From Serinicoccus chungangensis (lineage in GTDB: Bacteria; Actinomycetota; Actinomycetes; Actinomycetales; Dermatophilaceae), in contig NZ_LQBL01000027.1 in assembly GCF_001483745.1 (NCBI RefSeq), forward strand, positions 186,001 through 250,000: 64,000 nt of DNA, given 5' to 3'. Both the position numbers and the translations under genes were made by a program. The stretch's first letter is position 1. Each line of letters opens with the position of its first letter. Below the pieces are notes generated by a model. That model saw nothing but the letters and a program-made list of their open reading frames with translations. It had not been told where the DNA came from and searched no databases. Of this stretch, positions 1 to 64,000 are shown piece by piece.

Positions 1-823
1 AGGCGGTCGTGCTGTGGTGCGACAGGCCGCGGTGCCGCTCGCGCGCGTCGGCCTGCGACACCCGCAGCCCGGCCACCGGGCGCCCGCCGAGCACCGCGGC
101 CGCGTTGAGCGCCTCGCCCGCGGCCACCCCGGAGAAGCCCCACCGCGTCTCGGTGCCGAGGTTGCCGGGCCCCTGGATCACGACGGCCAGGTCGGCCCCG
201 ACCACGTGCCGGGCCGCGAGCAGCGCGGTGTGGACCGTCACCGCCTCGAGGTCGCCGCCGAAGGCCTGCCCGGCGGTGACCGTGCTCGCCAGCCAGCCCG
301 CCTCCCGCAGGCCGGCCACCGTCCGCGACCACGCCAGGGGCAGCGCGGCTCCGTCGGTCATGACGTAGGCGACCCGGGCCCGGGGACGCTCCGCCCGGAC
401 CCCGGCGAGCACGGCGGGGAGGGCCGAGTGCAGGTCGGTGGCGAGCACCGGCATACCCCCCAGGTCGTCCGCCTGCGCGAGGGTGGCGTGGTGCTCTCCC
501 TCGGGGTCGTCGACCCCCAGCACCATGGGCTGCAGCGGGGCGTAGCGGCCCTTCACCAGGTGGCCCGGCTCGCCCTCGGCGCGCCGGGGCCAGGCGTCCG
601 GGCGGTCGGGGAGGGCGACGACGAGGGCATACCCTCCCGTGCCCAGCCCGCGTTCCAGCGCGGTGACGTTGAGCAGGACCCGGTCGCCCACCACGGCGCT
701 GCCGACGAGGTCGGGGTAGCCCAGGGCCCGCACCCGCTCGCCCTGGACCTCGACGCCGAGCACCTGCACGCCGGCCCACCCCGGCAGCAGCTCGCGCACC
801 TCACCCTCGCGCCACGTGATCAC
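1..823 (-). CDS. DUF3866 family protein (3' end outside window)
   Basis: Reading the minus strand from GTG at 823 gives an open frame that leaves the window at base 1, so about 274 residues are visible and the C-terminus is missing. The N-terminus begins VITWREGEVREL and is followed by a beta-rich stretch (GDRVLLNVTALERGLGTGG) and a Rossmann-like part with GADLAVVIQGPGNLGTET. I recognise this as the actinobacterial DUF3866 family, which has no known function and commonly lies beside pafBC. The start is supported by a TAGGCT -10 box 8 nt upstream, divergent from the pafB promoter. Two GGTATGCC octamers lie in the gene. The family call is from recalled sequence character and is moderately sure. 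Confidence 0.7.
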   Translation of the reverse strand, partial: MITWREGEVRELLPGWAGVQVLGVEVQGERVRALGYPDLVGSAVVGDRVLLNVTALERGLGTGGYALVVALPDRPDAWPRRAEGEPGHLVKGRYAPLQPMVLGVDDPEGEHHATLAQADDLGGMPVLATDLHSALPAVLAGVRAERPRARVAYVMTDGAALPLAWSRTVAGLREAGWLASTVTAGQAFGGDLEAVTVHTALLAARHVVGADLAVVIQGPGNLGTETRWGFSGVAAGEALNAAAVLGGRPVAGLRVSQADARERHRGLSHHSTTA

Positions 824-831
824 GACAGCCG

Positions 832-837
832 AGCCTA
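832..837 (-). promoter_or_regulatory. -10 box TAGGCT of the DUF3866 gene
   Basis: TAGGCT ends 8 nt before the GTG at 823, so the transcript would be leaderless or nearly so. Confidence 0.45.
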
Positions 838-867
838 GCGATGACCGGGTCGCGGGAGGTCGGACGG

Positions 868-873
868 TAGCCT
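868..873 (+). promoter_or_regulatory. -10 box TAGCCT of pafB
   Basis: TAGCCT is followed after 7 nt by the ATG at 881, with no Shine-Dalgarno sequence in between. This is a leaderless-type promoter. Confidence 0.55.
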
Positions 874-880
874 GCGAGAC

Positions 881-1897
881 ATGGCGAAGAGCACGAGCAC
901 CGGCCCCAGCCCGGCCGCGGCGAAGACCGAGCGGCTGCTCAACCTCGTCATCGCGCTGCTGCACACCCGGCAGCCGCTGTCCCGGGCCAAGCTGCGCCAG
1001 GCGGTCCCGGACTACGCGCGGAGCAGCCCCGAGGCGTTCGAGCGGATGTTCGAGCGGGACAAGGACGAGCTGCGCGCCCTGGGCATCCCGCTGCGCACCG
1101 AGCCCATCGACGCCTTCTTCGACGACGAGCCGGGCTACCGCATCGACCAGCGCGAGTACGCCCTGCCCGAGATCGACTTCGCCCCTGACGAGCTCGCGGT
1201 GCTCGGTCTCGCGGCGCGGGCCTGGGGACAGGCCAGCCTCGCCGGCCCGGCCGCGCAGGCGCTGCGCAAGCTGGACGCCGCCGGGGTGGTGCGCGACGAG
1301 TCCTCGGTCGCCGGGCTCGAGCCGCTGCTGCACACCCCCGACCCCGCCTTCGAGCCGGTCCGCGACGCGGTCCTGGAGCGGTGCGCGATCAGCTTCGACT
1401 ACCGCGGCGGCTCGGGCGACCTCGTGCGCCGCCGGGTGCAGCCGTGGGGGCTGACGAGCTGGCACGGCCGGTGGTACCTCACCGCCCACGACCTCGACCG
1501 CGACGCGCCCCGGGTGTTCCGGCTGGACCGCGTCGTCGGGGTCCCCGAGCGCTCCGGCCGGCCCGGGGGGTATGCCGTGCCTGAGGACCTCGACGCGCTC
1601 GCCATGATCCGGCGCAGCGCGGGCGAGGACGGCGAGCGGTCGACGACCGTCCGCCTGCTGGTGCGCGACGGGGCGGCCGCGTCGCTGCGCAGGAGGGCGC
1701 GGGAGGGCACCGACGCCGCTGACGTCCCCGAGGGCTGGTCACGGCTGGAGCTGGACGTGGGGTCGCTGACACCGCTGGCCCGGGAGGTCACCGCCGCCGG
1801 TCCGGACGTGCGCGTGGAGGCACCGGCCGATCTTGCCGAGCAGGTCACCGGGCGGCTGCGCGCGGTGCTGGCGGCGCACGGGGGAGGAGCGGCCTGA
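881..1897 (+). CDS. pafB: WYL-domain transcriptional regulator PafB
   Basis: A 338-residue protein with an N-terminal winged-helix region (about residues 15-80, KTERLLNLVIALLHTRQPLS) and a central WYL domain containing GRWYLTAHD near residue 198, then a C-terminal extension. PafB and PafC are known from mycobacteria to act together as a heteromeric activator of the LexA-independent DNA-damage response; the WYL domain is thought to sense single-stranded nucleic acid. The next gene, pafC, starts on the last base of this stop codon, so the pair is translationally coupled. In mycobacteria the pair lies next to pafA; here a divergent DUF3866 gene precedes it. Confidence 0.9.
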   Translation: MAKSTSTGPSPAAAKTERLLNLVIALLHTRQPLSRAKLRQAVPDYARSSPEAFERMFERDKDELRALGIPLRTEPIDAFFDDEPGYRIDQREYALPEIDFAPDELAVLGLAARAWGQASLAGPAAQALRKLDAAGVVRDESSVAGLEPLLHTPDPAFEPVRDAVLERCAISFDYRGGSGDLVRRRVQPWGLTSWHGRWYLTAHDLDRDAPRVFRLDRVVGVPERSGRPGGYAVPEDLDALAMIRRSAGEDGERSTTVRLLVRDGAAASLRRRAREGTDAADVPEGWSRLELDVGSLTPLAREVTAAGPDVRVEAPADLAEQVTGRLRAVLAAHGGGAA

Positions 1898-2880
1898 TGG
1901 CGACCTACGAGAGCGCCACCTCGCGGGTGGCCCGGATGCTGACGATGGTGCCGTGGCTGCTGCACCGGCAGGGCATCGACCTCGCGACGGCGGCGGCCGA
2001 GCTCGGGGTCAGCGAGAGCCAGGTCGTCGAGGACCTGCAGATCCTCTTCCTGTGCGGGCTGCCCGGCCACTACCCCGACGACCTCATCGAGGCCTCCTGG
2101 GAGGGCGGCCGCGTCTTCGTCGGCAACGCCGACACCATCGCCCGGCCGCTGCGCCTCGGCCGGGACGAGGCGCTGGCGCTCATCGTGGCCCTGCGGGCGC
2201 TCGCCGACACCCCAGGGCTGGCCGAGCGGGACGCCATCGACCGGGCCCTGGCCAAGCTGGAGGCCGCGGCCGGGGAGACCGCGCGGGCGGCGGCCGCGGT
2301 GCGCGTCGACCTCGAGCAGCCCGCCGACGACGGGATCGCGGCGGCCGTCCGCTCCGGGCTGACGCAGCGGCGCCGCCTCCACCTGCGCTACACCTCCGGC
2401 AGCCGGGACGAGACCACCGAGCGCGACGTCGACCCGCTGCGGGGGCTGTCCGTGGACGGCCGGTGGTACCTCGAGGGCTGGTGCCACCGCGCCCGCGGCG
2501 TGCGCCTCTTCCGGCTCGACCGGATCGAGGCCGCCGGGGTGCTGGACGTGCCGGCCACCCCGCCGGAGGACCTGCCCGAGCGCGCCGTCGGCACCGGGGT
2601 CTACCGGCCTGACCCCGAGGACCGCGCCGTCACCCTCGACCTCGACCCCGGCTCGGCGTGGGTCGCCGAGCAGGTCCCAGCCGAGGAGGTCGAGACGCGC
2701 GACGACGGCTCGGTGCGGATGGTGCTGCGGGTCGCCGACCCCCGCTGGCTCCTGCGGCTCGTGCTGCGCGAGGGCGGGGGAGTGCGGGTCGTCGAGCCGG
2801 CCGCGCTCGTGGACGCCGTCCAGGAGGCCGCGCGCACGGCCCTGTCCGGGAACCTGTCGCCGGGCCCGGCGTTAGACTGA
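1897..2880 (+). CDS. pafC: WYL-domain transcriptional regulator PafC
   Basis: A 327-residue partner of PafB with the same plan: an N-terminal HTH (RVARMLTMVPWLLHRQGIDL), a WYL domain with GRWYLEGWCHRARGVRLFRLD near residue 188, and a C-terminal extension. The ATG shares one base with the pafB stop (TGATG). In the family, PafBC recognises RecA-independent SOS promoters. The final codons of pafC (TTA GAC TGA) also form the -10 box TAGACT that probably drives tatA. Leu TTA is very rare in this genome, consistent with the promoter constraining the codon. Confidence 0.9.
   Translation: MATYESATSRVARMLTMVPWLLHRQGIDLATAAAELGVSESQVVEDLQILFLCGLPGHYPDDLIEASWEGGRVFVGNADTIARPLRLGRDEALALIVALRALADTPGLAERDAIDRALAKLEAAAGETARAAAAVRVDLEQPADDGIAAAVRSGLTQRRRLHLRYTSGSRDETTERDVDPLRGLSVDGRWYLEGWCHRARGVRLFRLDRIEAAGVLDVPATPPEDLPERAVGTGVYRPDPEDRAVTLDLDPGSAWVAEQVPAEEVETRDDGSVRMVLRVADPRWLLRLVLREGGGVRVVEPAALVDAVQEAARTALSGNLSPGPALD
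2873..2878 (+). promoter_or_regulatory. -10 box TAGACT, candidate tatA promoter
   Basis: TAGACT overlaps the last codons of pafC. Transcription from it would start near 2885 and give tatA a leader of about 55 nt, unlike the leaderless genes around it. Confidence 0.4.
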
Positions 2881-2941
2881 CCACGCACCCCGGTGCGCCG
2901 CGACGGCGGCGCCACCTCAACCGAGAGCGAGTGAGCCCACC

Positions 2942-3232
2942 ATGCGTCTCCAGGCCTGGCACATCGTCGTGCTCGTCGTCGCCTTCCTCCTGCTCTTCGG
3001 GTGGAAGAACCTGCCCAACATGGCCCGCTCCATGGGCGAGTCCATGCGCGTCTTCAAGTCCGAGGTCGACCAGATGAAGGATGAGGGCGAGGCGCGCAAG
3101 ACCGAGAAGGACGCCGAGCGCCCCGCCCTGGACGACCGCAAGGACCACGACGCCGACACCGCCCGCGAGGAGTACGACGCGATGAAGCGCCGCGAGGGCG
3201 GCGCCGGCACCACCGGCAGCACCGGCGCCTGA
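2942..3232 (+). CDS. tatA: Sec-independent (Tat) translocase subunit TatA
   Basis: A 96-residue protein with one N-terminal membrane helix (about residues 6-20, WHIVVLVVAFLLLFGW), the conserved hinge and short amphipathic helix (KNLPNMARSMGESMRVFKSE), and a highly charged tail. This is the layout of TatA, which oligomerises to form the pore for folded twin-arginine proteins. The typical FG motif at the hinge is FGWKNLP here. It lies 30 bp before tatC. No tatB is in this cluster; in many actinobacteria tatB is elsewhere. Confidence 0.93.
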   Translation: MRLQAWHIVVLVVAFLLLFGWKNLPNMARSMGESMRVFKSEVDQMKDEGEARKTEKDAERPALDDRKDHDADTAREEYDAMKRREGGAGTTGSTGA

Positions 3233-3262
3233 GCGACCGCCCGCGACACGGCATACCCGACG

Positions 3263-4087
3263 GTGACCCGAGCGGCCCGCGCCCGGCGCGCGAAGGACCC
3301 CGAGGGGAGGATGTCCCTCGGGGACCACTTCCGTGAGCTGCGCAACCGGCTGACCGTCAGCGTGCTGGCGATCGGCGTGCTCTCGGTCGTCGGGTGGTAC
3401 TGGTACGACGAGATCATCTCGGTCGTCACCGCCCCCATCGACGCGGTCGCCGCCGAGCGGGGGGACGAGGCCGTCTCGCTGCGCTTCCAGAACATCACCG
3501 AGCCGTTCGCCATGCAGCTGCGGGTGGCGATCTTCAGCGGCATCCTGCTCGCCAGCCCGATCTGGCTCTGGAACATCTGGGGCTTCCTGCTCCCCGGGCT
3601 CACCCGGTCCGAGAAGAAGATCGCGCTGTCCTACTTCTTCATCTCGATCCCGCTGTTCTTCGCCGGGGCCGCGCTGGCGGCGTTCACCTTCCCGCGCCTC
3701 GTCGCGATCCTGCTCGGCTTCACCCCGGACGGCATCGCCAACCTCCCCGGGGCGAGTGAGTTCCTCACCCTCTGGCTCTACTTCATGCTCGCCTTCGGCC
3801 TGGCTTTCCTGCTGCCGGTGGTGCTCGTCGCGCTCAACCAGATCGGCATCCTTTCGGCGCGGCTCATGCTGCGCAGCTGGCGGGTCGTCCTCTTCGGCAT
3901 CCTCGTCTTCTCCGCCTTCATGACGCCGGACCCCAGTGCCTGGACGATGCTCGCCATGGCCAGCCCGGTCTTCGCGCTCTACTGGTGCGCGGTCGGCGTC
4001 GCCTTCCTCATGGAGCGGCGGCGGGAGAAGAAGAACCCCGGCCGGTATGCCGGTCTCTCGCCCGACGAGGCGACCCCGCTGACATGA
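3263..4087 (+). CDS. tatC: Sec-independent (Tat) translocase subunit TatC
   Basis: A 274-residue polytopic protein with six predicted membrane helices. The N-terminal motif MSLGDHFRELRNRL is the TatC signature that binds the twin-arginine signal; LRVAIFSGILLASPIWLWNIWGFLLPGLTRSEKK is the second conserved region. The GTG start at 3263 adds about 15 residues before this motif; the ATG at 3311 just before SLGDH is an alternative. Its stop overlaps the ATG of the lipid kinase by 4 bp. Confidence 0.93.
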   Translation: MTRAARARRAKDPEGRMSLGDHFRELRNRLTVSVLAIGVLSVVGWYWYDEIISVVTAPIDAVAAERGDEAVSLRFQNITEPFAMQLRVAIFSGILLASPIWLWNIWGFLLPGLTRSEKKIALSYFFISIPLFFAGAALAAFTFPRLVAILLGFTPDGIANLPGASEFLTLWLYFMLAFGLAFLLPVVLVALNQIGILSARLMLRSWRVVLFGILVFSAFMTPDPSAWTMLAMASPVFALYWCAVGVAFLMERRREKKNPGRYAGLSPDEATPLT

Positions 4088-4971
4088 GGTACGCCCTCGT
4101 GCACGGCCGCCGGTCCGGCCGTGGCGGGGCGGCCACGGTGGGGGAGGCCGCGACCGGTGCCCTGCGCGCGGCCGGTCACGACGTCGTCCAGGTGACCGCC
4201 GGCACCCTCGAGCAGGCCCGGGCCGCGTGCGCCGCCCTCGTGGCCGACGGGGTCGACGTGCTGGTCGTCGCGGGCGGCGACGGGCTCGTCGGCCTGGGGG
4301 CGGACGTGTGCGCGGGGACGGCGACGGCGCTCGGGATCCTGCCGGCGGGCACCGGCAACGACAACGCCCGCAGCCTGGGGCTGCCGCGGGACCCGAGCCG
4401 GTGCGTCGAGGTGCTCCTCACCGGGCGGACCCGCACCGTCGACACGCTGCTCCTGCCCGAGAGGGGGCGGCGGGTGCTGGGGTCGGTCTGCGGGGCGCTG
4501 GAGGCCCGGATCAACGCCCGCGCCAACGGGATGCCCCGGCGGCTGGGCGCCGCGTCCTACACGCTCTCGGCGCTGGTCGAGATCGCGCTGCTGCGCCGCC
4601 AGCCGCCGCTGCACTACCGGCTCACGGTCGACGGCCGCACCCGCGAGCTGGACGCCCTCGTCGTGGTCGCCGCGTCGATGCCGTTCTTCGGCGGCGGCCT
4701 GCCCGTCGCGCCCGCGGCGGACCCGGCCGACGGCGAGCTCGACCTCGTGCTCGTCCGCCCCGTCACCCCGGCCCAGGCCCTGGGCGTGCTGCGCGCGCTC
4801 CGGGCGGGACGGCATACCGGGCACCCGGCGGTGGAGGTGACCCGCGCCCACGAGGTGAGGATCGAGGGGCCGGCCGACGTGGTCGCCCACGGCGACGGCG
4901 AACCGCTGGGGCCGCTGCCCCTGACCGTCCGGGTCGACGCCGCCAGCCTGCGGGTCCTCGTCCCCGGCTGA
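4084..4971 (+). CDS. Diacylglycerol kinase family lipid kinase
   Basis: A 295-residue protein starting at an ATGA overlap with tatC. It has the kinase signatures GGDGLVG (about residue 64) for nucleotide binding and GTGNDNARSLG, followed by a beta-rich C-terminal domain (FFGGGLPVAPAADPADGELDLVLV). Family members phosphorylate diacylglycerol, sphingoid bases or related lipids with ATP at the membrane face. The exact lipid cannot be told. The overlap indicates co-translation with the Tat genes, though a functional link is not known. Confidence 0.85.
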   Translation: MRYALVHGRRSGRGGAATVGEAATGALRAAGHDVVQVTAGTLEQARAACAALVADGVDVLVVAGGDGLVGLGADVCAGTATALGILPAGTGNDNARSLGLPRDPSRCVEVLLTGRTRTVDTLLLPERGRRVLGSVCGALEARINARANGMPRRLGAASYTLSALVEIALLRRQPPLHYRLTVDGRTRELDALVVVAASMPFFGGGLPVAPAADPADGELDLVLVRPVTPAQALGVLRALRAGRHTGHPAVEVTRAHEVRIEGPADVVAHGDGEPLGPLPLTVRVDAASLRVLVPG

Positions 4972-4973
4972 CG

Positions 4974-4979
4974 TAGCCT
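4974..4979 (+). promoter_or_regulatory. -10 box TAGCCT of helY
   Basis: TAGCCT lies 7 nt before the ATG at 4987, a leaderless-type arrangement. Confidence 0.55.
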
Positions 4980-4986
4980 GGGTGGC

Positions 4987-7911
4987 ATGCCCAGCCCCGC
5001 CGAACGCTACGCCGCCTCGCGCGCCCGGGCCGCGCGTGCCGCCACCCCTGCGGGGCGGTTCACCGAGACCCTCGGGCTGGAGCTCGACGACTTCCAGCGT
5101 GAGGCCATCGACGCCGTCCAGGACGGCGCCGGGGTGCTCGTCGCGGCGCCGACCGGCGCCGGCAAGACCGTGGTCGGCGAGTTCGCGGTCGCGCTCGCCC
5201 TGGAGACCGGCCGCAAGGCGTTCTACACCACGCCGATCAAGGCCCTGTCGAACCAGAAGTACCACGACCTCGTCGCCCGGCACGGGTCCGCCAACGTCGG
5301 GCTGCTCACCGGGGACGCCTCGATCAACGGCGAGGCACCGGTGGTCGTCATGACCACCGAGGTCCTGCGCAACATGATGTATGCCGCGTCCCCCACCCTG
5401 ACCGGGCTCGGCTTCGTCATCATGGACGAGGTGCACTACCTCGCCGACCGGTGGCGCGGCGCGGTCTGGGAGGAGGTCATCATCCACCTGCCCGAGTCGG
5501 TGCAGGTCATCTCGCTGTCGGCGACGGTGAGCAACGCCGAGGAGTTCGGCGACTGGCTGCGCCAGGTGCGGGGGAGGGGTGACGCCGACTCGCTGCGGGT
5601 CATCGTGTCCGAGCACCGACCGGTGCCGCTGTGGCAGCACATGATGGTCGGGCAGCGGCTCTACGACCTCTTCGTCACCGACGGACTGCGGGCCGCGCCC
5701 GGGGTGGACGGGACCACCCGGGTCAACCCCGAGCTGCTGCAGGGCATCTCCGCGGCCGAGCGATCCGCCCGGGCCGACGGCGGCTGGCGGCGCGACGACG
5801 CCGGAGGTCCCCGCGGCCGGCGGGGGGAGCCGCGCGGGCGGGGACGCTCGGGGGGCCCCCGGGGCGACCGGCGGGACCAGCGGGGCGGGCGGCATACCGG
5901 CCGGTCCCGTCGCTACGACGACGCCCGCGGCACCGGCGGCGGGGGAGAGGCCGGGTTCTCCCGCGGGTCGCTGCCCGGAGGTGTGGCGAGCCGGGCGCAG
6001 GTCATCGACCGGCTCGACCGCGACGGGCTGCTGCCCGCCATCACCTTCATCTTCAGCCGGGCCGGGTGCGACGGCGCCGTCCAGCAGCTGCTGGGCCGCG
6101 GCACCCGGCTCATCCCCGAGGAGCAGGGACAGACGATCCGGGCGCTGGTCGCCGAGCGGGTCGCCGAGGTCGACCCCGCCGACCTGGGCGTGCTGGGCTA
6201 CCACGACTTCGTGGAGGGGCTCTCGCGCGGCTACGCCGCGCACCACGCCGGGATGCTGCCGCTCTTCCGGGAGATCGTCGAGGAGCTCTTCACCGCCGGG
6301 CAGGTGCGCTCGGTCTTCGCCACCGAGACCCTCGCGCTGGGCATCAACATGCCGGCCCGCACGGTGGTGCTGGAGAAGCTGGTCAAGTTCAACGGCGAGG
6401 AGCACGCGCCGGTGACCCCGGCGGAGTACACCCAGCTCACCGGCCGGGCCGGGCGACGCGGCATCGACGTCGAGGGCCACGCCGTGGTGCTGTGGCGACG
6501 CGGCACCGACCCGATGGACGTCGCCGGGCTGGCCTCGACCCGCACCTACCCGCTGCGCAGCTCCTTCCGGCCCAGCTCCAACATGGCGGTCAACCTCGTG
6601 GCGCAGTACGGCCGCGACCGGGCGCACGAGCTGCTGCAGGCCAGCTTCGCGCAGTTCCAGGCCGACCGCTCCGTCGTCGGGCTCACCACCCAGATCCGGC
6701 ACAACACCGAGGCCCTGCAGGGGTATGCCGAGTCCATGGTCTGCGACCGCGGGGACTTCCGGGAGTACGGCCGGCTGCGCCACCAGCTCTCCGAGGTGGA
6801 GAAGAAGGCCGCCCGGACCCGTCAGGCCCAGCGGCGCAGCGACATCGGGCAGGCGCTGGAGACCCTCGAGCGCGGCCAGGTCATCCAGCTCGACGGCGGA
6901 CGGCACGGCACCATGGCGGTCGTCATCCGGGGGGCGCGGGGGCGTCCGACCGGGCCGGAGCCGACGGTCATCACCTCCAGCGGCCGGGTCCAGCGGCTCA
7001 GCATCCCCGGCTTCCGGGACGTGCCCGAGGTCATCGGCACCCTCACGGTCCCCAAGCAGTTCAACGAGCGCAGCCCGAAGGCGCGCAAGGACCTCGCCGC
7101 GGCCCTGCGCTCCACCGTCCACGAGCCGGTGCCCGGGCGGGCGTCGTCAGGGCGCGGGCGGGACGGCATACCCGAGGGGACGGCGGCCCAGGTCGACGAG
7201 CTGCGGGCCGCGCTGGCGGCACACCCCTGCCACAGCTGCCCCGAGCGCGAGGACCACGCCCGGTGGGCGGCGCGGTGGTGGACCCTGCGCAAGGAGACCG
7301 ACGACCTGCAGCGGCGGGTGACGCACCGCACCAACACCCTGGCGGCGACCTTCGAGCGGATCTGCGACCTGCTGTCCGCCATGGGCTACCTCAGCGAGGA
7401 CGGGCAGGAGGTGACCGCGGAGGGCCAGCGGCTGCGCCGGATCTACACCGAGCTCGACCTCGTCGCCGCCGAGGCGTTGCGTCGCGGGACGTGGCGCCGG
7501 CTCAGCCCGGCCGACCTCGCGTCGGTGGTCTCCGCGCTCGTCCACGAGTCGCGCGGCGACGAGCCGGGCGACCCGCCGACGCCGAGCGTGGAGGTGGCCG
7601 AGGCGCTGGGGGAGATGGGCTCGATCTGGACCGAGGTGCAGGCCGGCAAGCTCGCCCACAACCTCACCGGCGACCGCGAGCTGGACCCCGGCATCACCTG
7701 GATGGTCCATCGCTGGGCCTCCGGTCGCGGCCTCGAGGAGGTGCTGCGCTCGGGCGACCTCTCGGCCGGGGACTTCGTGCGTCGCGCCAAGCAGGTCGTC
7801 GACCTGCTCGGTCAGATCACCCACGCCGCGGACGAGGACGTCGCGGCCACCGCCCGCCGCGCCTCGGCGGCGATGCTGCGCGGCGTCGTGGCCGCCGACC
7901 GCCTCGACTGA
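4987..7911 (+). CDS. helY: HelY-type Ski2/Mtr4-like RNA helicase with RG-rich insertion
   Basis: A 974-residue superfamily 2 helicase. Walker A is APTGAGKT (about 54-61), the DEVH box is near 147-150 (MDEVHYLADRWRG), motif III is SATVSN, and motif VI is TGRAGRRG (about 485-492). The C-terminal part resembles the DSHCT domain of Mtr4/Ski2. M. tuberculosis HelY (Rv2092c) also lies downstream of pafBC-tatAC, which supports the name. Odd feature: about residues 262-328, between the two RecA domains, form a low-complexity Arg/Gly/Asp-rich segment (GRRGEPRGRGRSGGPRG) that reads like an RGG RNA-binding box. The start is set by the leaderless promoter. Confidence 0.9.
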   Translation: MPSPAERYAASRARAARAATPAGRFTETLGLELDDFQREAIDAVQDGAGVLVAAPTGAGKTVVGEFAVALALETGRKAFYTTPIKALSNQKYHDLVARHGSANVGLLTGDASINGEAPVVVMTTEVLRNMMYAASPTLTGLGFVIMDEVHYLADRWRGAVWEEVIIHLPESVQVISLSATVSNAEEFGDWLRQVRGRGDADSLRVIVSEHRPVPLWQHMMVGQRLYDLFVTDGLRAAPGVDGTTRVNPELLQGISAAERSARADGGWRRDDAGGPRGRRGEPRGRGRSGGPRGDRRDQRGGRHTGRSRRYDDARGTGGGGEAGFSRGSLPGGVASRAQVIDRLDRDGLLPAITFIFSRAGCDGAVQQLLGRGTRLIPEEQGQTIRALVAERVAEVDPADLGVLGYHDFVEGLSRGYAAHHAGMLPLFREIVEELFTAGQVRSVFATETLALGINMPARTVVLEKLVKFNGEEHAPVTPAEYTQLTGRAGRRGIDVEGHAVVLWRRGTDPMDVAGLASTRTYPLRSSFRPSSNMAVNLVAQYGRDRAHELLQASFAQFQADRSVVGLTTQIRHNTEALQGYAESMVCDRGDFREYGRLRHQLSEVEKKAARTRQAQRRSDIGQALETLERGQVIQLDGGRHGTMAVVIRGARGRPTGPEPTVITSSGRVQRLSIPGFRDVPEVIGTLTVPKQFNERSPKARKDLAAALRSTVHEPVPGRASSGRGRDGIPEGTAAQVDELRAALAAHPCHSCPEREDHARWAARWWTLRKETDDLQRRVTHRTNTLAATFERICDLLSAMGYLSEDGQEVTAEGQRLRRIYTELDLVAAEALRRGTWRRLSPADLASVVSALVHESRGDEPGDPPTPSVEVAEALGEMGSIWTEVQAGKLAHNLTGDRELDPGITWMVHRWASGRGLEEVLRSGDLSAGDFVRRAKQVVDLLGQITHAADEDVAATARRASAAMLRGVVAADRLD

Positions 7912-7958
7912 CCCGCGAGCCGACACCACCACCCCCGGGCCCCCCGACACCCGGACGC

Positions 7959-8103
7959 ACCGGACGCGCCCTCCGACCACACCGGACGCGCCCTCCGACC
8001 ACACCGGACGCGCCCTCCGACCACACCGGACGCGCCCTCCGAGCACACCGGACGCGCCGTCGGAGCGCACCGGACGCGCGCTCCGAGCACACCGGACGCG
8101 CGG
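7959..8103 (+). repeat. 22-bp tandem repeat array A
   Basis: Six consecutive 22-bp units start at 7959, 7981, 8003, 8025, 8047 and 8069, with a partial seventh at 8091. Each begins ACCGGACGCG; the first three are identical and the later ones diverge (CCGAGCAC, CGGAGCGC). The array fills the gap between helY and the thiolase promoter. There are no unique spacers, so it is not CRISPR. It is related to the array at 59246-59588. Confidence 0.95.
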
Positions 8104-8104
8104 C

Positions 8105-8110
8105 TAGAGT
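8105..8110 (+). promoter_or_regulatory. -10 box TAGAGT of the thiolase gene
   Basis: TAGAGT lies 6 nt before the ATG at 8117, directly after repeat array A, whose last partial unit would occupy the -35 region. Confidence 0.5.
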
Positions 8111-8116
8111 GCGGCC

Positions 8117-9322
8117 ATGCCCGAGATCGTCATCTGCTCGCCCCTGCGCACCCCGGTCGGGGGGTTCCTCGGGAGCCTGTCACCGCTGTCCGCCGCCGAC
8201 CTCGGCACCCAGCTCCTCACGGCGCTGCTCGAGCGCACCGGCCTGCAGGACGGCCAGGTCGACGACGTGATCGTCGGCAACGCCAACCCCTCCGGGGAGA
8301 TCCCGGCGCTGGGGCGCATCCTCGCACTCAACACCGGCCTCGACTCCGCCCCGGGTATGCAGCTCGACCGGCGGTGCGGCTCCGGCCTGCAGGCGGTCCT
8401 GACGGCGGCGGCGCAGGTGGCCACCGGCGGCAGCCGACTCGTCGTGGCCGGGGGAGCGGAGTCGATGAGCCAGGCGGAGCACTACGCGCTGCTGCGGCAG
8501 GGCGTGCGCGCGGACGTCCAGCTCGCCGACCGGCTCGCCCGCGCCCGGGCCACGGCCGGCGGCGAGCACCACCCGATCCCGGGCGGGATGATCGAGACGG
8601 CTGAGAACCTCCGGCGCGAGCACCGCATCTCCCGGGAGGCGCAGGACGAGCTGGCGCAGCGCTCCCACCAGGTGGCAGCGGCGGCGCAGCGGGAGGGGCG
8701 CTTCGCCGACGAGATCGTGCCGGTGAAGGTCCCCGGCCGCAGGGGCAGCACGACGGTCGACACCGACGAGCACATCCGCCCCGACACGACCCTCGACACC
8801 CTCGCCGGGCTGCGTCCGATCATGGGCCGTCAGGACCCGGACGCCACGGTGACCGCCGGCAACGCCAGCGGCCAGAACGACGCCGCCGCCCTGTGCGTCG
8901 TCACCACCCGCGACCGGGCCGACGAGCTCGGCCTCACCCCGATGCTCGCGCTGCGCTCCTGGGCCGTCGCCGGCGTCGCCCCGGAGACGATGGGCATCGG
9001 CCCGGTACCGGCCAGCGCCGCGGCGCTGGAGCGGGCCGGCCTCACCCTCGACGACCTCGACCTCGTCGAGCTGAACGAGGCGTTCGCCGCGCAGGCCCTC
9101 GCCGTGCTCGAGGCATGGGGCATGAGCGACCCGTCCACCTGGGACCGGCTCAACGTCAACGGGTCCGGCATCTCGCTCGGCCACCCGGTCGGCGCGACCG
9201 GGGCCCGCATCCTCGCGACCCTGGCGCACGAGCTGGGGCGGCGTGAGGGTCGGTACGCCCTGGAGACGATGTGCATCGGCGGCGGCCAGGGCTTGGCTGC
9301 GGTCTTCGAGCGGGTCGGCTGA
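8117..9322 (+). CDS. Thiolase family protein (acetyl-CoA C-acetyltransferase)
   Basis: A 401-residue thiolase of usual length. The nucleophilic cysteine is in DRRCGSGLQAVL (about residue 86), the histidine in SLGHPVGATGARI, and the C-terminal acid/base cysteine in CIGGGQG. NEAFAAQ is also conserved. The enzyme condenses or cleaves acyl-CoA (acetoacetyl-CoA or beta-ketoacyl-CoA). No fatty-acid oxidation genes are adjacent, so biosynthetic or degradative use is open. It stands alone with its own promoter. Confidence 0.92.
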   Translation: MPEIVICSPLRTPVGGFLGSLSPLSAADLGTQLLTALLERTGLQDGQVDDVIVGNANPSGEIPALGRILALNTGLDSAPGMQLDRRCGSGLQAVLTAAAQVATGGSRLVVAGGAESMSQAEHYALLRQGVRADVQLADRLARARATAGGEHHPIPGGMIETAENLRREHRISREAQDELAQRSHQVAAAAQREGRFADEIVPVKVPGRRGSTTVDTDEHIRPDTTLDTLAGLRPIMGRQDPDATVTAGNASGQNDAAALCVVTTRDRADELGLTPMLALRSWAVAGVAPETMGIGPVPASAAALERAGLTLDDLDLVELNEAFAAQALAVLEAWGMSDPSTWDRLNVNGSGISLGHPVGATGARILATLAHELGRREGRYALETMCIGGGQGLAAVFERVG

Positions 9323-9355
9323 GCAGGAGCGTCGTCGAGCCTGGGTCGCTGCGGG

Positions 9356-9994
9356 TCAGCGCGCCGGGCGCCCGCCCCGGACCAGCAGGCCGAGGCCACC
9401 GGCCCCCACGGCGAGCAGCGCCGAGGCCAGCACGTCGCTGGGCCGGTGGTAGCCCAGCAGCACCACCAGCGCGCCCATCCAGAGGCTGACGGCGGCACCG
9501 ACCAGCGCCGCCGCAGGCAGCAGGCGTCGCGGGCTGACGAGCAGCAGCGCCAGCGCCAGCGCGAGGGCCGCGCCGGTGTGGCCGCTGGGCAGGGAGTTGG
9601 CCATGGCCCACGGGTCGGCGAGCTGTGGCCGCGGCAGCACGTCCTTGAGCACCTGGGTGGAGGCCACCAGCAGCGGCACCGCGACGAGCACCGCGAGCCC
9701 GGTCCGCACGTGGCGCAGCAGCGCCAGCCCGCCGAGCGCCAGGGCGGCCCCCAGCAGCAGGTAGGGGTTGGGCAGCAGACTGCTGAGCAGGTCGTGCCGG
9801 GATCCGGTCGCCGTCACGGCCTCCATGGCCCTGGTGTCGATGCTCTGACCCCGGGTGCTGAGCACGGCGACGACGTAGACGGACACGAAGCCGAGGGCGC
9901 CGAGCAGCATGAGCCCCACCGGCCACCCGACCGGGCGCGGGTCGTCGGCGAGGAGCGGCAGGGGCGCCGGGTCGGGCCTCGTGCGGGTCGTCAC
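9356..9994 (-). CDS. PAP2-superfamily membrane phosphatase with altered third motif
   Basis: A 212-residue membrane protein with about six helices. PAP2 motif 1 (KDVLPRPQ) and motif 2 (PSGHTG) are clear. In motif 3 the histidine and aspartate are present (GYHRPSD), but the Ser-Arg pair that normally starts the motif aligns with hydrophobic residues, so activity may be changed. Relatives dephosphorylate phosphatidate or undecaprenyl pyrophosphate. I chose GTG 9994 because TACCGT lies 6 nt upstream; a longer frame to 10213 would run through the exonuclease gene. Confidence 0.8.
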   Translation of the reverse strand: MTTRTRPDPAPLPLLADDPRPVGWPVGLMLLGALGFVSVYVVAVLSTRGQSIDTRAMEAVTATGSRHDLLSSLLPNPYLLLGAALALGGLALLRHVRTGLAVLVAVPLLVASTQVLKDVLPRPQLADPWAMANSLPSGHTGAALALALALLLVSPRRLLPAAALVGAAVSLWMGALVVLLGYHRPSDVLASALLAVGAGGLGLLVRGGRPAR

Positions 9995-10000
9995 CCGACC

Positions 10001-10006
10001 ACGGTA
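10001..10006 (-). promoter_or_regulatory. -10 box TACCGT of the PAP2 gene
   Basis: TACCGT lies 6 nt before the GTG at 9994 on the minus strand. Confidence 0.45.
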
Positions 10007-10043
10007 GGACGGGCACCTGGGCGGCCCCTGGGTCGCGGCGGTG

Positions 10044-11012
10044 TCAGGGGGCGATGCCCAGGGCGGCCAGCAGGCGTGCGACCGGGTTGCCCAGGTCGTA
10101 GGTCTCGACGAGCTGATGCAGGGTCCCGGGGTCGGCCAGCTCCCGGGGAAGGGTGAGCGGTACGTCGGCCACGGGGGCGTCGTCGGCGACGAGGACCACT
10201 CGCGGCGCCGCATCGAGATAGGTCGCTCCCGCCTCGAGGTTGGTCCGTCGCGCTCCCTTCAGGCCCGGGTCGCCGGAGTCGACCGCCTCGCGCAGCGCGG
10301 CGAGGCTGCCGTACTGCTCGATGAGCGCGGCAGCGGTCTTCTCTCCGATCCCCTTGACCCCGGGGAGCCCGTCGGAGGTGTCCCCGCGCAGCATCGACAT
10401 CTCGGCGTACGCGCGACCGGTGGGCACGGCATACCGCCGCTGCAGATCGGCCTGGTGGATCTCCTCGGCGTCGCGCACGCCCTGCTTGGCGGTGTAGACC
10501 ACCGTGACGCCCGCACCGTCGTCCACGAGCTGGAAGAGGTCGCGGTCCCCGGTCACGACGCCCACCGGCAGGCGTCCGTGGTGCCGCGCGGTGAGGGTGC
10601 CGATGACGTCGTCCGCCTCGTAGCCCGGCGCGCCCAGCACCGGGATGCCGACCGCCTCCAGCACCTGCCGCAGGATGGGCACCTGGACCTCGAGCTCAGG
10701 TGGAGCCTCCTCCTTGTCACCGGAACCCTCGACCAGACGATGAGACTTGTAGGACGGGATGGCCTGCACGCGGAAGTCCGGGCGCCAGTCGTCGTCCCAG
10801 CAGCAGGCGAGGTGGGTGGGGGAGAAGCGGCCCACCAGCGTGGCGATCATGTCGAGCAGTCCACGCACCGCGTTGGTCGGTGTCCCGTCGGGCGCCTCGC
10901 GCAGGTCCTTCATCCCGTAGAACGCCCGGAAGTACAGCGAGGCGGTGTCGAGCAGCAGCAGCTGCGGGGCGGCGACGTCGACGTCCGCGGTCGCCTCGGA
11001 GGAGGTCGTCAT
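10044..11012 (-). CDS. 5'-3' exonuclease (PolI N-terminal/FEN-like)
   Basis: A 322-residue protein with the FEN/PolA 5'-3' exonuclease fold: LLLLDTASLYFRAFYG at the N-terminus, EADDVIGTL (about 130), TGDRDLFQLV, MLRGDTSDGLPGVKGIGEKTA with the helix-hairpin-helix. The metal-binding acidic residues are visible. A stand-alone copy occurs in many actinobacteria (Rv2090 lies near helY in M. tuberculosis). It would remove RNA primers or 5' flaps. ATG 11012 is chosen over GTG 11021 because TAGGGT lies 7 nt before it. Confidence 0.9.
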   Translation of the reverse strand: MTTSSEATADVDVAAPQLLLLDTASLYFRAFYGMKDLREAPDGTPTNAVRGLLDMIATLVGRFSPTHLACCWDDDWRPDFRVQAIPSYKSHRLVEGSGDKEEAPPELEVQVPILRQVLEAVGIPVLGAPGYEADDVIGTLTARHHGRLPVGVVTGDRDLFQLVDDGAGVTVVYTAKQGVRDAEEIHQADLQRRYAVPTGRAYAEMSMLRGDTSDGLPGVKGIGEKTAAALIEQYGSLAALREAVDSGDPGLKGARRTNLEAGATYLDAAPRVVLVADDAPVADVPLTLPRELADPGTLHQLVETYDLGNPVARLLAALGIAP

Positions 11013-11019
11013 GGGCCTC

Positions 11020-11025
11020 ACCCTA
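11020..11025 (-). promoter_or_regulatory. -10 box TAGGGT of the exonuclease gene
   Basis: TAGGGT lies 7 nt before ATG 11012; it is back to back with the promoter at 11037. Confidence 0.55.
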
Positions 11026-11036
11026 GTCGGGTGGGT

Positions 11037-11042
11037 TAGCGT
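11037..11042 (+). promoter_or_regulatory. -10 box TAGCGT of the small membrane protein gene
   Basis: TAGCGT lies 5 nt before the ATG at 11048. The start codon itself is inside a GGTATGCC octamer. Confidence 0.4.
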
Positions 11043-11047
11043 GAGGT

Positions 11048-11302
11048 ATGCCTCGGCGACGCCCTCTGCTGCTCCTCTCCGGGGTGCTGCTCGTCTCGGC
11101 GGTCCTCCTCCTCGGGCCGTGGTGGGAGACGGCGGCCGGCGACAACCCGTTGACCCGGCCGCCGGGACCCGACTACGCGGTGGTGCTGCGGCTCAGCCTG
11201 CCCACCCTGGTGCTCGCCGCGACGGTCGTGGCGCTGCTCGTGACCTCGCGCGGCGAGCGTGGCGAGGTCGGCGACCGACAGGGGCGGGGCGGGCAGCACT
11301 AG
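11048..11302 (+). CDS. Small two-helix membrane protein, function unknown
   Basis: An 84-residue protein with two hydrophobic segments (about residues 6-24, LLLLSGVLLVSAVLLLGPW, and 47-65, VLRLSLPTLVLAATVVALLV) and a short charged tail. No family recognised. The leaderless-type promoter and third-position GC bias support it being real. The first helix could be a signal anchor. Confidence 0.6.
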   Translation: MPRRRPLLLLSGVLLVSAVLLLGPWWETAAGDNPLTRPPGPDYAVVLRLSLPTLVLAATVVALLVTSRGERGEVGDRQGRGGQH

Positions 11303-11305
11303 GGT
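11300..11305 (+). promoter_or_regulatory. -10 box TAGGGT of the Lrp/AsnC gene
   Basis: TAGGGT overlaps the stop of the preceding small gene and lies 7 nt before ATG 11313. Confidence 0.55.
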
Positions 11306-11312
11306 TGCCCCC

Positions 11313-11777
11313 ATGGAGCCGCTGGATCGTCACATCGTCACCGTCCTGGCCCAGGACGGTCGCATCAGCTTCGCCGACCTCGGTCGCCAGGTGGGTCTGT
11401 CCACGTCGGCGGTGCACCAGCGGGTCAAGCGGCTCGAGGAGCGCGGCATCATCACCGGCTACCGCGCCGTCGTCGACTACGCCTCGGTCGGGCTGCCCCT
11501 CACGGCTCTCATGTCGGTCACCCCTTTCGACCCCTCCGACGACGACGACATCCCCGAGCGGCTGGCCCACATCGAGGAGATCGTGGCGTGCTGGTCGGTC
11601 GCCGGCGACGAGAACTACGTCCTGCTCATCCGGGTGCCCCGCCCCCAGGACCTCGAGGAGCTGCTCGGCCGGATCCGGCAGGAGGGCTCCTGCTCCACGA
11701 ACACGACGATCGTGCTGTCCACGCCGTGGGAGGACCGCCTCGGCGCCCTGCCGCACGAGCTGCCCACGACCCCCTGA
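11313..11777 (+). CDS. Lrp/AsnC family transcriptional regulator
   Basis: A 154-residue protein with an N-terminal AsnC-type HTH (LDRHIVTVLAQDGRISFADLGRQVGLSTSAVHQRVKRLEERGII begins the protein) and a C-terminal RAM/AsnC ligand-binding domain (VGLPLTALMSVTPFD..., CWSVAGDENYVLLIRVP). These regulators respond to amino acids and bind DNA as octamers. The upstream frame to 11259 overlaps the previous gene and is not needed, since TAGGGT precedes ATG 11313. Its targets cannot be told; the lysine aminomutase gene lies nearby, which may be chance. Confidence 0.9.
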   Translation: MEPLDRHIVTVLAQDGRISFADLGRQVGLSTSAVHQRVKRLEERGIITGYRAVVDYASVGLPLTALMSVTPFDPSDDDDIPERLAHIEEIVACWSVAGDENYVLLIRVPRPQDLEELLGRIRQEGSCSTNTTIVLSTPWEDRLGALPHELPTTP

Positions 11778-11822
11778 CACGGGTCGGGCCGGGCCCGGCT
11801 CCCCTTCAGCGGCACTCCCGCC

Positions 11823-12320
11823 TCAGCGGTGCGCCCGCGCGATGTCCGCGACCCGCGCGTCGGTCGCCGCGACGAGGTCCGCCGGCGAGAGCTCCAGGTC
11901 GAGGCCGCGCTTGCCGCCGCTCACCAGCACCGCGGCATACCGCAGCGCCGACGCGTCGAGGACCGTCGGGAGCCGCTTCCTCTGACCCAGCGGGCTGATC
12001 CCACCGACGACGTAGCCGGTCGTGCGCTCGGCGACCCGGGGGTCGGCCATCGACACCCTCTTCATCCCGAGCTCGGTGGCCATCGCCTTGAGGTCGAGCT
12101 GGGCCACCACCGGGACGATGCCGACGCCGAGCCCGGCCTCGCCCTCGACCAGCAGCGTCTTGAGGACGCGCTCCGGCTCCACGCCCAGCGCCTGGGCCGC
12201 CTCCAGCCCGTACGACCCCGCCGCGGGGTCGTGCTCGTACGCCCGCACCGCGTAGGCCACCCCGGACCGGTCGAGCGCGAGGGTCGCCGGGGTGCCGCCA
12301 CCCGGTCTCTTCCTGGCCAC
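11823..12320 (-). CDS. ybaK: YbaK/EbsC-type Cys-tRNA(Pro) deacylase
   Basis: A 165-residue protein of the YbaK/ProX editing family. VLKTLLVEG carries the conserved lysine, and GYVVGGISPLGQRKRLPTVLD is the family core. It hydrolyses Cys mischarged on tRNA(Pro) in trans. GTG 12320 is preceded after 6 nt by TACCCT. It converges with the Lrp gene. Confidence 0.9.
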   Translation of the reverse strand: MARKRPGGGTPATLALDRSGVAYAVRAYEHDPAAGSYGLEAAQALGVEPERVLKTLLVEGEAGLGVGIVPVVAQLDLKAMATELGMKRVSMADPRVAERTTGYVVGGISPLGQRKRLPTVLDASALRYAAVLVSGGKRGLDLELSPADLVAATDARVADIARAHR

Positions 12321-12326
12321 GCACCG

Positions 12327-12332
12327 AGGGTA
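12327..12332 (-). promoter_or_regulatory. -10 box TACCCT of ybaK
   Basis: TACCCT lies 6 nt before GTG 12320 on the minus strand. Confidence 0.5.
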
Positions 12333-12352
12333 TGCGGTCGCGCCGCCGGGAG

Positions 12353-12480
12353 GACAACCACTCGCGACGCCCGGTCACCCGCGAGACAACCCTTCACGGC
12401 GCCCGGTGACACGGGAGACAACCATTCACGGCGCGCGGCTACCCGGGAGACAACCACGGGCGGCGCCCGGTCGGGTCAGG
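12353..12480. repeat. 32-bp tandem repeat, four copies
   Basis: Units start at 12353, 12385, 12417 and 12449, each opening with GACAACC and sharing GGCGCCCGGT in the middle. The last copy runs into the 3' end of kamA (stop at 12476-12478). The array lies between kamA and the ybaK promoter. It shows no spacer structure and no similarity to the 22-bp family. Confidence 0.9.
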
Positions 12481-13948
12481 CGAGCTGGTCCACCGAGGCC
12501 CGGCGGGAGGCCGCGGCGGCCTCCTGCGCCTTCTCCTGCTGGCCGGCCTCGTCGGTGCCGTGCACCTCGGCAGCCTCCCGGCGCCACCACTCCTGGCCGC
12601 TGGCCGGCAGGGTGTCGATGGGGTCGTAGTAGACGTACTCGGCGCTGGTGACGTCGACGTCCTCGCCCTCGATGGAGGTGCGGTAGTTCTTGCGCCAGTA
12701 GGAGATGCCGCGCTCGGTGTCGTAGGTGTCGACCTGGTGGACCCAGCGCTTGCCGACGAACGGCACGTCGCAGACGATGCGCGGCGTGGCGAAGCCCGGG
12801 AGGTAGCCCAGCATGGAGTGCTGCAGGTGCTGCGCGTGCGCCAGGGAGACCCGCCAGTGCTCGCTGAAGGGGATCATGTCGCACATGTAGAAGTAGTAGG
12901 GCGTGATCATGGCCTCGTCGGACATGGCGAAGCACAGGTCGAGCAGCTGCGCGGAGGTGTCGTTGACCCCGCGCATGAGCACGCCCTGGTTGCGGACGTC
13001 GCGGATCCCCGCCTCGAGCATGGCCTTGCTCGCCTCGGCCACCAGCGGGGTCACCGACTGGGCCGCGTTGACGTGGGTGTGGATCGCCAGACCCACCCCA
13101 CGCTCGCGGGCCTTGCGGGCCACCCGACCGACGCCCTCGACGGTGTCCGGGGCCAGCCAGTGCTGCGGCATCCCCATGAGCGCCTTGGTCGCCAGCCGGA
13201 CGTCGCGGATGGAGTCGATGTCGAGCAGCCGGTCGAGCCAGGACTCGAGGTTCTTCCACGGCATGTTGGCGACGTCCCCACCGGAGACGACGACGTCGCG
13301 CACCCCCGGGGTGGCGCGCAGGTAGTCCAGGATGGCGGTGTGCCGGTCCACCGGTTTGCCGGCCAGCTTGAGCTTGGTGACGGTCGGGGTCGAGTTGCCC
13401 ACGAGGTCCATCCGGGTGCAGTGACCGCAGTACTGCGGGCAGGTGGGGAGCATCTCCGCGAGCACCTTGGTGGGGTAGCGGTGGGTCAGCCCCTCCGCGA
13501 CCCACATGTCGTGCTCGTGCAGGCTGTCCCGGGTGGCGTAGGGGTGGCTGGACCAGTCGGTGCGCCGGTCGGAGAAGACCGGCAGCATGTAGCGGCGCAC
13601 GGGGTCGGCCAGGAACGCGGCGGTGAAGTCGGCTCCCGCGGCCGGCATCCGCCCGTCGGCCCACGTCGGCTCGCTGACCATGGTGTTGAGCATCTGCGGC
13701 GGGAGCAGCATCGACATGGTCGCGCGCTGCTCCTGGTCGCGCTGCAGGTCGGCGTAGAACTCCTCGGCGAGCAGCGGCCCCATGACCGTCCGCAGCTGAC
13801 CGATGTTCTTGACGCAGTTGACCCGCTGCCACTGCACGTCGGCCCACTGCTGCGGCGTGACGTCGGCCCAGCCGGGGAAGCGGGTCCAGTCCGGCTCCAC
13901 CAGCTCGCGGCGACGGTAGATGTAGGGCTGCTCGATCTGTGCGCTCAT
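12476..13948 (-). CDS. kamA: KamA family radical SAM protein (lysine 2,3-aminomutase-like)
   Basis: A 490-residue radical SAM enzyme. The cluster motif is CPQYCGHC (about residues 167-174), followed by VVSGGDVANMPWKNLESWLDRLLD and LATKALMGMPQHW, typical of the KamA family. KamA proper uses SAM and PLP to interconvert L-lysine and L-beta-lysine. No beta-lysine acetyltransferase (ablB) is adjacent, so osmolyte synthesis is not supported by context. Start ATG 13948 has TAGCAT 6 nt upstream. The tail after residue 460 is Ala/Gln-rich. Confidence 0.88.
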   Translation of the reverse strand: MSAQIEQPYIYRRRELVEPDWTRFPGWADVTPQQWADVQWQRVNCVKNIGQLRTVMGPLLAEEFYADLQRDQEQRATMSMLLPPQMLNTMVSEPTWADGRMPAAGADFTAAFLADPVRRYMLPVFSDRRTDWSSHPYATRDSLHEHDMWVAEGLTHRYPTKVLAEMLPTCPQYCGHCTRMDLVGNSTPTVTKLKLAGKPVDRHTAILDYLRATPGVRDVVVSGGDVANMPWKNLESWLDRLLDIDSIRDVRLATKALMGMPQHWLAPDTVEGVGRVARKARERGVGLAIHTHVNAAQSVTPLVAEASKAMLEAGIRDVRNQGVLMRGVNDTSAQLLDLCFAMSDEAMITPYYFYMCDMIPFSEHWRVSLAHAQHLQHSMLGYLPGFATPRIVCDVPFVGKRWVHQVDTYDTERGISYWRKNYRTSIEGEDVDVTSAEYVYYDPIDTLPASGQEWWRREAAEVHGTDEAGQQEKAQEAAAASRRASVDQLA

Positions 13949-13954
13949 GGCGCC

Positions 13955-13960
13955 ATGCTA
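13955..13960 (-). promoter_or_regulatory. -10 box TAGCAT of kamA
   Basis: TAGCAT lies 6 nt before ATG 13948. The sequence just upstream (13961-13985) is unusually AT-rich for this genome. Confidence 0.5.
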
Positions 13961-14204
13961 CGGATGATTTACGGCGTATGCGAGTACCCGCAGGAGGATT
14001 TCTCGTCAAACACGGCATAGGCCGGATGAAGTGAGTCAGGTCGACCCGCGCAGGGGACGTGCTCCTGCCACGCCGACCTTCCAGACACGACGGCGGCGTG
14101 TCGGGAGCGACACGCCGGAAAGCGGTAAAGATCTCACCAAGGAGGTCGCGGACCGCGGCCCGACTGACCTGCGAATTCGCGCATCGTCGCAGGTCACAGC
14201 GATG

Positions 14205-14233
14205 TTGACAGTCGTCGCACGGCCACCTACGTT
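14205..14233 (+). promoter_or_regulatory. Consensus-type promoter TTGACA-N17-TACGTT
   Basis: TTGACA (14205-14210), 17 bp, then TACGTT (14228-14233). Initiation would be near 14240, about 150 nt before the lnt start, with no convincing reading frame in between. It may give lnt a long leader or drive a small RNA. Confidence 0.55.
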
Positions 14234-14378
14234 CTTGTGCTGTCCCTCGGGCGTCGACGCGCCCGTCGGGGGAGCCAGGGCCCCGAGCACCGAGTAGACA
14301 ACGGGACCGTGCCGGCCGCCAGCCGCGTACGGACCGGCCCCAAAGGTGCCGGGGTCCGGCTATGTCCGGAGGGGTCCG

Positions 14379-14384
14379 TACGCT
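14379..14384 (+). promoter_or_regulatory. -10 box TACGCT of lnt
   Basis: TACGCT lies 6 nt before GTG 14391. Confidence 0.5.
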
Positions 14385-14390
14385 GGAGGC

Positions 14391-15911
14391 GTGCCCTGGC
14401 CGCTCCGACTCCTCCTCGCGCTCCTGGGCGGCGTCGCCCTGTGGCTCGCCTTCCCCGCCCACGACCTCTGGCCGCTGGCCGTGGTGGGCGTCGGGGCGCT
14501 GGCGTCCGCCACGGCCGGGGCGCGGATCCGGACCGGGCTGGCCGCGGGGTTCCTGCTCGGCCTGACGTGGTACACCCCGATGTTCGTCTGGGCCAGCACC
14601 TACGCGGGCGTCATGCCCTGGGTGGCGATGAGCATGGCCTCCGCGCTCTACCCGGCTGCGCTGGGGGGCCTGCTCGCGCTGCTGCAGCGCGCCGGCGCCG
14701 TCCGGCCGGTCGTGGGGGCGGCCGCCTGGGTGCTCATGGAGTATGCCCGTTCCGTCACGCCGTTCGGCGGGTTCCCCTGGGCGCGGCTCGGGTTCAGCCA
14801 GGCGGACAGCCCCCTGCTGGGAGCAGTGAGTCTCGTCGCGGTCGCCGGCCTGGGCTTCCTCGTGGCCCTCGTCGGGGGCCTCCTCGCCCGCGCGGTCCAG
14901 CTGGCGGTGGGTCGCGGAGCGGCCAGGAGCCTGCCGAGGGCCGCCATGCTCGTCGCCGTGGCCACCGTGGTGACCCTGGCGCCGGCCGCGCTGCCGCGGC
15001 CGACCGGGGGTGACCCGCTGGACGTGGCGGCCGTGCAGGGCGACCTGCCGCCGGACTTCACCCGGACGCTGAGCGCCGAGCGCGGCACGATGCTCGAGCG
15101 CTACACGTCGATGACCGAGGACCTGGCGGACGAGGTCTCGTCCGGGCAGGCCGCACCACCGGACCTCGTCATCTGGCCCGAGGGCGCGAGCGACCTCGAC
15201 CCGTTCTCCCCGTCCGAGGGTCCCTCCACGGTGGAGCAGATGATGACCGGCGTCGACGCGCTCGGTGCGCCCGTCGTGCTCGGGGCGGTGTCCTACGGCA
15301 CGGGGGAGGCGCCGCGCAACATGGTCCTCGAACTGCAGCCGGGCGAGGGGGTGGACGACACCTACCAGAAGGTCTACCTCGCCCCGTTCGGGGAGCGGAT
15401 GCCGCTGCGACCGCTGGTGCGCCACCTGTCCGAGTGGGTCGACCGCATCCCGGACTGGGAGGCGGGCACCGAGCCCGGACTCATGGACGTGCGGCTCGCC
15501 GACGGCCGCGAGGTCCGGTTGGGCCTGGGCATCTGCTTCGAGGTGGTCGTCGACCCGGCCGTGCGCGACGTGGTCGCCGGTGGGGCCGAGCTGCTCGTGG
15601 TCCCCACCAGCAACGCGTGGTTCGGCGAGGGCGACCAGTCCGCGCAGCACATCGCCACCTCCCGTGTCCGCGCGGTCGAGTACGGCCGGTCCGTGGTCCA
15701 CATCAGCAACGTCGGGATCTCCGGGCTCATCAGCCCGGACGGGGTGGTCCACGAGCCCACCGAGCTCTTCACCCAGGCGGTGCTCCGTGACGAGCTGCCG
15801 CTGCGCACCGATCTCACCCCGGCCTTCGCCACCGGCCCCTGGGTGGTACCCGCCGCCGCCGCCCTCGTGGTGGTCGGGCTGCTGGTCAGGCGCCGTCCCC
15901 GCGCCGATTAG
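14391..15911 (+). CDS. lnt: Apolipoprotein N-acyltransferase
   Basis: A 506-residue protein with an N-terminal block of about six membrane helices and a C-terminal nitrilase-type domain. The Glu-Lys-Cys triad is visible in VIWPEGAS (E near 262), YQKVYLAPFGE (K near 327) and GICFEV (C near 383). It transfers an acyl chain from phospholipid to the N-terminal cysteine of lipoproteins. In M. tuberculosis the same activity is fused to polyprenol-phosphate mannosyltransferase in Ppm1; here the two are adjacent separate genes. GTG 14391 is chosen from the TACGCT box; the frame extends to 14346. Confidence 0.93.
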   Translation: MPWPLRLLLALLGGVALWLAFPAHDLWPLAVVGVGALASATAGARIRTGLAAGFLLGLTWYTPMFVWASTYAGVMPWVAMSMASALYPAALGGLLALLQRAGAVRPVVGAAAWVLMEYARSVTPFGGFPWARLGFSQADSPLLGAVSLVAVAGLGFLVALVGGLLARAVQLAVGRGAARSLPRAAMLVAVATVVTLAPAALPRPTGGDPLDVAAVQGDLPPDFTRTLSAERGTMLERYTSMTEDLADEVSSGQAAPPDLVIWPEGASDLDPFSPSEGPSTVEQMMTGVDALGAPVVLGAVSYGTGEAPRNMVLELQPGEGVDDTYQKVYLAPFGERMPLRPLVRHLSEWVDRIPDWEAGTEPGLMDVRLADGREVRLGLGICFEVVVDPAVRDVVAGGAELLVVPTSNAWFGEGDQSAQHIATSRVRAVEYGRSVVHISNVGISGLISPDGVVHEPTELFTQAVLRDELPLRTDLTPAFATGPWVVPAAAALVVVGLLVRRRPRAD

Positions 15912-15914
15912 GCT
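15909..15914 (+). promoter_or_regulatory. -10 box TAGGCT of ppm1
   Basis: The box includes the TAG stop of lnt and lies 6 nt before ATG 15921, so ppm1 can be transcribed independently. Confidence 0.5.
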
Positions 15915-15920
15915 GACCGG

Positions 15921-16721
15921 ATGACCTCCCGAGGCCCGGTGCACCGCGTCTGCGTCTGCATCCCGACCTACCAGGAGCGCGACTCCCTCCCCGACGTGCT
16001 GCGCCGGGTCCGGCAGGCCGTCCCCGAGGCGGACGTGCTGGTCGTCGACGACGCGAGCCCGGACGGCACCGGGGAGCTGGCCGACCGGGTCGCCGCCGTC
16101 GACCCACGGGTCCACGTCCTGCACCGACCCGGCAAGGAGGGCCTGGGGCCGGCCTACCTGGCCGCCTTCGACTGGGCCGCGCAGCGGGGCTTCGACGCGG
16201 TGGTGGAGATGGACGCCGACGGCTCCCACCAGCCGGAGGAGCTGCCCGCCCTGCTCGCCGCGGCAGACCACGGCCCGGGTGCCGACGTGGTCATCGGCTC
16301 GCGGTGGGTCCAGGGGGGCTCGGTGCACCGGTGGCCCTGGCACCGCCGGCTGCTGTCCGTCGGCGCCAACACCTACACCCGGCTCGCGCTGGGACTGCAC
16401 GTCCACGACGCGACGGCGGGCTTCCGGGTCTACCGGCTGCCGCAGCTGACCGCACTCGTCGCCGGTCCCGTGGCCTCCCAGGGCTACTGCTTCCAGGTCG
16501 ACCTCACCCGCCGCGCCGTGGAGGCCGGTCTCCGGGTCGTGGAGGTGCCGATCGCCTTCGTCGAACGGGTCGAGGGGTCGTCCAAGATGACCGGCGACAT
16601 CGTCCAGGAGGCCGTGGTGCTCGTGGGCGTGTGGGCGTGGCAGCGCAGGACGCGTCAGCTCAGGGAACACCTCGCCGGGCGGGACCGTTCTCGTTGGCAC
16701 CACCTCGAGGAGGCCACGTGA
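15921..16721 (+). CDS. ppm1: Polyprenol-monophosphomannose synthase (GT2)
   Basis: A 266-residue family 2 glycosyltransferase. CIPTYQERDSLPDVL and VVDDASPDGTGE form the nucleotide-sugar site, and EMDADGSHQPEEL is the DXD-type metal site. It would transfer mannose from GDP-mannose to polyprenyl phosphate for protein O-mannosylation or cell-wall glycans. No C-terminal membrane domain is present, so membrane association may rely on Lnt, as in the mycobacterial fusion. It overlaps fxsA by 4 bp (GTGA). Confidence 0.9.
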   Translation: MTSRGPVHRVCVCIPTYQERDSLPDVLRRVRQAVPEADVLVVDDASPDGTGELADRVAAVDPRVHVLHRPGKEGLGPAYLAAFDWAAQRGFDAVVEMDADGSHQPEELPALLAAADHGPGADVVIGSRWVQGGSVHRWPWHRRLLSVGANTYTRLALGLHVHDATAGFRVYRLPQLTALVAGPVASQGYCFQVDLTRRAVEAGLRVVEVPIAFVERVEGSSKMTGDIVQEAVVLVGVWAWQRRTRQLREHLAGRDRSRWHHLEEAT

Positions 16722-17266
16722 GCACGACCGCACCATCCGGCAGCACCGCCCGGCGCCGTCCGGTGCTGAGATGGGTCCTGCTCGCCCTCGTCCTGCTCCC
16801 GCTCATCGAGATCGCCGTCCTGGTCGCGGTCGGGCGCAGCATCGGCCTGTGGTGGACCCTCTTCCTCGTCGTCGCGGTGGCGGTCCTCGGTACCTGGCTG
16901 GCCCGGCGCGAGAGCAGTCGCACCTACCGTGCGCTGCAGCAGGCCCTGAGCTCGGGCCGGATGCCGGCCGACGAGGTCACCGACGCGATCCTCCTCACGG
17001 TCGGCGGGCTGCTGCTGCTCCTGCCCGGGTTCGTCAGCGACGTCCTGGCGCTCCTCCTCGTGCTGCCCTTCACCCGGCCCGCGGCACGACGCCTGCTGCA
17101 GGCCCTCGTGGCCAGCCGGGCGCTGACGGTGGTCGGGGGACCGGTCGGACCCGGAGGTCGCCGTGCCGGCCGGCCACCCGGGGCCGGCACGGTCATCGAC
17201 GGCGAGATCGTGGACGAGCACCCGCCCCCGCGGGACGGCGAGTCACGTCCGCCGCTCGGCCCCTGA
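16718..17266 (+). CDS. fxsA: FxsA family membrane protein
   Basis: A 182-residue protein starting at GTG within the ppm1 stop. It has the FxsA core: WVLLALVLLPLIEIAVLV, GLWWTLFLVVAVAVLG, then GGLLLLLPGFVSDVLALLL. FxsA of E. coli is a cytoplasmic membrane protein linked to F-plasmid exclusion of phage T7; its basic role is unknown. The C-terminal 60 residues are Pro/Gly/Arg-rich. The order lnt-ppm1-fxsA-rbpA is conserved in actinobacteria. Confidence 0.85.
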   Translation: MSTTAPSGSTARRRPVLRWVLLALVLLPLIEIAVLVAVGRSIGLWWTLFLVVAVAVLGTWLARRESSRTYRALQQALSSGRMPADEVTDAILLTVGGLLLLLPGFVSDVLALLLVLPFTRPAARRLLQALVASRALTVVGGPVGPGGRRAGRPPGAGTVIDGEIVDEHPPPRDGESRPPLGP

Positions 17267-17366
17267 GCCGCTGACTGGTCAGCAGCTCGACGGGAGCGCT
17301 ATCATGAGATGTTCCCCCCGCACACCGACCACTGCACCACGCTGCGTCCGGGACGGCGGACGGACG

Positions 17367-17393
17367 GGGAACACGGGGCGGTCGGTCGACGTT
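17367..17393 (+). promoter_or_regulatory. SigR/SigH-type promoter of rbpA (GGGAAC-N18-GTT)
   Basis: GGGAAC (17367-17372), 18 bp, then GTT (17391-17393, in context CGTTG). This fits the disulfide-stress ECF sigma consensus of SigR/SigH. rbpA is an established SigR target in Streptomyces, so the match is meaningful. Initiation near 17400 gives a leader of about 100 nt. Confidence 0.65.
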
Positions 17394-17497
17394 GACACCA
17401 GTCAGCAGGACGGTCACAGGTCCAGGTCTGGCGGCCGTCCACCGAACGCGACAGCGAACGATCACGCGTGTCCGATGACACGATGGGAGTGGAACAC

Positions 17498-17857
17498 ATG
17501 GCAGAGAGGTCCCTGCGCGGCACCAACCTCAGCTGGCTCTCCTTCGAGAGCGACGAGGGCGTCACCTTCAGCGACCGGGAGATCAGCCGCTACGTGTGCC
17601 CGGACGGGCACGTCAGCGAGCTGCCGTTCTCGGTCGAGGCGGAGATCCCGCCGATCTGGGAGTGCCGTTGCGGTCTCGACGCCAAGCTGGAGAACGGCCC
17701 CGAGCCCGAGCTGAAGGCCACCAAGCCCCAGCGCACCCACTGGGACATGCTGCTCGAGCGGCGCTCCGTGCCCGAGCTCGAGGAGCTCCTGGAGGAGCGC
17801 CTGGCCCTGCTGCGCGAGATGCGCGGCGAGAAGCCCCGGCGCAAGCGCAGCGCCTGA
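17498..17857 (+). CDS. rbpA: RNA polymerase-binding protein RbpA
   Basis: A 119-residue protein. It begins MAERSLRGTNLSWLSFESD, has a core with Cys residues (YVCPDGH and WECRCG) resembling a zinc-binding fold, a basic linker (KATKPQRTHWDML) and the sigma-interaction domain LLERRSVPELEELLEERLALLREM. RbpA stabilises RNA polymerase holoenzyme with the principal sigma factor and promotes open complexes. ATG 17498 is chosen over GTG 17468 from alignment to known RbpA starts and GGGAG 8 nt upstream. Confidence 0.95.
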   Translation: MAERSLRGTNLSWLSFESDEGVTFSDREISRYVCPDGHVSELPFSVEAEIPPIWECRCGLDAKLENGPEPELKATKPQRTHWDMLLERRSVPELEELLEERLALLREMRGEKPRRKRSA

Positions 17858-17873
17858 GGCACGACATACCCGC

Positions 17874-17915
17874 CGGTGAGGGCGTGGTCCGCGGACGCGG
17901 GTCACGCCCTCACCG
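17874..17915. terminator. Bidirectional hairpin between rbpA and the MFS gene
   Basis: GGTGAGGGCGTG (17875-17886) pairs perfectly with CACGCCCTCACC (17903-17914), extended by one C-G pair; the 16-nt loop contains the palindrome GTCCGCGGAC. It lies between convergent genes. There is no U-tract, as is common in high-GC genomes. Confidence 0.7.
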
Positions 17916-17926
17916 CGTCCTGGGGC

Positions 17927-19315
17927 TCACACCTTGCGCGGCTGCTCGTTGCCGGCCATCGCGATGCCCTTGCGCATGTCGACCCGGGTGAGGATCAGAC
18001 CCCCGACGACGAAGAAGGCGATGGTGACCAGGATCGCCGGGCGGTAGGACCCGGTGAGCTGGTAGGTGAGGCCGAAGGCGAGGGTCCCGAACCAGCTCGT
18101 GCCGCGCTCCATCGCCTGGTAGAAGCTGAAGTACTCCGACTCCTTGCCGGTGGGGACGAGCTGGGAGTAGAGGGAGCGGGACAGCGCCTGGGTCCCACCC
18201 ATGACGGTGCCGATGAAGACCGCGCAGACCAGCCAGATCGTGAACGCGCCGGTGGGCACGAAGTAGGCGAAGGCCACCACCAGCGTCCACATGACCAGGC
18301 CGCCCAGCACCGTGCGCTTGGCCCCGACCCGGCCGGCGATCACCCCGAAGACCAGGGCCCCGCCGAAGGCGACGAACTGCACGAGCAGGATCGTGATGAT
18401 GAGCTGGCTGGTGTCGAAGCCGAGGGCCTCGCTGCCGTAGAGGCTCGCCGAGGAGATGACGGTCTGGATGCCGTCGTTGAAGAACAGGTAGGCGAGCAGG
18501 AAGAGCAGGGTGTGCGGGTAGCCGCGCAGGTCGCCGAAGGTGTCCCGCAGCTGGGTGACCGTGCCGCCGAGCACCCCGGCCGAGCGCTCGACCGGGGTGG
18601 CCGTGGTGCCCCGGATGCGACGCAGCCCGATGACGGGGATGAGCGTGAACACCGCCCACCACAGTCCGGCCGACAGCAGGTTGAGGCGCACGGCCATCGT
18701 GTAGGAGATGCCGAGGGACTCGTGGACGGTCATGAGGCCGAGGTTGAGCGCCAGCAGGATGCCGCCGCCCAGGTAGCCCAGTGCCCAGGCTCTCGACGAC
18801 ACCCGGTCGCGGTCGTCGGGGGAGGCCACCCGCACGAGCAGGGCGTCGTAGACCACGGTCGAGGCCCCCAGGCACAGGTTCGCCACCACGATGAGCAGCA
18901 CCCCGAGCTCCCAGTTGCTGCCGTCGAGGAAGAACATCGAGGCGGCCGCGGCGGCGCCGACCCAGGCCAGGCCGCCGAGGAGCCACGTCGGACGGGGATG
19001 ACGGTCCGCGACGGCCCCGACGAAGAGCAGCACCACCGCCGACACCAGCGTGGCCACGGTGATGGTGTAGGGCGCGACCGACCCGACGGCCACCGGGACC
19101 CCGAGCACGGACAGCATCCGCTCGCAGCTCTGGCCCTCGGCCAGGTCCGGGCAGGCGTCGGCCCGGGCCAGCGCAGTGAGGTAGGGCGCGATGAGCACCG
19201 TCCCGGTGGTCGTGACGTAGGCGGAGTTGGCCCAGTCGTACCACCCGAAGGCGCGCTGGTGGGCGCGGGTGCGCTCGGACGCGGGGTCGGCCCGGGGCAC
19301 CGGGGGAGCAGTCAT
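17927..19315 (-). CDS. UMF1/Atg22-like MFS transporter
   Basis: A 462-residue membrane protein with about 12 helices. The N-terminal FGWYDWANSAYVTT is the signature of the MFS_22 (Atg22-like) family, whose fungal members export amino acids from the vacuole; bacterial substrates are unknown. A long insert around residues 90-110 contains two Cys (DACPDLAEGQSCERM), possibly an extracellular disulfide loop. Start ATG 19315 has TACGAT 7 nt upstream. The frame continues upstream to 20944, but that part is antisense to the AI-2E family gene. Confidence 0.88.
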   Translation of the reverse strand: MTAPPVPRADPASERTRAHQRAFGWYDWANSAYVTTTGTVLIAPYLTALARADACPDLAEGQSCERMLSVLGVPVAVGSVAPYTITVATLVSAVVLLFVGAVADRHPRPTWLLGGLAWVGAAAAASMFFLDGSNWELGVLLIVVANLCLGASTVVYDALLVRVASPDDRDRVSSRAWALGYLGGGILLALNLGLMTVHESLGISYTMAVRLNLLSAGLWWAVFTLIPVIGLRRIRGTTATPVERSAGVLGGTVTQLRDTFGDLRGYPHTLLFLLAYLFFNDGIQTVISSASLYGSEALGFDTSQLIITILLVQFVAFGGALVFGVIAGRVGAKRTVLGGLVMWTLVVAFAYFVPTGAFTIWLVCAVFIGTVMGGTQALSRSLYSQLVPTGKESEYFSFYQAMERGTSWFGTLAFGLTYQLTGSYRPAILVTIAFFVVGGLILTRVDMRKGIAMAGNEQPRKV

Positions 19316-19322
19316 GGCGCCC

Positions 19323-19328
19323 ATCGTA
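19323..19328 (-). promoter_or_regulatory. -10 box TACGAT of the MFS gene
   Basis: TACGAT lies 7 nt before ATG 19315 on the minus strand. Confidence 0.5.
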
Positions 19329-19432
19329 GGGACATCGCGTCGCGCAGCGAGGAGGCTCGAGGGGGCGGTTCGGGTTGCGCCGACCTCGTGCGGGGGTGAG
19401 GGTGAAGGGGTTGCCGAGGAAAGGAGCAGACC

Positions 19433-19615
19433 ATGGGTCTCGGAGACAAGGTCTCGAACAAGGCCGAAGAGCTCAAGGGCAAGGCCAAGGAGGGCGTCGG
19501 AGACGCCACCGACAACGAGCAGATGCAGGCGGAGGGGCGGGCCGACCAGACCGGCGCCAACGTCAAGCAGGCCGGCGAGAACGCCAAGGACGCCTGGAAG
19601 GACGCCACCCGCTAG
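19433..19615 (+). CDS. CsbD family stress protein
   Basis: A 60-residue hydrophilic protein, MGLGDKVSNKAEELKGKAKE onward, matching the CsbD family in length and composition (Lys/Glu/Ala/Gly-rich, no hydrophobic segment). CsbD of Bacillus is a SigB-controlled general stress protein of unknown mechanism. AAAGGAG lies 8 nt before the ATG, a strong ribosome binding site that suggests high expression. Confidence 0.85.
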   Translation: MGLGDKVSNKAEELKGKAKEGVGDATDNEQMQAEGRADQTGANVKQAGENAKDAWKDATR

Positions 19616-19648
19616 TCCTCCGCGTCCGGCGCGCCGCGCCGACCAGAC

Positions 19649-19678
19649 GACGCCCCCGGCCCGACGGCCGGGGGCGTC
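19649..19678. terminator. GC-rich hairpin terminator between csbD and AI-2E family gene
   Basis: GACGCCCCCGGCC (19649-19661) pairs perfectly with GGCCGGGGGCGTC (19666-19678) across a CGAC loop. It sits between converging genes and can serve both. Confidence 0.8.
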
Positions 19679-19680
19679 CG

Positions 19681-21159
19681 TCATGCCTGAGGTCGACCGT
19701 CCTGGTCCCCGTCCTCCCGGTCCCGGCGCAGGATCGGCGGGAGCAGCCGGTCGCGCAGCGAGGCGGCGATCTCGCTGGTCCGGTCGAGCAGCGCGACCCG
19801 CGCGGCCCCCTGCTCCCCCTTGGCCTGCAGGTAGGCCCGGCGCGCCCGCAGCTGGAAGATGGGGGCGGCGCTCTCGGCCCGCTGCGCGGCCCGGCGTCCC
19901 TCGTCGGTGATGTTGCGCAGGTCGTCGGTGTGCAGCTCTCCGGTGCGCAGGTCCAGGTGCTCGCTGCCGAACCTGATGAGGGTCAGCGCCGAGGCGAGCA
20001 CGGGCACGGCGAGGAACGCGCCCAGGACCCCCCACAGGGTGCCGCCGGCCGCGACGCCCAGGATCACCACGACCGGGTGCATCGACATGACGCGGCTGTG
20101 CATGAGGGGCGCGACGAAGGTGCTCTCCGCCTGCTGGACCACCACGACGATGACCAGCACCCACAGGGCTGTGACCCAGCCCTGCGACACCAGGGCGACG
20201 AGCACCGCGAGGCCACCGGCGACGAAGGCACCGACGATGGGGATGAAGGCCAGGAAGAAGGTGATGACGGCGAGGGCGAAGGCCAGGGGCACCTGGAGGA
20301 GGACCAGTCCGAGGCCGATGAAGACCGAGTCGACGGCGGCGACGACGGCCTGGGCCCGGAGGAAGCCACCGAGCGTCACCCACACCCGCGCCAGCGCCTC
20401 GGTGAGGTACAGACCGGCGGTGCGCCCCACGGACTTGCGCAGCCACGGCAGGAACCGGTGCCCGTCCTTGAGGAAGAAGAAGGTGAGCACGAGCACCAGG
20501 ACGGTGGTCACCAGGATGGAGCCGACGGTGGTCAGCGTCGACAGGGCACCCTCGGCCAGGACGCTGGCCCGGGACTCCAGCCACTCGGTGGCCCGGTCGA
20601 CGTAGTCGTCGAGCTGCTCGCTCTGCAGGTTCACCGGGGGACCGGAGAGCCACTCCAGCACGATGTCGGCCCCCTCGGTGACGTTGTCGGCGACCTGACG
20701 CAGCTGGGTACCCACCCCCGGGGCGATGGCGGCGACGATGCCGCTGAAGATGCCGAGCGCCGTCACCAGCACCGTGGCCGCGGCAAGCCCGGCCGGCCAG
20801 CGGTGCCGACGGAGCCAGCGCACGAAGGGCCACAGCACGGAGCTGACGATGAGCGCGAGGATGATCGGCAGCACCCCGACCCAGACCCGCCCGAGCAGGT
20901 AGAGCACGACCGCGACCGCGGCGACGACGAGCAGGAAGCGCCACGACCAGGCGGCCGCGCTGCGCAGCCCCTGCAGGATGAGGTCGCCGCGGTCCACGGT
21001 CGGCGGAGCGGGCGCGTCCCCGCCCGGCTCCGTTTCAGGCTGCTCCGGGGAGGGGTCCGCGGGCTGGGCGTGCGGCGGCTGCAGGCCGGGGTCGGGGTCC
21101 GTGTCGAGGGAGGGCGCGTCCTCGTCCTGGTCCGGCCCGGGCTGGTCCTGGGCGCTCAT
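19681..21159 (-). CDS. AI-2E family transporter (permease)
   Basis: A 492-residue protein with an acidic/Pro-rich cytoplasmic N-terminus (about 70 residues) and eight predicted helices with the family pattern (FFFLKDGHRFLPWL, FLAFIPIVGAFVAGGLAVLVAL, HPVVVILGVAAGGTLWGVLGAFLAVPV). Family members include TqsA (AI-2 export) and Na+/H+ antiporters; function cannot be assigned from sequence. ATG 21159 follows GGAGGAG and overlaps the mutarotase stop by 4 bp. A hydrophilic C-terminal tail of about 90 residues is present. Confidence 0.88.
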   Translation of the reverse strand: MSAQDQPGPDQDEDAPSLDTDPDPGLQPPHAQPADPSPEQPETEPGGDAPAPPTVDRGDLILQGLRSAAAWSWRFLLVVAAVAVVLYLLGRVWVGVLPIILALIVSSVLWPFVRWLRRHRWPAGLAAATVLVTALGIFSGIVAAIAPGVGTQLRQVADNVTEGADIVLEWLSGPPVNLQSEQLDDYVDRATEWLESRASVLAEGALSTLTTVGSILVTTVLVLVLTFFFLKDGHRFLPWLRKSVGRTAGLYLTEALARVWVTLGGFLRAQAVVAAVDSVFIGLGLVLLQVPLAFALAVITFFLAFIPIVGAFVAGGLAVLVALVSQGWVTALWVLVIVVVVQQAESTFVAPLMHSRVMSMHPVVVILGVAAGGTLWGVLGAFLAVPVLASALTLIRFGSEHLDLRTGELHTDDLRNITDEGRRAAQRAESAAPIFQLRARRAYLQAKGEQGAARVALLDRTSEIAASLRDRLLPPILRRDREDGDQDGRPQA

Positions 21160-22031
21160 CGTCTCCTCCGGTCCGCGCTGCGGTCGTGCACGGTGATCGT
21201 GCACCCCACGGTATGCGTCGCGCCGGGCGGGACCCGCAGGCCGTGGTCACCGGTGGCCGCGGTCTCCACGCAGAGGAACCCGCGCCAGTCGTCGTCCTCC
21301 AGGTCGCTCATCTCCGCGGCCTGCTCGGCTCCCGGGTTCCACACGACCGTCTGCGTGCTGCCGTGGGCCTCCAGGACGAGCCGACGGTCCCGGTCGACCA
21401 CCTCGACGTGGGGGAGGCCGGGGGAGTCGACCACGGCGTCGGTCGGGCCCTCGATGCGCATCGGCCCCGGCAGGTGGCCGCGTCGGCCGGTGGTCTTGTC
21501 GAGGTAGCCCGCCCCCTCCAGGCCGAGGACCTCGGTCCGCCGCACGTCGTGCACCGCCAGGTAGGTGTGCAGCGCGGCCTCGACCGGCAGCACCGCGGCA
21601 CCCGGGTTCGTGACCTCCAGGTCCAGTCGCAGGGACGGGTGCTCGACCGGGGTCGGCACCGAGACGGCGTACCGCAGCCGGAACGGGCCGGGCAGGTGCT
21701 CCACGCCGGCCGAGCCGGCGACGTCCTCGTCGGTGAGCGTCCAGGCCCACAGCTCCGGGTCGCGGGTCCCGGCACGGCGCCAGGTCGCCGTACGGGCCAC
21801 GCCGTGGCTGGGCGAGAGGTCGCCGTCGGGGCCGGCCGCGAACCAGGGGAAGCAGACGGGCACCCCGCCCCGGATGGCCTTGCTGCCGTCGAGGACGGCC
21901 GCCTCGCTGCACCAGACCACGGGCCGGCCGTCCAGCTCCCAGGTGCTCAGGTGGGCCCCGAAGTCGTAGGCGACGAGACGTGAGGTGCCGCGCACGGCGG
22001 TGCGCGGGGTCGGCGGCGTGGCGGAAGGCAT
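21156..22031 (-). CDS. D-hexose-6-phosphate mutarotase (aldose 1-epimerase family)
   Basis: A 291-residue YeaD-type galactose mutarotase-like protein. SKAIRGGVPVCFPWFA, PSHGVARTATW (catalytic His region), VEAALHTYLAVHDV and GDDWRGFLCVE-like C-terminus (DDDWRGFLCVETA, the conserved Glu) are family landmarks. It interconverts alpha and beta anomers of hexose 6-phosphates. ATG 22031 has TAGCCT 7 nt upstream. Its stop overlaps the permease start, so the two form an operon. Confidence 0.9.
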   Translation of the reverse strand: MPSATPPTPRTAVRGTSRLVAYDFGAHLSTWELDGRPVVWCSEAAVLDGSKAIRGGVPVCFPWFAAGPDGDLSPSHGVARTATWRRAGTRDPELWAWTLTDEDVAGSAGVEHLPGPFRLRYAVSVPTPVEHPSLRLDLEVTNPGAAVLPVEAALHTYLAVHDVRRTEVLGLEGAGYLDKTTGRRGHLPGPMRIEGPTDAVVDSPGLPHVEVVDRDRRLVLEAHGSTQTVVWNPGAEQAAEMSDLEDDDWRGFLCVETAATGDHGLRVPPGATHTVGCTITVHDRSADRRRR

Positions 22032-22038
22032 ACGGCAC

Positions 22039-22044
22039 AGGCTA
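22039..22044 (-). promoter_or_regulatory. -10 box TAGCCT of the mutarotase operon
   Basis: TAGCCT lies 7 nt before ATG 22031. Confidence 0.55.
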
Positions 22045-22111
22045 CGGCGCGTCGGCCGGGCCCTGCCCCAGGATCCGTCGGGGTCACCGGACCGGTGAGA
22101 GGCTGACCCCC

Positions 22112-23170
22112 ATGCGAGGCACCGCGTGGATCAGCTGGCTGCGCTGCCTCGCGGTCTACGGCGTGGTCCTCATCCACACGGTCGGGGCAACCGCGACCGC
22201 GGGGGCGCAGGGCGAGACCGACCTGGTGGACGGGTGGGTGGCCCGGGCGCTGGACCTCCCGCTGCTGTGGGTCGTGCCCGTCTTCGTCATGGTCTCGGGC
22301 GCGTTGGCCCTCGACCCGGCGCGCTACCCCGGGGCGGGGGAGTTCCTGCGTCGACGCGTCCGGCGGCTGGTGCCCGCCGTGGTGGTCTGGAACCTCGTCT
22401 ACGTGGTCTACCTCTCGCTGACCCGTCCCGGGTGGTGGGCGGGACCGGGCGAGGCCGGGCAGCGCGTCCTGGTCGGTGAGGTCGCCCCGCACCTGTACTT
22501 CCTCTGGATCGTCCTGGGGCTGTCCCTGCTGACCCCGCTGCTCGTGCCATGGCTGGCCCGGACCGGACGTCGCGCCTGGCTGGTGGCCGCCGCGGGGGCG
22601 TATTCCGTCCCGGTCCTGTCCCTCTGGCCGCTGGGGCCGGGCGGGGAACCGGTCGGCGTGACGCACGCCGCATGGACGTGGTGGCTGCCCTACCTCGGCG
22701 CGTACCTGACCGGCTGGGCGCTGCGCGGGGTGCGGGTGCCCGACCGCCTGCTCCTCGTCCTGGTGCTCGTCGTCGCCGCGCTGTCGGTCCTGCTGACCTG
22801 GCAGTGGTCCAACCCGGCCGCGCCCACCTGGCTGCAGGACTGGGCAGGTGCCCACTACTACTCGCCCACGGTCGCGGCGCTGTCCGTCGCGGTCTACCTG
22901 CTGGCCCAGGCGCTGCTCGCGCCGGGAGGCGCCCTGTCGGTGCTGACGTCGGACCGGGTGATGGTGGTGGTGGACCCGGTGGGGCGGGCCACCCTCGGCA
23001 TCTTCGCCCTGCACTTCCTCGTCCTGCTGGTCGGGACGGACACCGGCGTGCTGGGCGCCCCGGTGGCGCCGTGGCCGGTCCTGCTGGCGCGCTTCGTCGT
23101 GGTCGCGGCGGTGACGACGGTCCTGGCGCTCCTGGGACGGCGGGTCCCAGGGGTGCGGCGCGTGCTGTGA
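22112..23170 (+). CDS. Acyltransferase family 3 membrane protein
   Basis: A 352-residue protein with about ten membrane helices. The N-terminal SWLRCLAVYGVVLIHTVGA has the R-x10-H spacing of acyltransferase family 3 (catalytic His near residue 21). Such enzymes O-acylate cell-wall or exopolysaccharide sugars. ATG 22112 begins the homology; upstream frame overlaps the mutarotase promoter. No glycan biosynthesis genes are adjacent, so the acceptor is unknown. Confidence 0.85.
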   Translation: MRGTAWISWLRCLAVYGVVLIHTVGATATAGAQGETDLVDGWVARALDLPLLWVVPVFVMVSGALALDPARYPGAGEFLRRRVRRLVPAVVVWNLVYVVYLSLTRPGWWAGPGEAGQRVLVGEVAPHLYFLWIVLGLSLLTPLLVPWLARTGRRAWLVAAAGAYSVPVLSLWPLGPGGEPVGVTHAAWTWWLPYLGAYLTGWALRGVRVPDRLLLVLVLVVAALSVLLTWQWSNPAAPTWLQDWAGAHYYSPTVAALSVAVYLLAQALLAPGGALSVLTSDRVMVVVDPVGRATLGIFALHFLVLLVGTDTGVLGAPVAPWPVLLARFVVVAAVTTVLALLGRRVPGVRRVL

Positions 23171-23171
23171 G

Positions 23172-23531
23172 TCACGGCACCGGCAGCGGCACCGCGCGCA
23201 GCGAGGTCGCCTCGACGTCGTAGCGGGAGGCAGCCCCGGCACTAGTCCGGAAGAAGCGCCGACGCAGGGCGCCGGTCACCTCCACGCCGCTGCCGTCCTC
23301 GAGCCGCAGCGCGGCGGCCCTCGCCCGGGCGCTCCAGCAGGACACGTCGATGGTGTCCACGCGCTGTGCCGACGCGGACGCCGACCCTCGGCCGCGGCGC
23401 TGCGTCCGGGCCACGACGACCCGCAGCTGGACCACGACGTCGCCGCTGGGCAGCTCCCGCTGCGTCGGGGCGCCGCTGACCCGCCCGCGCAGGTGCACCT
23501 CGTTGGCCGGTGCCGCCGGTGTGCTCGTCAT
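23172..23531 (-). CDS. Short single-stranded-DNA-binding (OB-fold) protein
   Basis: A 119-residue SSB-like protein: NEVHLRGRVSGAPTQRELPSGDVVVQLRVVVART is the SSB strand 1-2 region and IDVSCWSARARAAALRLEDGSGVEVTGALRRRFFR the second half. It lacks the Gly/Pro-rich tail and DDDIPF-like tip of housekeeping SSB. It is an accessory paralogue, possibly for competence or stress. It ends 1 bp from the convergent acyltransferase stop. Confidence 0.75.
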   Translation of the reverse strand: MTSTPAAPANEVHLRGRVSGAPTQRELPSGDVVVQLRVVVARTQRRGRGSASASAQRVDTIDVSCWSARARAAALRLEDGSGVEVTGALRRRFFRTSAGAASRYDVEATSLRAVPLPVP

Positions 23532-23639
23532 GGGTCCACCCTGACCGGTGGGCGGGACGTGGGGGAGGGGGCGAGCCGCATCTGTGGACGGACGGCCACC
23601 TGGCGGGGAGGGTGTGGACGGCCGGGCGGAGCCCGGGAG

Positions 23640-24464
23640 TCACATCTCCTCGTGCGTCTCCGGGTCCCCGCCGAAGAGCCGGCCGTCCGGTCGACCCAGG
23701 GCGGTGATGGCGGCCACCTCCTGGTCGGTGAGCTCGAGGTCGAGCACGTCCAGGTTGGCGCGCTGGCGCTCCGGCGTCTCGGACTTGGGCAGCGGCATCA
23801 CCCCCCGCTGGAGGTGCCAGCGCAGGATGACCTGGGCGGGGGTGACGCCGAGGCGCTCGGCGGGGCCGGCCACCGCCTCCGCGTCGTACTGCGCCTGCCG
23901 CTTGCCCAGGGGGCTCCAGGCCTGGGTGAGGACCCCGAGCCCCCGGTGCACCTCCAGCAGGTCCTCCTGCGGGAAGAGGGGGTGGCACTCCACCTGGTTG
24001 AGCACCGGCGTCTCACCGGTCGCCTCCACGACCTCCTGCAGGTGGGTCCGGGTGTAGTTGCTCGTGCCGACCCACCGGACCAGCCCTCGATCCCGGCACT
24101 CCAGCAGGGCCTGGACCGCCTCGACGTAGCGGCCCTGCGAGGGGTTGGGCCAGTGCACCAGCGCGACGTCGACCCGCTCCAGCCCGAGCCGCTCCAGCGA
24201 CTGCTCCAGGGTCTCGATGGCGGGGCCTCGCGCGTGCGCCCGGCCGGGGATCTTGGTGGCCACCAGCACCTCGTCGCGGGACAGCCCGCTGCGACGCAAT
24301 GCCTCGCCGACCTCACGCTCGTTCTCGTAGTTGACCGCCGTGTCGAGGTAGCGGTAGCCCGCCTCGAGGGCGGAGACCATCGCCGTGATGCCCTCCTCGC
24401 CGCGCAGCGGGTAGGTGCCGAAGCCGACGTGGGGGAGCGTGGTGCCGTCAGGAAGGGTGTGCAT
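23640..24464 (-). CDS. Aldo/keto reductase
   Basis: A 274-residue AKR of usual length. The Asp-Tyr-Lys-His tetrad is visible: D and Y in YLDTAVNYENE, K in VATKIPG, H in VALVHWPNPS. PLPKSETPERQRANL binds NADPH. The substrate is not predictable; relatives reduce 2,5-diketo-D-gluconate or methylglyoxal. ATG 24464 has TAGCGT 6 nt upstream. Confidence 0.92.
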   Translation of the reverse strand: MHTLPDGTTLPHVGFGTYPLRGEEGITAMVSALEAGYRYLDTAVNYENEREVGEALRRSGLSRDEVLVATKIPGRAHARGPAIETLEQSLERLGLERVDVALVHWPNPSQGRYVEAVQALLECRDRGLVRWVGTSNYTRTHLQEVVEATGETPVLNQVECHPLFPQEDLLEVHRGLGVLTQAWSPLGKRQAQYDAEAVAGPAERLGVTPAQVILRWHLQRGVMPLPKSETPERQRANLDVLDLELTDQEVAAITALGRPDGRLFGGDPETHEEM

Positions 24465-24470
24465 GCCCTC

Positions 24471-24476
24471 ACGCTA
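24471..24476 (-). promoter_or_regulatory. -10 box TAGCGT of the aldo/keto reductase
   Basis: TAGCGT lies 6 nt before ATG 24464. Confidence 0.5.
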
Positions 24477-24541
24477 GGCCGCCGGCGGCCCTACCGCAGC
24501 CGGTGGCGAGTCCTGCGGTGTGGGCCCACCACCGGCCCGGG

Positions 24542-26019
24542 TCACATGAGCGCGGACGTGAGCCGGCAGACGTTGTCGACGTAGCGCTGGTGCCACGGCC
24601 GCCCGGTCCACTCCTGCAGGGTCAGCACCCGGGACGCCTGCCGGTAGGCCTCGTCGTTCTCCTGCAGCCGCGCCACGAGGTCGCCACCGAAGGCGAGCAG
24701 CATGATCTCGTAGGTCAGCGCGAACGAGCGGAAGTCCATGTTGCTGGACCCGATGACCGCCACCCGGTCGTCGATCGTGAGGTACTTGCCGTGCAGGACC
24801 GTCGGGGCCGGGTAGAGGTGGATGACGACACCGGCCTCGAGCAGCACCTGGTAGTAGGAGCGCTGCGCGTGGCCGACGAGGAACTGGTCGGCCTCCTCAC
24901 CGACGAACAGCTCGACGTGCACGCCCCGGTAGACGGCGCTGGTGATCGCCGCCAGCAGGGCCTCGTCGGGGACGAAGTAGGGGCTGGTGATGGCGACCCG
25001 CTCCCGCGCCATGTGCACGAGGGCCACGAACTGCCGCAGTTGGGCTCGGTCGGGAACCCTGGCCCGGACGGCACCAGCTGCATGGCGTGCGCGGCGCCGC
25101 CGGGCACCAGGTCGGGCTGGTCGGGCAGGTAGCGCGCCTGGTCCAGGCTGAGGTTCTCCCCGGTCTCGGTGAACCAGTCCGTGATGAAGACGGCGGAGAG
25201 CTGCGCCACGACGTCCCCGCTCACCTGGACCGACACGTCGCTCCACGCCCGGCCGATGCGGGCGTTCTTCTCACTGCCGTAGGCCGGGTCGATGAGGTTG
25301 TGCGAGCCGGCGAAGCCGACCCGGCCGTCGACGACGAGCAGCTTGCGGTGGTTGCGCAGGTCGGGGCGCTGCCACTGCCCGCGCCAGAGGTTCAGCGGCA
25401 TCATGTAGTGCCACCGGATCCCGGCCGCCTCCATCCGCGCGCCCAGCTGGCGACGGCCCGGGTACGAGCGGGAGCCGAGCTGGTCGAGCAGCAGGCGTAC
25501 CTCGACCCCGCGCCCGGCTGCGCGCTGCAGGGCGGAGAAGAGGACGTCGGTGCTCTCGTCCCACGCGACGATGTAGAACTCCACGAAGACGAAGTCACGG
25601 GCCTCGTCGACCGCGGCCGCCATGGCCGTGAAGAACTCCGTGGTCTCCGGGTAGACCCCCTCGCACGAACCGCTCACGCAGGACAGCCCCGTGAGCCGCC
25701 GGTTCATGCGCAGGACCGAGGCCAGGTCGTCGTCGGGCTGGATCTGCGGCAGGTCGGGCAGCGAGTCGGCGTGGTCGGCGAGCAGCTGGTTGGCCCGGCG
25801 CTGGATGTCGTGCCGGCGCCCGGCGACGAACTTGCTGCCGATGAGGAAGTAGAGCGGGAACCCCAGCACCGGCACGAAGAGGATGAGCAGCAGCCAGGCC
25901 GAGGACGCCCCCGGTCGCCGGTTCTCCGGGACCGTCCCGATGGCCCAGATCTTCAGGCCGTACTCGACGGCGAGCACGACCCCGGAGATCGTGTATGCGG
26001 TGGCACTGACCCCGTCCAT
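24542..26019 (-). pseudogene. cls: Cardiolipin synthase, single-base frameshift
   Basis: Two frames together give a normal-length (about 490 aa) phospholipase-D-type cardiolipin synthase: two N-terminal helices, first HKD motif in NHRKLLVVDGRVGFAGSHN, second in HGKYLTIDDRVAVIGSSNMD. From 26019 the first frame is good until MQLVPSGPGFPTEPN near 25039; homology then continues one frame over with LRQFVALVHMARER down to the stop at 24542. Restoring one base between AAC and TGCGG near 25038 repairs it. This is either a recent mutation or a sequencing error in a GC-rich stretch. ATG 26019 has TAGACT 6 nt upstream. Confidence 0.85.
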
Positions 26020-26025
26020 GGCCGG

Positions 26026-26031
26026 AGTCTA
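26026..26031 (-). promoter_or_regulatory. -10 box TAGACT of cls
   Basis: TAGACT lies 6 nt before ATG 26019 and contains the TAG stop of the upstream YihY/BrkB gene. Confidence 0.5.
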
Positions 26032-27120
26032 GGGTGACGCGGGGTCCTCGCGCTGCTGCGTGCCCGGCCGGTCGGCGGGGGAGTCTGCCCCGGTCACGTC
26101 GCCGGAGACCCCGTTGTGCGGGATGAGGGTGCCGGTGACCTCGTGGTGCGGCCAGTCCAGGGTGTACGGCACGGTCTGGGTCACGTAGTTCGGCGTCTCT
26201 CGCGCGTGCACCTCGGTGGGGACGACCGGCAGGTTGGTGTGCGGGGGGTTGGCGGTCCAGGCCGCGGTGAACATCACCCACCGCAGGCCCAGGTTGATCC
26301 ACACGATGAGCGTGACCAGGACCGCGAAGGAGGCGAAGACCGGGTTGTCCCAGGCACCGATGACCTGCGTGCCGGCCAGCCGCAGCAGCCCCCACCCGGC
26401 AGCCCCGAGCAGCGCGCCCTTCCACCAGTCGGGGGAGGGCATCCGCACCTTGGCCGTGACCCGGAAGAGCAGGTAGAAGACGACCGCGTCCACGATGAAG
26501 GCGGCGACGACGGCCGCCAGCCGGATGAGCAGGCCGCTGGTGCCCCGGCTCACCTCGAGCTCGCCGAGCACCGCCCGGGCCAGCACGTTGGACCCGCTGA
26601 GCAGCGCCGAGGAGAGCAGCACCGCGAGGCTGAGCAGCAGGATGCCGACGGCGTCCCAGCCCTTGCCCCGGAAGGGACGCATCGGCGCCCCGGTGAGCCC
26701 GAACATCGACCGGATGCTGTTGCGCAGACCGGTCATGACGTTCGTGGCCGTCCACAGCAGGACCGGGATCGAGACGAGCGTGGCCAGGGTAAGCGAGCGC
26801 TCGAGGACGAGCAGGTCGGGGTCGACGATGCCGCCGTTGCTGCCGTCGTCCACCAGCCCCGGGAAGGCGGTGTTGATCGCCCGGACCACTCGGTCGAAGA
26901 GCTCGGGCTGGCGACCCAGGACCGCGCGGAACCCGTTGACCCCGATCGTCATGAGCGCGATGAGGGACACCAGGGCCGAGATGGTCACGCCGCCGGCGGA
27001 GAGGTTGCCGCGCACCAGCAGGTAGCGCACGAAGGCCCGCACTGGTCGCGAGGTGTCCACCCGGTGGATGGCGCGCCAGAAGAGGTTGCGCTCGACCCCG
27101 TCCTCCTGGACCTTCGCCAC
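26029..27120 (-). CDS. YihY/BrkB family membrane protein
   Basis: A 363-residue protein with six predicted helices in the YihY/BrkB pattern (LSAGGVTISALVSLIALM, SIPVLLWTATNVMTGLRNSIRSMFG, VLVTLIVWINLGLRWVMFTAAW). The family function is unresolved; an early RNase BN assignment was withdrawn for these proteins. GTG 27120 is preceded by GAGAGGAAG; a -10-like TACCGT lies at 27163-27168 within the palindrome CGGTATACCG. It ends 10 bp before cls. Confidence 0.85.
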   Translation of the reverse strand: MAKVQEDGVERNLFWRAIHRVDTSRPVRAFVRYLLVRGNLSAGGVTISALVSLIALMTIGVNGFRAVLGRQPELFDRVVRAINTAFPGLVDDGSNGGIVDPDLLVLERSLTLATLVSIPVLLWTATNVMTGLRNSIRSMFGLTGAPMRPFRGKGWDAVGILLLSLAVLLSSALLSGSNVLARAVLGELEVSRGTSGLLIRLAAVVAAFIVDAVVFYLLFRVTAKVRMPSPDWWKGALLGAAGWGLLRLAGTQVIGAWDNPVFASFAVLVTLIVWINLGLRWVMFTAAWTANPPHTNLPVVPTEVHARETPNYVTQTVPYTLDWPHHEVTGTLIPHNGVSGDVTGADSPADRPGTQQREDPASP

Positions 27121-27265
27121 CCGTCTTCCTCTCTCGCTGACCGTCCGCACCTGCGGCACCACACGGTATACCGGCCATGGCCTGAGACGCGCTCGTCCGG
27201 CCCGCGGCGGGCACGGCGGGCGCGCCGTGGTGGACAGCGCGGGTCCCCGGGGGTCGAATAGGGGC

Positions 27266-27676
27266 ATGGACGCAGCAGGGACCGACCCGCGCGCGGCCGA
27301 GCCGTGCCGGCAGATCGTGGACGGTGCGCTGCGGGCGGCCGACCACACGCCCGGGATGAGCCGGCGGATGGCCGAGCACACCGACGGTATGTGGACCGGG
27401 ACTGTCGACACCGAGCCGGGGGCGGTCACCGGCTGGCACCACCACGGCGAGCACGAGACGACGCTCTACATCGTCTCGGGCAGGTTCCGGCTGGAGTCGG
27501 GTCCTGGTGGAGGCGACGTCGTGGAGGCCGGACCCGGAGATTTCGTGCGGGTGCCGGCCGGCGCCGTGCACCGGGAGTCCAACCCCGGGGACGAGAGCTC
27601 CCGGGCGGTGATCGTGCGCTGCGGCAGCGGTGCGCCCACCGTCAACGTCGACGGGCCGGCCCCTGCCGAGCCCTGA
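27266..27676 (+). CDS. Cupin-domain protein
   Basis: A 136-residue single-domain cupin. Motif 1 is GWHHHGEHETTLYIVSGRFRLE (His-His-His-Glu metal ligands) and motif 2 is PGDFVRVPAGAVHRESNP. It probably binds a divalent metal; it may be an isomerase, dioxygenase or sensor. The N-terminus (CRQIVDGALRAADHTPGMSRRMA) is not informative. ATG 27266 was chosen because the domain follows closely and the upstream frame overlaps the divergent gene. Confidence 0.8.
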   Translation: MDAAGTDPRAAEPCRQIVDGALRAADHTPGMSRRMAEHTDGMWTGTVDTEPGAVTGWHHHGEHETTLYIVSGRFRLESGPGGGDVVEAGPGDFVRVPAGAVHRESNPGDESSRAVIVRCGSGAPTVNVDGPAPAEP

Positions 27677-27686
27677 TGACAACGCC

Positions 27687-27705
27687 GATAAGGCACATTA
27701 TGTCA
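27687..27705 (+). other. AT-rich imperfect palindrome
   Basis: GATAAGGCACATTATGTCA stands out from GC-rich surroundings, with arms GATAA and TTATGTC. It lies in the short gap between two convergent genes. It resembles a recombinase core or a regulator site, but nothing here proves either. Confidence 0.3.
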
Positions 27706-27772
27706 AGTACGCGGTGCGGGTGCGGTGCCGGGACGCTCCCCCGTGGGTCCGTCGCCGGTCTGTCGCCGTGGG

Positions 27773-28690
27773 TCAGTCCCCGTCCTGCCGGTGCCGGTCG
27801 ACCAGCGTGGCGGCGTCGACCGGCACCAGGGCACGCACGACGGTGAGCGCGTCGTCCTCGGTCCAGGGCTCGTCGTCCGGCCGGGTCTGGTCGCTGACCC
27901 GCACGTGGCTCTCGCCGAGGTCCCGGACGACGACCCAGTGGTCACCACCGGCCTGCCGGTAGACGCCGACACCGTCGCCCAGCTCGGCGCACGGCCGCAG
28001 GTCGAGGGCCGAGCAGGCGCCGCCCCGGGGTCGCAGGGAGACGTCCAGGTAGCCCGCCTCGGGCACCTCACCGCGGGCCAGCGTGTAGCGGACCGTGCCG
28101 TCGAGCACCGTGAGCGTGGTCAGGCGCAGGCCGTCGGCGGCGGGCGGGGCGACCAGCGCCACGTCCACCGCCTCCAGCTCGGCGATCTCCTGGGCGCGGT
28201 CCTGTCGCTCCACCACCCACCAGGAGCCGGCCAGCAGAGCCAGGGCGATCCCCAGGACCAGCACCCCCCGCCCCCGGGGCCGGTGCCCTGTCGTCGGGGC
28301 CACGGACGACGCAGGCTCCGGACGCACGGCCGTCAGGCCGGCCAGGACCGGGGCCAGGACGAGCAGCGCGAGGCCGAGCCACGACGCCAGGGAGCCGAGC
28401 AGCGCGGCGACCCCGGTGAGGGTCAGCGTGGTCGGCAGCCACCACCAGCGCATGGTGCGCCGACAGAGCACGGCCGCCGCCACGGCCCCGGCGAGCGCCC
28501 CCAGCAGGGCCCCGCCCAGCGGGGGGCCCAGGCACTCCAGGCCGCCCTCGCACGGCAGTGCCGCCCCGACCGCCAGCCCGGCGGCCCCGAGGAGCAGGAC
28601 GAGCACGAACCACGCGGCGAGGGCCCGGAGGAGAACGGCCGGCAGGCGACCCGCGCCGCTGACCCGACCCGGTCCCCCGCGCCGGGTCAC
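27773..28690 (-). CDS. Membrane protein of unknown function
   Basis: A 305-residue protein starting at GTG 28690 inside the stop of the upstream hydrolase (GTGA overlap). It has four to five N-terminal helices (LLRALAAWFVLVLLLGAAGLAVGAALP; GGALLGALAGAVAAAVL; LLGSLASWLGLALLVLAPVLAGL; GVLVLGIALALLAGSWWVV), then an extracytoplasmic domain of about 140 residues with paired Cys (GGACSALDLRPCAEL). No family recognised. Translation coupling with the hydrolase suggests a shared context. Confidence 0.7.
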   Translation of the reverse strand: MTRRGGPGRVSGAGRLPAVLLRALAAWFVLVLLLGAAGLAVGAALPCEGGLECLGPPLGGALLGALAGAVAAAVLCRRTMRWWWLPTTLTLTGVAALLGSLASWLGLALLVLAPVLAGLTAVRPEPASSVAPTTGHRPRGRGVLVLGIALALLAGSWWVVERQDRAQEIAELEAVDVALVAPPAADGLRLTTLTVLDGTVRYTLARGEVPEAGYLDVSLRPRGGACSALDLRPCAELGDGVGVYRQAGGDHWVVVRDLGESHVRVSDQTRPDDEPWTEDDALTVVRALVPVDAATLVDRHRQDGD

Positions 28691-29397
28691 CGGTCGGCGC
28701 GAGCGGCCTCGTCCAGCAGGTCCGCGAGCTCGGCCGGCCGGGACCACATGGGCCAGTGGCCGGTGGGCAGGTCGACGTAGGTCAGCGCCCGGTAGTCGGG
28801 CAGCGCCTTGAGGAAGTCGACGCCCTGCTCGGCGTAGGACCGGAAGTCGCTGGCCGGGAACGAGGTGCAGACGACCGTGGACGGCACGTCGTGGCGGGCG
28901 TCGTCGGTCAGCCGCACCGGCGTGCTGACCACGAGGCCCGGCTCGGGCACCGCACGCTCGCGGAAGGTCGCCAGCTGCTCCTCGGTGAGGTCGCGCATCG
29001 ACCCACCGGCGAGCTCGTCCTCCCACCGGTCGTCCAGGACGAGCACGTCGGCGGCGAAGTCGGGGTCCATCGCCGTGCCGTCCGCCGAGGGCGCGGTGTC
29101 CACCCAGACCATGTGGTCGACGAGGTCGGGCCGCTGGTCCAGGACCAGGGTCCCCGGGATGGCCGCGCCGCTGTGCACGGCGAGCACCCGCCGGTCCGCC
29201 GACGGGTCGAGCGCCGCGACGATGGCGTCGGCCTGGTCCTGCGGCGTCACCACGGCGCGGTTCGGGTCGTCGTGGCCCTGACCCGGGAGGGTGAGCGCGT
29301 CCACGGCATACCCCCGCTGCGCGAGCGCGCGGGCCACCTCCTCCCACGCCCACTCCCCCAGCCAGAACCCCGGCACCAGCACGATCTGCGTCCTCAT
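28687..29397 (-). CDS. Alpha/beta hydrolase
   Basis: A 236-residue alpha/beta hydrolase of the small esterase (EstC/salicylate-esterase-like) type: LVPGFWLGEWAWEEVARAL forms the oxyanion region, AVHSGAA carries the nucleophilic Ser, and LPTGHWPMWSRP the catalytic His. Substrate unknown. A CATACT hexamer 7 nt before ATG 29397 is a weak -10 candidate. Confidence 0.85.
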   Translation of the reverse strand: MRTQIVLVPGFWLGEWAWEEVARALAQRGYAVDALTLPGQGHDDPNRAVVTPQDQADAIVAALDPSADRRVLAVHSGAAIPGTLVLDQRPDLVDHMVWVDTAPSADGTAMDPDFAADVLVLDDRWEDELAGGSMRDLTEEQLATFRERAVPEPGLVVSTPVRLTDDARHDVPSTVVCTSFPASDFRSYAEQGVDFLKALPDYRALTYVDLPTGHWPMWSRPAELADLLDEAARADR

Positions 29398-29443
29398 GGC
29401 ACCGAGTATGCCGCGCCCTCCGGACAGACGCCGTCCGCGACCC

Positions 29444-29449
29444 TAGGGT
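29444..29449 (+). promoter_or_regulatory. -10 box TAGGGT of the HIT gene
   Basis: TAGGGT lies 6 nt before ATG 29456. Confidence 0.55.
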
Positions 29450-29455
29450 GGGGTC

Positions 29456-29854
29456 ATGAGCACGATCTTCACCAGGATCATGGAGGGCGAGATCCCCGGG
29501 CACGTCGTCTGGACCGACGAGGTCTGCGCCGTCTTCCTCGACATCGAGCCGCTCACGCCCGGGCACGCGCTCGTCGTGCCCCGGGCGGAGGTGGACCACT
29601 GGGTCGACCTGCCGGAGGAGACCACCGCCCACCTCATGCAGGTCGCGGCCCGCGTCGGCCGGGCCCAGCTGAGGGTCTTCGGCTCCGACCGGGTGGGGGT
29701 CATCGTGCAGGGCTTCGAGGTCCCGCACGCCCACGTCCACGTCTTCCCGACCTCCGACCCCGCGGACTTCGACCTGGGCCGCAAGGGGCCGCGGGACCAG
29801 GACGACCTGGCCGCCGATGCCGCTGCCCTGCGCGGTGCCCTGGCGCAGGGATGA
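29456..29854 (+). CDS. HIT family protein
   Basis: A 132-residue histidine-triad protein. The triad is PHAHVHVFP (about residue 92-98). N-terminal IFTRIMEGEIPGHVVW and PGHALVVPR are typical of HinT-like nucleoside phosphoramidases or dinucleotide hydrolases. Its stop overlaps the next gene (ATGA). Confidence 0.93.
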   Translation: MSTIFTRIMEGEIPGHVVWTDEVCAVFLDIEPLTPGHALVVPRAEVDHWVDLPEETTAHLMQVAARVGRAQLRVFGSDRVGVIVQGFEVPHAHVHVFPTSDPADFDLGRKGPRDQDDLAADAAALRGALAQG

Positions 29855-30369
29855 CCGGTCGCGCCGACCCCGAGGACGACGGGGACTTCCACCGCGAGGT
29901 GGACGACCCCTGGGACGAGGGGTATGCCTTCACCGGCCCGGTGGAGGCGCACGGGCGCGGCCTCGACTTCGGGCTGCTGCTCCTGCGGCTGGCGGTCCTG
30001 CCGCTCGTCGCCCAGGGGGCCCGCGCGGCCACCGACATGGCGGCCTTCACCGCCCAGGTGTCGGGGACGACGCTCGGCTCGGCGGCGCCCGACGTGGTCG
30101 CCTGGGGGGTCATGGTCGGCCTCGTCGCGCTCCCGGTCCTCGTCGCGGTCGGCCTGTTCACCCGGCCCGCCGGCTTCCTCCTGGCCGCCCTCATGGCGTC
30201 CGTCTGGTCGGTGGCCGTGTTCCTCCCCGAGGACGGCACGCTGCTCGTGGGCGCCGGCGGCCTCACCGCCCAGAGCGCCCTGCTGCTGCTGGGGATCACC
30301 CTGCCGCTGGCCTTCACCGGGGCGGGCCGGCTGTCGGTGGACAGCCTGCGCACCGCCGGGCGTCCCTGA
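29851..30369 (+). CDS. DoxX-like membrane protein
   Basis: A 172-residue protein with an acidic N-terminus and four predicted helices (FGLLLLRLAVLPLVAQGARA; VVAWGVMVGLVALPVLVAVGLF; AGFLLAALMASVWSVAVFL; ALLLLGITLPLAFTG). Size and layout fit the DoxX/SURF4-like family; the first helix has the family's LLRL start. Co-translated with the HIT gene by ATGA overlap. Function unknown. Confidence 0.65.
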   Translation: MTGRADPEDDGDFHREVDDPWDEGYAFTGPVEAHGRGLDFGLLLLRLAVLPLVAQGARAATDMAAFTAQVSGTTLGSAAPDVVAWGVMVGLVALPVLVAVGLFTRPAGFLLAALMASVWSVAVFLPEDGTLLVGAGGLTAQSALLLLGITLPLAFTGAGRLSVDSLRTAGRP

Positions 30370-30398
30370 ACGCAGCCCGTCGCGACCACGGCCGCCCG

Positions 30399-30404
30399 TA
30401 GGCT
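30399..30404 (+). promoter_or_regulatory. -10 box TAGGCT of rlmC
   Basis: TAGGCT lies 7 nt before GTG 30412. Confidence 0.55.
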
Positions 30405-30411
30405 GGCGGTC

Positions 30412-31575
30412 GTGCAGTGCGACTACTTCGACGCGGGGGCCTGCCGTTCCTGCACGCTCATGGGCGAGCCCTACCCCGCCCAGCTGGCCGGGAAGCAGTC
30501 CTCGGTGGCCACCATCCTGGCGTCGTGGGTCTCCCCCGGCGCGTGGTCGGCACCCGCACCGAGCAGCGAGTCCGCGTTCCGCAACAAGGCCAAGCTCGTC
30601 GTCGCGGGTCGCCGGGGCGCCCCCACCGTCGGCATCCTGGACCGGGCGGGCCGAGGGGTGGACCTGCGCGGGTGCGGCCTCTACGAGCCGGGGCTGCACA
30701 CCGCCGTCCTCGACCTGGCCGAGCGGCTGCCCGCCAGCGGCCTGACCCCCTACGACGTGCCCACCCGCCAGGGCGAGATCAAGCACGTCCTGCTCACCCA
30801 CTCCCCCTCCGGCGAGCTCATGGCCCGCTTCGTGCTGCGCTCCCCCGGCCAGCGCCGACGCGTCGTCGAGCTCGTCGACGACCTGCGCGCCGGGATCGGC
30901 GGCCCGGGCGGTCCCCGGCTCCGGGTGGCGAGCCTCAACCTGCAGCCCGAGCACAAGGCCGTGCTCGAGGGCGAGGCCGAGGAGGTGCTGACCCCCGACC
31001 GGACGCTCCCGGTGCAGGTCGCCGGTCTCACCCTGCACCTGGGCACCCGCAGCTTCTTCCAGACCAACACCGGCGTGGCCGCCGCGCTCTACCGGCAGGT
31101 GGCCGCCTGGGTGGACGAGCTCGGTCCCGGGCGGCTGTGGGACCTCTACTGCGGGGTCGGCGGGTTCGCGCTGCACACCTCGGCGCCCGGCCGCGAGGTC
31201 GTCGGGGTCGAGCTGTCCGCGGAGGCGGTCCGCAGCGCGCGGCTCAGCCGGGAGGACCCCGCCCTGCGGGGTCGCGCCGCCGACACCACCTTCGTGGCCG
31301 GCGACGCCACCGCCCACGCCCGCGACGCCCGCCCGGCCGACCGACCCGACGTGCTCGTCGTCAACCCGCCTCGTCGGGGGCTCGGCCAGGAGCTGGCCGA
31401 CTGGATGCAGAGCTCCGGCGTGCCGCACGTGGTGTACTCCAGCTGCTCCGCGACCAGCCTCGCGCGCGACCTGGCCCGGATGCCGGCCTACGCGGTCCGG
31501 CACACCCGGCTGTTCGACATGTTCCCGCAGACGGGGCACCACGAGGTCGCGCTGCTGCTGGACCGGCGCGCCTGA
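30412..31575 (+). CDS. rlmC: 23S rRNA (uracil-C5)-methyltransferase RlmC
   Basis: A 387-residue RumB/RlmC-type enzyme. N-terminal Cys residues (MQCDYFDAGACRSCTLM) bind a 4Fe-4S cluster; the SAM site is LWDLYCGVGGFALH; NPPRRGLGQEL and VVYSSCSATSLARDL contain the catalytic Cys. It methylates U747 of 23S rRNA in E. coli. There is no TRAM domain, which separates RlmC from RlmD. Start GTG 30412 is fixed by TAGGCT and the Fe-S motif at residue 3. Confidence 0.9.
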   Translation: MQCDYFDAGACRSCTLMGEPYPAQLAGKQSSVATILASWVSPGAWSAPAPSSESAFRNKAKLVVAGRRGAPTVGILDRAGRGVDLRGCGLYEPGLHTAVLDLAERLPASGLTPYDVPTRQGEIKHVLLTHSPSGELMARFVLRSPGQRRRVVELVDDLRAGIGGPGGPRLRVASLNLQPEHKAVLEGEAEEVLTPDRTLPVQVAGLTLHLGTRSFFQTNTGVAAALYRQVAAWVDELGPGRLWDLYCGVGGFALHTSAPGREVVGVELSAEAVRSARLSREDPALRGRAADTTFVAGDATAHARDARPADRPDVLVVNPPRRGLGQELADWMQSSGVPHVVYSSCSATSLARDLARMPAYAVRHTRLFDMFPQTGHHEVALLLDRRA

Positions 31576-31657
31576 GGGTGCCGCGGTCGCGGCCCCGCCG
31601 CGCTCTGCCATGATGGTGGCCCCGCGACATCCCCGACGACGAGGAAGTGCCAGACCG

Positions 31658-31984
31658 ATGCCGAACACCTTTGAGGCCGTCCCCTCCGCCGGCCACGAGC
31701 GCAGCACGGCCTTCCTGGCGGTCGAGCAGCCCGAGCAGCGGCTCGAGGACTACATGGAACGCTCGCAGATGCACCGAGGGTCGCTGCGGGAGCAGGACGG
31801 CTACACCGTCCCGTTCCGCGACGGCGGGCAGGTCCGCATCACGGTGCGCGAGGAGGGGACCGAGGCGGCGGGGCTGCTGTTCGAGGTCGACGCCCCCACC
31901 GAGGAGCGGCGGACCTACATCGAGGGCGAGGTCGAGAACGAGCTCGGCGACGGGGCCGACAGCCTCAGCTGGGAGCGCGGCTGA
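31658..31984 (+). CDS. Small hydrophilic protein, function unknown
   Basis: A 108-residue acidic soluble protein (rich in Glu, Asp, Arg) without recognised domain. It reads as an alternating strand/turn pattern (GYTVPFRDGGQVRITVREEG) that may be a small beta-rich fold. GAGGAAG precedes ATG 31658. It is followed by repeats and a hairpin rather than a gene. Confidence 0.6.
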   Translation: MPNTFEAVPSAGHERSTAFLAVEQPEQRLEDYMERSQMHRGSLREQDGYTVPFRDGGQVRITVREEGTEAAGLLFEVDAPTEERRTYIEGEVENELGDGADSLSWERG

Positions 31985-32315
31985 GGCGCCCCCGGCGCCA
32001 GCGACGGGGCCCACGCCAGCGCCGGCCCGCACCACCTCGACCTCAAGGGGCACTACCAGCCCCGGCCCTGAGCTTCTGGACATAGCTTTCTGGGGAACGG
32101 GCCCCAGAAACCTATGTCCAGAAGTATGAGGGGCCGTCGAACACGTCCTCGGCGTACCCCTGCAGGGAGAGCGCGGCGGTGAGGTCCCCGCGGTCGACCT
32201 GGGCACGGCACCCTGCCGGGCCACGGGGGTCTTCCCCGTCCGCCGGCCGCGACCCGCTCAGCCCTGGGGCCGCCCGGCCAGCCCGCTCAGCCCTGGGGCC
32301 GCCCGGCCAGCCCGC
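31985..32315. other. 331-bp region without intact gene
   Basis: It contains the hairpin at 32073-32124 and the start of the 29-bp repeats. Coding-like tails converge on the hairpin from both sides: plus strand to a TGA near 32071 (ending HHLDLKGHYQPRP) and minus strand to a TAG inside the right arm (ending GYAEDVFDGPSYFWT). These may be remnants of deleted genes; both are too short to name. Confidence 0.4.
32073..32124. repeat. Long AT-rich inverted repeat (hairpin)
   Basis: CTTCTGGACATAG (32073-32085) pairs with 32112-32124 and TTTCTGGGG (32087-32095) with 32102-32110, separated by one C/C mismatch, with loop AACGGG. The 22-bp stem has lower GC than its surroundings. No U-tract. It could be a bidirectional terminator, a small mobile remnant or a structured RNA. 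Confidence 0.85.
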
Positions 32316-32345
32316 TCAGCCCTGACACCGCCCGGCCAGCCCGCT
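32259..32345. repeat. 29-bp tandem repeat duplicating a gene 3' end
   Basis: Three copies at 32259-32287, 32288-32316 and 32317-32345. The first two are identical and the third differs at three bases (GACA for GGGG region). The third copy is the last codons and stop of the rhodanese gene, so the array arose by tandem duplication of the gene end. Confidence 0.92.
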
Positions 32346-32927
32346 CAGCGCATCCCTCAGCTGACGCTGGCCACCCCGGTTCCACGGCATCCGCATGAGT
32401 GCCTGCCCCATGGCGCAGGTGTTGCTCAGCGCCGCGAAGGTCAGACCGCCGCCGATCCCGGCGGCCACCCACTTGGCGCCCGGCACGACGGTGCTCGCCA
32501 GGACCGAGCCGAGCACGATGCCCCCGGCGACCAGGCGGACCTGTCGTTCCAGCTCCCACGGCCCGGCGGTCTCGCGGACCTCGCCGCCGGTGCCGGACCA
32601 GCCCTGGATCCCTCCGGTGAGCACGTGCATCCCGGTTCCGCCGGTCTGTGCCAGGGCCTGGGCGGCGGCGCTCGCGCGCGCGCCGGACCGGCAGACGAGC
32701 ACGACGTCCTGATCGAGGTGGTCGGCGACCGAGCGGGCGTGCTCGGTCAGCGTGGAGAGGGGGATGTTGTAGGAGCCGGGCACGTGCCCGGCGGCGTACT
32801 CCCCCGGGGTGCGGACGTCGAGGACGCGGGGGGCGGCGTCACCGGCCAGCCAGGTACGCAGCTCGGTCGCGCTGACCTCGACGGGGTGGGTGGTGCGTGC
32901 GGGGTTCGTGCTCGTGGTCGTGCTCAT
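32316..32927 (-). CDS. YgaP-like rhodanese with membrane tail
   Basis: A 203-residue protein: a rhodanese domain (about 15-115) with active-site loop VLVCRSGARAS, then a DUF2892-type membrane segment (LVAGGIVLGSVLASTVVPGAKWVAAGIGGGLTFAALSNTCAMG). This is the E. coli YgaP architecture, a membrane sulfurtransferase. It is the downstream member of a persulfide operon with the dioxygenase at 33044. The last codons are part of a 29-bp tandem repeat. Confidence 0.88.
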   Translation of the reverse strand: MSTTTSTNPARTTHPVEVSATELRTWLAGDAAPRVLDVRTPGEYAAGHVPGSYNIPLSTLTEHARSVADHLDQDVVLVCRSGARASAAAQALAQTGGTGMHVLTGGIQGWSGTGGEVRETAGPWELERQVRLVAGGIVLGSVLASTVVPGAKWVAAGIGGGLTFAALSNTCAMGQALMRMPWNRGGQRQLRDALSGLAGRCQG

Positions 32928-33043
32928 GCTGCGGGGACTCCTCGTGGTGGGGTGGGACGGGTGCGGTGGACAGGGTCGGACGGGCAGGGGGGGGCCAGAA
33001 GAGGTCACGGTGGGCGGGCCGCGCCGGTGGTGCCGGGGTGGGC

Positions 33044-34767
<1,724 letters not shown>

Positions 34768-34773
34768 GCTCCC

Positions 34774-35394
34774 TCACCGGAAGGGCGTGGGATCGCCCGA
34801 GCCCTCGCGCAGCACCTCGGCGTAGCCCTGGGAGAGGTCCACCACCGTCGTGGGCTCGCAGCCCGTCTGGTCCCCGTCGACGACGACGTCCACCAGGTGG
34901 TCCAGCCGCTCCTTGACCTCCCAGCCGTAGCCGAGCGGCTCGTCCTCGCCGGGCATGAGCAAGGTGCTGGTCAGCAGCGGCTCACCCATCTCGGAGAGCA
35001 GCTGGCGGCAGATGGGCGCCTGGGGTATGCGGACCCCCACCGTCTTCTTCTTGGGGTGCAGGAGGCGGCGCGGCACCTCCTTGGTCGCCGGGAGGATGAA
35101 GGTGTAGCAACCGGGGGTCGCCGCCTTCACCGTCCGGAAGACCGCCGTGTCGAGCTGCACGAACTGCCCGAGCTGGGAGAAGTCGGCGCACATGAGGGTG
35201 AAGTGGTGGCGTTCGTCGAGCTGGCGGATGCTGAGGATCCGCGCCTTGGCGTCCGGGTCGTCCAGCCGCGCACCCAGGCTGTAGCAGGCGTCGGTGGGGA
35301 AGGCCACCAGCCCGCCCTCGCCGAGGACCTGCGCCACCTGCCGGACGAGCCGGGGCTGGGGGTCGACCGGGTGGATGTCGAGGAAGCGTGCCAT
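34774..35394 (-). CDS. Threonylcarbamoyl-AMP synthase-like protein (YciO/Sua5 family)
   Basis: A 206-residue YrdC-fold protein closest to the YciO branch: GGLVAFPTDACYSLG, KARILSIRQLDERHHFTLMC, PGCYTFILPATKEVPRRLLHPKKKTVGVRIP. Sua5/YrdC makes L-threonylcarbamoyl-AMP for tRNA t6A; YciO proteins are paralogues with weaker or uncertain activity, so the role is not certain. ATG 35394 has TAGAGT 6 nt upstream. Confidence 0.85.
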   Translation of the reverse strand: MARFLDIHPVDPQPRLVRQVAQVLGEGGLVAFPTDACYSLGARLDDPDAKARILSIRQLDERHHFTLMCADFSQLGQFVQLDTAVFRTVKAATPGCYTFILPATKEVPRRLLHPKKKTVGVRIPQAPICRQLLSEMGEPLLTSTLLMPGEDEPLGYGWEVKERLDHLVDVVVDGDQTGCEPTTVVDLSQGYAEVLREGSGDPTPFR

Positions 35395-35400
35395 CGTCCG

Positions 35401-35406
35401 ACTCTA
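35401..35406 (-). promoter_or_regulatory. -10 box TAGAGT of the YciO gene
   Basis: TAGAGT lies 6 nt before ATG 35394. Confidence 0.55.
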
Positions 35407-35459
35407 GCCACCCGGCCCCGACCGGAACAGGGGGCAGGACGGTGGGTCGCCCGGTCGGG

Positions 35460-36272
35460 TCAGCCGACCCGCAGGAAGTGGCGCAGCGTGGCCGTGAACG
35501 CCTCGGGCTGCTCGGAGTGCACCCAGTGCCCGGCACCCTTGATGGTGACCTGGACGGTGCGCGGGAAGAGCGCCCGCATCGGGCCCTCCTGCTCCGGGGT
35601 GATGTAGTCGGACTCGCTCCCGCCGACCCACAGGACCGGCCCCTCGAAGGTCCGCCCCTCGTGGGGGACGTCACCGGTGATGGTGCCGAGGTCGCGCAGC
35701 AGCACCTCGAGGTGGGGCTGCCAGGCGAAGGTGTGCGTCTCGGGGTCGCGCCGCAGGTTCTGCAGGAGGAAGCCACGCAGCATGCGCGAGTCGACGGCAC
35801 CGGCCAGCTCGGCGTCGGCCTGGCCGTGGGAGGTGATGGCGTCGAGGTCGATCGCGAGCAGCGAGGAGATGAGGTGCTCGAACTCCCCCACCTGCCCCGC
35901 CCCCGTGGGGCTGACGTCGACCACGACGAGCCGGTCGACCAGCTCCGGTGCCGCGAGGGCAGCGGTCATGGCGGTCTTGCCACCCATCGAGTGACCGACG
36001 AGGTGCACCGGCCCGTCGGCGGCGAGCACCTGCAGCTGCTCCACGAGCAGCCCGGCCGCGGTGGAGTAGTCGATGCGCTCGGTCCACGGCGACCCGCCGT
36101 GGTCGGGCATGTCGAGCAGGACGCACCGGGCGTCCGGCTGCAGCGCCTTGGCGATGCCGGTGAAGTTGCGGCCCCGACCCAGCAGGCCGTGGCAGAAGAC
36201 CACCGTGGGACCGTCGTCACCGATGACGGTCTGGGCGAGCGGGCCGGTCGTGGTGTCGGGTGCGGAGGTCAC
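35460..36272 (-). CDS. Alpha/beta hydrolase (YbfF-like)
   Basis: A 270-residue alpha/beta hydrolase. FCHGLLGRGRNF is the oxyanion loop, VGHSMGGKTAM holds the nucleophilic Ser, and GAGHWVHSEQPEAF the catalytic His; this set matches YbfF-type esterases. GTG 36272 has TAGGCT 6 nt upstream. Substrate unknown. Confidence 0.88.
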   Translation of the reverse strand: MTSAPDTTTGPLAQTVIGDDGPTVVFCHGLLGRGRNFTGIAKALQPDARCVLLDMPDHGGSPWTERIDYSTAAGLLVEQLQVLAADGPVHLVGHSMGGKTAMTAALAAPELVDRLVVVDVSPTGAGQVGEFEHLISSLLAIDLDAITSHGQADAELAGAVDSRMLRGFLLQNLRRDPETHTFAWQPHLEVLLRDLGTITGDVPHEGRTFEGPVLWVGGSESDYITPEQEGPMRALFPRTVQVTIKGAGHWVHSEQPEAFTATLRHFLRVG

Positions 36273-36278
36273 CCGACC

Positions 36279-36284
36279 AGCCTA
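36279..36284 (-). promoter_or_regulatory. -10 box TAGGCT of the YbfF-like hydrolase
   Basis: TAGGCT lies 6 nt before GTG 36272 and overlaps the stop of the upstream GNAT gene. Confidence 0.55.
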
Positions 36285-37271
36285 GGACGACCGGGGCAGC
36301 GGCCGGCGCATGGCGGACGTGGCGTGCTTGTGCGTGAAGCCGAGGCGCTCGTAGAGCCGGGTCGCCCCGGTGAGGCTGGCGGAGTCCACGTCCAGCTCGA
36401 TGACGTCGAAGTCGCCGCTGCGCCGCGCCTCGTCGATGGTCCGGGCCAGGGCGGCGGCCGCGATCCCGCGTCCCCGCGCTCCTGGGACCGTGCCGAGGAT
36501 GGTGACGTAGGCCTCCCGGTCGACCCACTGGCCGACCATGACGTAGGCCAGCACCTGGCCGGCCAGCTCCCCGTCCCGGGCCCACGCCAGGGTGGACACG
36601 GCGGGCCGGGAGCTGCGCGAGGCCCAGTGCTCGTGCCAGTGCTCCGGCGACTGCTGACCGGAGCCCCAGTGGTCGCGGAAGGCCGCGTTGTGGGCCAGGC
36701 GCACGGCCTCCTCGTCCTCCGGCCGGGGTGAGCGCAGCTCGACACCCTCGACCGGCCCGACCACGGGGGCGTCGGTCACCGCGCGCGTCAGCAGGTTGAA
36801 CCAGCGCACCACGTCGTACCCGCGGTCGGCCAGCAGCTGCTGCGCTGACGAGCCCTGCCGGCCGCCGCCCGCGGACAGGTAGCCCGGGACCCCGGGGTGG
36901 CGCTGCGCCACGAGCTCGGTGGCCCGCGGCTCGAGCCGGTCCAGCAGCTCCGATCCCAGGCCGCGCCCCCGGTGGTCGGCGTGCACGCCGCCGCCGAGGT
37001 AGCCCCGGGCCAGGCCCTCGTGGTCCGTCGACGGCGGGGCGAGGGCGAGGCCGTAGCCGACCATGGTGTCGCCCGACCAGACGGCCCAGGAGTCCTGGGC
37101 CGGGTCGTGCCCGGGGGTGTGCAGCTCCTCCGCCAGGTCCTCGGCGGAGAGGAACTCCTCCGTGCCGTCGACGACGGCCAGGTGGTTCACCAGCTCGGCC
37201 CACGCCGCCACGTGCTCGTCTGCCAGCCTGCTCCAGCGGTATGCCGTGCCCGGCGCCGTGTCCTCGTCCAT
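36282..37271 (-). CDS. Tandem GNAT-domain acetyltransferase
   Basis: A 329-residue protein with two GNAT domains. The N-terminal one has HADHRGRGLGSELLDRLE and the C-terminal one has VPGARGRGIAAAALARTIDEAR followed by TRLYERLGF, both with the acetyl-CoA loop. The tandem layout resembles mycothiol synthase MshD, but I see no feature that proves that substrate. ATG 37271 begins the protein; no clear leaderless box. Confidence 0.85.
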   Translation of the reverse strand: MDEDTAPGTAYRWSRLADEHVAAWAELVNHLAVVDGTEEFLSAEDLAEELHTPGHDPAQDSWAVWSGDTMVGYGLALAPPSTDHEGLARGYLGGGVHADHRGRGLGSELLDRLEPRATELVAQRHPGVPGYLSAGGGRQGSSAQQLLADRGYDVVRWFNLLTRAVTDAPVVGPVEGVELRSPRPEDEEAVRLAHNAAFRDHWGSGQQSPEHWHEHWASRSSRPAVSTLAWARDGELAGQVLAYVMVGQWVDREAYVTILGTVPGARGRGIAAAALARTIDEARRSGDFDVIELDVDSASLTGATRLYERLGFTHKHATSAMRRPLPRSS

Positions 37272-37342
37272 GGTCCTAGCCTGCCCGACGGCACCGACGG
37301 ACCTCCACCGGTTTGTCGGGTGCCGTCTGCCACCATGGGGCC

Positions 37343-38062
37343 ATGCGTGACCTGTGGCACTACATCGGGATCACCCCCGCCGGGGCGATCGCCGTGGTCC
37401 TCAGCACGGTCACCATCTACTTCGTCTTCGGCGCGGTCCTACGGCTGTGGGGCCAGCGCCTCTACTCCAGCCCGCGCAGCCTCGACCTCGCCATCGTCAC
37501 CGTGCTCGGCGCCATCGTCGGCCGGTCCACGATGGGCCACGTGCCGACCCTGACCGGCGGGCTCATCGCGCTGGGCACCCTGGCCACCCTGGAGGTGCTC
37601 TTCCGCAACCTGCGCCGGCTGCCGTTGCCGCAGCTGGACGAGCAGTCACGTGCCCGTGCCGCCGTGCTCGTGGTGGCGGGCAAGGTGCAGACCGACACGA
37701 TGCGGACCTACGGGCTCACGACGCCCATGCTGTGGAGCGCCCTGCGCCAGGCCGGCGTCAGCCACCTCGCCCAGGTGGCCCTCGTCGTCCTGGAGCCGAA
37801 CGGCCAGATCTCCGTGGTCCGGGCGGGTCAGCCGATCCACCCGCGGGCCCTGCTGGGGGTCAAGGGGGCGCACCGGGTGCAGGAGCACCTGCGCGGCGCC
37901 GGTCACCTGCACACCGGCCACGCCGAGCAGCCGCGTGCCGCGCACCCTTCGGAGCCGACGACCGGCTCGCTACCCCGCAGCGTCCCGGCGCCGGGTCAGG
38001 GCGTAGCCGACCAGCCCCAGGGCGAGGACGGCCAGACCTCCCGCGACGGCGGGCCCCGGTAG
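37343..38062 (+). CDS. DUF421 family membrane protein
   Basis: A 239-residue protein: three N-terminal helices (AGAIAVVLSTVTIYFVFGAVLRLWG; LDLAIVTVLGAIVGRSTMG; LTGGLIALGTLATLEVLF) and a cytoplasmic alpha/beta domain (LVLEPNGQISVVRAG), as in the YetF/YkjA (DUF421) family. The last 45 residues are Pro/Gly/Gln-rich and overlap the convergent permease gene by 93 bp antisense; they look like chance extension. Function unknown. Confidence 0.85.
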   Translation: MRDLWHYIGITPAGAIAVVLSTVTIYFVFGAVLRLWGQRLYSSPRSLDLAIVTVLGAIVGRSTMGHVPTLTGGLIALGTLATLEVLFRNLRRLPLPQLDEQSRARAAVLVVAGKVQTDTMRTYGLTTPMLWSALRQAGVSHLAQVALVVLEPNGQISVVRAGQPIHPRALLGVKGAHRVQEHLRGAGHLHTGHAEQPRAAHPSEPTTGSLPRSVPAPGQGVADQPQGEDGQTSRDGGPR

Positions 38063-39250
38063 CGCGAGGGCCAGCGTCAGGCACCCGGCCAGGCCGAGCG
38101 CGGGCACCCACGGCGCACCGCGCCACTGCCAGCGCAGGGTCAGGGCGCTGGCGTTGGCGACCGCGTAGTAGAGCAGCACCCCGAAGCTGGAGAAGGCGAT
38201 GGCGCCGCGCAGGTCGGCGAGGAGGACCACCACGAGCAGCACCGCGCCCACGACCAGCTCGGCGGTCCGCGGCACCCGACGCGGCCCGGAGAGGGTCGCC
38301 CACACCCTCGGCAGGTGGCCGTCCCGGGCCATGGCGACGGTCGTCCGGGAGATGCCGAGCAGCAGGTTGAGCAGGGCACCCAGCGCCGCGAGCCCGGCCA
38401 CCACCCGGACCACCGTCTCCCCCGGCCCGGGGAGGCTCGCTGCCGCCAGGTCGGCCACCGGGGCGGAGGAGCCCGCGACGGCGTCGACCCCCAGCCCCCG
38501 CAGCAGGCCCACGGCCAGGAGCAGGTAGACCGCGAGGACCACCGTCAGCGAGACGACCACCGCGCGCGGGATCGTCCGCCCCGGGTCCCGGACCTCCTCG
38601 CCCAGGGTGGCGATGCGGGCGTAGCCGGCGAACGCGAAGAAGAACAGCCCCGCCCCCTGCAGCAGGCCGAGGACGTCGTCACCGACGGTCAGGGGGACCG
38701 TCCCCCCGGTCGGCGCTCCGGGGAGGCCGGCCGCGACGAGGACCCCCAGGAGGGTGGCGAGGACGATCCCGACCACCACCCTGGTGACACCGGCGGAGCG
38801 CTGCACCCCGGCGAGGTTGAGCGCGGTCACCGCGACCACGGCGACGACGGCCGCGACCTTCTCCCGACCGGGTGCCAGGTAGGCGGCCGCGGTCATCGCC
38901 ATGGCGGCGCACGAGGCGGTCTTGCCGACGACGAAGGTCCAGCCGGCGAGGTAGCCCCACAGCGGGCCCAGCCGCTCGCGCCCGTAGACGTAGGCGCCGC
39001 CGGCGGCGGGGTAGCGGGCCGCGAGCGCCGCCGAGGACAGCGCGTTGCAGGTGGCGACCGCCCCGGCGAGGAGCACGGCGACCAGGACCGCCGGCCCCGC
39101 GGCCCGGGTGGCCGGCCCCCAGACCGCGAACACCCCGGCCCCCAGCATGGCCCCCAGCCCGACCCCCACGGCGTCGCGCAGGGTGAGGGTGCGCAGCAGC
39201 TCCCCACCCACGCCACCCGGGGCGCCCGCGGACGGGCCACCCGACGGCAT
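37970..39250 (-). CDS. APC family amino-acid permease
   Basis: A 426-residue transporter with about 12 helices. GVGLGAMLGAGVFAVWGPATRAAG is the APC helix 1 substrate-binding motif, followed by ARYPAAGGAYVYGRERLG and FFFAFAGYARIATLGEEVRDPGRTIPRA. It imports amino acids or polyamines. ATG 39250 is chosen because the upstream frame overlaps OsmC; GAGGG lies shortly before it. It follows osmC by 14 bp in the same direction. Confidence 0.9.
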   Translation of the reverse strand: MPSGGPSAGAPGGVGGELLRTLTLRDAVGVGLGAMLGAGVFAVWGPATRAAGPAVLVAVLLAGAVATCNALSSAALAARYPAAGGAYVYGRERLGPLWGYLAGWTFVVGKTASCAAMAMTAAAYLAPGREKVAAVVAVVAVTALNLAGVQRSAGVTRVVVGIVLATLLGVLVAAGLPGAPTGGTVPLTVGDDVLGLLQGAGLFFFAFAGYARIATLGEEVRDPGRTIPRAVVVSLTVVLAVYLLLAVGLLRGLGVDAVAGSSAPVADLAAASLPGPGETVVRVVAGLAALGALLNLLLGISRTTVAMARDGHLPRVWATLSGPRRVPRTAELVVGAVLLVVVLLADLRGAIAFSSFGVLLYYAVANASALTLRWQWRGAPWVPALGLAGCLTLALALPGPAVAGGLAVLALGLVGYALTRRRDAAG

Positions 39251-39264
39251 ACCGGTGCCCTCGG

Positions 39265-39696
39265 TCAGCGGATCTCGAAGTCGACCGGTGTGGGCAGGGC
39301 GACCGTCCGGGAGACGGTGCACAGCCGGTCCCGGGACTTCGCGACGGCGTCGGGCAGCCGGTCCCGCGCCTCGTCACCACCCGCACCCTCGGGGAAGGCG
39401 ACCTGCACGGTGACCGTCACCGGGCCGAGGTGGTTGCCGTCGGCGTCCCGCAGCTTCTCCGCCCCGGCCGAGATCTCGAAGGACGACGGCTCGGCCTTGC
39501 GGGAGGTGAGCAGGTCGATGTCGATGCCGGAGCAGCCGGCCACCGCCACGAGCAGGAGCTCGACCGGGGAGAAGGCCGTCCCGTCCTCGCCCGCGCCCAT
39601 CCCCACCGGGATCGACCCGCCCCGGGCGTTCACCGCCTCGAACCGGCCGGGTCCGGTGCGGGTGAGGGAGACGGAGCGGTAGGAGTCGTCAGCCAT
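39265..39696 (-). CDS. OsmC family protein
   Basis: A 143-residue OsmC/Ohr-fold protein. The first conserved Cys is in VAVAGCSGIDID and the second in SRDRLCTVSRT, giving the catalytic pair for hydroperoxide reduction. The Cys spacing fits the OsmC/YhfA side of the family. It is divergent from the phosphatase gene. Confidence 0.87.
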   Translation of the reverse strand: MADDSYRSVSLTRTGPGRFEAVNARGGSIPVGMGAGEDGTAFSPVELLLVAVAGCSGIDIDLLTSRKAEPSSFEISAGAEKLRDADGNHLGPVTVTVQVAFPEGAGGDEARDRLPDAVAKSRDRLCTVSRTVALPTPVDFEIR

Positions 39697-39701
39697 GTGG
39701 G

Positions 39702-39707
39702 TAGTGT
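39702..39707 (+). promoter_or_regulatory. -10 box TAGTGT of the phosphatase gene
   Basis: TAGTGT lies 7 nt before ATG 39715. Confidence 0.55.
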
Positions 39708-39714
39708 GCCAGGA

Positions 39715-40338
39715 ATGGATGACCCCACCAGCGAGATCCCCGGCCCCGCCATCCCCCCGCACCGCCTCGTCCTGATCCGGCACGGCGAGACCGAGTGGTC
39801 GCGCTCCGGACAGCACACCGGGCTCACCGACCTGCCGCTGCTCCCCGAGGGCGAGGAGGCCGCCAGCGGGTTGCAGAGGGTGCTCGCGGGGCGGACCTTC
39901 GCGCACGTGCGCTGCTCACCGCTGCAGCGCGCCCGGAACACCGCCGAGCTCGCCGGCCTGCGGGTCGACGAGGTCGACGAGGACCTCAAGGAGTGGGACT
40001 ACGGCGGCTACGAGGGGCGCAGCACCCCGGACATCCGCCGCGAGCTCGGCTACCGGTGGAACGTCTTCCACCACGGGGTGGTGCCCGGCGACACCCCGGG
40101 CGAGACCGTCGAGCAGGTCGCCGGTCGCGCCAGCGTCGTGCTCGAGCGGGTGTGGCCCCATCTCTTCGAGGGCGACGTGGCGCTCGTGGGCCACGGGCAC
40201 GCGCTGCGCATCCTCACCAGCGTCTACCTGCGGCAGGCGCCGCGGTTCGGCCAGCACCTGACCTTCGAGGTCGGCTCGCTGGCCATCCTGGGCCACCACC
40301 GGGAGCAGCCCACGGTGGAGGCCTGGAACCACCGCTAG
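39715..40338 (+). CDS. Histidine phosphatase family protein
   Basis: A 207-residue phosphoglycerate-mutase-like phosphatase. LVLIRHGETEWS carries the phospho-accepting His; VRCSPLQRARNTAEL the Arg pocket; VALVGHGHALRILTSV the second His. EWDYGGYEG is typical of broad-specificity sugar phosphatases. The 3' end overlaps the convergent ligase gene by 4 bp. Confidence 0.92.
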   Translation: MDDPTSEIPGPAIPPHRLVLIRHGETEWSRSGQHTGLTDLPLLPEGEEAASGLQRVLAGRTFAHVRCSPLQRARNTAELAGLRVDEVDEDLKEWDYGGYEGRSTPDIRRELGYRWNVFHHGVVPGDTPGETVEQVAGRASVVLERVWPHLFEGDVALVGHGHALRILTSVYLRQAPRFGQHLTFEVGSLAILGHHREQPTVEAWNHR

Positions 40339-41870
40339 GCCGAGCGCTCGGCGACCGGTCGGTCCCCCTCCGCCACGGCCTGGACGTCCGGCACCTCCCA
40401 CAGGTGCACCGGGGTGTTCTCCTCGGAGTGGTCGAGGTAGTGCCCGAACATGGCCCGCAGCGCCTCGTCGCGCGACCAGCCGGCCGCCTCGTAGGCCTCG
40501 GTGACGGCCACCTGCCAGCTCGCCCCGTTGGTGCGCGCCCGGCAGCGGCCCTCGATGACGGACAGGTAGTGGCTGCGGACCTCGCGCCGCAGGCCGAGCG
40601 CGGCCAGACCGTCGTCGGCGACCGACAGCAGGTGGTCCGCCACGAGGTCGACGGCCGGCAGGGTGCCCACGCCCGGCCAGACCTGGGTCGCCGCGATGCC
40701 GTGCTTGGCGGCCTCCCGGAAGTTGCGGTCCGCGTCCGCGAAGGACATCTTGGTCCAGATCGGGCGACCGCTGGTCGTGAAGGACTCCAGCAGCCCGTAG
40801 TAGAAGCAGGCGTTGGCGACCGTGTCGACGGCGGTGGGCCCCGCGGGCAGCACGCGGTTCTCGACCCGCAGGTGCGGGACGCCCTGGGTGGTGTCGTAGA
40901 TCGGGCGGTTCCAGCGCCATACCGTGCCGTTGTGCAGCTTGAGGTCGAGCAGGTGCGGCACCCCGCCGGCCGCGAGCACCGCCTTGGCGTCCTCGTCCGA
41001 GGTCTCCGGCAGCAGCGCCGGGAAGGACCGGACGTTCTCCTCGAAGAGGTCGAAGATCGAGGTGATCCAGGTGCGGCCGAAGTAGGCGCGGGGGCGCACG
41101 CCCTGGTGCTTGAGCTCGATCGAACGGGTGTCGGTCATCTGCGTGAAGAGGGGGATGCGGGTCTCGGCCCACAGACGCTTGCCGAAGAGGTAGGGCGAGT
41201 TGGCGCCGACGGCGATCTGCAGGCTGGAGATGACCGTCGCGGCGTTCCAGTAGACCGGGAAGTCCAGCGGGGTGACCTGCTGGTGCAGCTGGACCGAGGT
41301 GCACCCCGACAGCGGCCCGATGGTGTCGTGATAGCTCTCGACCCGCTCCCCCGTCGGCCCCTCGATCTCCAGCTCCAGCCCCTCGCCGCGCTCCCGGATG
41401 AGGGAGTCGTTGAGCGCGGTGTAGCGCACCCCGTCGGACAGCCACGGCTGGTCGAACAGCTCGGCCTGCAGGGTCGGCACGACCCCCACCGCGGCGACCC
41501 GGCAGTCGTGGCCGCGGGCCGCGTCACCGGCCCGCCGCAACGACTGGGACAACCAGCGCTCCAGCCGCACGGCCTGGTCGCCGGCCATCGGCCGCGGGGG
41601 CACGTTCAGCTCGATGTTGTAGCGCCCGACCTCGGTCTGGAAGTCACCCTCCCCGATGTCGGCCAGCACCTCACGGTTGCGCAGCGCCGGGTCCAGCGTC
41701 TCCTCGTCGACGAGGTTGAGCTCGATCTCCAGCCCCATCTGCGGTCGGGTGAAGTCGAACCGGCTCCCCTCGAGCATCTGCTCGAAGCAGTCGAGGTCGT
41801 CGCGGACCTTGGCGCGGAACGCCAGCCGCTGCTCCCGCGTGAACTCGCTGTGACTCACCTCTTGGCCCAT
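40335..41870 (-). CDS. GCS2-family glutamate-cysteine ligase-like enzyme
   Basis: A 511-residue ATP-dependent carboxylate-amine ligase: LEIELNLVDEETLDPALRN, FQTEVGRYNIELNVPPRP, CTSVQLHQQV, and LRVENRVLPAGPTAVD mark the GCS2 fold. In other bacteria close relatives are annotated as YbdK-type or EgtA-like ligases. The genome family is expected to make mycothiol, so the product might be an ergothioneine precursor or another gamma-glutamyl amide; no egt genes are adjacent. ATG 41870 chosen (GAGGA about 9 nt upstream); an ATG at 41885 is possible. Confidence 0.82.
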   Translation of the reverse strand: MGQEVSHSEFTREQRLAFRAKVRDDLDCFEQMLEGSRFDFTRPQMGLEIELNLVDEETLDPALRNREVLADIGEGDFQTEVGRYNIELNVPPRPMAGDQAVRLERWLSQSLRRAGDAARGHDCRVAAVGVVPTLQAELFDQPWLSDGVRYTALNDSLIRERGEGLELEIEGPTGERVESYHDTIGPLSGCTSVQLHQQVTPLDFPVYWNAATVISSLQIAVGANSPYLFGKRLWAETRIPLFTQMTDTRSIELKHQGVRPRAYFGRTWITSIFDLFEENVRSFPALLPETSDEDAKAVLAAGGVPHLLDLKLHNGTVWRWNRPIYDTTQGVPHLRVENRVLPAGPTAVDTVANACFYYGLLESFTTSGRPIWTKMSFADADRNFREAAKHGIAATQVWPGVGTLPAVDLVADHLLSVADDGLAALGLRREVRSHYLSVIEGRCRARTNGASWQVAVTEAYEAAGWSRDEALRAMFGHYLDHSEENTPVHLWEVPDVQAVAEGDRPVAERSA

Positions 41871-41956
41871 GCGCTGAATCCTCACACACCGGGGCGTGCA
41901 TGACCACCACCAGCGACGGCCGGGCGGGCCGCGCCAGGCAACCGCGCGGGTGGCCG

Positions 41957-42116
41957 GGGTCCGGGGCGGGGCCCCGGCGGGGGTGCGCGGGGGCCCCGCC
42001 CCGCAGGTGCGGGGTCTGGGGCGCAGCCCCAGCGGGGGTGTGCGGGGGCGCAGCCCCCGCAGGTGCGGGGTCTGGGGCGCAGCCCCAGCGGGGGTGTGCG
42101 GGGGCGCAGCCCCCGC
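41957..42116. repeat. 56-bp tandem repeat of paired hairpins after gcvP
   Basis: Two exact 56-bp copies (42005-42060 and 42061-42116) and a degenerate copy (about 41957-42004). Each exact copy contains two hairpins: CTGGGGC-GCA-GCCCCAG and GCGGGGGC-GCA-GCCCCCGC. The array starts 4 bp after the gcvP stop and ends before the ligase gene. It can act as a multiple terminator. Confidence 0.9.
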
Positions 42117-42119
42117 AGG

Positions 42120-45026
42120 TCAGTCCTCGAAGTCCTCCGGCGGGGGGCAGGAGCACACGAGGTTGCGGTCGCCGTAGACCCCGTCGATGCGACGCACCGG
42201 CGGCCAGTACTTGCGGTCGGGGTCGACGCCCTGGGGGTATGCCGCACTCATCCGGTCGTAGGACGCCTCCCACTCCCCCGCCAGCGAGAGCGCCGTGTGC
42301 GGGGCCCCGCGCAGCGCGCTCGCCTCGACGCCGCCCTCGGACTGCGCCGCCTCGTCCATCTCGCCCCGGATGGCGATCATCGCGTCGATGAACCGGTCGA
42401 TCTCGGCGAGGTCCTCGGACTCGGTGGGCTCGACCATGAGGGTCCCCGCCACGGGGAAGGACATCGTGGGGGCGTGGAAGCCGTAGTCGATGAGCCGCTT
42501 GGCGACGTCGTCGACGCTCACCCCGGTGGTCTTGGTGAGGCCGCGCAGGTCGAGGATGCACTCGTGCGCCACGAGCCCGTGGTCCCCGGTGTAGAGCACC
42601 GGGAAGTGCTCGTGCAGCCGGCGGGCGACGTAGTTGGCCGACAGCACGGCGACCTGCCCGGAGCGGGTGAGCCCCTCCCCGCCCATGAGGCGGATGTAGG
42701 CCCACGGGATCTGCAGGATGCCGGCCGAGCCGAAGGGCGCCGCCGAGATCGGCCCGGGTCCGCTCTCCGGGCCGGCCTGGGCGTCGAAGGGGTGGTTGGG
42801 CAGGTAGGGCGCCAGGTGCTCGCGCACCGCGACCGGACCGACCCCGGGACCCCCGCCGCCGTGCGGGATGGTGAAGGTCTTGTGCAGGTTGAGGTGGCTG
42901 ACGTCCCCGCCGAACTCGCCGGGCTTGGCGATCCCCAGCAGGGCGTTGAGGTTGGCGCCGTCGACGTAGACCTGGCCGCCCGCCTCGTGCACCAGCTCGC
43001 AGAGCTCGGTGATGGTGTCCTCGTAGACGCCGTGCGTCGAGGGGTAGGTCACCATGATCGCCGCGAGCTGCTCGCGGTGGGTGTCGATCTTGGCGCGCAG
43101 GTCCTCGAGGTCGACCTCCCCGGTGCCGGTGCTCTTGACGACGACCACCTTGAGGCCGGCCATCACCGCGCTCGCGGCGTTGGTGCCGTGCGCGCTGGCG
43201 GGGATGAGGCAGACGGTCCGCTGCTCGTCGCCGCGGGCCAGGTGGTACTGGCGGATGGCGAGGAGGCCCGCGAACTCCCCCTGGGCGCCGGCGTTGGGCT
43301 GCAGGGACACCCGGTCGTAGCCGGTGATCTCCTCCAGCCAGCCGCACAGCTGGTCGATGAGCTCGCGGTAGCCCGCGCTCTGGTCGGCCGGGGTGAAGGG
43401 GTGGATCGAGCCGAACTCCGGCCAGGTGACCGACTCCATGGCCGTGGTCGGGTTGAGCTTCATGGTGCACGACCCCAGCGGGATCATGCCCCGGTCCAGG
43501 GCGTAGTCCTTGTCCGAGAGCGTGCGCAGGTAGCGCAGCATCGCGGTCTCGCTGCGATGGCTGGAGAAGACCGGGTGGGTGAGGTATGCCTCGTCCCCGG
43601 CGCGCGAGAGGTCGCCGAACAGCGCGGGGACGTCCTCGGCGGTGGCCGGCTGCCCCGTCCCGTCGCCGGCGGCCAGCCCGTCCGGGTCGGCCCCGAAGGC
43701 CTCCGCGACGGCCCGCAGGTCCGCCGTCGTCGTCAGCTCGTCGACGGACAGCAGCACCGTGTCGTCGTCGACCCGCCACAGGTTGATGCCGCGCTCGAGC
43801 GCGGCGGCGAGGACCTCGTCGGCCCGGCCGGGGACACGCACCTGCAGGGTGTCGAAGAAGCGGTCGCCGGCGAGCTCGAGGCCGGCACCGGTGAGCACCT
43901 CGGCGAGGGCGGACGCCTGGTCGTGCACCCGCCGCGCGATCCCGCGCAGCCCCTCGGGGCCGTGCCACACGGCATACATCGAGGCCATGACGGCGAGCAG
44001 GACCTGCGCGGTGCAGATGTTGGACGTCGCCTTCTCCCGCCGGATGTGCTGCTCGCGGGTCTGCAGCGCGAGGCGGTAGGCCTGCTTGCCGTCGACGTCC
44101 TTGGAGACCCCGACGAGGCGGCCCGGCAGGGTGCGCTCCAGGCCGTCGCGCACCGCGAGGTAGCCCGCGTGCGGCCCCCCGAAGCCCAGCGGCACCCCGA
44201 GGCGTTGGGTGCTGCCGACGGCGACGTCGGCGCCCCAGCGCGAGGGCGGCGCGAGCAGGGTCAGCGCGAGCAGGTCCGCCGCCGCCGTCACGAGGGCGCC
44301 GGCCTCGTGCGCCGCGGCGCTCAGGTCGGCGAAGTCGCGGACCTGGCCGTCGGCGCCGGGGTACTGCACCAGCACGCCGAAGACCTCGTGGTCTCCCGCC
44401 GCGGCACGCAGGGCGTCCACGTCGTCGACCCCGCTGACGTCCGCCGTCACGACCTGCCAGCCGATGGCCTGCGCCCGCGCCCGCACGACCGCCTCGGTCT
44501 GCGGGAAGACGTGCTCGTCCAGCAGCAGCACCGCGTCCTGGGCCACCTTGCTGGAGCGGCGCATCAGCGCCATCGCCTCGGCGGCCGCGGTGCCCTCGTC
44601 GAGCATGGACGCCCCGGCGACGGCGAGGCCGGTGAGGTCGGTGACGACCGTCTGGAAGTTGAGCAGCGCCTCCAGACGACCCTGCGAGATCTCCGGCTGG
44701 TAGGGCGTGTAGGCGGTGTACCAGGCCGGGTTCTCGAGGATGTTGCGCAGGACGACCGGCGGCGTCTGGGTCCCGTAGTAGCCCAGGCCGATCATGGGGG
44801 TGACGACCGTGTTGCGGCCGGCGAGCTCGCGCAGCTCGGCGATGACCGCCTGCTCGCTGGGCGCGGCCTCGATGGCCAGCGGCGCTGCGCCGCGGATCCC
44901 CTCGGGCGTGGCCGCCTCGACCAGGGCCTCGAGGCTGTCGTAGCCGACGACCTCGAGCATGCGCTCGACGTCCTCGGGACGGGGGCCGACGTGACGGGCG
45001 ACGAAGTCGGGAGAGTGGTGGCTCAT
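42120..45026 (-). CDS. gcvP: Glycine dehydrogenase (aminomethyl-transferring), P-protein
   Basis: A 968-residue full-length P-protein. [17 protein letters not shown] starts it; [36 protein letters not shown] and [21 protein letters not shown] (PLP lysine near 715) are conserved. It decarboxylates glycine and passes the aminomethyl group to GcvH (encoded at 47853). gcvT and gcvL are not in the window. Expression is probably switched by the glycine riboswitch in its leader; AAGGAG lies before ATG 45026. Confidence 0.95.
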
Positions 45027-45097
45027 GGACGGAGGGCTCCTTCAGGCTCGGGCCAGCGCTGGCACCTCCCCCTCTGCCGGCCCCGCGCACGGGACGT

Positions 45098-45197
45098 TCC
45101 AGAGTTGCCTGCTTCGCGTGGTCCCGGGCGCCTGAGAGCTTGATGGGGAGTATGCCCCTTCGGCGCCTCACCGCTGTGCGGAGAGGACTCTCCCACG
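45098..45197 (-). ncRNA. Glycine riboswitch aptamer, gcvP leader
   Basis: On the minus strand the leader contains GGGAGAG, then GGCGCCGAAGGGGCA, CTCTCAGGC, GGGACCACGC and AACTCTGGA in the order and spacing of a gcvT-type glycine aptamer. Only one aptamer is visible. About 70 nt separate it from the gcvP ATG and include GC-rich segments (GCCGGC, GCCAGCGCTGGC) that could form the expression platform. Confidence 0.85.
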
Positions 45198-45216
45198 CGA
45201 CGTCGTCGGCGTGCCC

Positions 45217-45222
45217 AATCTA
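45217..45222 (-). promoter_or_regulatory. -10 box TAGATT of gcvP
   Basis: TAGATT lies about 20 nt before the riboswitch aptamer, so transcription would start just ahead of it. Confidence 0.5.
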
Positions 45223-45263
45223 GCACCGGTGCCGCCGGGTCGACGCCCCGACGGAGCGGTGGG

Positions 45264-45857
45264 TCAGGAGGTCTTGCGGGCCCGGCGCCGGGCCGACAGC
45301 TCGTCCGCCGGGTGCTCGCCGACCGGGGCGTCGGCGCGCTCGCTGGGCAGCTGGGCGAGCTGCCCCTCGACCTCGCGCCAGACGCTGCCGACCGCGATGC
45401 CGAAGACGCCCTGGCCCCCGCGCACCAGGTCGATGACCTCGTCGTCGCTGGTGCACTCGTAGACGCTGGCCCCGTCGCTCATGAGGGTGATGTGCGCCAG
45501 GTCCTGCACGCCGCGCTCGCGCAGCGCGGTCACCGCCACCCGGATCTGCTGCAGCGAGACCCCGGTGTCGAGCAGCCGCTTGATGATCTTGAGCACGAGG
45601 ATGTCGCGGAAGCTGTAGAGCCGCTGCGTGCCCGAGCCGGAGGGGTTGCGCACCGACGGCTCCAGCAGGCCGGTGCGGGCCCAGTAGTCCAGCTGGCGGT
45701 AGGTGACCCCGGCCGCGCCGCAGACCGTGGGGCCGCGGTAGCCGATGTCGTCGTCCAGCGCGGCGGTGTCCTCGGTGAAGAGCAGCCCCTGCGAGGCGGC
45801 CGGCTGCTCCACCGGGCGTCCGCTCGACCCGCCCGGCGCGTCTGCTCCAGCGTTCAC
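45264..45857 (-). CDS. MerR-type regulator (Rv1830/ResR-like)
   Basis: A 197-residue protein with a MerR-type winged helix (VTYRQLDYWARTGLLEPSV, LYSFRDILVLKIIKRLLDTGVSLQQI) and a C-terminal domain (HITLMSDGASVYECTSDDEVIDLV). Position between gcvP and the bifunctional nuclease matches Rv1830 of M. tuberculosis, reported as a growth/division regulator. GTG 45857 is chosen because GAGGAGG precedes it; the frame extends to 45932. The final 30 residues are basic. Confidence 0.87.
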   Translation of the reverse strand: MNAGADAPGGSSGRPVEQPAASQGLLFTEDTAALDDDIGYRGPTVCGAAGVTYRQLDYWARTGLLEPSVRNPSGSGTQRLYSFRDILVLKIIKRLLDTGVSLQQIRVAVTALRERGVQDLAHITLMSDGASVYECTSDDEVIDLVRGGQGVFGIAVGSVWREVEGQLAQLPSERADAPVGEHPADELSARRRARKTS

Positions 45858-45960
45858 CGGTCCTCCTCGCAGTTGTGACTCGTGTGGCTGAGGTGCCGCA
45901 TGGGCACGGGTCGACGGTATGCGCACGGGCACCCCTGGTCAACGACGCCACGCCGGGACA

Positions 45961-46458
45961 TCAGCCGCGGTCCTCGTCCGTGCCGGGTTCGCCCGGCGAC
46001 TCGAAGTCCTCCGCGGAGACCTCGTCGAGGAACTCCCGGAAGCGCTCCACCTCGTCCTCCTCCTCGACCGCCATCGTCACCCCGACGTCGTCGAGCAGCT
46101 CCTCCGTGGTGCGGATCGGGGTGGCCGACCGCAGCGCGAGGGCGATGGCGTCCGAGGGCCGGGCCGACAGGACGGTCCCGCCGTCGAAGTGCAGCTCGGC
46201 GTGGAAGATGCCGTCCTGGAGGCCGGTGATGCGCACCTCCTCCAGCGTCCGCCCCAGCGCCCCGATCATGGTGACCATGAGGTCGTGGGTGAGGGGCCGC
46301 GGTGGCTCGACACCCTGCTGGGCGTAGGCGATCGCGGTGGCCTCCGGGGCACCGATCCAGATGGGGACGTACCGCTGGCCGTCGCGTTCGCGCAGCAGGA
46401 CGATCGGGCTGTTGTTCGGCATCTCGACCCGGACACCGAGCACGTCGAGCTCTCTCAC
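45961..46458 (-). CDS. Bifunctional nuclease family protein (DUF151)
   Basis: A 165-residue protein with the BFN/DUF151 core: VRELDVLGVRVEMPNNSPIV, YVPIWIGAPEATAIAYAQQG, RPLTHDLMVTMIGALG, SARPSDAIALALR. Members have DNase/RNase activity in plants and an essential but poorly understood role in actinobacteria (Rv1829). GTG 46458 is fixed by TACCGT 6 nt upstream. The C-terminal 35 residues are acidic. Confidence 0.9.
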   Translation of the reverse strand: MRELDVLGVRVEMPNNSPIVLLRERDGQRYVPIWIGAPEATAIAYAQQGVEPPRPLTHDLMVTMIGALGRTLEEVRITGLQDGIFHAELHFDGGTVLSARPSDAIALALRSATPIRTTEELLDDVGVTMAVEEEDEVERFREFLDEVSAEDFESPGEPGTDEDRG

Positions 46459-46464
46459 CCCGCC

Positions 46465-46470
46465 ACGGTA
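46465..46470 (-). promoter_or_regulatory. -10 box TACCGT of the bifunctional nuclease gene
   Basis: TACCGT lies 6 nt before GTG 46458. Confidence 0.5.
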
Positions 46471-46522
46471 CCGCTCCCGGCCCGTGCGCGCCGGGCCGGC
46501 GGTGCCCGGCGGGTCCGGCGGC

Positions 46523-47302
46523 TCAGCGCTGGGCGAGCCCGGAGCGCACGAGGGCGACGTGCAGCGAGAGCGTGTGCGCGAGCAGCTCGGCCTCCCGGTC
46601 GGCCGGGTCCGGGCCGGAGGCACCCCGGGCGCGCCGACGACGCAGCGGCTCGAGGAGCTGCTGGGTCAGGCCGATCTCCCGGTCCGCCGCCACCCGGAAC
46701 AGCCGCAGATGCCGGGCCTCCAGCCCGTAGCGGGACAGCGCCACCGCGGCCTCGGCCACGTCGACGTCGTCGGCCTGGTGCTTGCCCCCCGCGTCCGTGC
46801 GCAGCAGGCCGAAGGCCTTGAGCTGGGCGTAGGCCGCGGTGTCGAGGCCGGTGCGCTCGCGCAGCTCGGTCGGGGAGAGCCGGACCGCCCGGCGTCGGCG
46901 CAGCGCGCCGGCGCTCAGGTCGGCCACCGGGACCCCGGTCGAGACCTCGGCGGGCGGCGCCGGTGCGGGGGCGGCCGGGGTCGCGGCGGCCGCGGGCGTG
47001 GTCAGGCCCGGCACGTCCAGCCCGCGGTCCAGCCGGTCGAGGGCGTCCTTGATGACCTTGAGCGGCCAGAAGCGGTCCCGCTGGGCGGTGAGGACGAAAC
47101 GGAGCCGGGCCACGTCGGCCTCGGTGAAGTGGCGGTAGCCGGAGGCGCGGCGCTCGGGGCTGATGAGCCCCTCCTGCTCGAGGTAGCGGATCTTGGAGTC
47201 GGTGAGGTCGGGGAAGTCGCCGTGCAGCTGCTTGAGCACAGCACCGATCGAGACCCCCCTCGCCGGCCCGGCGGGAACGTCGTCGTGGGCCGCCGAGCTC
47301 AC
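46523..47302 (-). CDS. ftsR: MerR-type regulator FtsR
   Basis: A 259-residue MerR-family protein: SIGAVLKQLHGDFPDLTDSKIRYLEQEGLISPERRASGYRHF is the DNA-binding domain, then an Ala/Pro linker (about 110-130) and a second winged-helix-like domain (RLSPTELRERTGLDTAAYAQLKAFGLL). It is the Rv1828 orthologue by position; in Corynebacterium FtsR activates ftsZ. GTG 47302 overlaps the garA stop (GTGA). Confidence 0.88.
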   Translation of the reverse strand: MSSAAHDDVPAGPARGVSIGAVLKQLHGDFPDLTDSKIRYLEQEGLISPERRASGYRHFTEADVARLRFVLTAQRDRFWPLKVIKDALDRLDRGLDVPGLTTPAAAATPAAPAPAPPAEVSTGVPVADLSAGALRRRRAVRLSPTELRERTGLDTAAYAQLKAFGLLRTDAGGKHQADDVDVAEAAVALSRYGLEARHLRLFRVAADREIGLTQQLLEPLRRRRARGASGPDPADREAELLAHTLSLHVALVRSGLAQR

Positions 47303-47760
47303 GACCGACCGCGGTAGTAGACCAGCCGGAACTTGCCGATCTGCACCTCGTCGCCCTGGTTGAGCGGCATCTGCTCGATCCGCTGCCGGTTGACGTAGGT
47401 GCCGTTGAGCGACCCCACGTCCCGCACGGCATACCCCTCCTGCTCCTTGACGAACGTCGCGTGCCGCCGGGAGACGGTGACGTCGTCGAGGAAGATGTCG
47501 CTGTGCGGGTGGCGCCCGGAGGTCACCTCGTCGGCGTCCAGCAGGAAGCGGGCACCGGAGTTGGGCCCGCGCAGCACGATGAGCAGGGCCGTGCCCGGCC
47601 GCAGCGCGTCCACCGTGCGCTGGTCGTCGGCGGAGAGCCGGGGCGCCTCGTCGTCGAAGGAGTACTCGGCCGCAGGGAGGTCCACGCCACCGGGCAGGTG
47701 GGCGGTCGTCGGGTCGGCACCCAGGTCGTGGTGCTCGCGGTCACGATCGTCGCCACTCAT
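47299..47760 (-). CDS. garA: FHA-domain protein GarA/OdhI-like
   Basis: A 153-residue protein with a C-terminal FHA domain (SGRHPHSDIFLDDVTVSRRHATF, SLNGTYVN, GDEVQIGKFRLVYY). GarA/OdhI inhibits 2-oxoglutarate dehydrogenase and is switched by Ser/Thr kinase phosphorylation of an N-terminal ETTS-type motif. Here that region reads DPTTAHLPGGVDLPAAEYSF and the ETTS motif is not apparent. ATG 47760 follows GGAGG 8 nt upstream. Confidence 0.9.
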   Translation of the reverse strand: MSGDDRDREHHDLGADPTTAHLPGGVDLPAAEYSFDDEAPRLSADDQRTVDALRPGTALLIVLRGPNSGARFLLDADEVTSGRHPHSDIFLDDVTVSRRHATFVKEQEGYAVRDVGSLNGTYVNRQRIEQMPLNQGDEVQIGKFRLVYYRGRS

Positions 47761-47852
47761 GGTGCGGACCTCCTCGTCGTTGGGCTGGGCGTGCTGACCG
47801 TCGAGCGGTGGTCGACGGTGGTGGCCCAACTCTACGTCAGGCCTCGGACACC

Positions 47853-48242
47853 TCAGTCGAGCTGGCTCTCGTAGGACTCGGCGTCCATCAGCCCGTCCAG
47901 GACAGAGGCGTCGGCGAGCTTCAGCTCGTACATCCAGCCGTCGCCGTAGCTGTCGGTGTTGACCAGCTCGGGGGTGGCGTCCAGCAGCTCGTTGACCGCC
48001 GTGACCTCACCCGCGAGGGGGGCGTAGATGTCGCTGACCGACTTGGTGGACTCGACCTCCCCGCACGAGTCCCCGGGGGCCACGTCGTCGCCCACGGAGG
48101 GCAGCGAGACGTAGACGACGTCGCCGAGCGCGTCCTGGGCGTAGGCGGTGATGCCGACCCGCACCACCCCGTCCCCCACGTCGCGGACCCACTCGTGGTC
48201 GGTCGTGTAACGCAGGTCATCGGGGTACTGCAAGGTGCTCAT
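47853..48242 (-). CDS. gcvH: Glycine cleavage system H protein
   Basis: A 129-residue lipoyl carrier: RYTTDHEWVRDVGDGVVRVGITAYAQDALGDVVYV, lipoyl lysine in GEVESTKSVSDIYAP (near residue 66), NPELVNTD-like ATPELVNTDSYGDGWMYEL. It shuttles the aminomethyl group between P, T and L proteins. GAGGAG precedes ATG 48242; an in-frame extension to 48371 is not needed. The gene is separated from gcvP by four regulator genes, as in mycobacteria. Confidence 0.95.
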   Translation of the reverse strand: MSTLQYPDDLRYTTDHEWVRDVGDGVVRVGITAYAQDALGDVVYVSLPSVGDDVAPGDSCGEVESTKSVSDIYAPLAGEVTAVNELLDATPELVNTDSYGDGWMYELKLADASVLDGLMDAESYESQLD

Positions 48243-48306
48243 CGCTCTCCTCGGACGGACGTGCGGGTCGCCGTGCGTGTCTCGGACGGCAGTGGCCTGC
48301 CGCGAC

Positions 48307-49134
48307 CTAGGGGGCCTGGGTCGGCGGCACAGGCTGAGCGTAACGAGGCTCGCTCGGCTCGTGCAACGCATCGATGAGCACGGTGTCCGCCTCCACCACG
48401 GTGACGCCGGCGCCGGCGCCGCGCAGGGAGTCGGAGAACCCTCCGGGGATGGCCATGGCTCCGGCGAGGGTATGCGCGTCCCCCACCGCGGTGATGGTGT
48501 ACGGGGTGCTGAGCGCCTGGCCGTCCAGCAGCACCTCGCCCTGGTCGCCCGTCCCGACGTAGGAGGAGGCGACCACCCGTACCGTGCCGACCTGGATGGC
48601 CTCGGCGCCCGCGTCGCGCAGCTCCTGAATGCCGTCCAGCAGCATCGTCTGGGTGATCACCCCGCCCTCGTCCTCGACGAGGACGGTGATCCCGGGCCCC
48701 TCGACCGGGACGGTGCCGGCCAGGATCTGGTAGGACTGCAGCCGCTGCCGCGCCGCCTCGCGGGCCGCCTCGTCGCCCTCCGAGCCCAGCAGCCGGGAGC
48801 GGTCGTCCTCCAGCTGGGCCACCTCCACGCCGAGCTCCTGCGCCCGGGTGGTGACGTCGTCGAGCAGCGCCACCAGCTCGGTCTCCCGCAGCTGCTGCAG
48901 ACCGGCCTCCTCGGTGACGCGGGCCTGGGCGACGAGCGCGACGCCGAGCGCGGCGGTCAGCAGGGCCGCGACCAGCTGGCCCGGCGTGGGGTGGAACCGG
49001 CTGAAGGCGCGCAGCCGGCGCCGGGCCTCATCACGGCTGGGCAGCGGGCGTCGGCGAAGCCGGGGAGGCCGACGCCCCGGCCGGTCCGCCGGAGGGTCCT
49101 GGTCGGGGGGCGGGGGGTCCGGGTCGTCGACCAC
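48307..49134 (-). CDS. DUF881 family protein (second copy)
   Basis: A 275-residue protein: Pro/Arg-rich cytoplasmic N-terminus, one membrane helix (about 52-70, LVAALLTAALGVALVAQ), a coiled-coil-like part and the DUF881 domain (GPGITVLVEDE, LLDGIQELRDAGAEAIQV, TPYTITAVGDAHTLAGAM). It is the Rv1825 counterpart; that protein has been linked to cell-wall/division functions. Starts directly after the small basic protein stop. Confidence 0.88.
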   Translation of the reverse strand: MVDDPDPPPPDQDPPADRPGRRPPRLRRRPLPSRDEARRRLRAFSRFHPTPGQLVAALLTAALGVALVAQARVTEEAGLQQLRETELVALLDDVTTRAQELGVEVAQLEDDRSRLLGSEGDEAAREAARQRLQSYQILAGTVPVEGPGITVLVEDEGGVITQTMLLDGIQELRDAGAEAIQVGTVRVVASSYVGTGDQGEVLLDGQALSTPYTITAVGDAHTLAGAMAIPGGFSDSLRGAGAGVTVVEADTVLIDALHEPSEPRYAQPVPPTQAP

Positions 49135-49467
49135 TCAGGCCCCCAGCAGATGACGTCGGATGGCGGCGACGTTGGAGAAGATCCGCAGACCCAGCACGAC
49201 CACCACGCCGGTGGACAGCTGCGCCCCCACCCCCAGCTGGTTGCCGAGGAAGACGATGAGCGCCGCCACGACGACGTTGGAGAGGAAGGAGATGACGAAG
49301 ATGCGGTCGTTGAAGATGCCCTCCAGGGAGGCCCGGGCCGCGCCGAAGACCGCGTCGAGCGCGGCGATGACGGCGATGGGGAGGTAGGGCTGCAGCCAGG
49401 ACGGGACCTCGGGGCTGACGACCAGCCCCAGGACGATGCCGACCATCAGGCCGAGGACGGGGATCAC
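49135..49467 (-). CDS. Small basic family membrane protein (DUF1290)
   Basis: A 110-residue protein with three helices (IPVLGLMVGIVLGLVV; LPIAVIAALDAVFGAARASLEG; FLSNVVVAALIVFLGNQLGVG), matching the Sbp family always found between two DUF881 genes (Rv1824). GTG 49467 overlaps the upstream DUF881 stop (GTGA). Function unknown, thought to be part of a membrane complex with DUF881 proteins. Confidence 0.9.
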   Translation of the reverse strand: MIPVLGLMVGIVLGLVVSPEVPSWLQPYLPIAVIAALDAVFGAARASLEGIFNDRIFVISFLSNVVVAALIVFLGNQLGVGAQLSTGVVVVLGLRIFSNVAAIRRHLLGA

Positions 49468-50393
49468 CGGGGCTCCTCACGGGTCGGGGTCGAGCCCGGC
49501 AGGTCGTCCTGCTCGGGGGTCTGGGGGGCGAGCTCGGTCGGGATGCGACCCTCGCGCGTGCTCAGCCGCGCTCCGGCCCCGACCACCACCCGGTCCTGGG
49601 GGACGACCTCGGAGCCCAGCCCGAACTGCCGGTCCAGCTCCCGCAGGTAGGCCCCCGTCATCCCGGAGGTCAGCTCCTCCTGCAGGGCCTGCGGGTCGCC
49701 GATCGCCCGGACGACGTAGGGAGGCGTGAGCCCCCGAAAGTCGACGATGATGGCCTGGCCGGCGAACCGGATCGCGGAGGTGCTGGTCAACCGGTGCTCG
49801 TTGATCGCGATGGCCTCGGCACCCGCGCTCCACAGGCCGTTGACGACGAGCTGCAGGTCGCGCGAGGTGACACGCTCCAGGTCGCCCTCGTCCCCCGGTG
49901 CCGCGTCGGTCGCCCGGTCGGCGTCGCGCAGGGTGACCTCGACGCCGGGCCCCTGGAGGGCCACGCCCCCGGCCCGCAGCTCCGCGGCCGCCAGCCGGGA
50001 CCCGCTGCCGGTGGTCTGCAGGGCCTGCTGCTCGATGCCCCGGATGTCGGCGCGCAGGCTCGCGACCTGCTCGCTGCGCTCGTCACCCAGGGCCTGCGCG
50101 GCGTCGATCCGCTCGATGAGCTGGTCCCGACCGGCCGCCTCGGCCGGGTCGGGCGTGCGGAGGGTGGCGGCCGTCACGGTGAACAGCAGACCCAGCGTCA
50201 CGGCCGTCCCGAACATCAGCCACGTCCGGGTGCCCGAGGAGGGAGCCAGCCCCTGCGCGAGCCGGTCCTGCGCCGCCGAGGAGTAGCCGGGGCCCACCGG
50301 CGGGTCGAGGACCTGCTCCAGGAGCGCCATCGAGGCCGCCGGGTCGCGCTCGCGCGGCGGGTCCCCCGGGGTCCCGGGCCCGGGGCGGGCCAT
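49464..50393 (-). CDS. DUF881 family protein (first copy)
   Basis: A 309-residue protein with a helix near residue 67-85 (LMFGTAVTLGLLFTVTAATL) and the DUF881 domain (GPGVEVTLRDAD, LQLVVNGLWSAGAEAIAINEHRL, PPYVVRAIGDPQALQEEL). ATG 50393 overlaps the pgsA stop by 4 bp. The tail is acidic and Pro-rich. Counterpart of Rv1823. Confidence 0.88.
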   Translation of the reverse strand: MARPGPGTPGDPPRERDPAASMALLEQVLDPPVGPGYSSAAQDRLAQGLAPSSGTRTWLMFGTAVTLGLLFTVTAATLRTPDPAEAAGRDQLIERIDAAQALGDERSEQVASLRADIRGIEQQALQTTGSGSRLAAAELRAGGVALQGPGVEVTLRDADRATDAAPGDEGDLERVTSRDLQLVVNGLWSAGAEAIAINEHRLTSTSAIRFAGQAIIVDFRGLTPPYVVRAIGDPQALQEELTSGMTGAYLRELDRQFGLGSEVVPQDRVVVGAGARLSTREGRIPTELAPQTPEQDDLPGSTPTREEPR

Positions 50394-51025
50394 CAGCCGG
50401 CCACCCCGGCGCGCCGGCGCTCGCGCGCCATACCCGCGACCTGCCAGCCGTAGACGAGACCGGTCACCCAGTAGAGCACGGTGCCCCACCACACCAGGGC
50501 CCACCCGGAGGCCAGGCTGAGCACGCTCCACCAGCCCGGTACGTGGCCCAGCAGCACCAGCGGGAAGCCACCGAGGAGGTTGAAGGTCGCCGCCTTGCCG
50601 ATGAAGGTCACCTCGGGGATCGGGAGGTGGTAGCGGCGGACGACGGGATACATGAGCACGATGAACAGCTCGCGGGCGAAGAGCACGGCGACCAGCCACC
50701 AGGGAATCACCCCGACGGCGGCCAGCCCCAGCAGGGTGGCGGCGATGTAGAGCCGGTCGGCGATCGGGTCGAGAACCTGTCCCAGCCGGCTGGTCAGCCC
50801 GTAGCGGCGGGCGATCTTGCCGTCCGCGAAGTCGGAGGCGCCGGCCACCACCAGCACCAGCGCCGCCCACCCCAGCTCGCGCTCCGCCAGCGCCCAGACG
50901 AAGACGGGCACCAGCGCCAGGCGGACCATCGACAGGAGGTTGGGCACCGTCCACAGCCGGTCGGTGACCGGCAGCACCCGCTGCCGGCCAGCCCCTCCGG
51001 AGCTGTCCCCCTGGACGTCGGTCAT
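50393..51025 (-). CDS. pgsA: CDP-alcohol phosphatidyltransferase PgsA
   Basis: A 210-residue membrane enzyme. The catalytic motif D-x2-DG-x2-AR-x8-G-x3-D-x3-D is visible in SDFADGKIARRYG followed by LGQVLDPIADR. It condenses CDP-diacylglycerol with glycerol-3-phosphate (PG synthesis) or a related alcohol; Rv1822 (pgsA2) has the same position. ATG 51025 has TACACT 7 nt upstream, and this promoter probably drives the overlapping operon through both DUF881 genes. Confidence 0.9.
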   Translation of the reverse strand: MTDVQGDSSGGAGRQRVLPVTDRLWTVPNLLSMVRLALVPVFVWALAERELGWAALVLVVAGASDFADGKIARRYGLTSRLGQVLDPIADRLYIAATLLGLAAVGVIPWWLVAVLFARELFIVLMYPVVRRYHLPIPEVTFIGKAATFNLLGGFPLVLLGHVPGWWSVLSLASGWALVWWGTVLYWVTGLVYGWQVAGMARERRRAGVAG

Positions 51026-51032
51026 GCCGTCG

Positions 51033-51038
51033 AGTGTA
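51033..51038 (-). promoter_or_regulatory. -10 box TACACT of the pgsA-DUF881 operon
   Basis: TACACT lies 7 nt before ATG 51025. Confidence 0.55.
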
Positions 51039-51079
51039 GGCGCTGGGGGCCCACCCGCCCGAGGCGCGACCCGCCCGTC

Positions 51080-51113
51080 AGGAGGGGTGTGACTGGTCTG
51101 ACACCGGCCTCCT
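51080..51113. repeat. Imperfect hairpin upstream of pgsA
   Basis: AGGAGGGGTGT (51080-51090) pairs with ACACC (51101-51105) and CCTCCT (51108-51113), with a 2-nt bulge and a 10-nt loop. It lies in the divergent gap between pgsA and the VOC gene. Confidence 0.55.
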
Positions 51114-51127
51114 CCGGCCCAAAAGTC

Positions 51128-51189
51128 CGCGACTGCAGCGGGTAGGTCGTGAAACCACTCGGGCGGGCGACATATCCGCTGCAGTCGCG
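51128..51189. repeat. 14-bp perfect inverted repeat with 34-bp centre
   Basis: CGCGACTGCAGCGG (51128-51141) and CCGCTGCAGTCGCG (51176-51189) are exact reverse complements. The centre contains GTCG and CGAC that could extend the structure. The arms contain the PstI-type palindrome CTGCAG. It may be a regulator site or a small mobile remnant. Confidence 0.85.
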
Positions 51190-51289
51190 CACCGCCGGCC
51201 CCCACGCGCGGCGATGAGTCGGCGTCGCGGGGACGGTCGTACCACCACCAGCGCGTCGCACCGGCGCGCCAGAGCGGAGGGAGACCCCC

Positions 51290-51772
51290 ATGATCCACCT
51301 CGGGCACTGCCTGTGGTTCGACGACCAGGCGCAGGAGGCGGCCGAGTTCTACTGCTCGGTCGTGCCCGGCTCACGCGTCCTGGAGGTGAGCCGGTACGCC
51401 GCGGAGACACCCTCGGACAAGCCGGTCGGCTCGGTGCTGACGGTCGAGTTCGAGCTCGCCGGCGTGCGCTACACCGGCCTCAACGGGGGGCCGCACTTCA
51501 CCCCTGACGAGGCCTTCTCCCTCGTGCTCCGGACGGACACCCAGGAGGAGACCGACCACTACTGGGCGGCGCTGCTGGAGGGCGGCGGGCAGGAGAGCCG
51601 GTGTGGGTGGCTCAAGGACCGCTACGGCGTGTCCTGGCAGGTCTACCCGACCGAGCTGGACGAGCTGACCACCCACGAGGACCCGGAGGTTGCCCGTCGG
51701 GCCACCGAGGTGATGCTCACCCAGCGCAAGATCGAGATGGGCCCGATCCGGGAGGCCGCGCTCGGCGGGTGA
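51290..51772 (+). CDS. VOC family (PhnB-like) protein
   Basis: A 160-residue protein of the glyoxalase/bleomycin-resistance superfamily, PhnB/3-demethylubiquinone-methyltransferase-like type: HLGHCLWFDDQAQEAAEFYCSVVPGSRV, YTGLNGGPHFTPDEAFSLVL, GWLKDRYGVSWQVYP. Enzymatic role unknown. A strong GGAGGGAGA precedes ATG 51290. It is the last ordinary gene before the catabolic locus. Confidence 0.85.
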   Translation: MIHLGHCLWFDDQAQEAAEFYCSVVPGSRVLEVSRYAAETPSDKPVGSVLTVEFELAGVRYTGLNGGPHFTPDEAFSLVLRTDTQEETDHYWAALLEGGGQESRCGWLKDRYGVSWQVYPTELDELTTHEDPEVARRATEVMLTQRKIEMGPIREAALGG

Positions 51773-51818
51773 GGTCCGGCCGGCCCCGCGTCTGCGCCTG
51801 GCTCCTGGCCGGCGCCGC

Positions 51819-52325
51819 TCAGCCCTCGGCGCGGGCCAGCGTCAGGGTCTCGCCGCGGGCGCCGCCCATCCAGACGTCCTGGCAGGCGCGCGCCATCTCC
51901 GGCAGGCCCTCGACGATCTCGCCGAACACGTTGCCCGGCACCCACCCCTGGTCCCCGTTGATGAGCAGGTTGTTGCGCCCGTAGAACACGGCGAGGTCGA
52001 CGATGCCCCCCTCCCCCGCCGCGCGGTGCTCACGCTCGGTCTCGTAGCCGTAGGCGGGGTTGCCGAGGTCGGCGCCGTCGAAGGTGAACCAGCACACGTC
52101 ACCGGGGATGGGGGTGACCGTGGTGTTCTCCTTGCCGGGGTCGTCCCCGAAGCGGGGCAGCAGGGTGTAGATCTCGTTGCGGGCGTACTTGCCGTGGAAC
52201 ACCGGTGCGCTGAGGGGCAGGGCGTCCCACACCGCCGCGCACGTCCGGGGCGCCTCGTCCTCCAGCAGCCGCGCCCGGCAGGTGACGCCGCGGGTGTCCA
52301 GGGTGATGGTGATGAAGCGGCTCAT
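51819..52325 (-). CDS. DUF3830 family protein
   Basis: A 168-residue protein with the cyclophilin-like DUF3830 pattern: ITLDTRGVTCRARLLEDEAPRTCAAVWDALP, HGKYARNEIYTLLP, TPIPGDVCWFTF, VFYGRNNLLINGDQGWVPGNVFGEI. No biochemical function is established. ATG 52325 overlaps the amidase stop by 4 bp, so it is the third gene of an operon with the amidase and hydroxyacid dehydrogenase. DUF3830 genes are often seen beside amidase and EutA-like genes, which supports a shared catabolic role. Confidence 0.8.
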   Translation of the reverse strand: MSRFITITLDTRGVTCRARLLEDEAPRTCAAVWDALPLSAPVFHGKYARNEIYTLLPRFGDDPGKENTTVTPIPGDVCWFTFDGADLGNPAYGYETEREHRAAGEGGIVDLAVFYGRNNLLINGDQGWVPGNVFGEIVEGLPEMARACQDVWMGGARGETLTLARAEG

Positions 52326-53794
52326 GGGTGCTCCTCGGTCCGGTCCAGCAAAGGGGGTATGACGTCGCGCCAGCGGGTGCGCTCCTCCAGCGTGCGCCCC
52401 ACCCGGAGGGCGAGGGCGTCGGCGTGCCGGGCGCTCACCAGCTGCACCCCGACGGGCCGGCCGTCGTCGGTGAGCCCGGCGGGCACCGACAGCGCCGGCT
52501 GCTGGGTCATGTTGAAGGGGTAGGTGTACGGCGTCCACGACGTCCACAGCTGGTCGGGGTCGTCGGGTCCCTGGCGGGTGAGGTCGAAGGCGGGGCCGGG
52601 GACGGTCGGCGTGAGGAGCACGTCGTGCTCCTCGTGGAACAGGCCCATCCGTCGGCCCAGCTCCATCCGCACGGCGGTGGCGTCGAGGTAGTCGGCGGCG
52701 CTCACCCCCTGCCCGTAGCGACGGATCGCCCGCCGCAGTCCGGGGTCGACCTGCTCCAGGGCGTCCTGCCCGTAGGCCTGGACGACCTTGTCGGCACCGG
52801 TGAACCACAGCGTGTGGAAGGCCTCCAGGCAGCCGGTGCCGGCCAGGTCCGGGTCGACCTCCTCGACCCTGGCACCGGCGGCGGCCAGCACCTCCGCGGC
52901 CTCGAGCACCGCCCGGTCCACGGCCGGGTGGTTGACGACGTCGCCCCCCAGCCCCAGCCGCGGGGAGACCGCGACCCGCAGTCCCTCGACGCCGTGGTCG
53001 AGCCCGTCGAGGAAGGAGCGCGGCGGCTCCGGCAGCGCCGACCAGTCGCGGGGGTCGGGCACCCCGACGAGGTCGAGCATCAGGGCGGCGTCCGCGACCG
53101 AGGTCGTCATCGGACCGGCGTGGGCGAGGGTGCCGTAGGGGCTGGCCGGGTGCAGCGGCACCCGCCCGTAGGTGGGCTTGAGCGCCACGGTCCCGGTGAA
53201 GGCCGCCGGGATCCGCACGGAGCCCCCGCCGTCGGTGCCGACCGACCAGGCGCCCATCCCCAGGCCCACCGCGGCCGCCGCTCCCCCGCTGGACCCGCCC
53301 GCGGTGAGCGCCGGGTCCCAGGGGTTGCCCGTCGCGCCGTGCCGCAGCGAGTCGGTGGTGCCCTTCCAGGCGAACTCGGGCGTGGCGTTCTTGCCGAGGA
53401 GCACGCAGCCGGCTGCCCGCAGGCGCGCCACGGCGGGGGCGTCCTCGGGCCAGTCCGACCCGGTCCCGGGGTCGATGAGCCGGCTGCCCCGCAGCGTCGG
53501 CCACCCCCGGGTGAGCAGGATGTCCTTGATCGTCGTCGGTATGCCATCCGCCGGGCCGAGCGGCCGCCCCTGCTCCCAGCGGCGCGTCGACTCCCGGGCC
53601 GAGCGCCTGGCCCCCTCGGCGTCGACCAGCACCATCGCCCGCACGAGCGGGTCGAGGGCCTCGATCGCCGCCAGGGCCCGCTCCGTGGCCTGCTCGGGCG
53701 TCGTGGTGCCCGCGGCGTAGGCAGCCGAGAGCTCCAGGGCGGTCGGGCGGGACGGGTGACGGGGACCGGACCCGCCCAGGGGACCGGACGTCAT
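52322..53794 (-). CDS. Amidase (amidase signature family)
   Basis: A 490-residue amidase of usual length. The Ser-cisSer-Lys triad is visible: K in GIPTTIKDILL, the Gly/Ser-rich signature in GGSSGGAAAAVGLGMG, and TDGGGSVRIPAAFTG with the nucleophilic Ser. It hydrolyses an amide bond, substrate unknown. ATG 53794 overlaps the dehydrogenase stop (ATGA). It could open or deacylate the compound used by the locus. Confidence 0.92.
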   Translation of the reverse strand: MTSGPLGGSGPRHPSRPTALELSAAYAAGTTTPEQATERALAAIEALDPLVRAMVLVDAEGARRSARESTRRWEQGRPLGPADGIPTTIKDILLTRGWPTLRGSRLIDPGTGSDWPEDAPAVARLRAAGCVLLGKNATPEFAWKGTTDSLRHGATGNPWDPALTAGGSSGGAAAAVGLGMGAWSVGTDGGGSVRIPAAFTGTVALKPTYGRVPLHPASPYGTLAHAGPMTTSVADAALMLDLVGVPDPRDWSALPEPPRSFLDGLDHGVEGLRVAVSPRLGLGGDVVNHPAVDRAVLEAAEVLAAAGARVEEVDPDLAGTGCLEAFHTLWFTGADKVVQAYGQDALEQVDPGLRRAIRRYGQGVSAADYLDATAVRMELGRRMGLFHEEHDVLLTPTVPGPAFDLTRQGPDDPDQLWTSWTPYTYPFNMTQQPALSVPAGLTDDGRPVGVQLVSARHADALALRVGRTLEERTRWRDVIPPLLDRTEEHP

Positions 53795-54789
53795 ACCGCG
53801 ACCTGACCGGCGGGTGAGCGGGGGACGTAGCCCAGGTCCTTGTCGACGACCCCGCTCAGGGGCGCCCCGGCCAGGAAGCGGCGCGCGTTGGCGACGAACT
53901 GGTCGGCGAGGGTGTCCCGCCAGCCGACGACGTCACCGGACAGGTGGGCCGACAGCACGAGCCCGGGCGTGTCCCAGACCGGTGACCCGGGGGGTGGGGG
54001 CTCCTCCTCCAGCACGTCCAGCGAGGCACCGCCCAGCCGCCCCTCCCGCAGCGCGGCGAGGAGGTCCTCCTGCACGACGCTCGCCCCGCGGCCGATGTTG
54101 ACGACGTGCGCACTCGGCCGCATGGCCGCGAACACCGCGGCGTCGAGCAGACCGGTCGTGGAGGGGGTCAGCGGCGCGGCGTTGACGACGTGGTCGGCCC
54201 AGCCGACGTGCTCGGCGAGCGAGCTGCTCGCCACGACCTCGCCGAGCTCCGGGTCGTCCGGGACGGCCCGTCGGCCCACGGCGCGCACCTCGCACCCCAC
54301 CGCGCGCAGCAGGTGGACGGTCGCCCGGCCGATCCCTCCGGTGCCGATCACCATGACCCGCTGACCGGCCAGCAGCGCCGTCTCCCGGTGCTGCCACACG
54401 TGCTGGCGCTGCAGCTCCCGGCTCTCGTGCAGCCGTTTGGCGTGCGCGAGCACGCTGGCCAGGACGAACTCGGCGATGGGGCGGTCGAAGACCCCCTGGG
54501 CGTTGGTGACGGTGACCGGCGAGCGCACGAGCGCGGGGAAGAGCAGGCTGTCGACGCCGGCCGCGGCGACATGGATCCACTCCAGGGCGTCGGCGGCGTC
54601 CCAGGCGTCCTGGACGGCCGGGGAGAAGAAGTCCCAGAGGAAGAGGACCTGCGCCCCGCCGAGGGCCGACGCGAGGCCGTCGGCGTCCACGACGTCGAGC
54701 TCGAGGTCGTCCTCCAGGTCGGCCAGCTGGGGCGGCGGGTCCAGACCCGGCGCCGTCAGCACCACGGCTCGTGCGCGAGATCCCGTCAC
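53791..54789 (-). CDS. D-2-hydroxyacid dehydrogenase
   Basis: A 332-residue NAD(P)-dependent dehydrogenase. The dinucleotide motif is VMVIGTGGIGRATVHLL; catalytic Arg in VNIGRGASVVQEDLL, Glu in LEEEPPPPGSP and His in LVLSAHLSG. It interconverts a 2-oxoacid and a D-2-hydroxyacid. GTG 54789 has TACGGT 6 nt upstream and TTGACA 17 bp before that. First gene of the three-gene operon. Confidence 0.9.
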   Translation of the reverse strand: MTGSRARAVVLTAPGLDPPPQLADLEDDLELDVVDADGLASALGGAQVLFLWDFFSPAVQDAWDAADALEWIHVAAAGVDSLLFPALVRSPVTVTNAQGVFDRPIAEFVLASVLAHAKRLHESRELQRQHVWQHRETALLAGQRVMVIGTGGIGRATVHLLRAVGCEVRAVGRRAVPDDPELGEVVASSSLAEHVGWADHVVNAAPLTPSTTGLLDAAVFAAMRPSAHVVNIGRGASVVQEDLLAALREGRLGGASLDVLEEEPPPPGSPVWDTPGLVLSAHLSGDVVGWRDTLADQFVANARRFLAGAPLSGVVDKDLGYVPRSPAGQVAV

Positions 54790-54795
54790 ACGGTG

Positions 54796-54824
54796 ACCGT
54801 AGAAAGGCCGTGTCGGATTGTCAA
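54796..54824 (-). promoter_or_regulatory. Promoter TTGACA-N17-TACGGT of the dehydrogenase operon
   Basis: On the minus strand TTGACA (54824-54819), 17 bp, then TACGGT (54801-54796), 6 nt before GTG 54789. The -35 box lies inside the palindrome at 54815-54830, so a bound repressor would block polymerase. Confidence 0.75.
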
Positions 54825-54830
54825 CAATCC
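54815..54830. promoter_or_regulatory. GntR/FCD-type operator 1
   Basis: GGATTGTCAACAATCC is a perfect 7-bp inverted repeat with a 2-bp centre. It lies between the divergent dehydrogenase and EutA-like operons and matches the palindrome at 62526-62539 in 13 of 14 positions. The likely ligand-controlled binder is the GntR/FCD protein at 63346. Confidence 0.75.
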
Positions 54831-54845
54831 TCGTCGTCAGGCAGG

Positions 54846-55628
54846 GTGGGGCAGGTGCGTGAGATCCGCGAGGACGGGATCGGCGTGATCGTGCCCTACG
54901 ACTTCGCCCTGGACCGTGAGCTGTGGCGGTGGTGCCCCCTGGGCGCCACCCTGCACCTGACCCGCACGCCCCACCTGCCGCTGCCGGTGAGCATGGCCCA
55001 GGCGCGCGCGGTCCGGGCGCCCGGGGCGGTCAACCAGGCCACCCACGACCTGTCGGCGGTGCTGCCGGGCGTGGTGGCCTACGCCTGCACGTCCGGGAGC
55101 TTCGTCGCCGGCGCCCAGGGCGAGCGGGCGCTGCGCGAGACCGTCCTGGAGGCCGGCGCCCCCGCGGCCGTCACCACCAGCGGTGCCGCGGTCGGCGCCC
55201 TGCGCGCGCTCGGCGTCGACCGGGTCAGCGTCGTGACGCCCTACGACGAGGCGGTCACCGAGAGCCTGGGCCGCTTCCTCACCGCCGCCGGCATCCGGGT
55301 GGTCTCCGCCGGGCACCTCGGGCTGTCCGGGGAGATCTGGACGGTCCCCGAGGAGGTCACCGCCGACCTCGTGCGGCGCACGGTGGCCCCGGACGCGGGG
55401 GCCGTCTTCGTGTCCTGCACCAACCTGCGGACCTACGACCTGCTCGGCGACCTGGGAGCCGAGCTCGGCATACCCGTCCTCAGCGCCAACCAGGTCACCC
55501 TGTGGCTCGCCCTCGCGGTGCTGGGCCGCGCGGCCGTCGGCCCCGGTCAGGCGCTGCTCGACCACCGCCCCGACCTCGGGGACGGCAGCATCCTCAGCAC
55601 CACCGAGACCCAGCAGGGAGCACCGTGA
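54846..55628 (+). CDS. EutA/maleate cis-trans isomerase-like protein (Asp/Glu racemase superfamily)
   Basis: A 260-residue protein with both conserved cysteines of the superfamily: C81 in AYACTSGSFVAG and C191 in VFVSCTNLRTYDL. GVIVPYDFALDRELWRWCP begins the domain. Relatives include maleate isomerase, arylmalonate decarboxylase and EutA of the ectoine/hydroxyectoine operon. Given the ectoine-hydrolase-like gene that follows by 4-bp overlap (GTGA), EutA-like is the best reading. The start could be GTG 54846 or 54855. Confidence 0.82.
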   Translation: MGQVREIREDGIGVIVPYDFALDRELWRWCPLGATLHLTRTPHLPLPVSMAQARAVRAPGAVNQATHDLSAVLPGVVAYACTSGSFVAGAQGERALRETVLEAGAPAAVTTSGAAVGALRALGVDRVSVVTPYDEAVTESLGRFLTAAGIRVVSAGHLGLSGEIWTVPEEVTADLVRRTVAPDAGAVFVSCTNLRTYDLLGDLGAELGIPVLSANQVTLWLALAVLGRAAVGPGQALLDHRPDLGDGSILSTTETQQGAP

Positions 55629-56845
55629 CCGAGCTGACCGAGATCACCACGGCCGAGCAGACCGCCCACCCGCACACGCTCCGGGCCGAGCACGAGCAGC
55701 GCCTGGCCCGGGTGCAGGACGTGCTGGCCAGCCGCGGGCAGGACGCGCTCGTCGTGACCGACCCGGCCAACCTCTACTACCTCACCGGCTACAACGCCTG
55801 GTCGTTCTACATGCCGCAGGCCCTGCTGGTCCCGGTGCGCGGGGAGGCCCACCTGGTGCTCCGGGCCATGGACGCCAAGGGCGGGCACCACACCGCCACG
55901 CTGCCGCCCGAGCGCATCCACGGCTACCCCGAGCACTACGTCCACCGGCACGACATCCACCCCTGGGAGTGGATCGCCCGGCGCGGGCGCGAGGTCGGCG
56001 CGCTGCCCACCGGCCCGGCGGTCCTCGCCCTGGAGCTGGACGCCCACTACTTCAGCCCGCGCGCCTACCTCGCGCTGGGCGCCTGCCTGCCCCAGGCGCA
56101 GCTGGTCGACAGCCTCGAGCTGGTGAACTGGCTGCGCGTGGTGAAGTCGGACACCGAGATCGCGCTCATGCGGGCGGCCGGTGAGGTCACGGTGCGGGCC
56201 ATGACCGTCGCCGTCGACAGCCTGCGGGCGGGAGCCCGCCAGTGCGACGTGGTCGCGCAGATCCAGCAGGCGCAGGCCCACGGCACCGAGGCGCTGGGCG
56301 GGGACTACCCCGCCATCGTGCCGATGCTGCCGACCGGCGAGACCGCCGGCACCCCGCACCTGACCTGGGTGGAGGAGCCGCTGCGCCAGGGCGAGGCCAC
56401 GACGGTCGAGCTGGCCGGCGTGCACCGGCGCTACCACGTGCCGCTGGCGCGCACGGTCAGCCTGGGACCTCCCCCGGCCCGGCTGGCGCAGACCGCCGAG
56501 GCCACCGGCCTCGGGCTGGAGCAGGCGCTGGCGGCGATGCGGCCCGGCAGCACCACCGCCGACGTGCACGCCGCCTTCACCAGGACGATCGCCCGGTACG
56601 GCCTGTCGAAGGAGTCGCGGATCGGCTACTCCATCGGGATCGGCTACCCGCCCGACTGGGGCGAGCGCACGGTCAGCCTGCGCGCCGAGGACCACACCGT
56701 GCTGACCCCCGGCATGTGCTTCCACGTCATCCTCGGGATGTGGATGGACAGCTGGGGCTACGAGACCTCCGAGTCGGTGCTCATCACCGACGGACCGCCC
56801 GAACTGCTCGCCCCCCTCGACCAAGGACTGGTGACCCACCCATGA
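55625..56845 (+). CDS. M24-family hydrolase, DoeA/EutD (ectoine hydrolase)-like
   Basis: A 406-residue pita-bread (M24) protein. VVTDPANLYYLTGYNAWSFYMPQ, NWLRVVKSDTEIALMRAAGE, GGDYPAIVPMLPTG, APHLTW-like GTPHLTWVEEP, HRRYHVPLARTVSLG and GYPPDWGERTVSLRAEDHTVL closely resemble ectoine hydrolase DoeA/EutD rather than proline dipeptidases. DoeA opens ectoine to N-acetyl-2,4-diaminobutyrate. The true substrate here is not proven. GTG 55625 overlaps the previous stop, and its stop overlaps the aminotransferase start. Confidence 0.8.
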   Translation: MTELTEITTAEQTAHPHTLRAEHEQRLARVQDVLASRGQDALVVTDPANLYYLTGYNAWSFYMPQALLVPVRGEAHLVLRAMDAKGGHHTATLPPERIHGYPEHYVHRHDIHPWEWIARRGREVGALPTGPAVLALELDAHYFSPRAYLALGACLPQAQLVDSLELVNWLRVVKSDTEIALMRAAGEVTVRAMTVAVDSLRAGARQCDVVAQIQQAQAHGTEALGGDYPAIVPMLPTGETAGTPHLTWVEEPLRQGEATTVELAGVHRRYHVPLARTVSLGPPPARLAQTAEATGLGLEQALAAMRPGSTTADVHAAFTRTIARYGLSKESRIGYSIGIGYPPDWGERTVSLRAEDHTVLTPGMCFHVILGMWMDSWGYETSESVLITDGPPELLAPLDQGLVTHP

Positions 56846-58053
56846 CCTCCGCCGCCACCACCGGCCTCCCGCTGGCCTCCCGGACCGACCTGCTGGTCGG
56901 CTCGGTCATCGACTCCAGCACCTCGCTGCTGGCCCGGCAGACCCACGACATCGTCCGCTTCGCCATGGGCAGCCCGGCGGCCGAGGCGATCCCCACCGAG
57001 GCGCTCGCCGAGGCCGCCCGGACCGAGCTCGGCACGCCCGCGTCCTACGACTACGCGGCCACCGAGGGCGACCCGGGGCTCCGCGCGGCCCTGCTGGAGA
57101 TGCTCGCGGGGACGACCGACGCCACCACGGACGAGCGCCTCACCATCACCGCCGGCGGCATGCAGGGGCTCGACCTCGCCGCCAAGCTCTTCATCGACCC
57201 GGGCGACCTCGTCACCGTGGAGTCGCCGACCTACACCAACGGCAGCGCGACGGCCCTGGCCTACCAGGCCGAGCTGGCCGAGATCGAGGTCGACGAGGAC
57301 GGGATGTCCATCGACGCCCTCCGGGCCGCCGTGGACCGCGCGGGCCGCCCGCCCAAGGTCATCTACACCGTGCCGACCTTCCAGAACCCCTCCGGCACCT
57401 CGATGTCGCTGGACCGTCGCCGCGAGCTGCTGGAGCTGGCCCGCTCCTGGGGCAGCGTCGTCCTCGACGACGACCCCTACGGCATGCTGCGCTTCGCCGG
57501 GGACCCGGTCCCGAGCCTGCACGAGCTCGCCGACGGCGACCCCCTGGTCTTCTCGGTGCGCACCTTCTCCAAGATCGTCGCCCCCGGGCTGCGGGTGGGC
57601 TGGGTGGACGCCGACCCCTCGCTGGCCCAGCTGCTCATCCACGCCAAGCAGTCCATGGACACGTGCACCAACCTGCCCGCGCAACGGCTGGTCGCCGGCT
57701 TCCTGCGCTCGGGGCGGCTGGAGGTGCACCTGGCCGAGCAGCGGGAGGAGTACCGCCGACGCAAGGACACCATGCAGCAGGCGCTCGCCGAGCACTTCTC
57801 GGGCCGGGCGACGTGGACCGACCCCGAGGGCGGCTTCTTCCTCTGGGTGTCCTTCGACGAGCAGGTGGACACCGAGGCGCTCTTCGAGACCGCGCTCGCC
57901 GAGGGCGTCGCCTACATCCCGGGCAACGCCTTCTCCCCCGCCCGGCGCTTCCCCCACGACCTGAGGCTGTGCTTCGCCTCGACCCCCACGGACCGCATCC
58001 ACGAGGGGGTGGCGAGGCTGGCGCGCGCGGTGGACGTCGCCGCCGGCCCATGA
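56842..58053 (+). CDS. PLP-dependent aminotransferase (class I/II, 2-aminoadipate-type)
   Basis: A 403-residue fold-type I enzyme. SYDYAATEGDPGLRAAL, TAGGMQGLDLAAKLF, VPTFQNPSGTSMSLDRRREL, DDDPYGMLRF and the PLP lysine in RTFSKIVAPGLRVGW are clear. It matches MocR-like aminotransferase domains without the HTH (LysN/2-aminoadipate type). In this operon it would transaminate the amino acid released upstream. In known ectoine clusters the aminotransferase DoeD is class III, so this is a different family. Confidence 0.9.
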   Translation: MTSAATTGLPLASRTDLLVGSVIDSSTSLLARQTHDIVRFAMGSPAAEAIPTEALAEAARTELGTPASYDYAATEGDPGLRAALLEMLAGTTDATTDERLTITAGGMQGLDLAAKLFIDPGDLVTVESPTYTNGSATALAYQAELAEIEVDEDGMSIDALRAAVDRAGRPPKVIYTVPTFQNPSGTSMSLDRRRELLELARSWGSVVLDDDPYGMLRFAGDPVPSLHELADGDPLVFSVRTFSKIVAPGLRVGWVDADPSLAQLLIHAKQSMDTCTNLPAQRLVAGFLRSGRLEVHLAEQREEYRRRKDTMQQALAEHFSGRATWTDPEGGFFLWVSFDEQVDTEALFETALAEGVAYIPGNAFSPARRFPHDLRLCFASTPTDRIHEGVARLARAVDVAAGP

Positions 58054-59261
58054 CGGACGCCCGGCCGGCCGGCACCGAGCAGGAGGTGCTGGCCCGGATC
58101 ACCGCCGAGCGTCTCGTGCCGCTGGCGCAGCAGCTCGTCCGGGCCCCAGGCGCCAACCCTCCGGGTGAGGAGGCCGCGACCGCCGAGGCGCTGGCCGGGC
58201 TGGCCGAGGGCCTGGGGCTCTCGGCGGCGCTGGAGGAGGTCGAGCCGGGCCGGCCCAACGTCGGCGTGCGCCTCGACGGCGGCGACGGCCCCGGGCTGCT
58301 CTTCCTCGGGCACACGGACGTCGTCCCGCCCGGCCCCCTGGAGGACTGGGGCGTCGACCCCTACGCCGCCGACCTCGCCGACGGGCGCCTCGTGGGCCGC
58401 GGGAGCGCGGACATGAAGGGCGGGCTCGCGGCGGTGCTGCTGGCGATGGCCGCCGTGCGCGAGGCCGGGGTGCGGCTCACCGGGCCGGTCCTGCTGGACG
58501 CGCTGTGCGACGAGGAGCAGAACGGCATCGGCATCCGGCGCTACGTCGAGCAGACGGCACCCGACCTGTTGGGGTGCGTCGTGGCCGAGCCGACCGACCT
58601 GGCGACGGTCGTGGCCGCGCGGGGTGCGTCATACCTGCACATCGAGGTGCGCGGGGTCGCCGCGCACGCGGGGCGGCCGGCGGACGGTCGCAACGCCATC
58701 AGCGGCGCCGCGCTCGTCGTCGCCGACCTGGACCGCTGGCACGAGGAGCTGGCGGGCACCGCGCACGCCCTGGTGGGCCCGGCGACCGTCAACGTCGGCG
58801 TCATCCAGGGGGGCACCTCGGGGTCGGCGGTGCCCGACCTCTGCCGGGTCGAGGTGGACCGCCGGCTGCTGCCGGGGGAGTCGATGGAGGCGGTCGTCGA
58901 GACCGTGCGCGGGCGGCTCGAGGCCCTGGACCTCGGGGCGCGCGGGCTGACCTGGTCGGTGACTTCGCCCATGGACATGCCCGGCTTCGAGACCGCCCCG
59001 GAGGAGCCGTTCGTGCGGACCGTGGACGCGGCCATGAGCGGGGCCGGGCGCGGGCCGGTGCCCCTGCAGGGGTGGACGGCCGCCTGCGACGGCGGCTTCG
59101 TGGCGCAGGCGTGGGGCATACCGGTCGTGGTGCAGGGCCCTGGCTCGGTCAACGAGCAGGCCCACCGCCCGGACGAGTCGGTGGCCGTGGAGGAGCTCGT
59201 CGTCGCGGCCCGCGGCTACGCCCGCACGATCCTGCACCTCCTCGCACCGGACGCGCGCTAG
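58050..59261 (+). CDS. M20 family ArgE/DapE-type deacylase
   Basis: A 403-residue zinc hydrolase: FLGHTDVVPPG (His-x-Asp), GRGSADMKGGLAAVLLAM (bridging Asp), DEEQNGIGI (Glu pair), then the dimerisation domain with GVAAHAGRPADGRNAI. Family members remove acetyl, succinyl or other acyl groups from amino acids. In ectoine degradation the N-acetyl-diaminobutyrate deacetylase (DoeB) belongs to another family, so this may be a replacement. ATG 58050 overlaps the aminotransferase stop. The last codons (APDAR) lie inside the first unit of a 22-bp repeat. Confidence 0.9.
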   Translation: MTDARPAGTEQEVLARITAERLVPLAQQLVRAPGANPPGEEAATAEALAGLAEGLGLSAALEEVEPGRPNVGVRLDGGDGPGLLFLGHTDVVPPGPLEDWGVDPYAADLADGRLVGRGSADMKGGLAAVLLAMAAVREAGVRLTGPVLLDALCDEEQNGIGIRRYVEQTAPDLLGCVVAEPTDLATVVAARGASYLHIEVRGVAAHAGRPADGRNAISGAALVVADLDRWHEELAGTAHALVGPATVNVGVIQGGTSGSAVPDLCRVEVDRRLLPGESMEAVVETVRGRLEALDLGARGLTWSVTSPMDMPGFETAPEEPFVRTVDAAMSGAGRGPVPLQGWTAACDGGFVAQAWGIPVVVQGPGSVNEQAHRPDESVAVEELVVAARGYARTILHLLAPDAR

Positions 59262-59588
59262 CCACACACCGAACACGTCACCAGCGCGCACCGAACACGT
59301 CGTCAGCACCCCCAGGACGTGCGCAATGGCACAGACACGACTCGTCGGTCGAGACACGCGTCCTGTGTGTCGCCAACACGCGTCCGGAGCGACCCGACGG
59401 CGCGTCCTGTGCATCACGAACACGCGTCCGGAGCGCACCGACGGCGCGTCCTGTGCATCACGAACACGCGTCCGGAGCGCACCGACGACGCGTCTTGTGC
59501 ATCACGAACACGCGTCCGGAGCGCACCGACGACGCGTCCTGTGCATCACGAACACGCGTCCGGAGCGCACCGACGGCGCGTCCTGTGC
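59246..59588. repeat. 22/44-bp tandem repeat array B
   Basis: Three 22-bp units begin at 59246, 59268 and 59290 (ACCGGACGCG, ACCGAACACG, ACCGAACACG), the first covering the M20 stop codon. A degenerate stretch follows, then 44-bp units at 59379, 59423, 59467, 59511 and a truncated one at 59555, each opening CGCGTCCGGAGCGCACCGAC. The reverse complement of the 44-mer matches units 5-6 of array A at all but two of its first 29 bases. The array fills the convergent gap before the FAD oxidoreductase stop. Confidence 0.93.
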
Positions 59589-59590
59589 GG

Positions 59591-62509
59591 CTACCGCGGG
59601 CCCGGCGCGGACGCGGTGCCCGCCGCCTGGGTGCGGGGTATGCCGTCGGCCAGCAGCTCGGCGAGGTGGCGGCCCTGGCGGGCGGTGAGGTCGGCGATCT
59701 GGGTGCGGCAGGAGAAGCCGTCGGCGAGGACCTCGGTGGCGGCGTCCGCCGCGCGGACCTCCGGGGCCAGCACCCGCTCGCCGATCTGCCGTGAGAGGTC
59801 CGCGTGCCCGTCCTCGAAGCCGAAGTTGCCGGCCAGCCCGCAGCACCCGGAGTCGGGCACCCGCGCCCGGATCCCGGCACGCTCCATGAGCGCCCGGTCG
59901 GCGTCGAAGCCCAGCACCGCGTGCTGGTGGCAGTGGACCTGGACGAGGGCCTCCCGGCCGACCTGCGGCGGCTCCCACCCGGGCGCCACCTCGGCGAGCG
60001 TCTCGGCCAGCGTCCGCACCTGGCCCCTCGCGAGCGCGGCGAGCTCGTCGTCGGGGAGCAGGTCGACCGCCTCGTGCCGGAAGAGCGCCGTGCAGCTGGG
60101 CTCGAGCCCGACGACCGTCGCCCCCGCCCGCAGCGCCGGCCCGACGGTCGCCAGGGACCGCCGCAGGACCCGTCGGGCCACCCCGAGCTGGCCGGTCGAG
60201 ACCCAGGTCAACCCGCAGCACACCGGCCCGCGCGGCAGGTGCACCTCCATCCCGGCGTCCTCGAGCACGGCTACCGCGGCCCGGCCCACCTCGGGCGCGA
60301 GGTGGGTGGTGAAGGTGTCCGGCCAGAGCAGGACCGGGGTCCGCCCCTCCCCTCGCGCCGGCGTGTGCTCCCGGGCGAACCACGAGGTGAAGCTCTGCGT
60401 GGCGAAGGTCGGCAGCTCCCGGTCCGGGGCGACGCCACCGGCCCGCCGCACCAGACCGGCCAGGCGCGACCCGGTCAGCGCGTTCGCCGTCCTCGGGGCG
60501 AGGGCGGCACCGCGCGCGAGCACCGGCAGCCACCCCATCGACCAGTGCGACCGCGGCCGCGCCCAGGGCCGGCCCCGGTAGAACTGGTGGGTGAACTCGG
60601 CCTTGTAGCTCGCCATGTCGACGTTGACCGGGCAGTCGCCCACGCATCCCTTGCAGGACAGGCACAGGTCGAGCGCGTCGTGGACCTCCTCCGCCCGCCA
60701 CCCGTCGGTGATGACGTCGCCCTCCATCATCTCGAACAGCACCCGCGCCCGGCCGCGGGTGGAGTCCTTCTCCTCCCGGGTCACCTGGTAGCTCGGGCAC
60801 ATCACCCCGCCCGAGGTCTGCACGCACTTGCCCACCCCGACGCACCGTCGCTGCGCCTGGGCGAAGCTCCCCCCGTCGGCCGTGAAGGCCAGGGTGGTGC
60901 GCTGCGGGAATCCCTGCGCGTGGCCGTGCTGGCGCAGCGCCGCGTCGACCGGCGGGGGGTCCACCACGACACCGGGGTTGAGCCGGCCCTCCGGGTCCCA
61001 CACGCGCTTGACCTCCGCGAACAGCGCCGTCGCGTCCGCGCCGTACATCCGCTCCAGCAGCCCCCCGCGCGCCCTGCCGTCGCCGTGCTCGCCCGAGACC
61101 GACCCGCCCAGGGAGACGACCAGGTCGGTGGCCTGCTCGACGAAGCCGCGGTAGGCCCGGACCCCCGCATCGGTGACGAGGTCGAAGTCGATGCGCAGGT
61201 GCATGCAGCCCTCGCCGAAGTGGCCGTAGGACGCCCCCGAGTAGCCGTAGCGCCCCATGAGCTCTTCCAGCGAGGTGAGGTAGTCACCCAGCCGCTCCGG
61301 CGGGACGGCGGCGTCCTCCCAGCCCGCCCACGCCTCGGCGCCGTCGGCGCGGCGCGTCGCCAGCCCGGTGCCGTCGCGCCGGCAGCGCCACAGCACCGCC
61401 TGGGCGCCTGGGTCGGTGACGACCGCCGCCGTGCTCCCGGGTATGCCGTCACGCACCGCCGCGGCCACGTCACCGGCGCGGGTGCGGGCCTCGGCGTCGT
61501 CCGCACCGCCGATCTCGACGAGCAGCCACATGCGTCCCTCCGGCAGGCCGGCCTGCTGCGCGGCGCGGCGGGTGTCGTCGGGCAGCCGCTCGACGAGCGT
61601 GGCGTTGATCGACTCCATCGTCAGCGGACCGTGCGGCAGCACGGTCGGCACGCTGCGCGCGGCCGACACCGCGTCCGGGAAGCCCAGCGTCAGCAGGACC
61701 ACCGCGGGCGGCGGCTCGGCGAGCGCGACGGTCGCCTCCAGCGTGGTGGCGAGGGTGCCCTCGCTGCCGCACAGCAGCCGTGCCAGGTCGACGCCGCGGT
61801 CGGGGTGCAGGTGCTGGAGGGCGTACCCCGAGATCTGCCGGGAGAAGGTCCCGAAGCGCCGGCCGATGAGGGTCGCATGGTCCCGGCCGAGGCGGGACAT
61901 CTCGGCGTGGATGCCGGCCAGGACGGGGTCGGGCGGCGTCGACCCCCTGGGCCCGGCGCCGCCCGGGCCGAGGGAGTCCACGCGGGCCTGCTCCCCCGCC
62001 GCGGTGAGCACCCGCAGGCTCCGCACGTTGTCGGCCGTGGTGCCCCAGGCGACCGAGTGGGCGCCGCAGGCATTGTTGGCGATCATCCCGCCGAGCGTGC
62101 ACCGGCTCGCCGACGACGGGTCGGCGCCGAAGGTCAGCCCGTGGCGCTGCGCCGCCGCGACGAGGTGGCCGAGCACGACCCCCGGCTGGACGGTCGCCGT
62201 CCGCGCGACCGGGTCGAGGTCGAGGACGCGGTCGAGGTGCCGCGAGACGTCGACGACCACGCCGCCGAGCGCGTTGCCGGCCATCGAGGTCCCTCCCCCG
62301 CGCAGCGCCACCGGTGCGCCGGCCTCCCGCGCCAGCCCCAGCGCCGTGACGAGGTCCTGCTCGTCCCGCGGAACCACGACGACGTCGGGCACGACGCGGT
62401 AGTTCGACGCGTCGGTGGCGTAGAGCGCCCGCGAGAGCGCGTCCGCGCCGACCGACCCCCGCACCTGCGCCTCGAGGGCCCGGGAGAGCCGGGCGACGTC
62501 GTACTCCAT
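59591..62509 (-). CDS. FAD-binding and 4Fe-4S oxidoreductase (GlcD-Dld/CCG fusion)
   Basis: A 972-residue protein. N-terminal FAD_binding_4 domain (PVALRGGGTSMAGNALGG, FGADPSSASRCTLGGMIANNACGAHSVAWG), FAD-oxidase C domain (YGHFGEGCMHLRIDFDL, SGEHGDGRARGGLL), two 4Fe-4S motifs (CVGVGKCVQTSGGVMCPSY; CLSCKGCVGDCPVNVDM) and two CCG domains (GPVCCGLTW; DSGCCGLAGNFG). This is the D-lactate/glycolate-type dehydrogenase plan with electron transfer to quinone or cytochrome. It could pass electrons from a 2-hydroxyacid made in the locus. ATG 62509 follows AGGAGG 4 nt upstream. Confidence 0.9.
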   Translation of the reverse strand: MEYDVARLSRALEAQVRGSVGADALSRALYATDASNYRVVPDVVVVPRDEQDLVTALGLAREAGAPVALRGGGTSMAGNALGGVVVDVSRHLDRVLDLDPVARTATVQPGVVLGHLVAAAQRHGLTFGADPSSASRCTLGGMIANNACGAHSVAWGTTADNVRSLRVLTAAGEQARVDSLGPGGAGPRGSTPPDPVLAGIHAEMSRLGRDHATLIGRRFGTFSRQISGYALQHLHPDRGVDLARLLCGSEGTLATTLEATVALAEPPPAVVLLTLGFPDAVSAARSVPTVLPHGPLTMESINATLVERLPDDTRRAAQQAGLPEGRMWLLVEIGGADDAEARTRAGDVAAAVRDGIPGSTAAVVTDPGAQAVLWRCRRDGTGLATRRADGAEAWAGWEDAAVPPERLGDYLTSLEELMGRYGYSGASYGHFGEGCMHLRIDFDLVTDAGVRAYRGFVEQATDLVVSLGGSVSGEHGDGRARGGLLERMYGADATALFAEVKRVWDPEGRLNPGVVVDPPPVDAALRQHGHAQGFPQRTTLAFTADGGSFAQAQRRCVGVGKCVQTSGGVMCPSYQVTREEKDSTRGRARVLFEMMEGDVITDGWRAEEVHDALDLCLSCKGCVGDCPVNVDMASYKAEFTHQFYRGRPWARPRSHWSMGWLPVLARGAALAPRTANALTGSRLAGLVRRAGGVAPDRELPTFATQSFTSWFAREHTPARGEGRTPVLLWPDTFTTHLAPEVGRAAVAVLEDAGMEVHLPRGPVCCGLTWVSTGQLGVARRVLRRSLATVGPALRAGATVVGLEPSCTALFRHEAVDLLPDDELAALARGQVRTLAETLAEVAPGWEPPQVGREALVQVHCHQHAVLGFDADRALMERAGIRARVPDSGCCGLAGNFGFEDGHADLSRQIGERVLAPEVRAADAATEVLADGFSCRTQIADLTARQGRHLAELLADGIPRTQAAGTASAPGPR

Positions 62510-62525
62510 CTGTCCTCCTGACGAT

Positions 62526-62541
62526 GATTGTCTACAATCTA
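62526..62541. promoter_or_regulatory. GntR/FCD-type operator 2 with divergent -10 boxes
   Basis: GATTGTCTACAATC (62526-62539) is a perfect 6-bp inverted repeat around CT. It contains TACAAT (62533-62538), a -10 box for the plus-strand EutA-like gene, and its complement with the next bases gives TAGATT (62541-62536) for the minus-strand oxidoreductase. One bound regulator would cover both. Confidence 0.72.
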
Positions 62542-62587
62542 CGCACCAGCCGGCCGAGGACGACGGCCGCCGTCGACAGGGGTGAGC

Positions 62588-63349
62588 GTGAGCACGATCG
62601 GGATCCTCTACCCCGGCCACAGCGCCGAGGACGACTACCCGTGGGTGGAGGGGGTGCTCCGCGAGGCGGGGTATGCCGTGCGCCTGCCGGTCGCGCACAC
62701 CAGCGTCGGCGAGGACGCGCACCGGGTCGACGCGCTGCTCGACCTGGGCGGTGCGGCGCGGCTGGCCGAGGGTGCCGACCGGCTGACGCGCAGCACCCCC
62801 TGCGACGCGCTCGTGTGGGCGTGCACCTCGGGCAGCTTCGTCTTCGGCTGGGAGGGGGCGCACGAGCAGGTGGGCGGGCTGGCCGCCCGCACCGGGCTGC
62901 CGACCACCTCGACCTCGCTCGCGTTCGTCCGGGCCGCGCACCGGCTGGGGCTGACGCGGGTCGCGGTGGCAGCGTCCTACCCGCACGACGTCGCCTCGGC
63001 CTTCGTGACCTTCCTGGGCCGCGCCGGCATCGAGGTGACCGCCCTGGGCAGCCACGACATCCTCACCGCCGCCGAGGTCGGCACCCTGGGCCGTGAGCAG
63101 GTGCTGGCCCTCGCCGACGGCGTCGACCGCACCGGGGCGCAGGCGGTACTCGTCCCGGACACCGCCCTGCACACCCTGCCCTGGCTAGCGGACCTGGAGG
63201 CCCACCTCGGGACCGTCGTGCTCACCGCCAACCAGGTGAGCCTGCACGACGGGCTGGCGCTGCTGGGCGAGGTGCCGGCGGTGCCGGGGCTGGGGCGGCT
63301 CTTCGCGGAGCCCCGCCGCCCCGCGCCGACGGACGGGGCGGCGGCATGA
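62588..63349 (+). CDS. EutA/Asp-Glu racemase-like protein lacking the second Cys
   Basis: A 253-residue paralogue of the protein at 54846: GILYPGHSAEDDYPWVEGVLREAG, C79 in VWACTSGSFVFGWEGA, SYPHDVASAFVTFLGRAGIEV. At the position of the second catalytic Cys it has VLVPDTALHT (Asp191), so two-base racemase chemistry is not expected; a decarboxylase, hydrolase-like or binding role is possible. Start GTG 62588 has AGGGG upstream; GTG 62582 is possible. Stop overlaps the GntR start (ATGA). Confidence 0.8.
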   Translation: MSTIGILYPGHSAEDDYPWVEGVLREAGYAVRLPVAHTSVGEDAHRVDALLDLGGAARLAEGADRLTRSTPCDALVWACTSGSFVFGWEGAHEQVGGLAARTGLPTTSTSLAFVRAAHRLGLTRVAVAASYPHDVASAFVTFLGRAGIEVTALGSHDILTAAEVGTLGREQVLALADGVDRTGAQAVLVPDTALHTLPWLADLEAHLGTVVLTANQVSLHDGLALLGEVPAVPGLGRLFAEPRRPAPTDGAAA

Positions 63350-64000
63350 GCGAGCCCGGGACCGAGGTCGGCGTCCCGGCGCTGCGACCGGTGCCGCGCG
63401 AGTCGACCCCGAGCATCGTCGCGGCGCGCATCCGCGAGGCCATCGCCAGCGGGGAGATCGCCCCCGGCAGCCAGCTCGGCGAGGTGGAGTACGCCGCGCG
63501 TCTCGGCGTGAGCCGCGGCCCCCTGCGCGAGGGTCTGCAGCGGCTCTCTCAGGAGGGCCTCTTGGTGGCCCACCGCAACCGCGGCCTCTTCGTCGTCGAG
63601 ATGACCGACGACCGGGTCCGCGACCTCTACCTCGCCCGGGCGGCGGTCGAGCGGGCCGCGGGGGACCGGATCCACGAGACCGACCCGCAGGAGGCGAGCC
63701 AGGCCCTGCTCGCCGTCGTGGACGACATGGCGGCCGCCGCGGCGACCGGCGACGTGCGCCGGGTGTCCACGGTCGACATCCGCTTCCACCAGGTGCTGGT
63801 GGACCGGGCCCGCAGCCCGCAGCTGTCCCGCTTCCACGCCACCCTGCTCACCGAGACGCGGATGTGCATCCACCTGCTGGAGCCGACCTACGCGGTGGAC
63901 GAGGAGCGCGTCGGCGAGCACCGGGAGATCGCCCGGTCCTTCACCCGGGGCGGGGCTCGCCGCACCGACGCCCTGCTCGTCCGGCACATGCGCGACGCCA
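63346..64000 (+). CDS. GntR family, FCD-domain transcriptional regulator (3' end outside window)
   Basis: About 218 residues are visible. The winged helix is STPSIVAARIREAIASGEIAPGSQLGEVEYAARLGVSRGPLREGLQRL, followed by an FCD helical domain with metal-ligand residues (VDIRFHQVLVDRARS, GEHREIARSF, LLVRHMRD). FCD regulators usually repress catabolic operons and are released by an organic acid. It is co-translated with the EutA-like gene. I infer that it binds the GATTGTCWACAATC sites at 54815 and 62526. Confidence 0.9.
   Translation, partial: MSEPGTEVGVPALRPVPRESTPSIVAARIREAIASGEIAPGSQLGEVEYAARLGVSRGPLREGLQRLSQEGLLVAHRNRGLFVVEMTDDRVRDLYLARAAVERAAGDRIHETDPQEASQALLAVVDDMAAAAATGDVRRVSTVDIRFHQVLVDRARSPQLSRFHATLLTETRMCIHLLEPTYAVDEERVGEHREIARSFTRGGARRTDALLVRHMRDA

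Follow-up and report, generated by a model that had tools for sequence, protein, structure and literature searches.

The end of the window analyzed here, a 64,000-nucleotide stretch of Serinicoccus chungangensis DNA, carries a cluster of about twelve jointly controlled genes that consists of two separable entry modules, X and Y, with divergent units linked by one shared putative operator. Ectoines are widespread osmoprotectants, and many actinobacteria are among their producers. We are quite confident that the cluster serves the catabolism of ectoine-family compounds, and we give about an even chance to the more specific reading that it is a catabolic regulon for ectoine and 5-hydroxyectoine, with two separable entry modules and a lower route through 2-hydroxy acids. 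Many actinobacteria probably live on ectoine and hydroxyectoine through this gene set. Their route seems to differ from that of other bacteria, and the DUF3830 protein may serve it as an enzyme. The gene set, its modules, the DoeA-like M24 protein, the common palindrome and the solute importers beside some loci are direct observations.

The genes, strands, coordinates and 4-bp overlaps described in an earlier note on this sequence were confirmed. On the minus strand, the genes for DUF3830 (51819..52325; 168 aa), an amidase-signature hydrolase (52322..53794; 490 aa; PF01425, and NF004815 over cut-off) and a D-2-hydroxyacid dehydrogenase, HADH (53791..54789; 332 aa; PF02826/PF00389), form one unit with a 4-bp overlap at each junction. 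Divergent from it is a plus-strand unit, also with a 4-bp overlap at each junction, encoding EutA1 (54855..55628; PF17645), the M24 ectoine hydrolase-like protein of DoeA/EutD type (55625..56845; 406 aa), the class I/II aminotransferase AT1 (56842..58053; 2-aminoadipate-transaminase type) and an M20 deacylase of ArgE/DapE type (58050..59261; TIGR01910 over cut-off). A 972-aa FAD and 4Fe-4S D-2-hydroxyacid dehydrogenase of the YdiJ/GlcD-GlpC type (59591..62509, minus strand) is a single-gene unit, followed by a plus-strand pair with a 4-bp overlap, EutA2 (62588..63349; PF17645) and a GntR/FCD regulator (63346..64068, of which 63346..64000 lies in the window). Both EutA start codons were chosen by eye: the longest open reading frame for EutA1, from 54771, would cover an operator site, and that for EutA2, from 62528, begins within one.

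The cluster does not end at base 64000, the edge of the window. In continued coordinates, the regulator gene is followed by genes for an SSADH-like aldehyde dehydrogenase, ALDH (64056-65594, minus strand), a GABA-transaminase-like class III aminotransferase, AT3 (about 65661-66911, plus strand), and a BCCT transporter (67092-68837, minus strand) with TTGTCGACAA upstream at 68866-68875. AT3 and ALDH just past the edge, the common operator and the two-module split were all absent from that note.

The palindrome GATTGTCNACAATC was spotted by eye and followed by a pattern search; it was not among the results when the promoter gaps were searched for repeats. The 3.56 Mb genome contains it three times without a mismatch, each time in a divergent gap of the cluster: GATTGTCAACAATC between HADH and EutA1 (54816..54829), GATTGTCTACAATC between the FAD/Fe-S gene and EutA2 (62526..62539), and a third putative operator at 65624-65637 in continued coordinates. 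The core of the palindrome was also found in gaps of relatives, where 73 of 244 intergenic motif sites fall between HADH and EutA1. It was missing from all 12 M24 loci that lack AT1, and thus is no general mark of ectoine loci. One further site, on contig C8 and with one mismatch, was not accepted as part of the regulon, because the long open reading frame that contains it has repeated domains and looked unrelated by eye. The GntR protein is the candidate operator binder, and we infer that it recognizes the palindrome.

We compared the locus with relatives retrieved through DUF3830 or M24, so the presence of these anchors is by design. Of 131 loci, eight were dropped because their genomes were already represented; of the 123 left, 41 were filtered because they had under 7 kb on one anchor side or no anchor. 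Nine Serinicoccus-type loci, including that of the window, fell outside the count even though they carry the set, because DUF3830 sits near the end of their stretches. Presence was scored by identity thresholds (for example, 55% for AT1, 40% for M24 and 30% for M20), and the counts are not independent events, given that the loci are related. The gene set recurs in other actinobacterial families, as a check set beforehand had asked, with its order scrambled in Arthrobacter and Enemella loci; it is therefore not a chance assembly. Frequent neighbors in Mycolicibacterium, SecY and adenylate kinase, are housekeeping genes and were not counted with the pathway.

Two groups of genes emerged from the complete loci. 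AT1 was present in 28 of 37 loci with M24 and in none of 45 without it, and M20 in 30 of 37 and none of 45, respectively; these three genes make up module Y. M24 occurred without AT1 in 9 of the 37 loci; two loci have M24, M20 and module X without AT1 (L112 and L115), and there are EhuBCDA-M24-M20 loci with neither AT1 nor HADH. Module X comprises EutA1, EutA2, DUF3830 and the amidase, which accompanies DUF3830 in 70 of 72 loci. A DoeA-like gene was not detected at 1e-20 in 14 of 16 module-X genomes, and no AT1 match above 38% identity was found in any of the 16 module-X-only genomes. Because module X mostly occurs without a DoeA-like gene, the earlier view of M24 as simply the center of the cluster was rejected.

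The M24 protein is nearest to DoeA/EutD, and not to Xaa-Pro peptidases, judged by sequence comparison. It scored 401 bits against the DoeA model TIGR02993 (curated cut-off 613) and 69 bits against PepQ, and its PDB matches were 4e-103 to the DoeA structure 6twj and 1e-18 to the best prolidase. A tree with annotated Xaa-Pro peptidases as outgroup grouped it with annotated DoeA at moderate support, leaving five Xaa-Pro peptidase/aminopeptidase P proteins outside. A previous tree, without L175 and L176, had M24 paralogues of the same genome as its outgroup and placed three of these outside; it was not decisive because the fourth (L202, branch length 9) stayed in an unresolved fork. These results uphold the earlier note, which described divergent catabolic genes that include a DoeA-like M24 enzyme and named a grouping with proline dipeptidases as an outcome that would refute it. 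They also bear on peptide or dipeptide scavenging, in which M24 would be prolidase-like, M20 an aminoacylase and the oxidoreductases unrelated neighbors. M24, M20 and the amidase do belong to common peptidase or amidase families, but the model scores, the PDB match and the tree speak against a prolidase or peptide locus, and the transporters recognized, in a search that did not extend to peptide transporters, were all of the solute-importer type. We regard this explanation as extremely improbable.

An EhuABCD, ProP-like or BCCT importer was near 53 of 121 fetched loci, not counting EhuA-only matches of about 29-38% identity, which we took to be other ABC ATPases. The Ehu quartet was in 10 of the 121, with cut-offs checked for all four subunits in L164 and for EhuD in L079. 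In seven loci whose stretch contains no M24, EhuABCD lies beside module X, and EhuB exceeded its equivalog cut-off at the module-X places of three genomes (G388, G226 and G280). The window's genome had no EhuB at 1e-25 and only the motif-preceded BCCT gene, which adjoins a choline sulfatase gene; betaine could be its substrate. Among 15 genomes checked for ectoine synthase, seven had it together with module X, three had it with module Y only, and five lacked it. The earlier note left the substrate open; it is likely ectoine and 5-hydroxyectoine.

DUF3830 matched PF12903 with 220 bits (Pfam gathering cut-off 26), has the PDB homologue 3kop from Arthrobacter sp. FB24, and showed 41 invariant columns in an alignment of 45 homologues. 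A structure model (pLDDT 87) has a cyclophilin-like fold that is nearer to Pictet-Spenglerases than to cyclophilins, with McbB/KslB as the next-best folds; the fold score by itself shows no function. We found no paper under the name DUF3830 and no description of the DUF3830-containing set in the literature searched, in agreement with the earlier remark that its role is undescribed, and a plasmid collection gave one weak match. EutA1 keeps both catalytic-type cysteines in 83 of 83 distinct homologues. In EutA2, aspartate replaces the second cysteine in all 68 distinct homologues, and 64 of the 68 retain the first. Against the EutA equivalog TIGR02990, they scored 100 and 69 bits, respectively, both missing the cut-off of 318, and both were far under the cut-offs of decarboxylase models. 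The EutA-like function proposed for them comes from family, context and cysteines only.

Known partners of DoeA were searched for by profile. None of 17 genomes searched had a DoeB match over cut-off, eight of them having relatives below it; likewise, none of 12 had EutB over cut-off, and all 12 had sub-cut-off dehydratase relatives, consistent with the earlier report of no eutB at the locus. Among the matches listed for the cluster proteins scanned, there were none to an EutC model.

We infer every enzyme reaction of the following scheme. In module Y, M24 would open the ring of ectoine and M20, proposed to stand in for DoeB, would remove the acetyl group. AT1 would transaminate the alpha-amino group of (acetyl-)diaminobutyrate, yielding 4-amino- (or 4-acetamido-) 2-oxobutanoate. 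The product of R. pomeroyi DoeA/EutD is reportedly alpha-ADABA, according to the text of PMC8739950; the alpha-amino group of this compound is not free, and AT1 would therefore need to follow M20. Module X, which we slightly favor as the handler of hydroxyectoine, would begin with EutA1/EutA2, predicted to strip the 5-hydroxyl of 5-hydroxyectoine by cysteine-based abstraction of the alpha proton and loss of water. DUF3830, a proposed ring or imine hydrolase, would then hydrolyze the cyclic imine/enamine to 4-acetamido-2-oxobutanoate and ammonia, and module X would therefore need no alpha-transaminase. The amidase is a candidate N-deacetylase for this module.

The lower steps would be shared. 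HADH would reduce the 2-oxo acid from both modules, AT3 would act on 4-amino-2-hydroxybutanoate, ALDH would produce D-malate, and the FAD/Fe-S enzyme would convert D-malate to oxaloacetate. A 2-hydroxy-acid lower route is suggested because HADH, AT3 and ALDH are common to both modules, in line with the 2-oxoacid/2-hydroxyacid step proposed before; as written, we put the route at somewhat below an even chance. HADH was present in 68 of 72 DUF3830 loci (not seen in L090, L113, L128 and L170). The FAD/Fe-S gene was visible in 16 of 82 complete loci; many of the stretches are not long enough to show it. A homologue 36% identical adjoins a D-2-hydroxyacid dehydrogenase at a Natrialba M24 locus. Four large genomes (L077, L079, L082 and L083) have module X beside Ehu with no AT3/ALDH inside the stretch. 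Put together for Actinomycetota, our tentative proposal is a DoeA-free, EutB-free 5-hydroxyectoine route in which the EutA1/EutA2 pair may dehydrate the ring. The cyclic imine may then be hydrolyzed to give a 2-oxo acid by DUF3830, whose cyclophilin-like fold relates it to Pictet-Spenglerases; carbon would exit through a 4-amino-2-hydroxybutanoate/D-malate branch that the ectoine module would join through its own alpha-aminotransferase.

The classical doe route with swapped parts, whose original form is described for Proteobacteria in the texts of PMC5924519 and PMC13188858, is an alternative. M24 would open ectoine, M20 would replace DoeB, and AT3/ALDH would stand in for DoeD/DoeC, leading to L-aspartate. 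AT1 would only deaminate aspartate or glutamate. Module X would do what has been proposed for EutABC, bringing hydroxyectoine, or its opened form, into the ectoine series; side products would be left to HADH and the FAD/Fe-S enzyme. AT3 and ALDH, beyond base 64000, are of the same enzyme families as Atf/Ssd, ALDH shares 47% identity with Leisingera Ssd, and the EhuBCDA-M24-M20 loci fit this route, but AT3 is only 28% identical to Atf and closest to GABA transaminases, which weakens its candidacy as DoeD. In complete loci without module X, HADH tracks AT1 and not M24. In addition, some genomes combine module X with HADH, AT3 and ALDH but have no over-cut-off DoeA, EutB or DoeB (EutB and DoeB in four X-only genomes each), and therefore no known hydrolase for a route via ectoine. 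We consider this alternative rather unlikely.

It is also conceivable, and in our estimate improbable, that the substrate of module X is a different solute, cyclic or N-acylated, brought in by the same importers, and that the module shares only a regulator and lower enzymes with the ectoine module. The many module-X genomes with no DoeA-like match, the loss of the second cysteine in EutA2 and the breadth of the amidase family would fit such a role. Against it are the M24-less loci and the three EhuB-positive genomes described above, since EhuABCD belongs to the ectoine/hydroxyectoine importer family, and the requirement for EutA family genes, as part of EutABC, in hydroxyectoine use by R. pomeroyi, as the text of PMC8739950 reports. 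The co-occurrence of module X and ectoine synthase in 7 of 15 genomes is a weak point against it.

The regulon reading bears on two questions in the literature. Gram-positive ectoine catabolism was previously undescribed and needs experimental proof, according to text of a 2026 survey (PMC13188858), and the EutABC activities in hydroxyectoine use are called uncertain in text of PMC8739950. The regulon, with its defined genes, its palindrome and modules that can be separated, makes both directly testable. It also brings a first proposed function for DUF3830, for which a structure has already been solved.

Proteobacterial ectoine clusters (ehuABCD or uehABC, eutABCDE, ssd, atf and enuR; doeABCDX in H. 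elongata) likewise have a DoeA-like M24, a EutA-family protein, a class III aminotransferase, an SSADH-like dehydrogenase, a GntR-superfamily regulator and a compatible-solute importer, the last found in relatives of our locus. In contrast, the actinobacterial set has no EutB or DoeB over cut-off, has M20 and the amidase in place of DoeB, and adds an alpha-aminotransferase, HADH, the FAD/Fe-S enzyme, DUF3830 and paired EutA paralogues. It is arranged in divergent units instead of a single operon, with an FCD-type GntR protein and common palindrome instead of MocR-type EnuR and AsnC. The putative Gram-positive and archaeal clusters of PMC13188858 resemble it, as far as that text describes them, in EutD-like proteins, amidohydrolase/peptidase and aminotransferase genes, BCCT or Ehu importers and the frequent lack of eutE, and the Natrialba locus has M24, M20, HADH and FAD/Fe-S. 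They were identified there through EutD plus EutB, and its section 8 and the other passages compared here make no mention of amidase, DUF, hydroxyacid or an M24-free version. In the arylmalonate decarboxylase/maleate isomerase family (PF17645), EutA1 and EutA2 are both members and EutA1 has the two-cysteine arrangement, whereas EutA2 departs from it by its aspartate. McbB and KslB share with DUF3830 a cyclophilin-like domain, with 134 residues aligned at about 2.0 A, a closer match than cyclophilins gave, and their PDB titles name an amine plus an aldehyde or 2-oxo acid as substrates, the McbB entry being called cucumopine synthase. Their chains are longer and about 20% identical, the likeness is one of fold only, and the direction proposed for DUF3830 is hydrolysis.

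The cluster that begins at 51819 is a real regulon, conserved widely, and it extends past the end of the window (C27:186001-250000; host genome, 3.56 Mb). All ten genes listed in the earlier note were found, with 4-bp overlaps within every multi-gene unit. The GntR gene runs past the window edge to position 64068 and is followed, beyond 64000, by genes for an SSADH-like aldehyde dehydrogenase (ALDH; minus strand), a class III aminotransferase (AT3; plus strand) and a BCCT transporter (minus strand), next to which lies a choline-sulfatase-like gene. Two fetched stretches downstream of the cluster (L002, 18970-19999; L003, 511-3512) hold that gene, one of SUMF1/EgtB-like type and one for a second BCCT transporter; because these adjoin the cluster, osmolyte genes are concentrated around it. 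The convergent gap between the M20 deacylase and FAD/Fe-S oxidoreductase genes is filled by a 44-bp tandem array (59357-59588; 5.3 copies, 94% match), which exact probes did not find in seven related loci. Among named DUF3830 loci, those of Serinicoccus come closest, at 98% and 89% identity. The gene adjoining DUF3830 (51290-51772) has a VOC/PhnB-family look by eye and no NCBIfam match. It recurs only in six of nine Serinicoccus-type loci, plus three second copies from those same genomes, and was therefore excluded from the cluster set.

The palindrome GATTGTCNACAATC is present in each of three divergent gaps: HADH/EutA1, FAD-FeS/EutA2 and ALDH/AT3 (HADH, D-2-hydroxyacid dehydrogenase; EutA1 and EutA2, EutA-like proteins). 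A whole-genome search allowing up to two mismatches recovered three perfect copies, all in the cluster's divergent gaps, together with one site with one mismatch and three with two. The one-mismatch site sits within a long ORF, apparently unrelated to the cluster, and was set aside. Within the 64 kb window the core, TTGTnnACAA, has two sites, both in the cluster; past the window's end, the ALDH/AT3 gap has it too, as does the DNA upstream of BCCT. Given this common palindrome, the genes past base 64000 belong with the cluster. The core was also counted in 105 related loci, each holding four or more of the cluster genes: 244 sites were intergenic (0.78 per kb; 73 in the EutA1-HADH gap and 32 in the ALDH-AT3 gap), 43 were intragenic (0.05 per kb) and 12 lay beyond the cluster (0.015 per kb). 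An intergenic site was present in 100 of the 105. Five dinucleotide shuffles, for which 112 loci were taken in, yielded total motif counts of 4, 3, 5, 1 and 4. The core was not found in any of the 12 M24 loci lacking AT1, the class I/II aminotransferase. We infer that the cluster's GntR protein would bind the palindrome.

Two gene blocks are present or absent separately across loci. Our set comprised 80 DUF3830 loci of named genomes plus loci fetched from further genomes. Co-occurrence was counted in the 82 loci whose anchor (the DUF3830 or M24 gene) had 7 kb or more on either side, a filter that also removed the nine Serinicoccus-type loci; the loci share ancestry, and the counts are not independent events. 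AT1 was present in 28 of 37 M24-positive loci versus 0 of 45 M24-negative loci, and M20 in 30 of 37 versus 0 of 45. The amidase accompanied 70, and EutA1 71, of 72 DUF3830-positive loci; neither was in any of 10 DUF3830-negative loci. On these counts we define module Y (M24, AT1 and M20) and module X (EutA1, EutA2, DUF3830 and the amidase); GntR, HADH, AT3 and ALDH accompany either. HADH was not visible in four DUF3830 loci, and FAD/Fe-S was visible in 16 of the 82 complete loci. The Y-only locus L189 holds HADH, AT3, FAD-FeS, ALDH, M24, AT1 and M20; two others (L062, L066) have no visible M20, and two exceptions, L112 and L115, lack AT1 but carry M24 with M20. X-only loci include most from Mycolicibacterium (the exception being M. 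agri L101), those from Nocardioides and Nesterenkonia, and L077, L079, L082 and L083 from large genomes. In these last four a further conserved regulator-like gene, of IclR/winged-helix type by eye, flanks EhuABCD and is perhaps a second regulator. Phylum sampling (two samples of 396 genomes) found DUF3830 in 43 genomes, about 19 at better than 1e-50, and M24 in 13, overlapping in two genomes among the matches listed. No DoeA-like match at 1e-20 was found in 14 of 16 X-only genomes, the remaining two having weak matches (173 and 86 bits). AT1 was found at 61% identity or more in all three M24-positive genomes tested; its best match in the 16 X-only genomes was 38% identical. In a distant phylum member (L085, genome G153), a different M24 gene (~7158-8270, minus strand; 30% identical) adjoins an X module, perhaps by independent recruitment. 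In Kribbella (L118, L120, L129, L134; ~11312-18000), DUF3830 has on its other side two additional amidase-like genes and an M20 gene that is displaced.

The earlier note's description of M24 as DoeA-like held up: the protein scored 401 bits against the DoeA model, below its cut-off of 613, versus 69 bits for PepQ. Among solved structures DoeA (6twj) matches it best, at 4e-103; a prolidase reached 1e-18. In the phylogeny proposed in that note, the cluster M24 joins annotated DoeA, not Xaa-Pro peptidases (support 87/90), in a group that also holds the M24 of EhuBCDA loci, Natrialba and a Rhizobium eutBC locus. Next to this group comes a Tsukamurella protein annotated as ectoine hydrolase (95/93). 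Five proteins of the Xaa-Pro peptidase or aminopeptidase P type fall outside, with several long branches in the outgroup. M20 follows M24 in 9 of 10 loci of distant phylum members. EutB and DoeB were over cut-off in 0 of 12 and 0 of 17 genomes, respectively, and gave only relatives below it. One cluster on a Rhizobium sp. CCGE531 plasmid (L209, 2908-10152) holds two M24 genes, M20, EutB and EutC, with no annotated DoeB; Proteobacteria, too, may use M20 in place of DoeB.

A solute importer lies near part of the loci. An Arthrobacter locus with the set minus ALDH encodes EhuA, EhuB, EhuC and EhuD, each over its equivalog cut-off, the EhuB being nearest to the S. meliloti protein 2q88. The Ehu quartet was found in 10 of 121 loci, a ProP-like carrier (at least 49% identity) in 31 and a BCCT carrier in 12; all three were absent from the fetched stretch in 68, among them Nesterenkonia L140, which has a different transporter-like gene. 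EhuBCDA precedes M24 in 7 of 10 loci of distant phylum members. Because neither ectoine synthase nor EhuB was found in the window's own genome, this organism would be a consumer, importing via BCCT or an unrecognised carrier.

Fold similarity by itself is no proof of function. DoeA/EutD of R. pomeroyi is reported, in the available text of PMC8739950, to yield alpha-ADABA, and AT1 would therefore have to act after M20. The name 'DUF3830' was absent from the literature searched, and no title or abstract among those listed sets out the proposed route, most subscription-journal work lying outside that scope. As far as the available portions of the following sources go, putative Actinomycetota clusters identified via EutD and EutB are termed provisional (PMC13188858), and a word search of that text found no mention of amidase, DUF, hydroxyacid, Streptomyces or Arthrobacter; a hydroxyacid dehydrogenase is one of the ectoine-cluster genes listed as having no defined role (PMC5924519); hydroxyectoine use requires EutABC, whose activities are stated as unknown (PMC8739950); and the EutR regulon of Proteobacteria is described, as are ehu genes of actinobacteria, but not this gene set (PMC5320631, PMC5884947). 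The regulon probably serves ectoine catabolism in a new form, by a route that is plausibly new, and DUF3830 has a candidate role in it.
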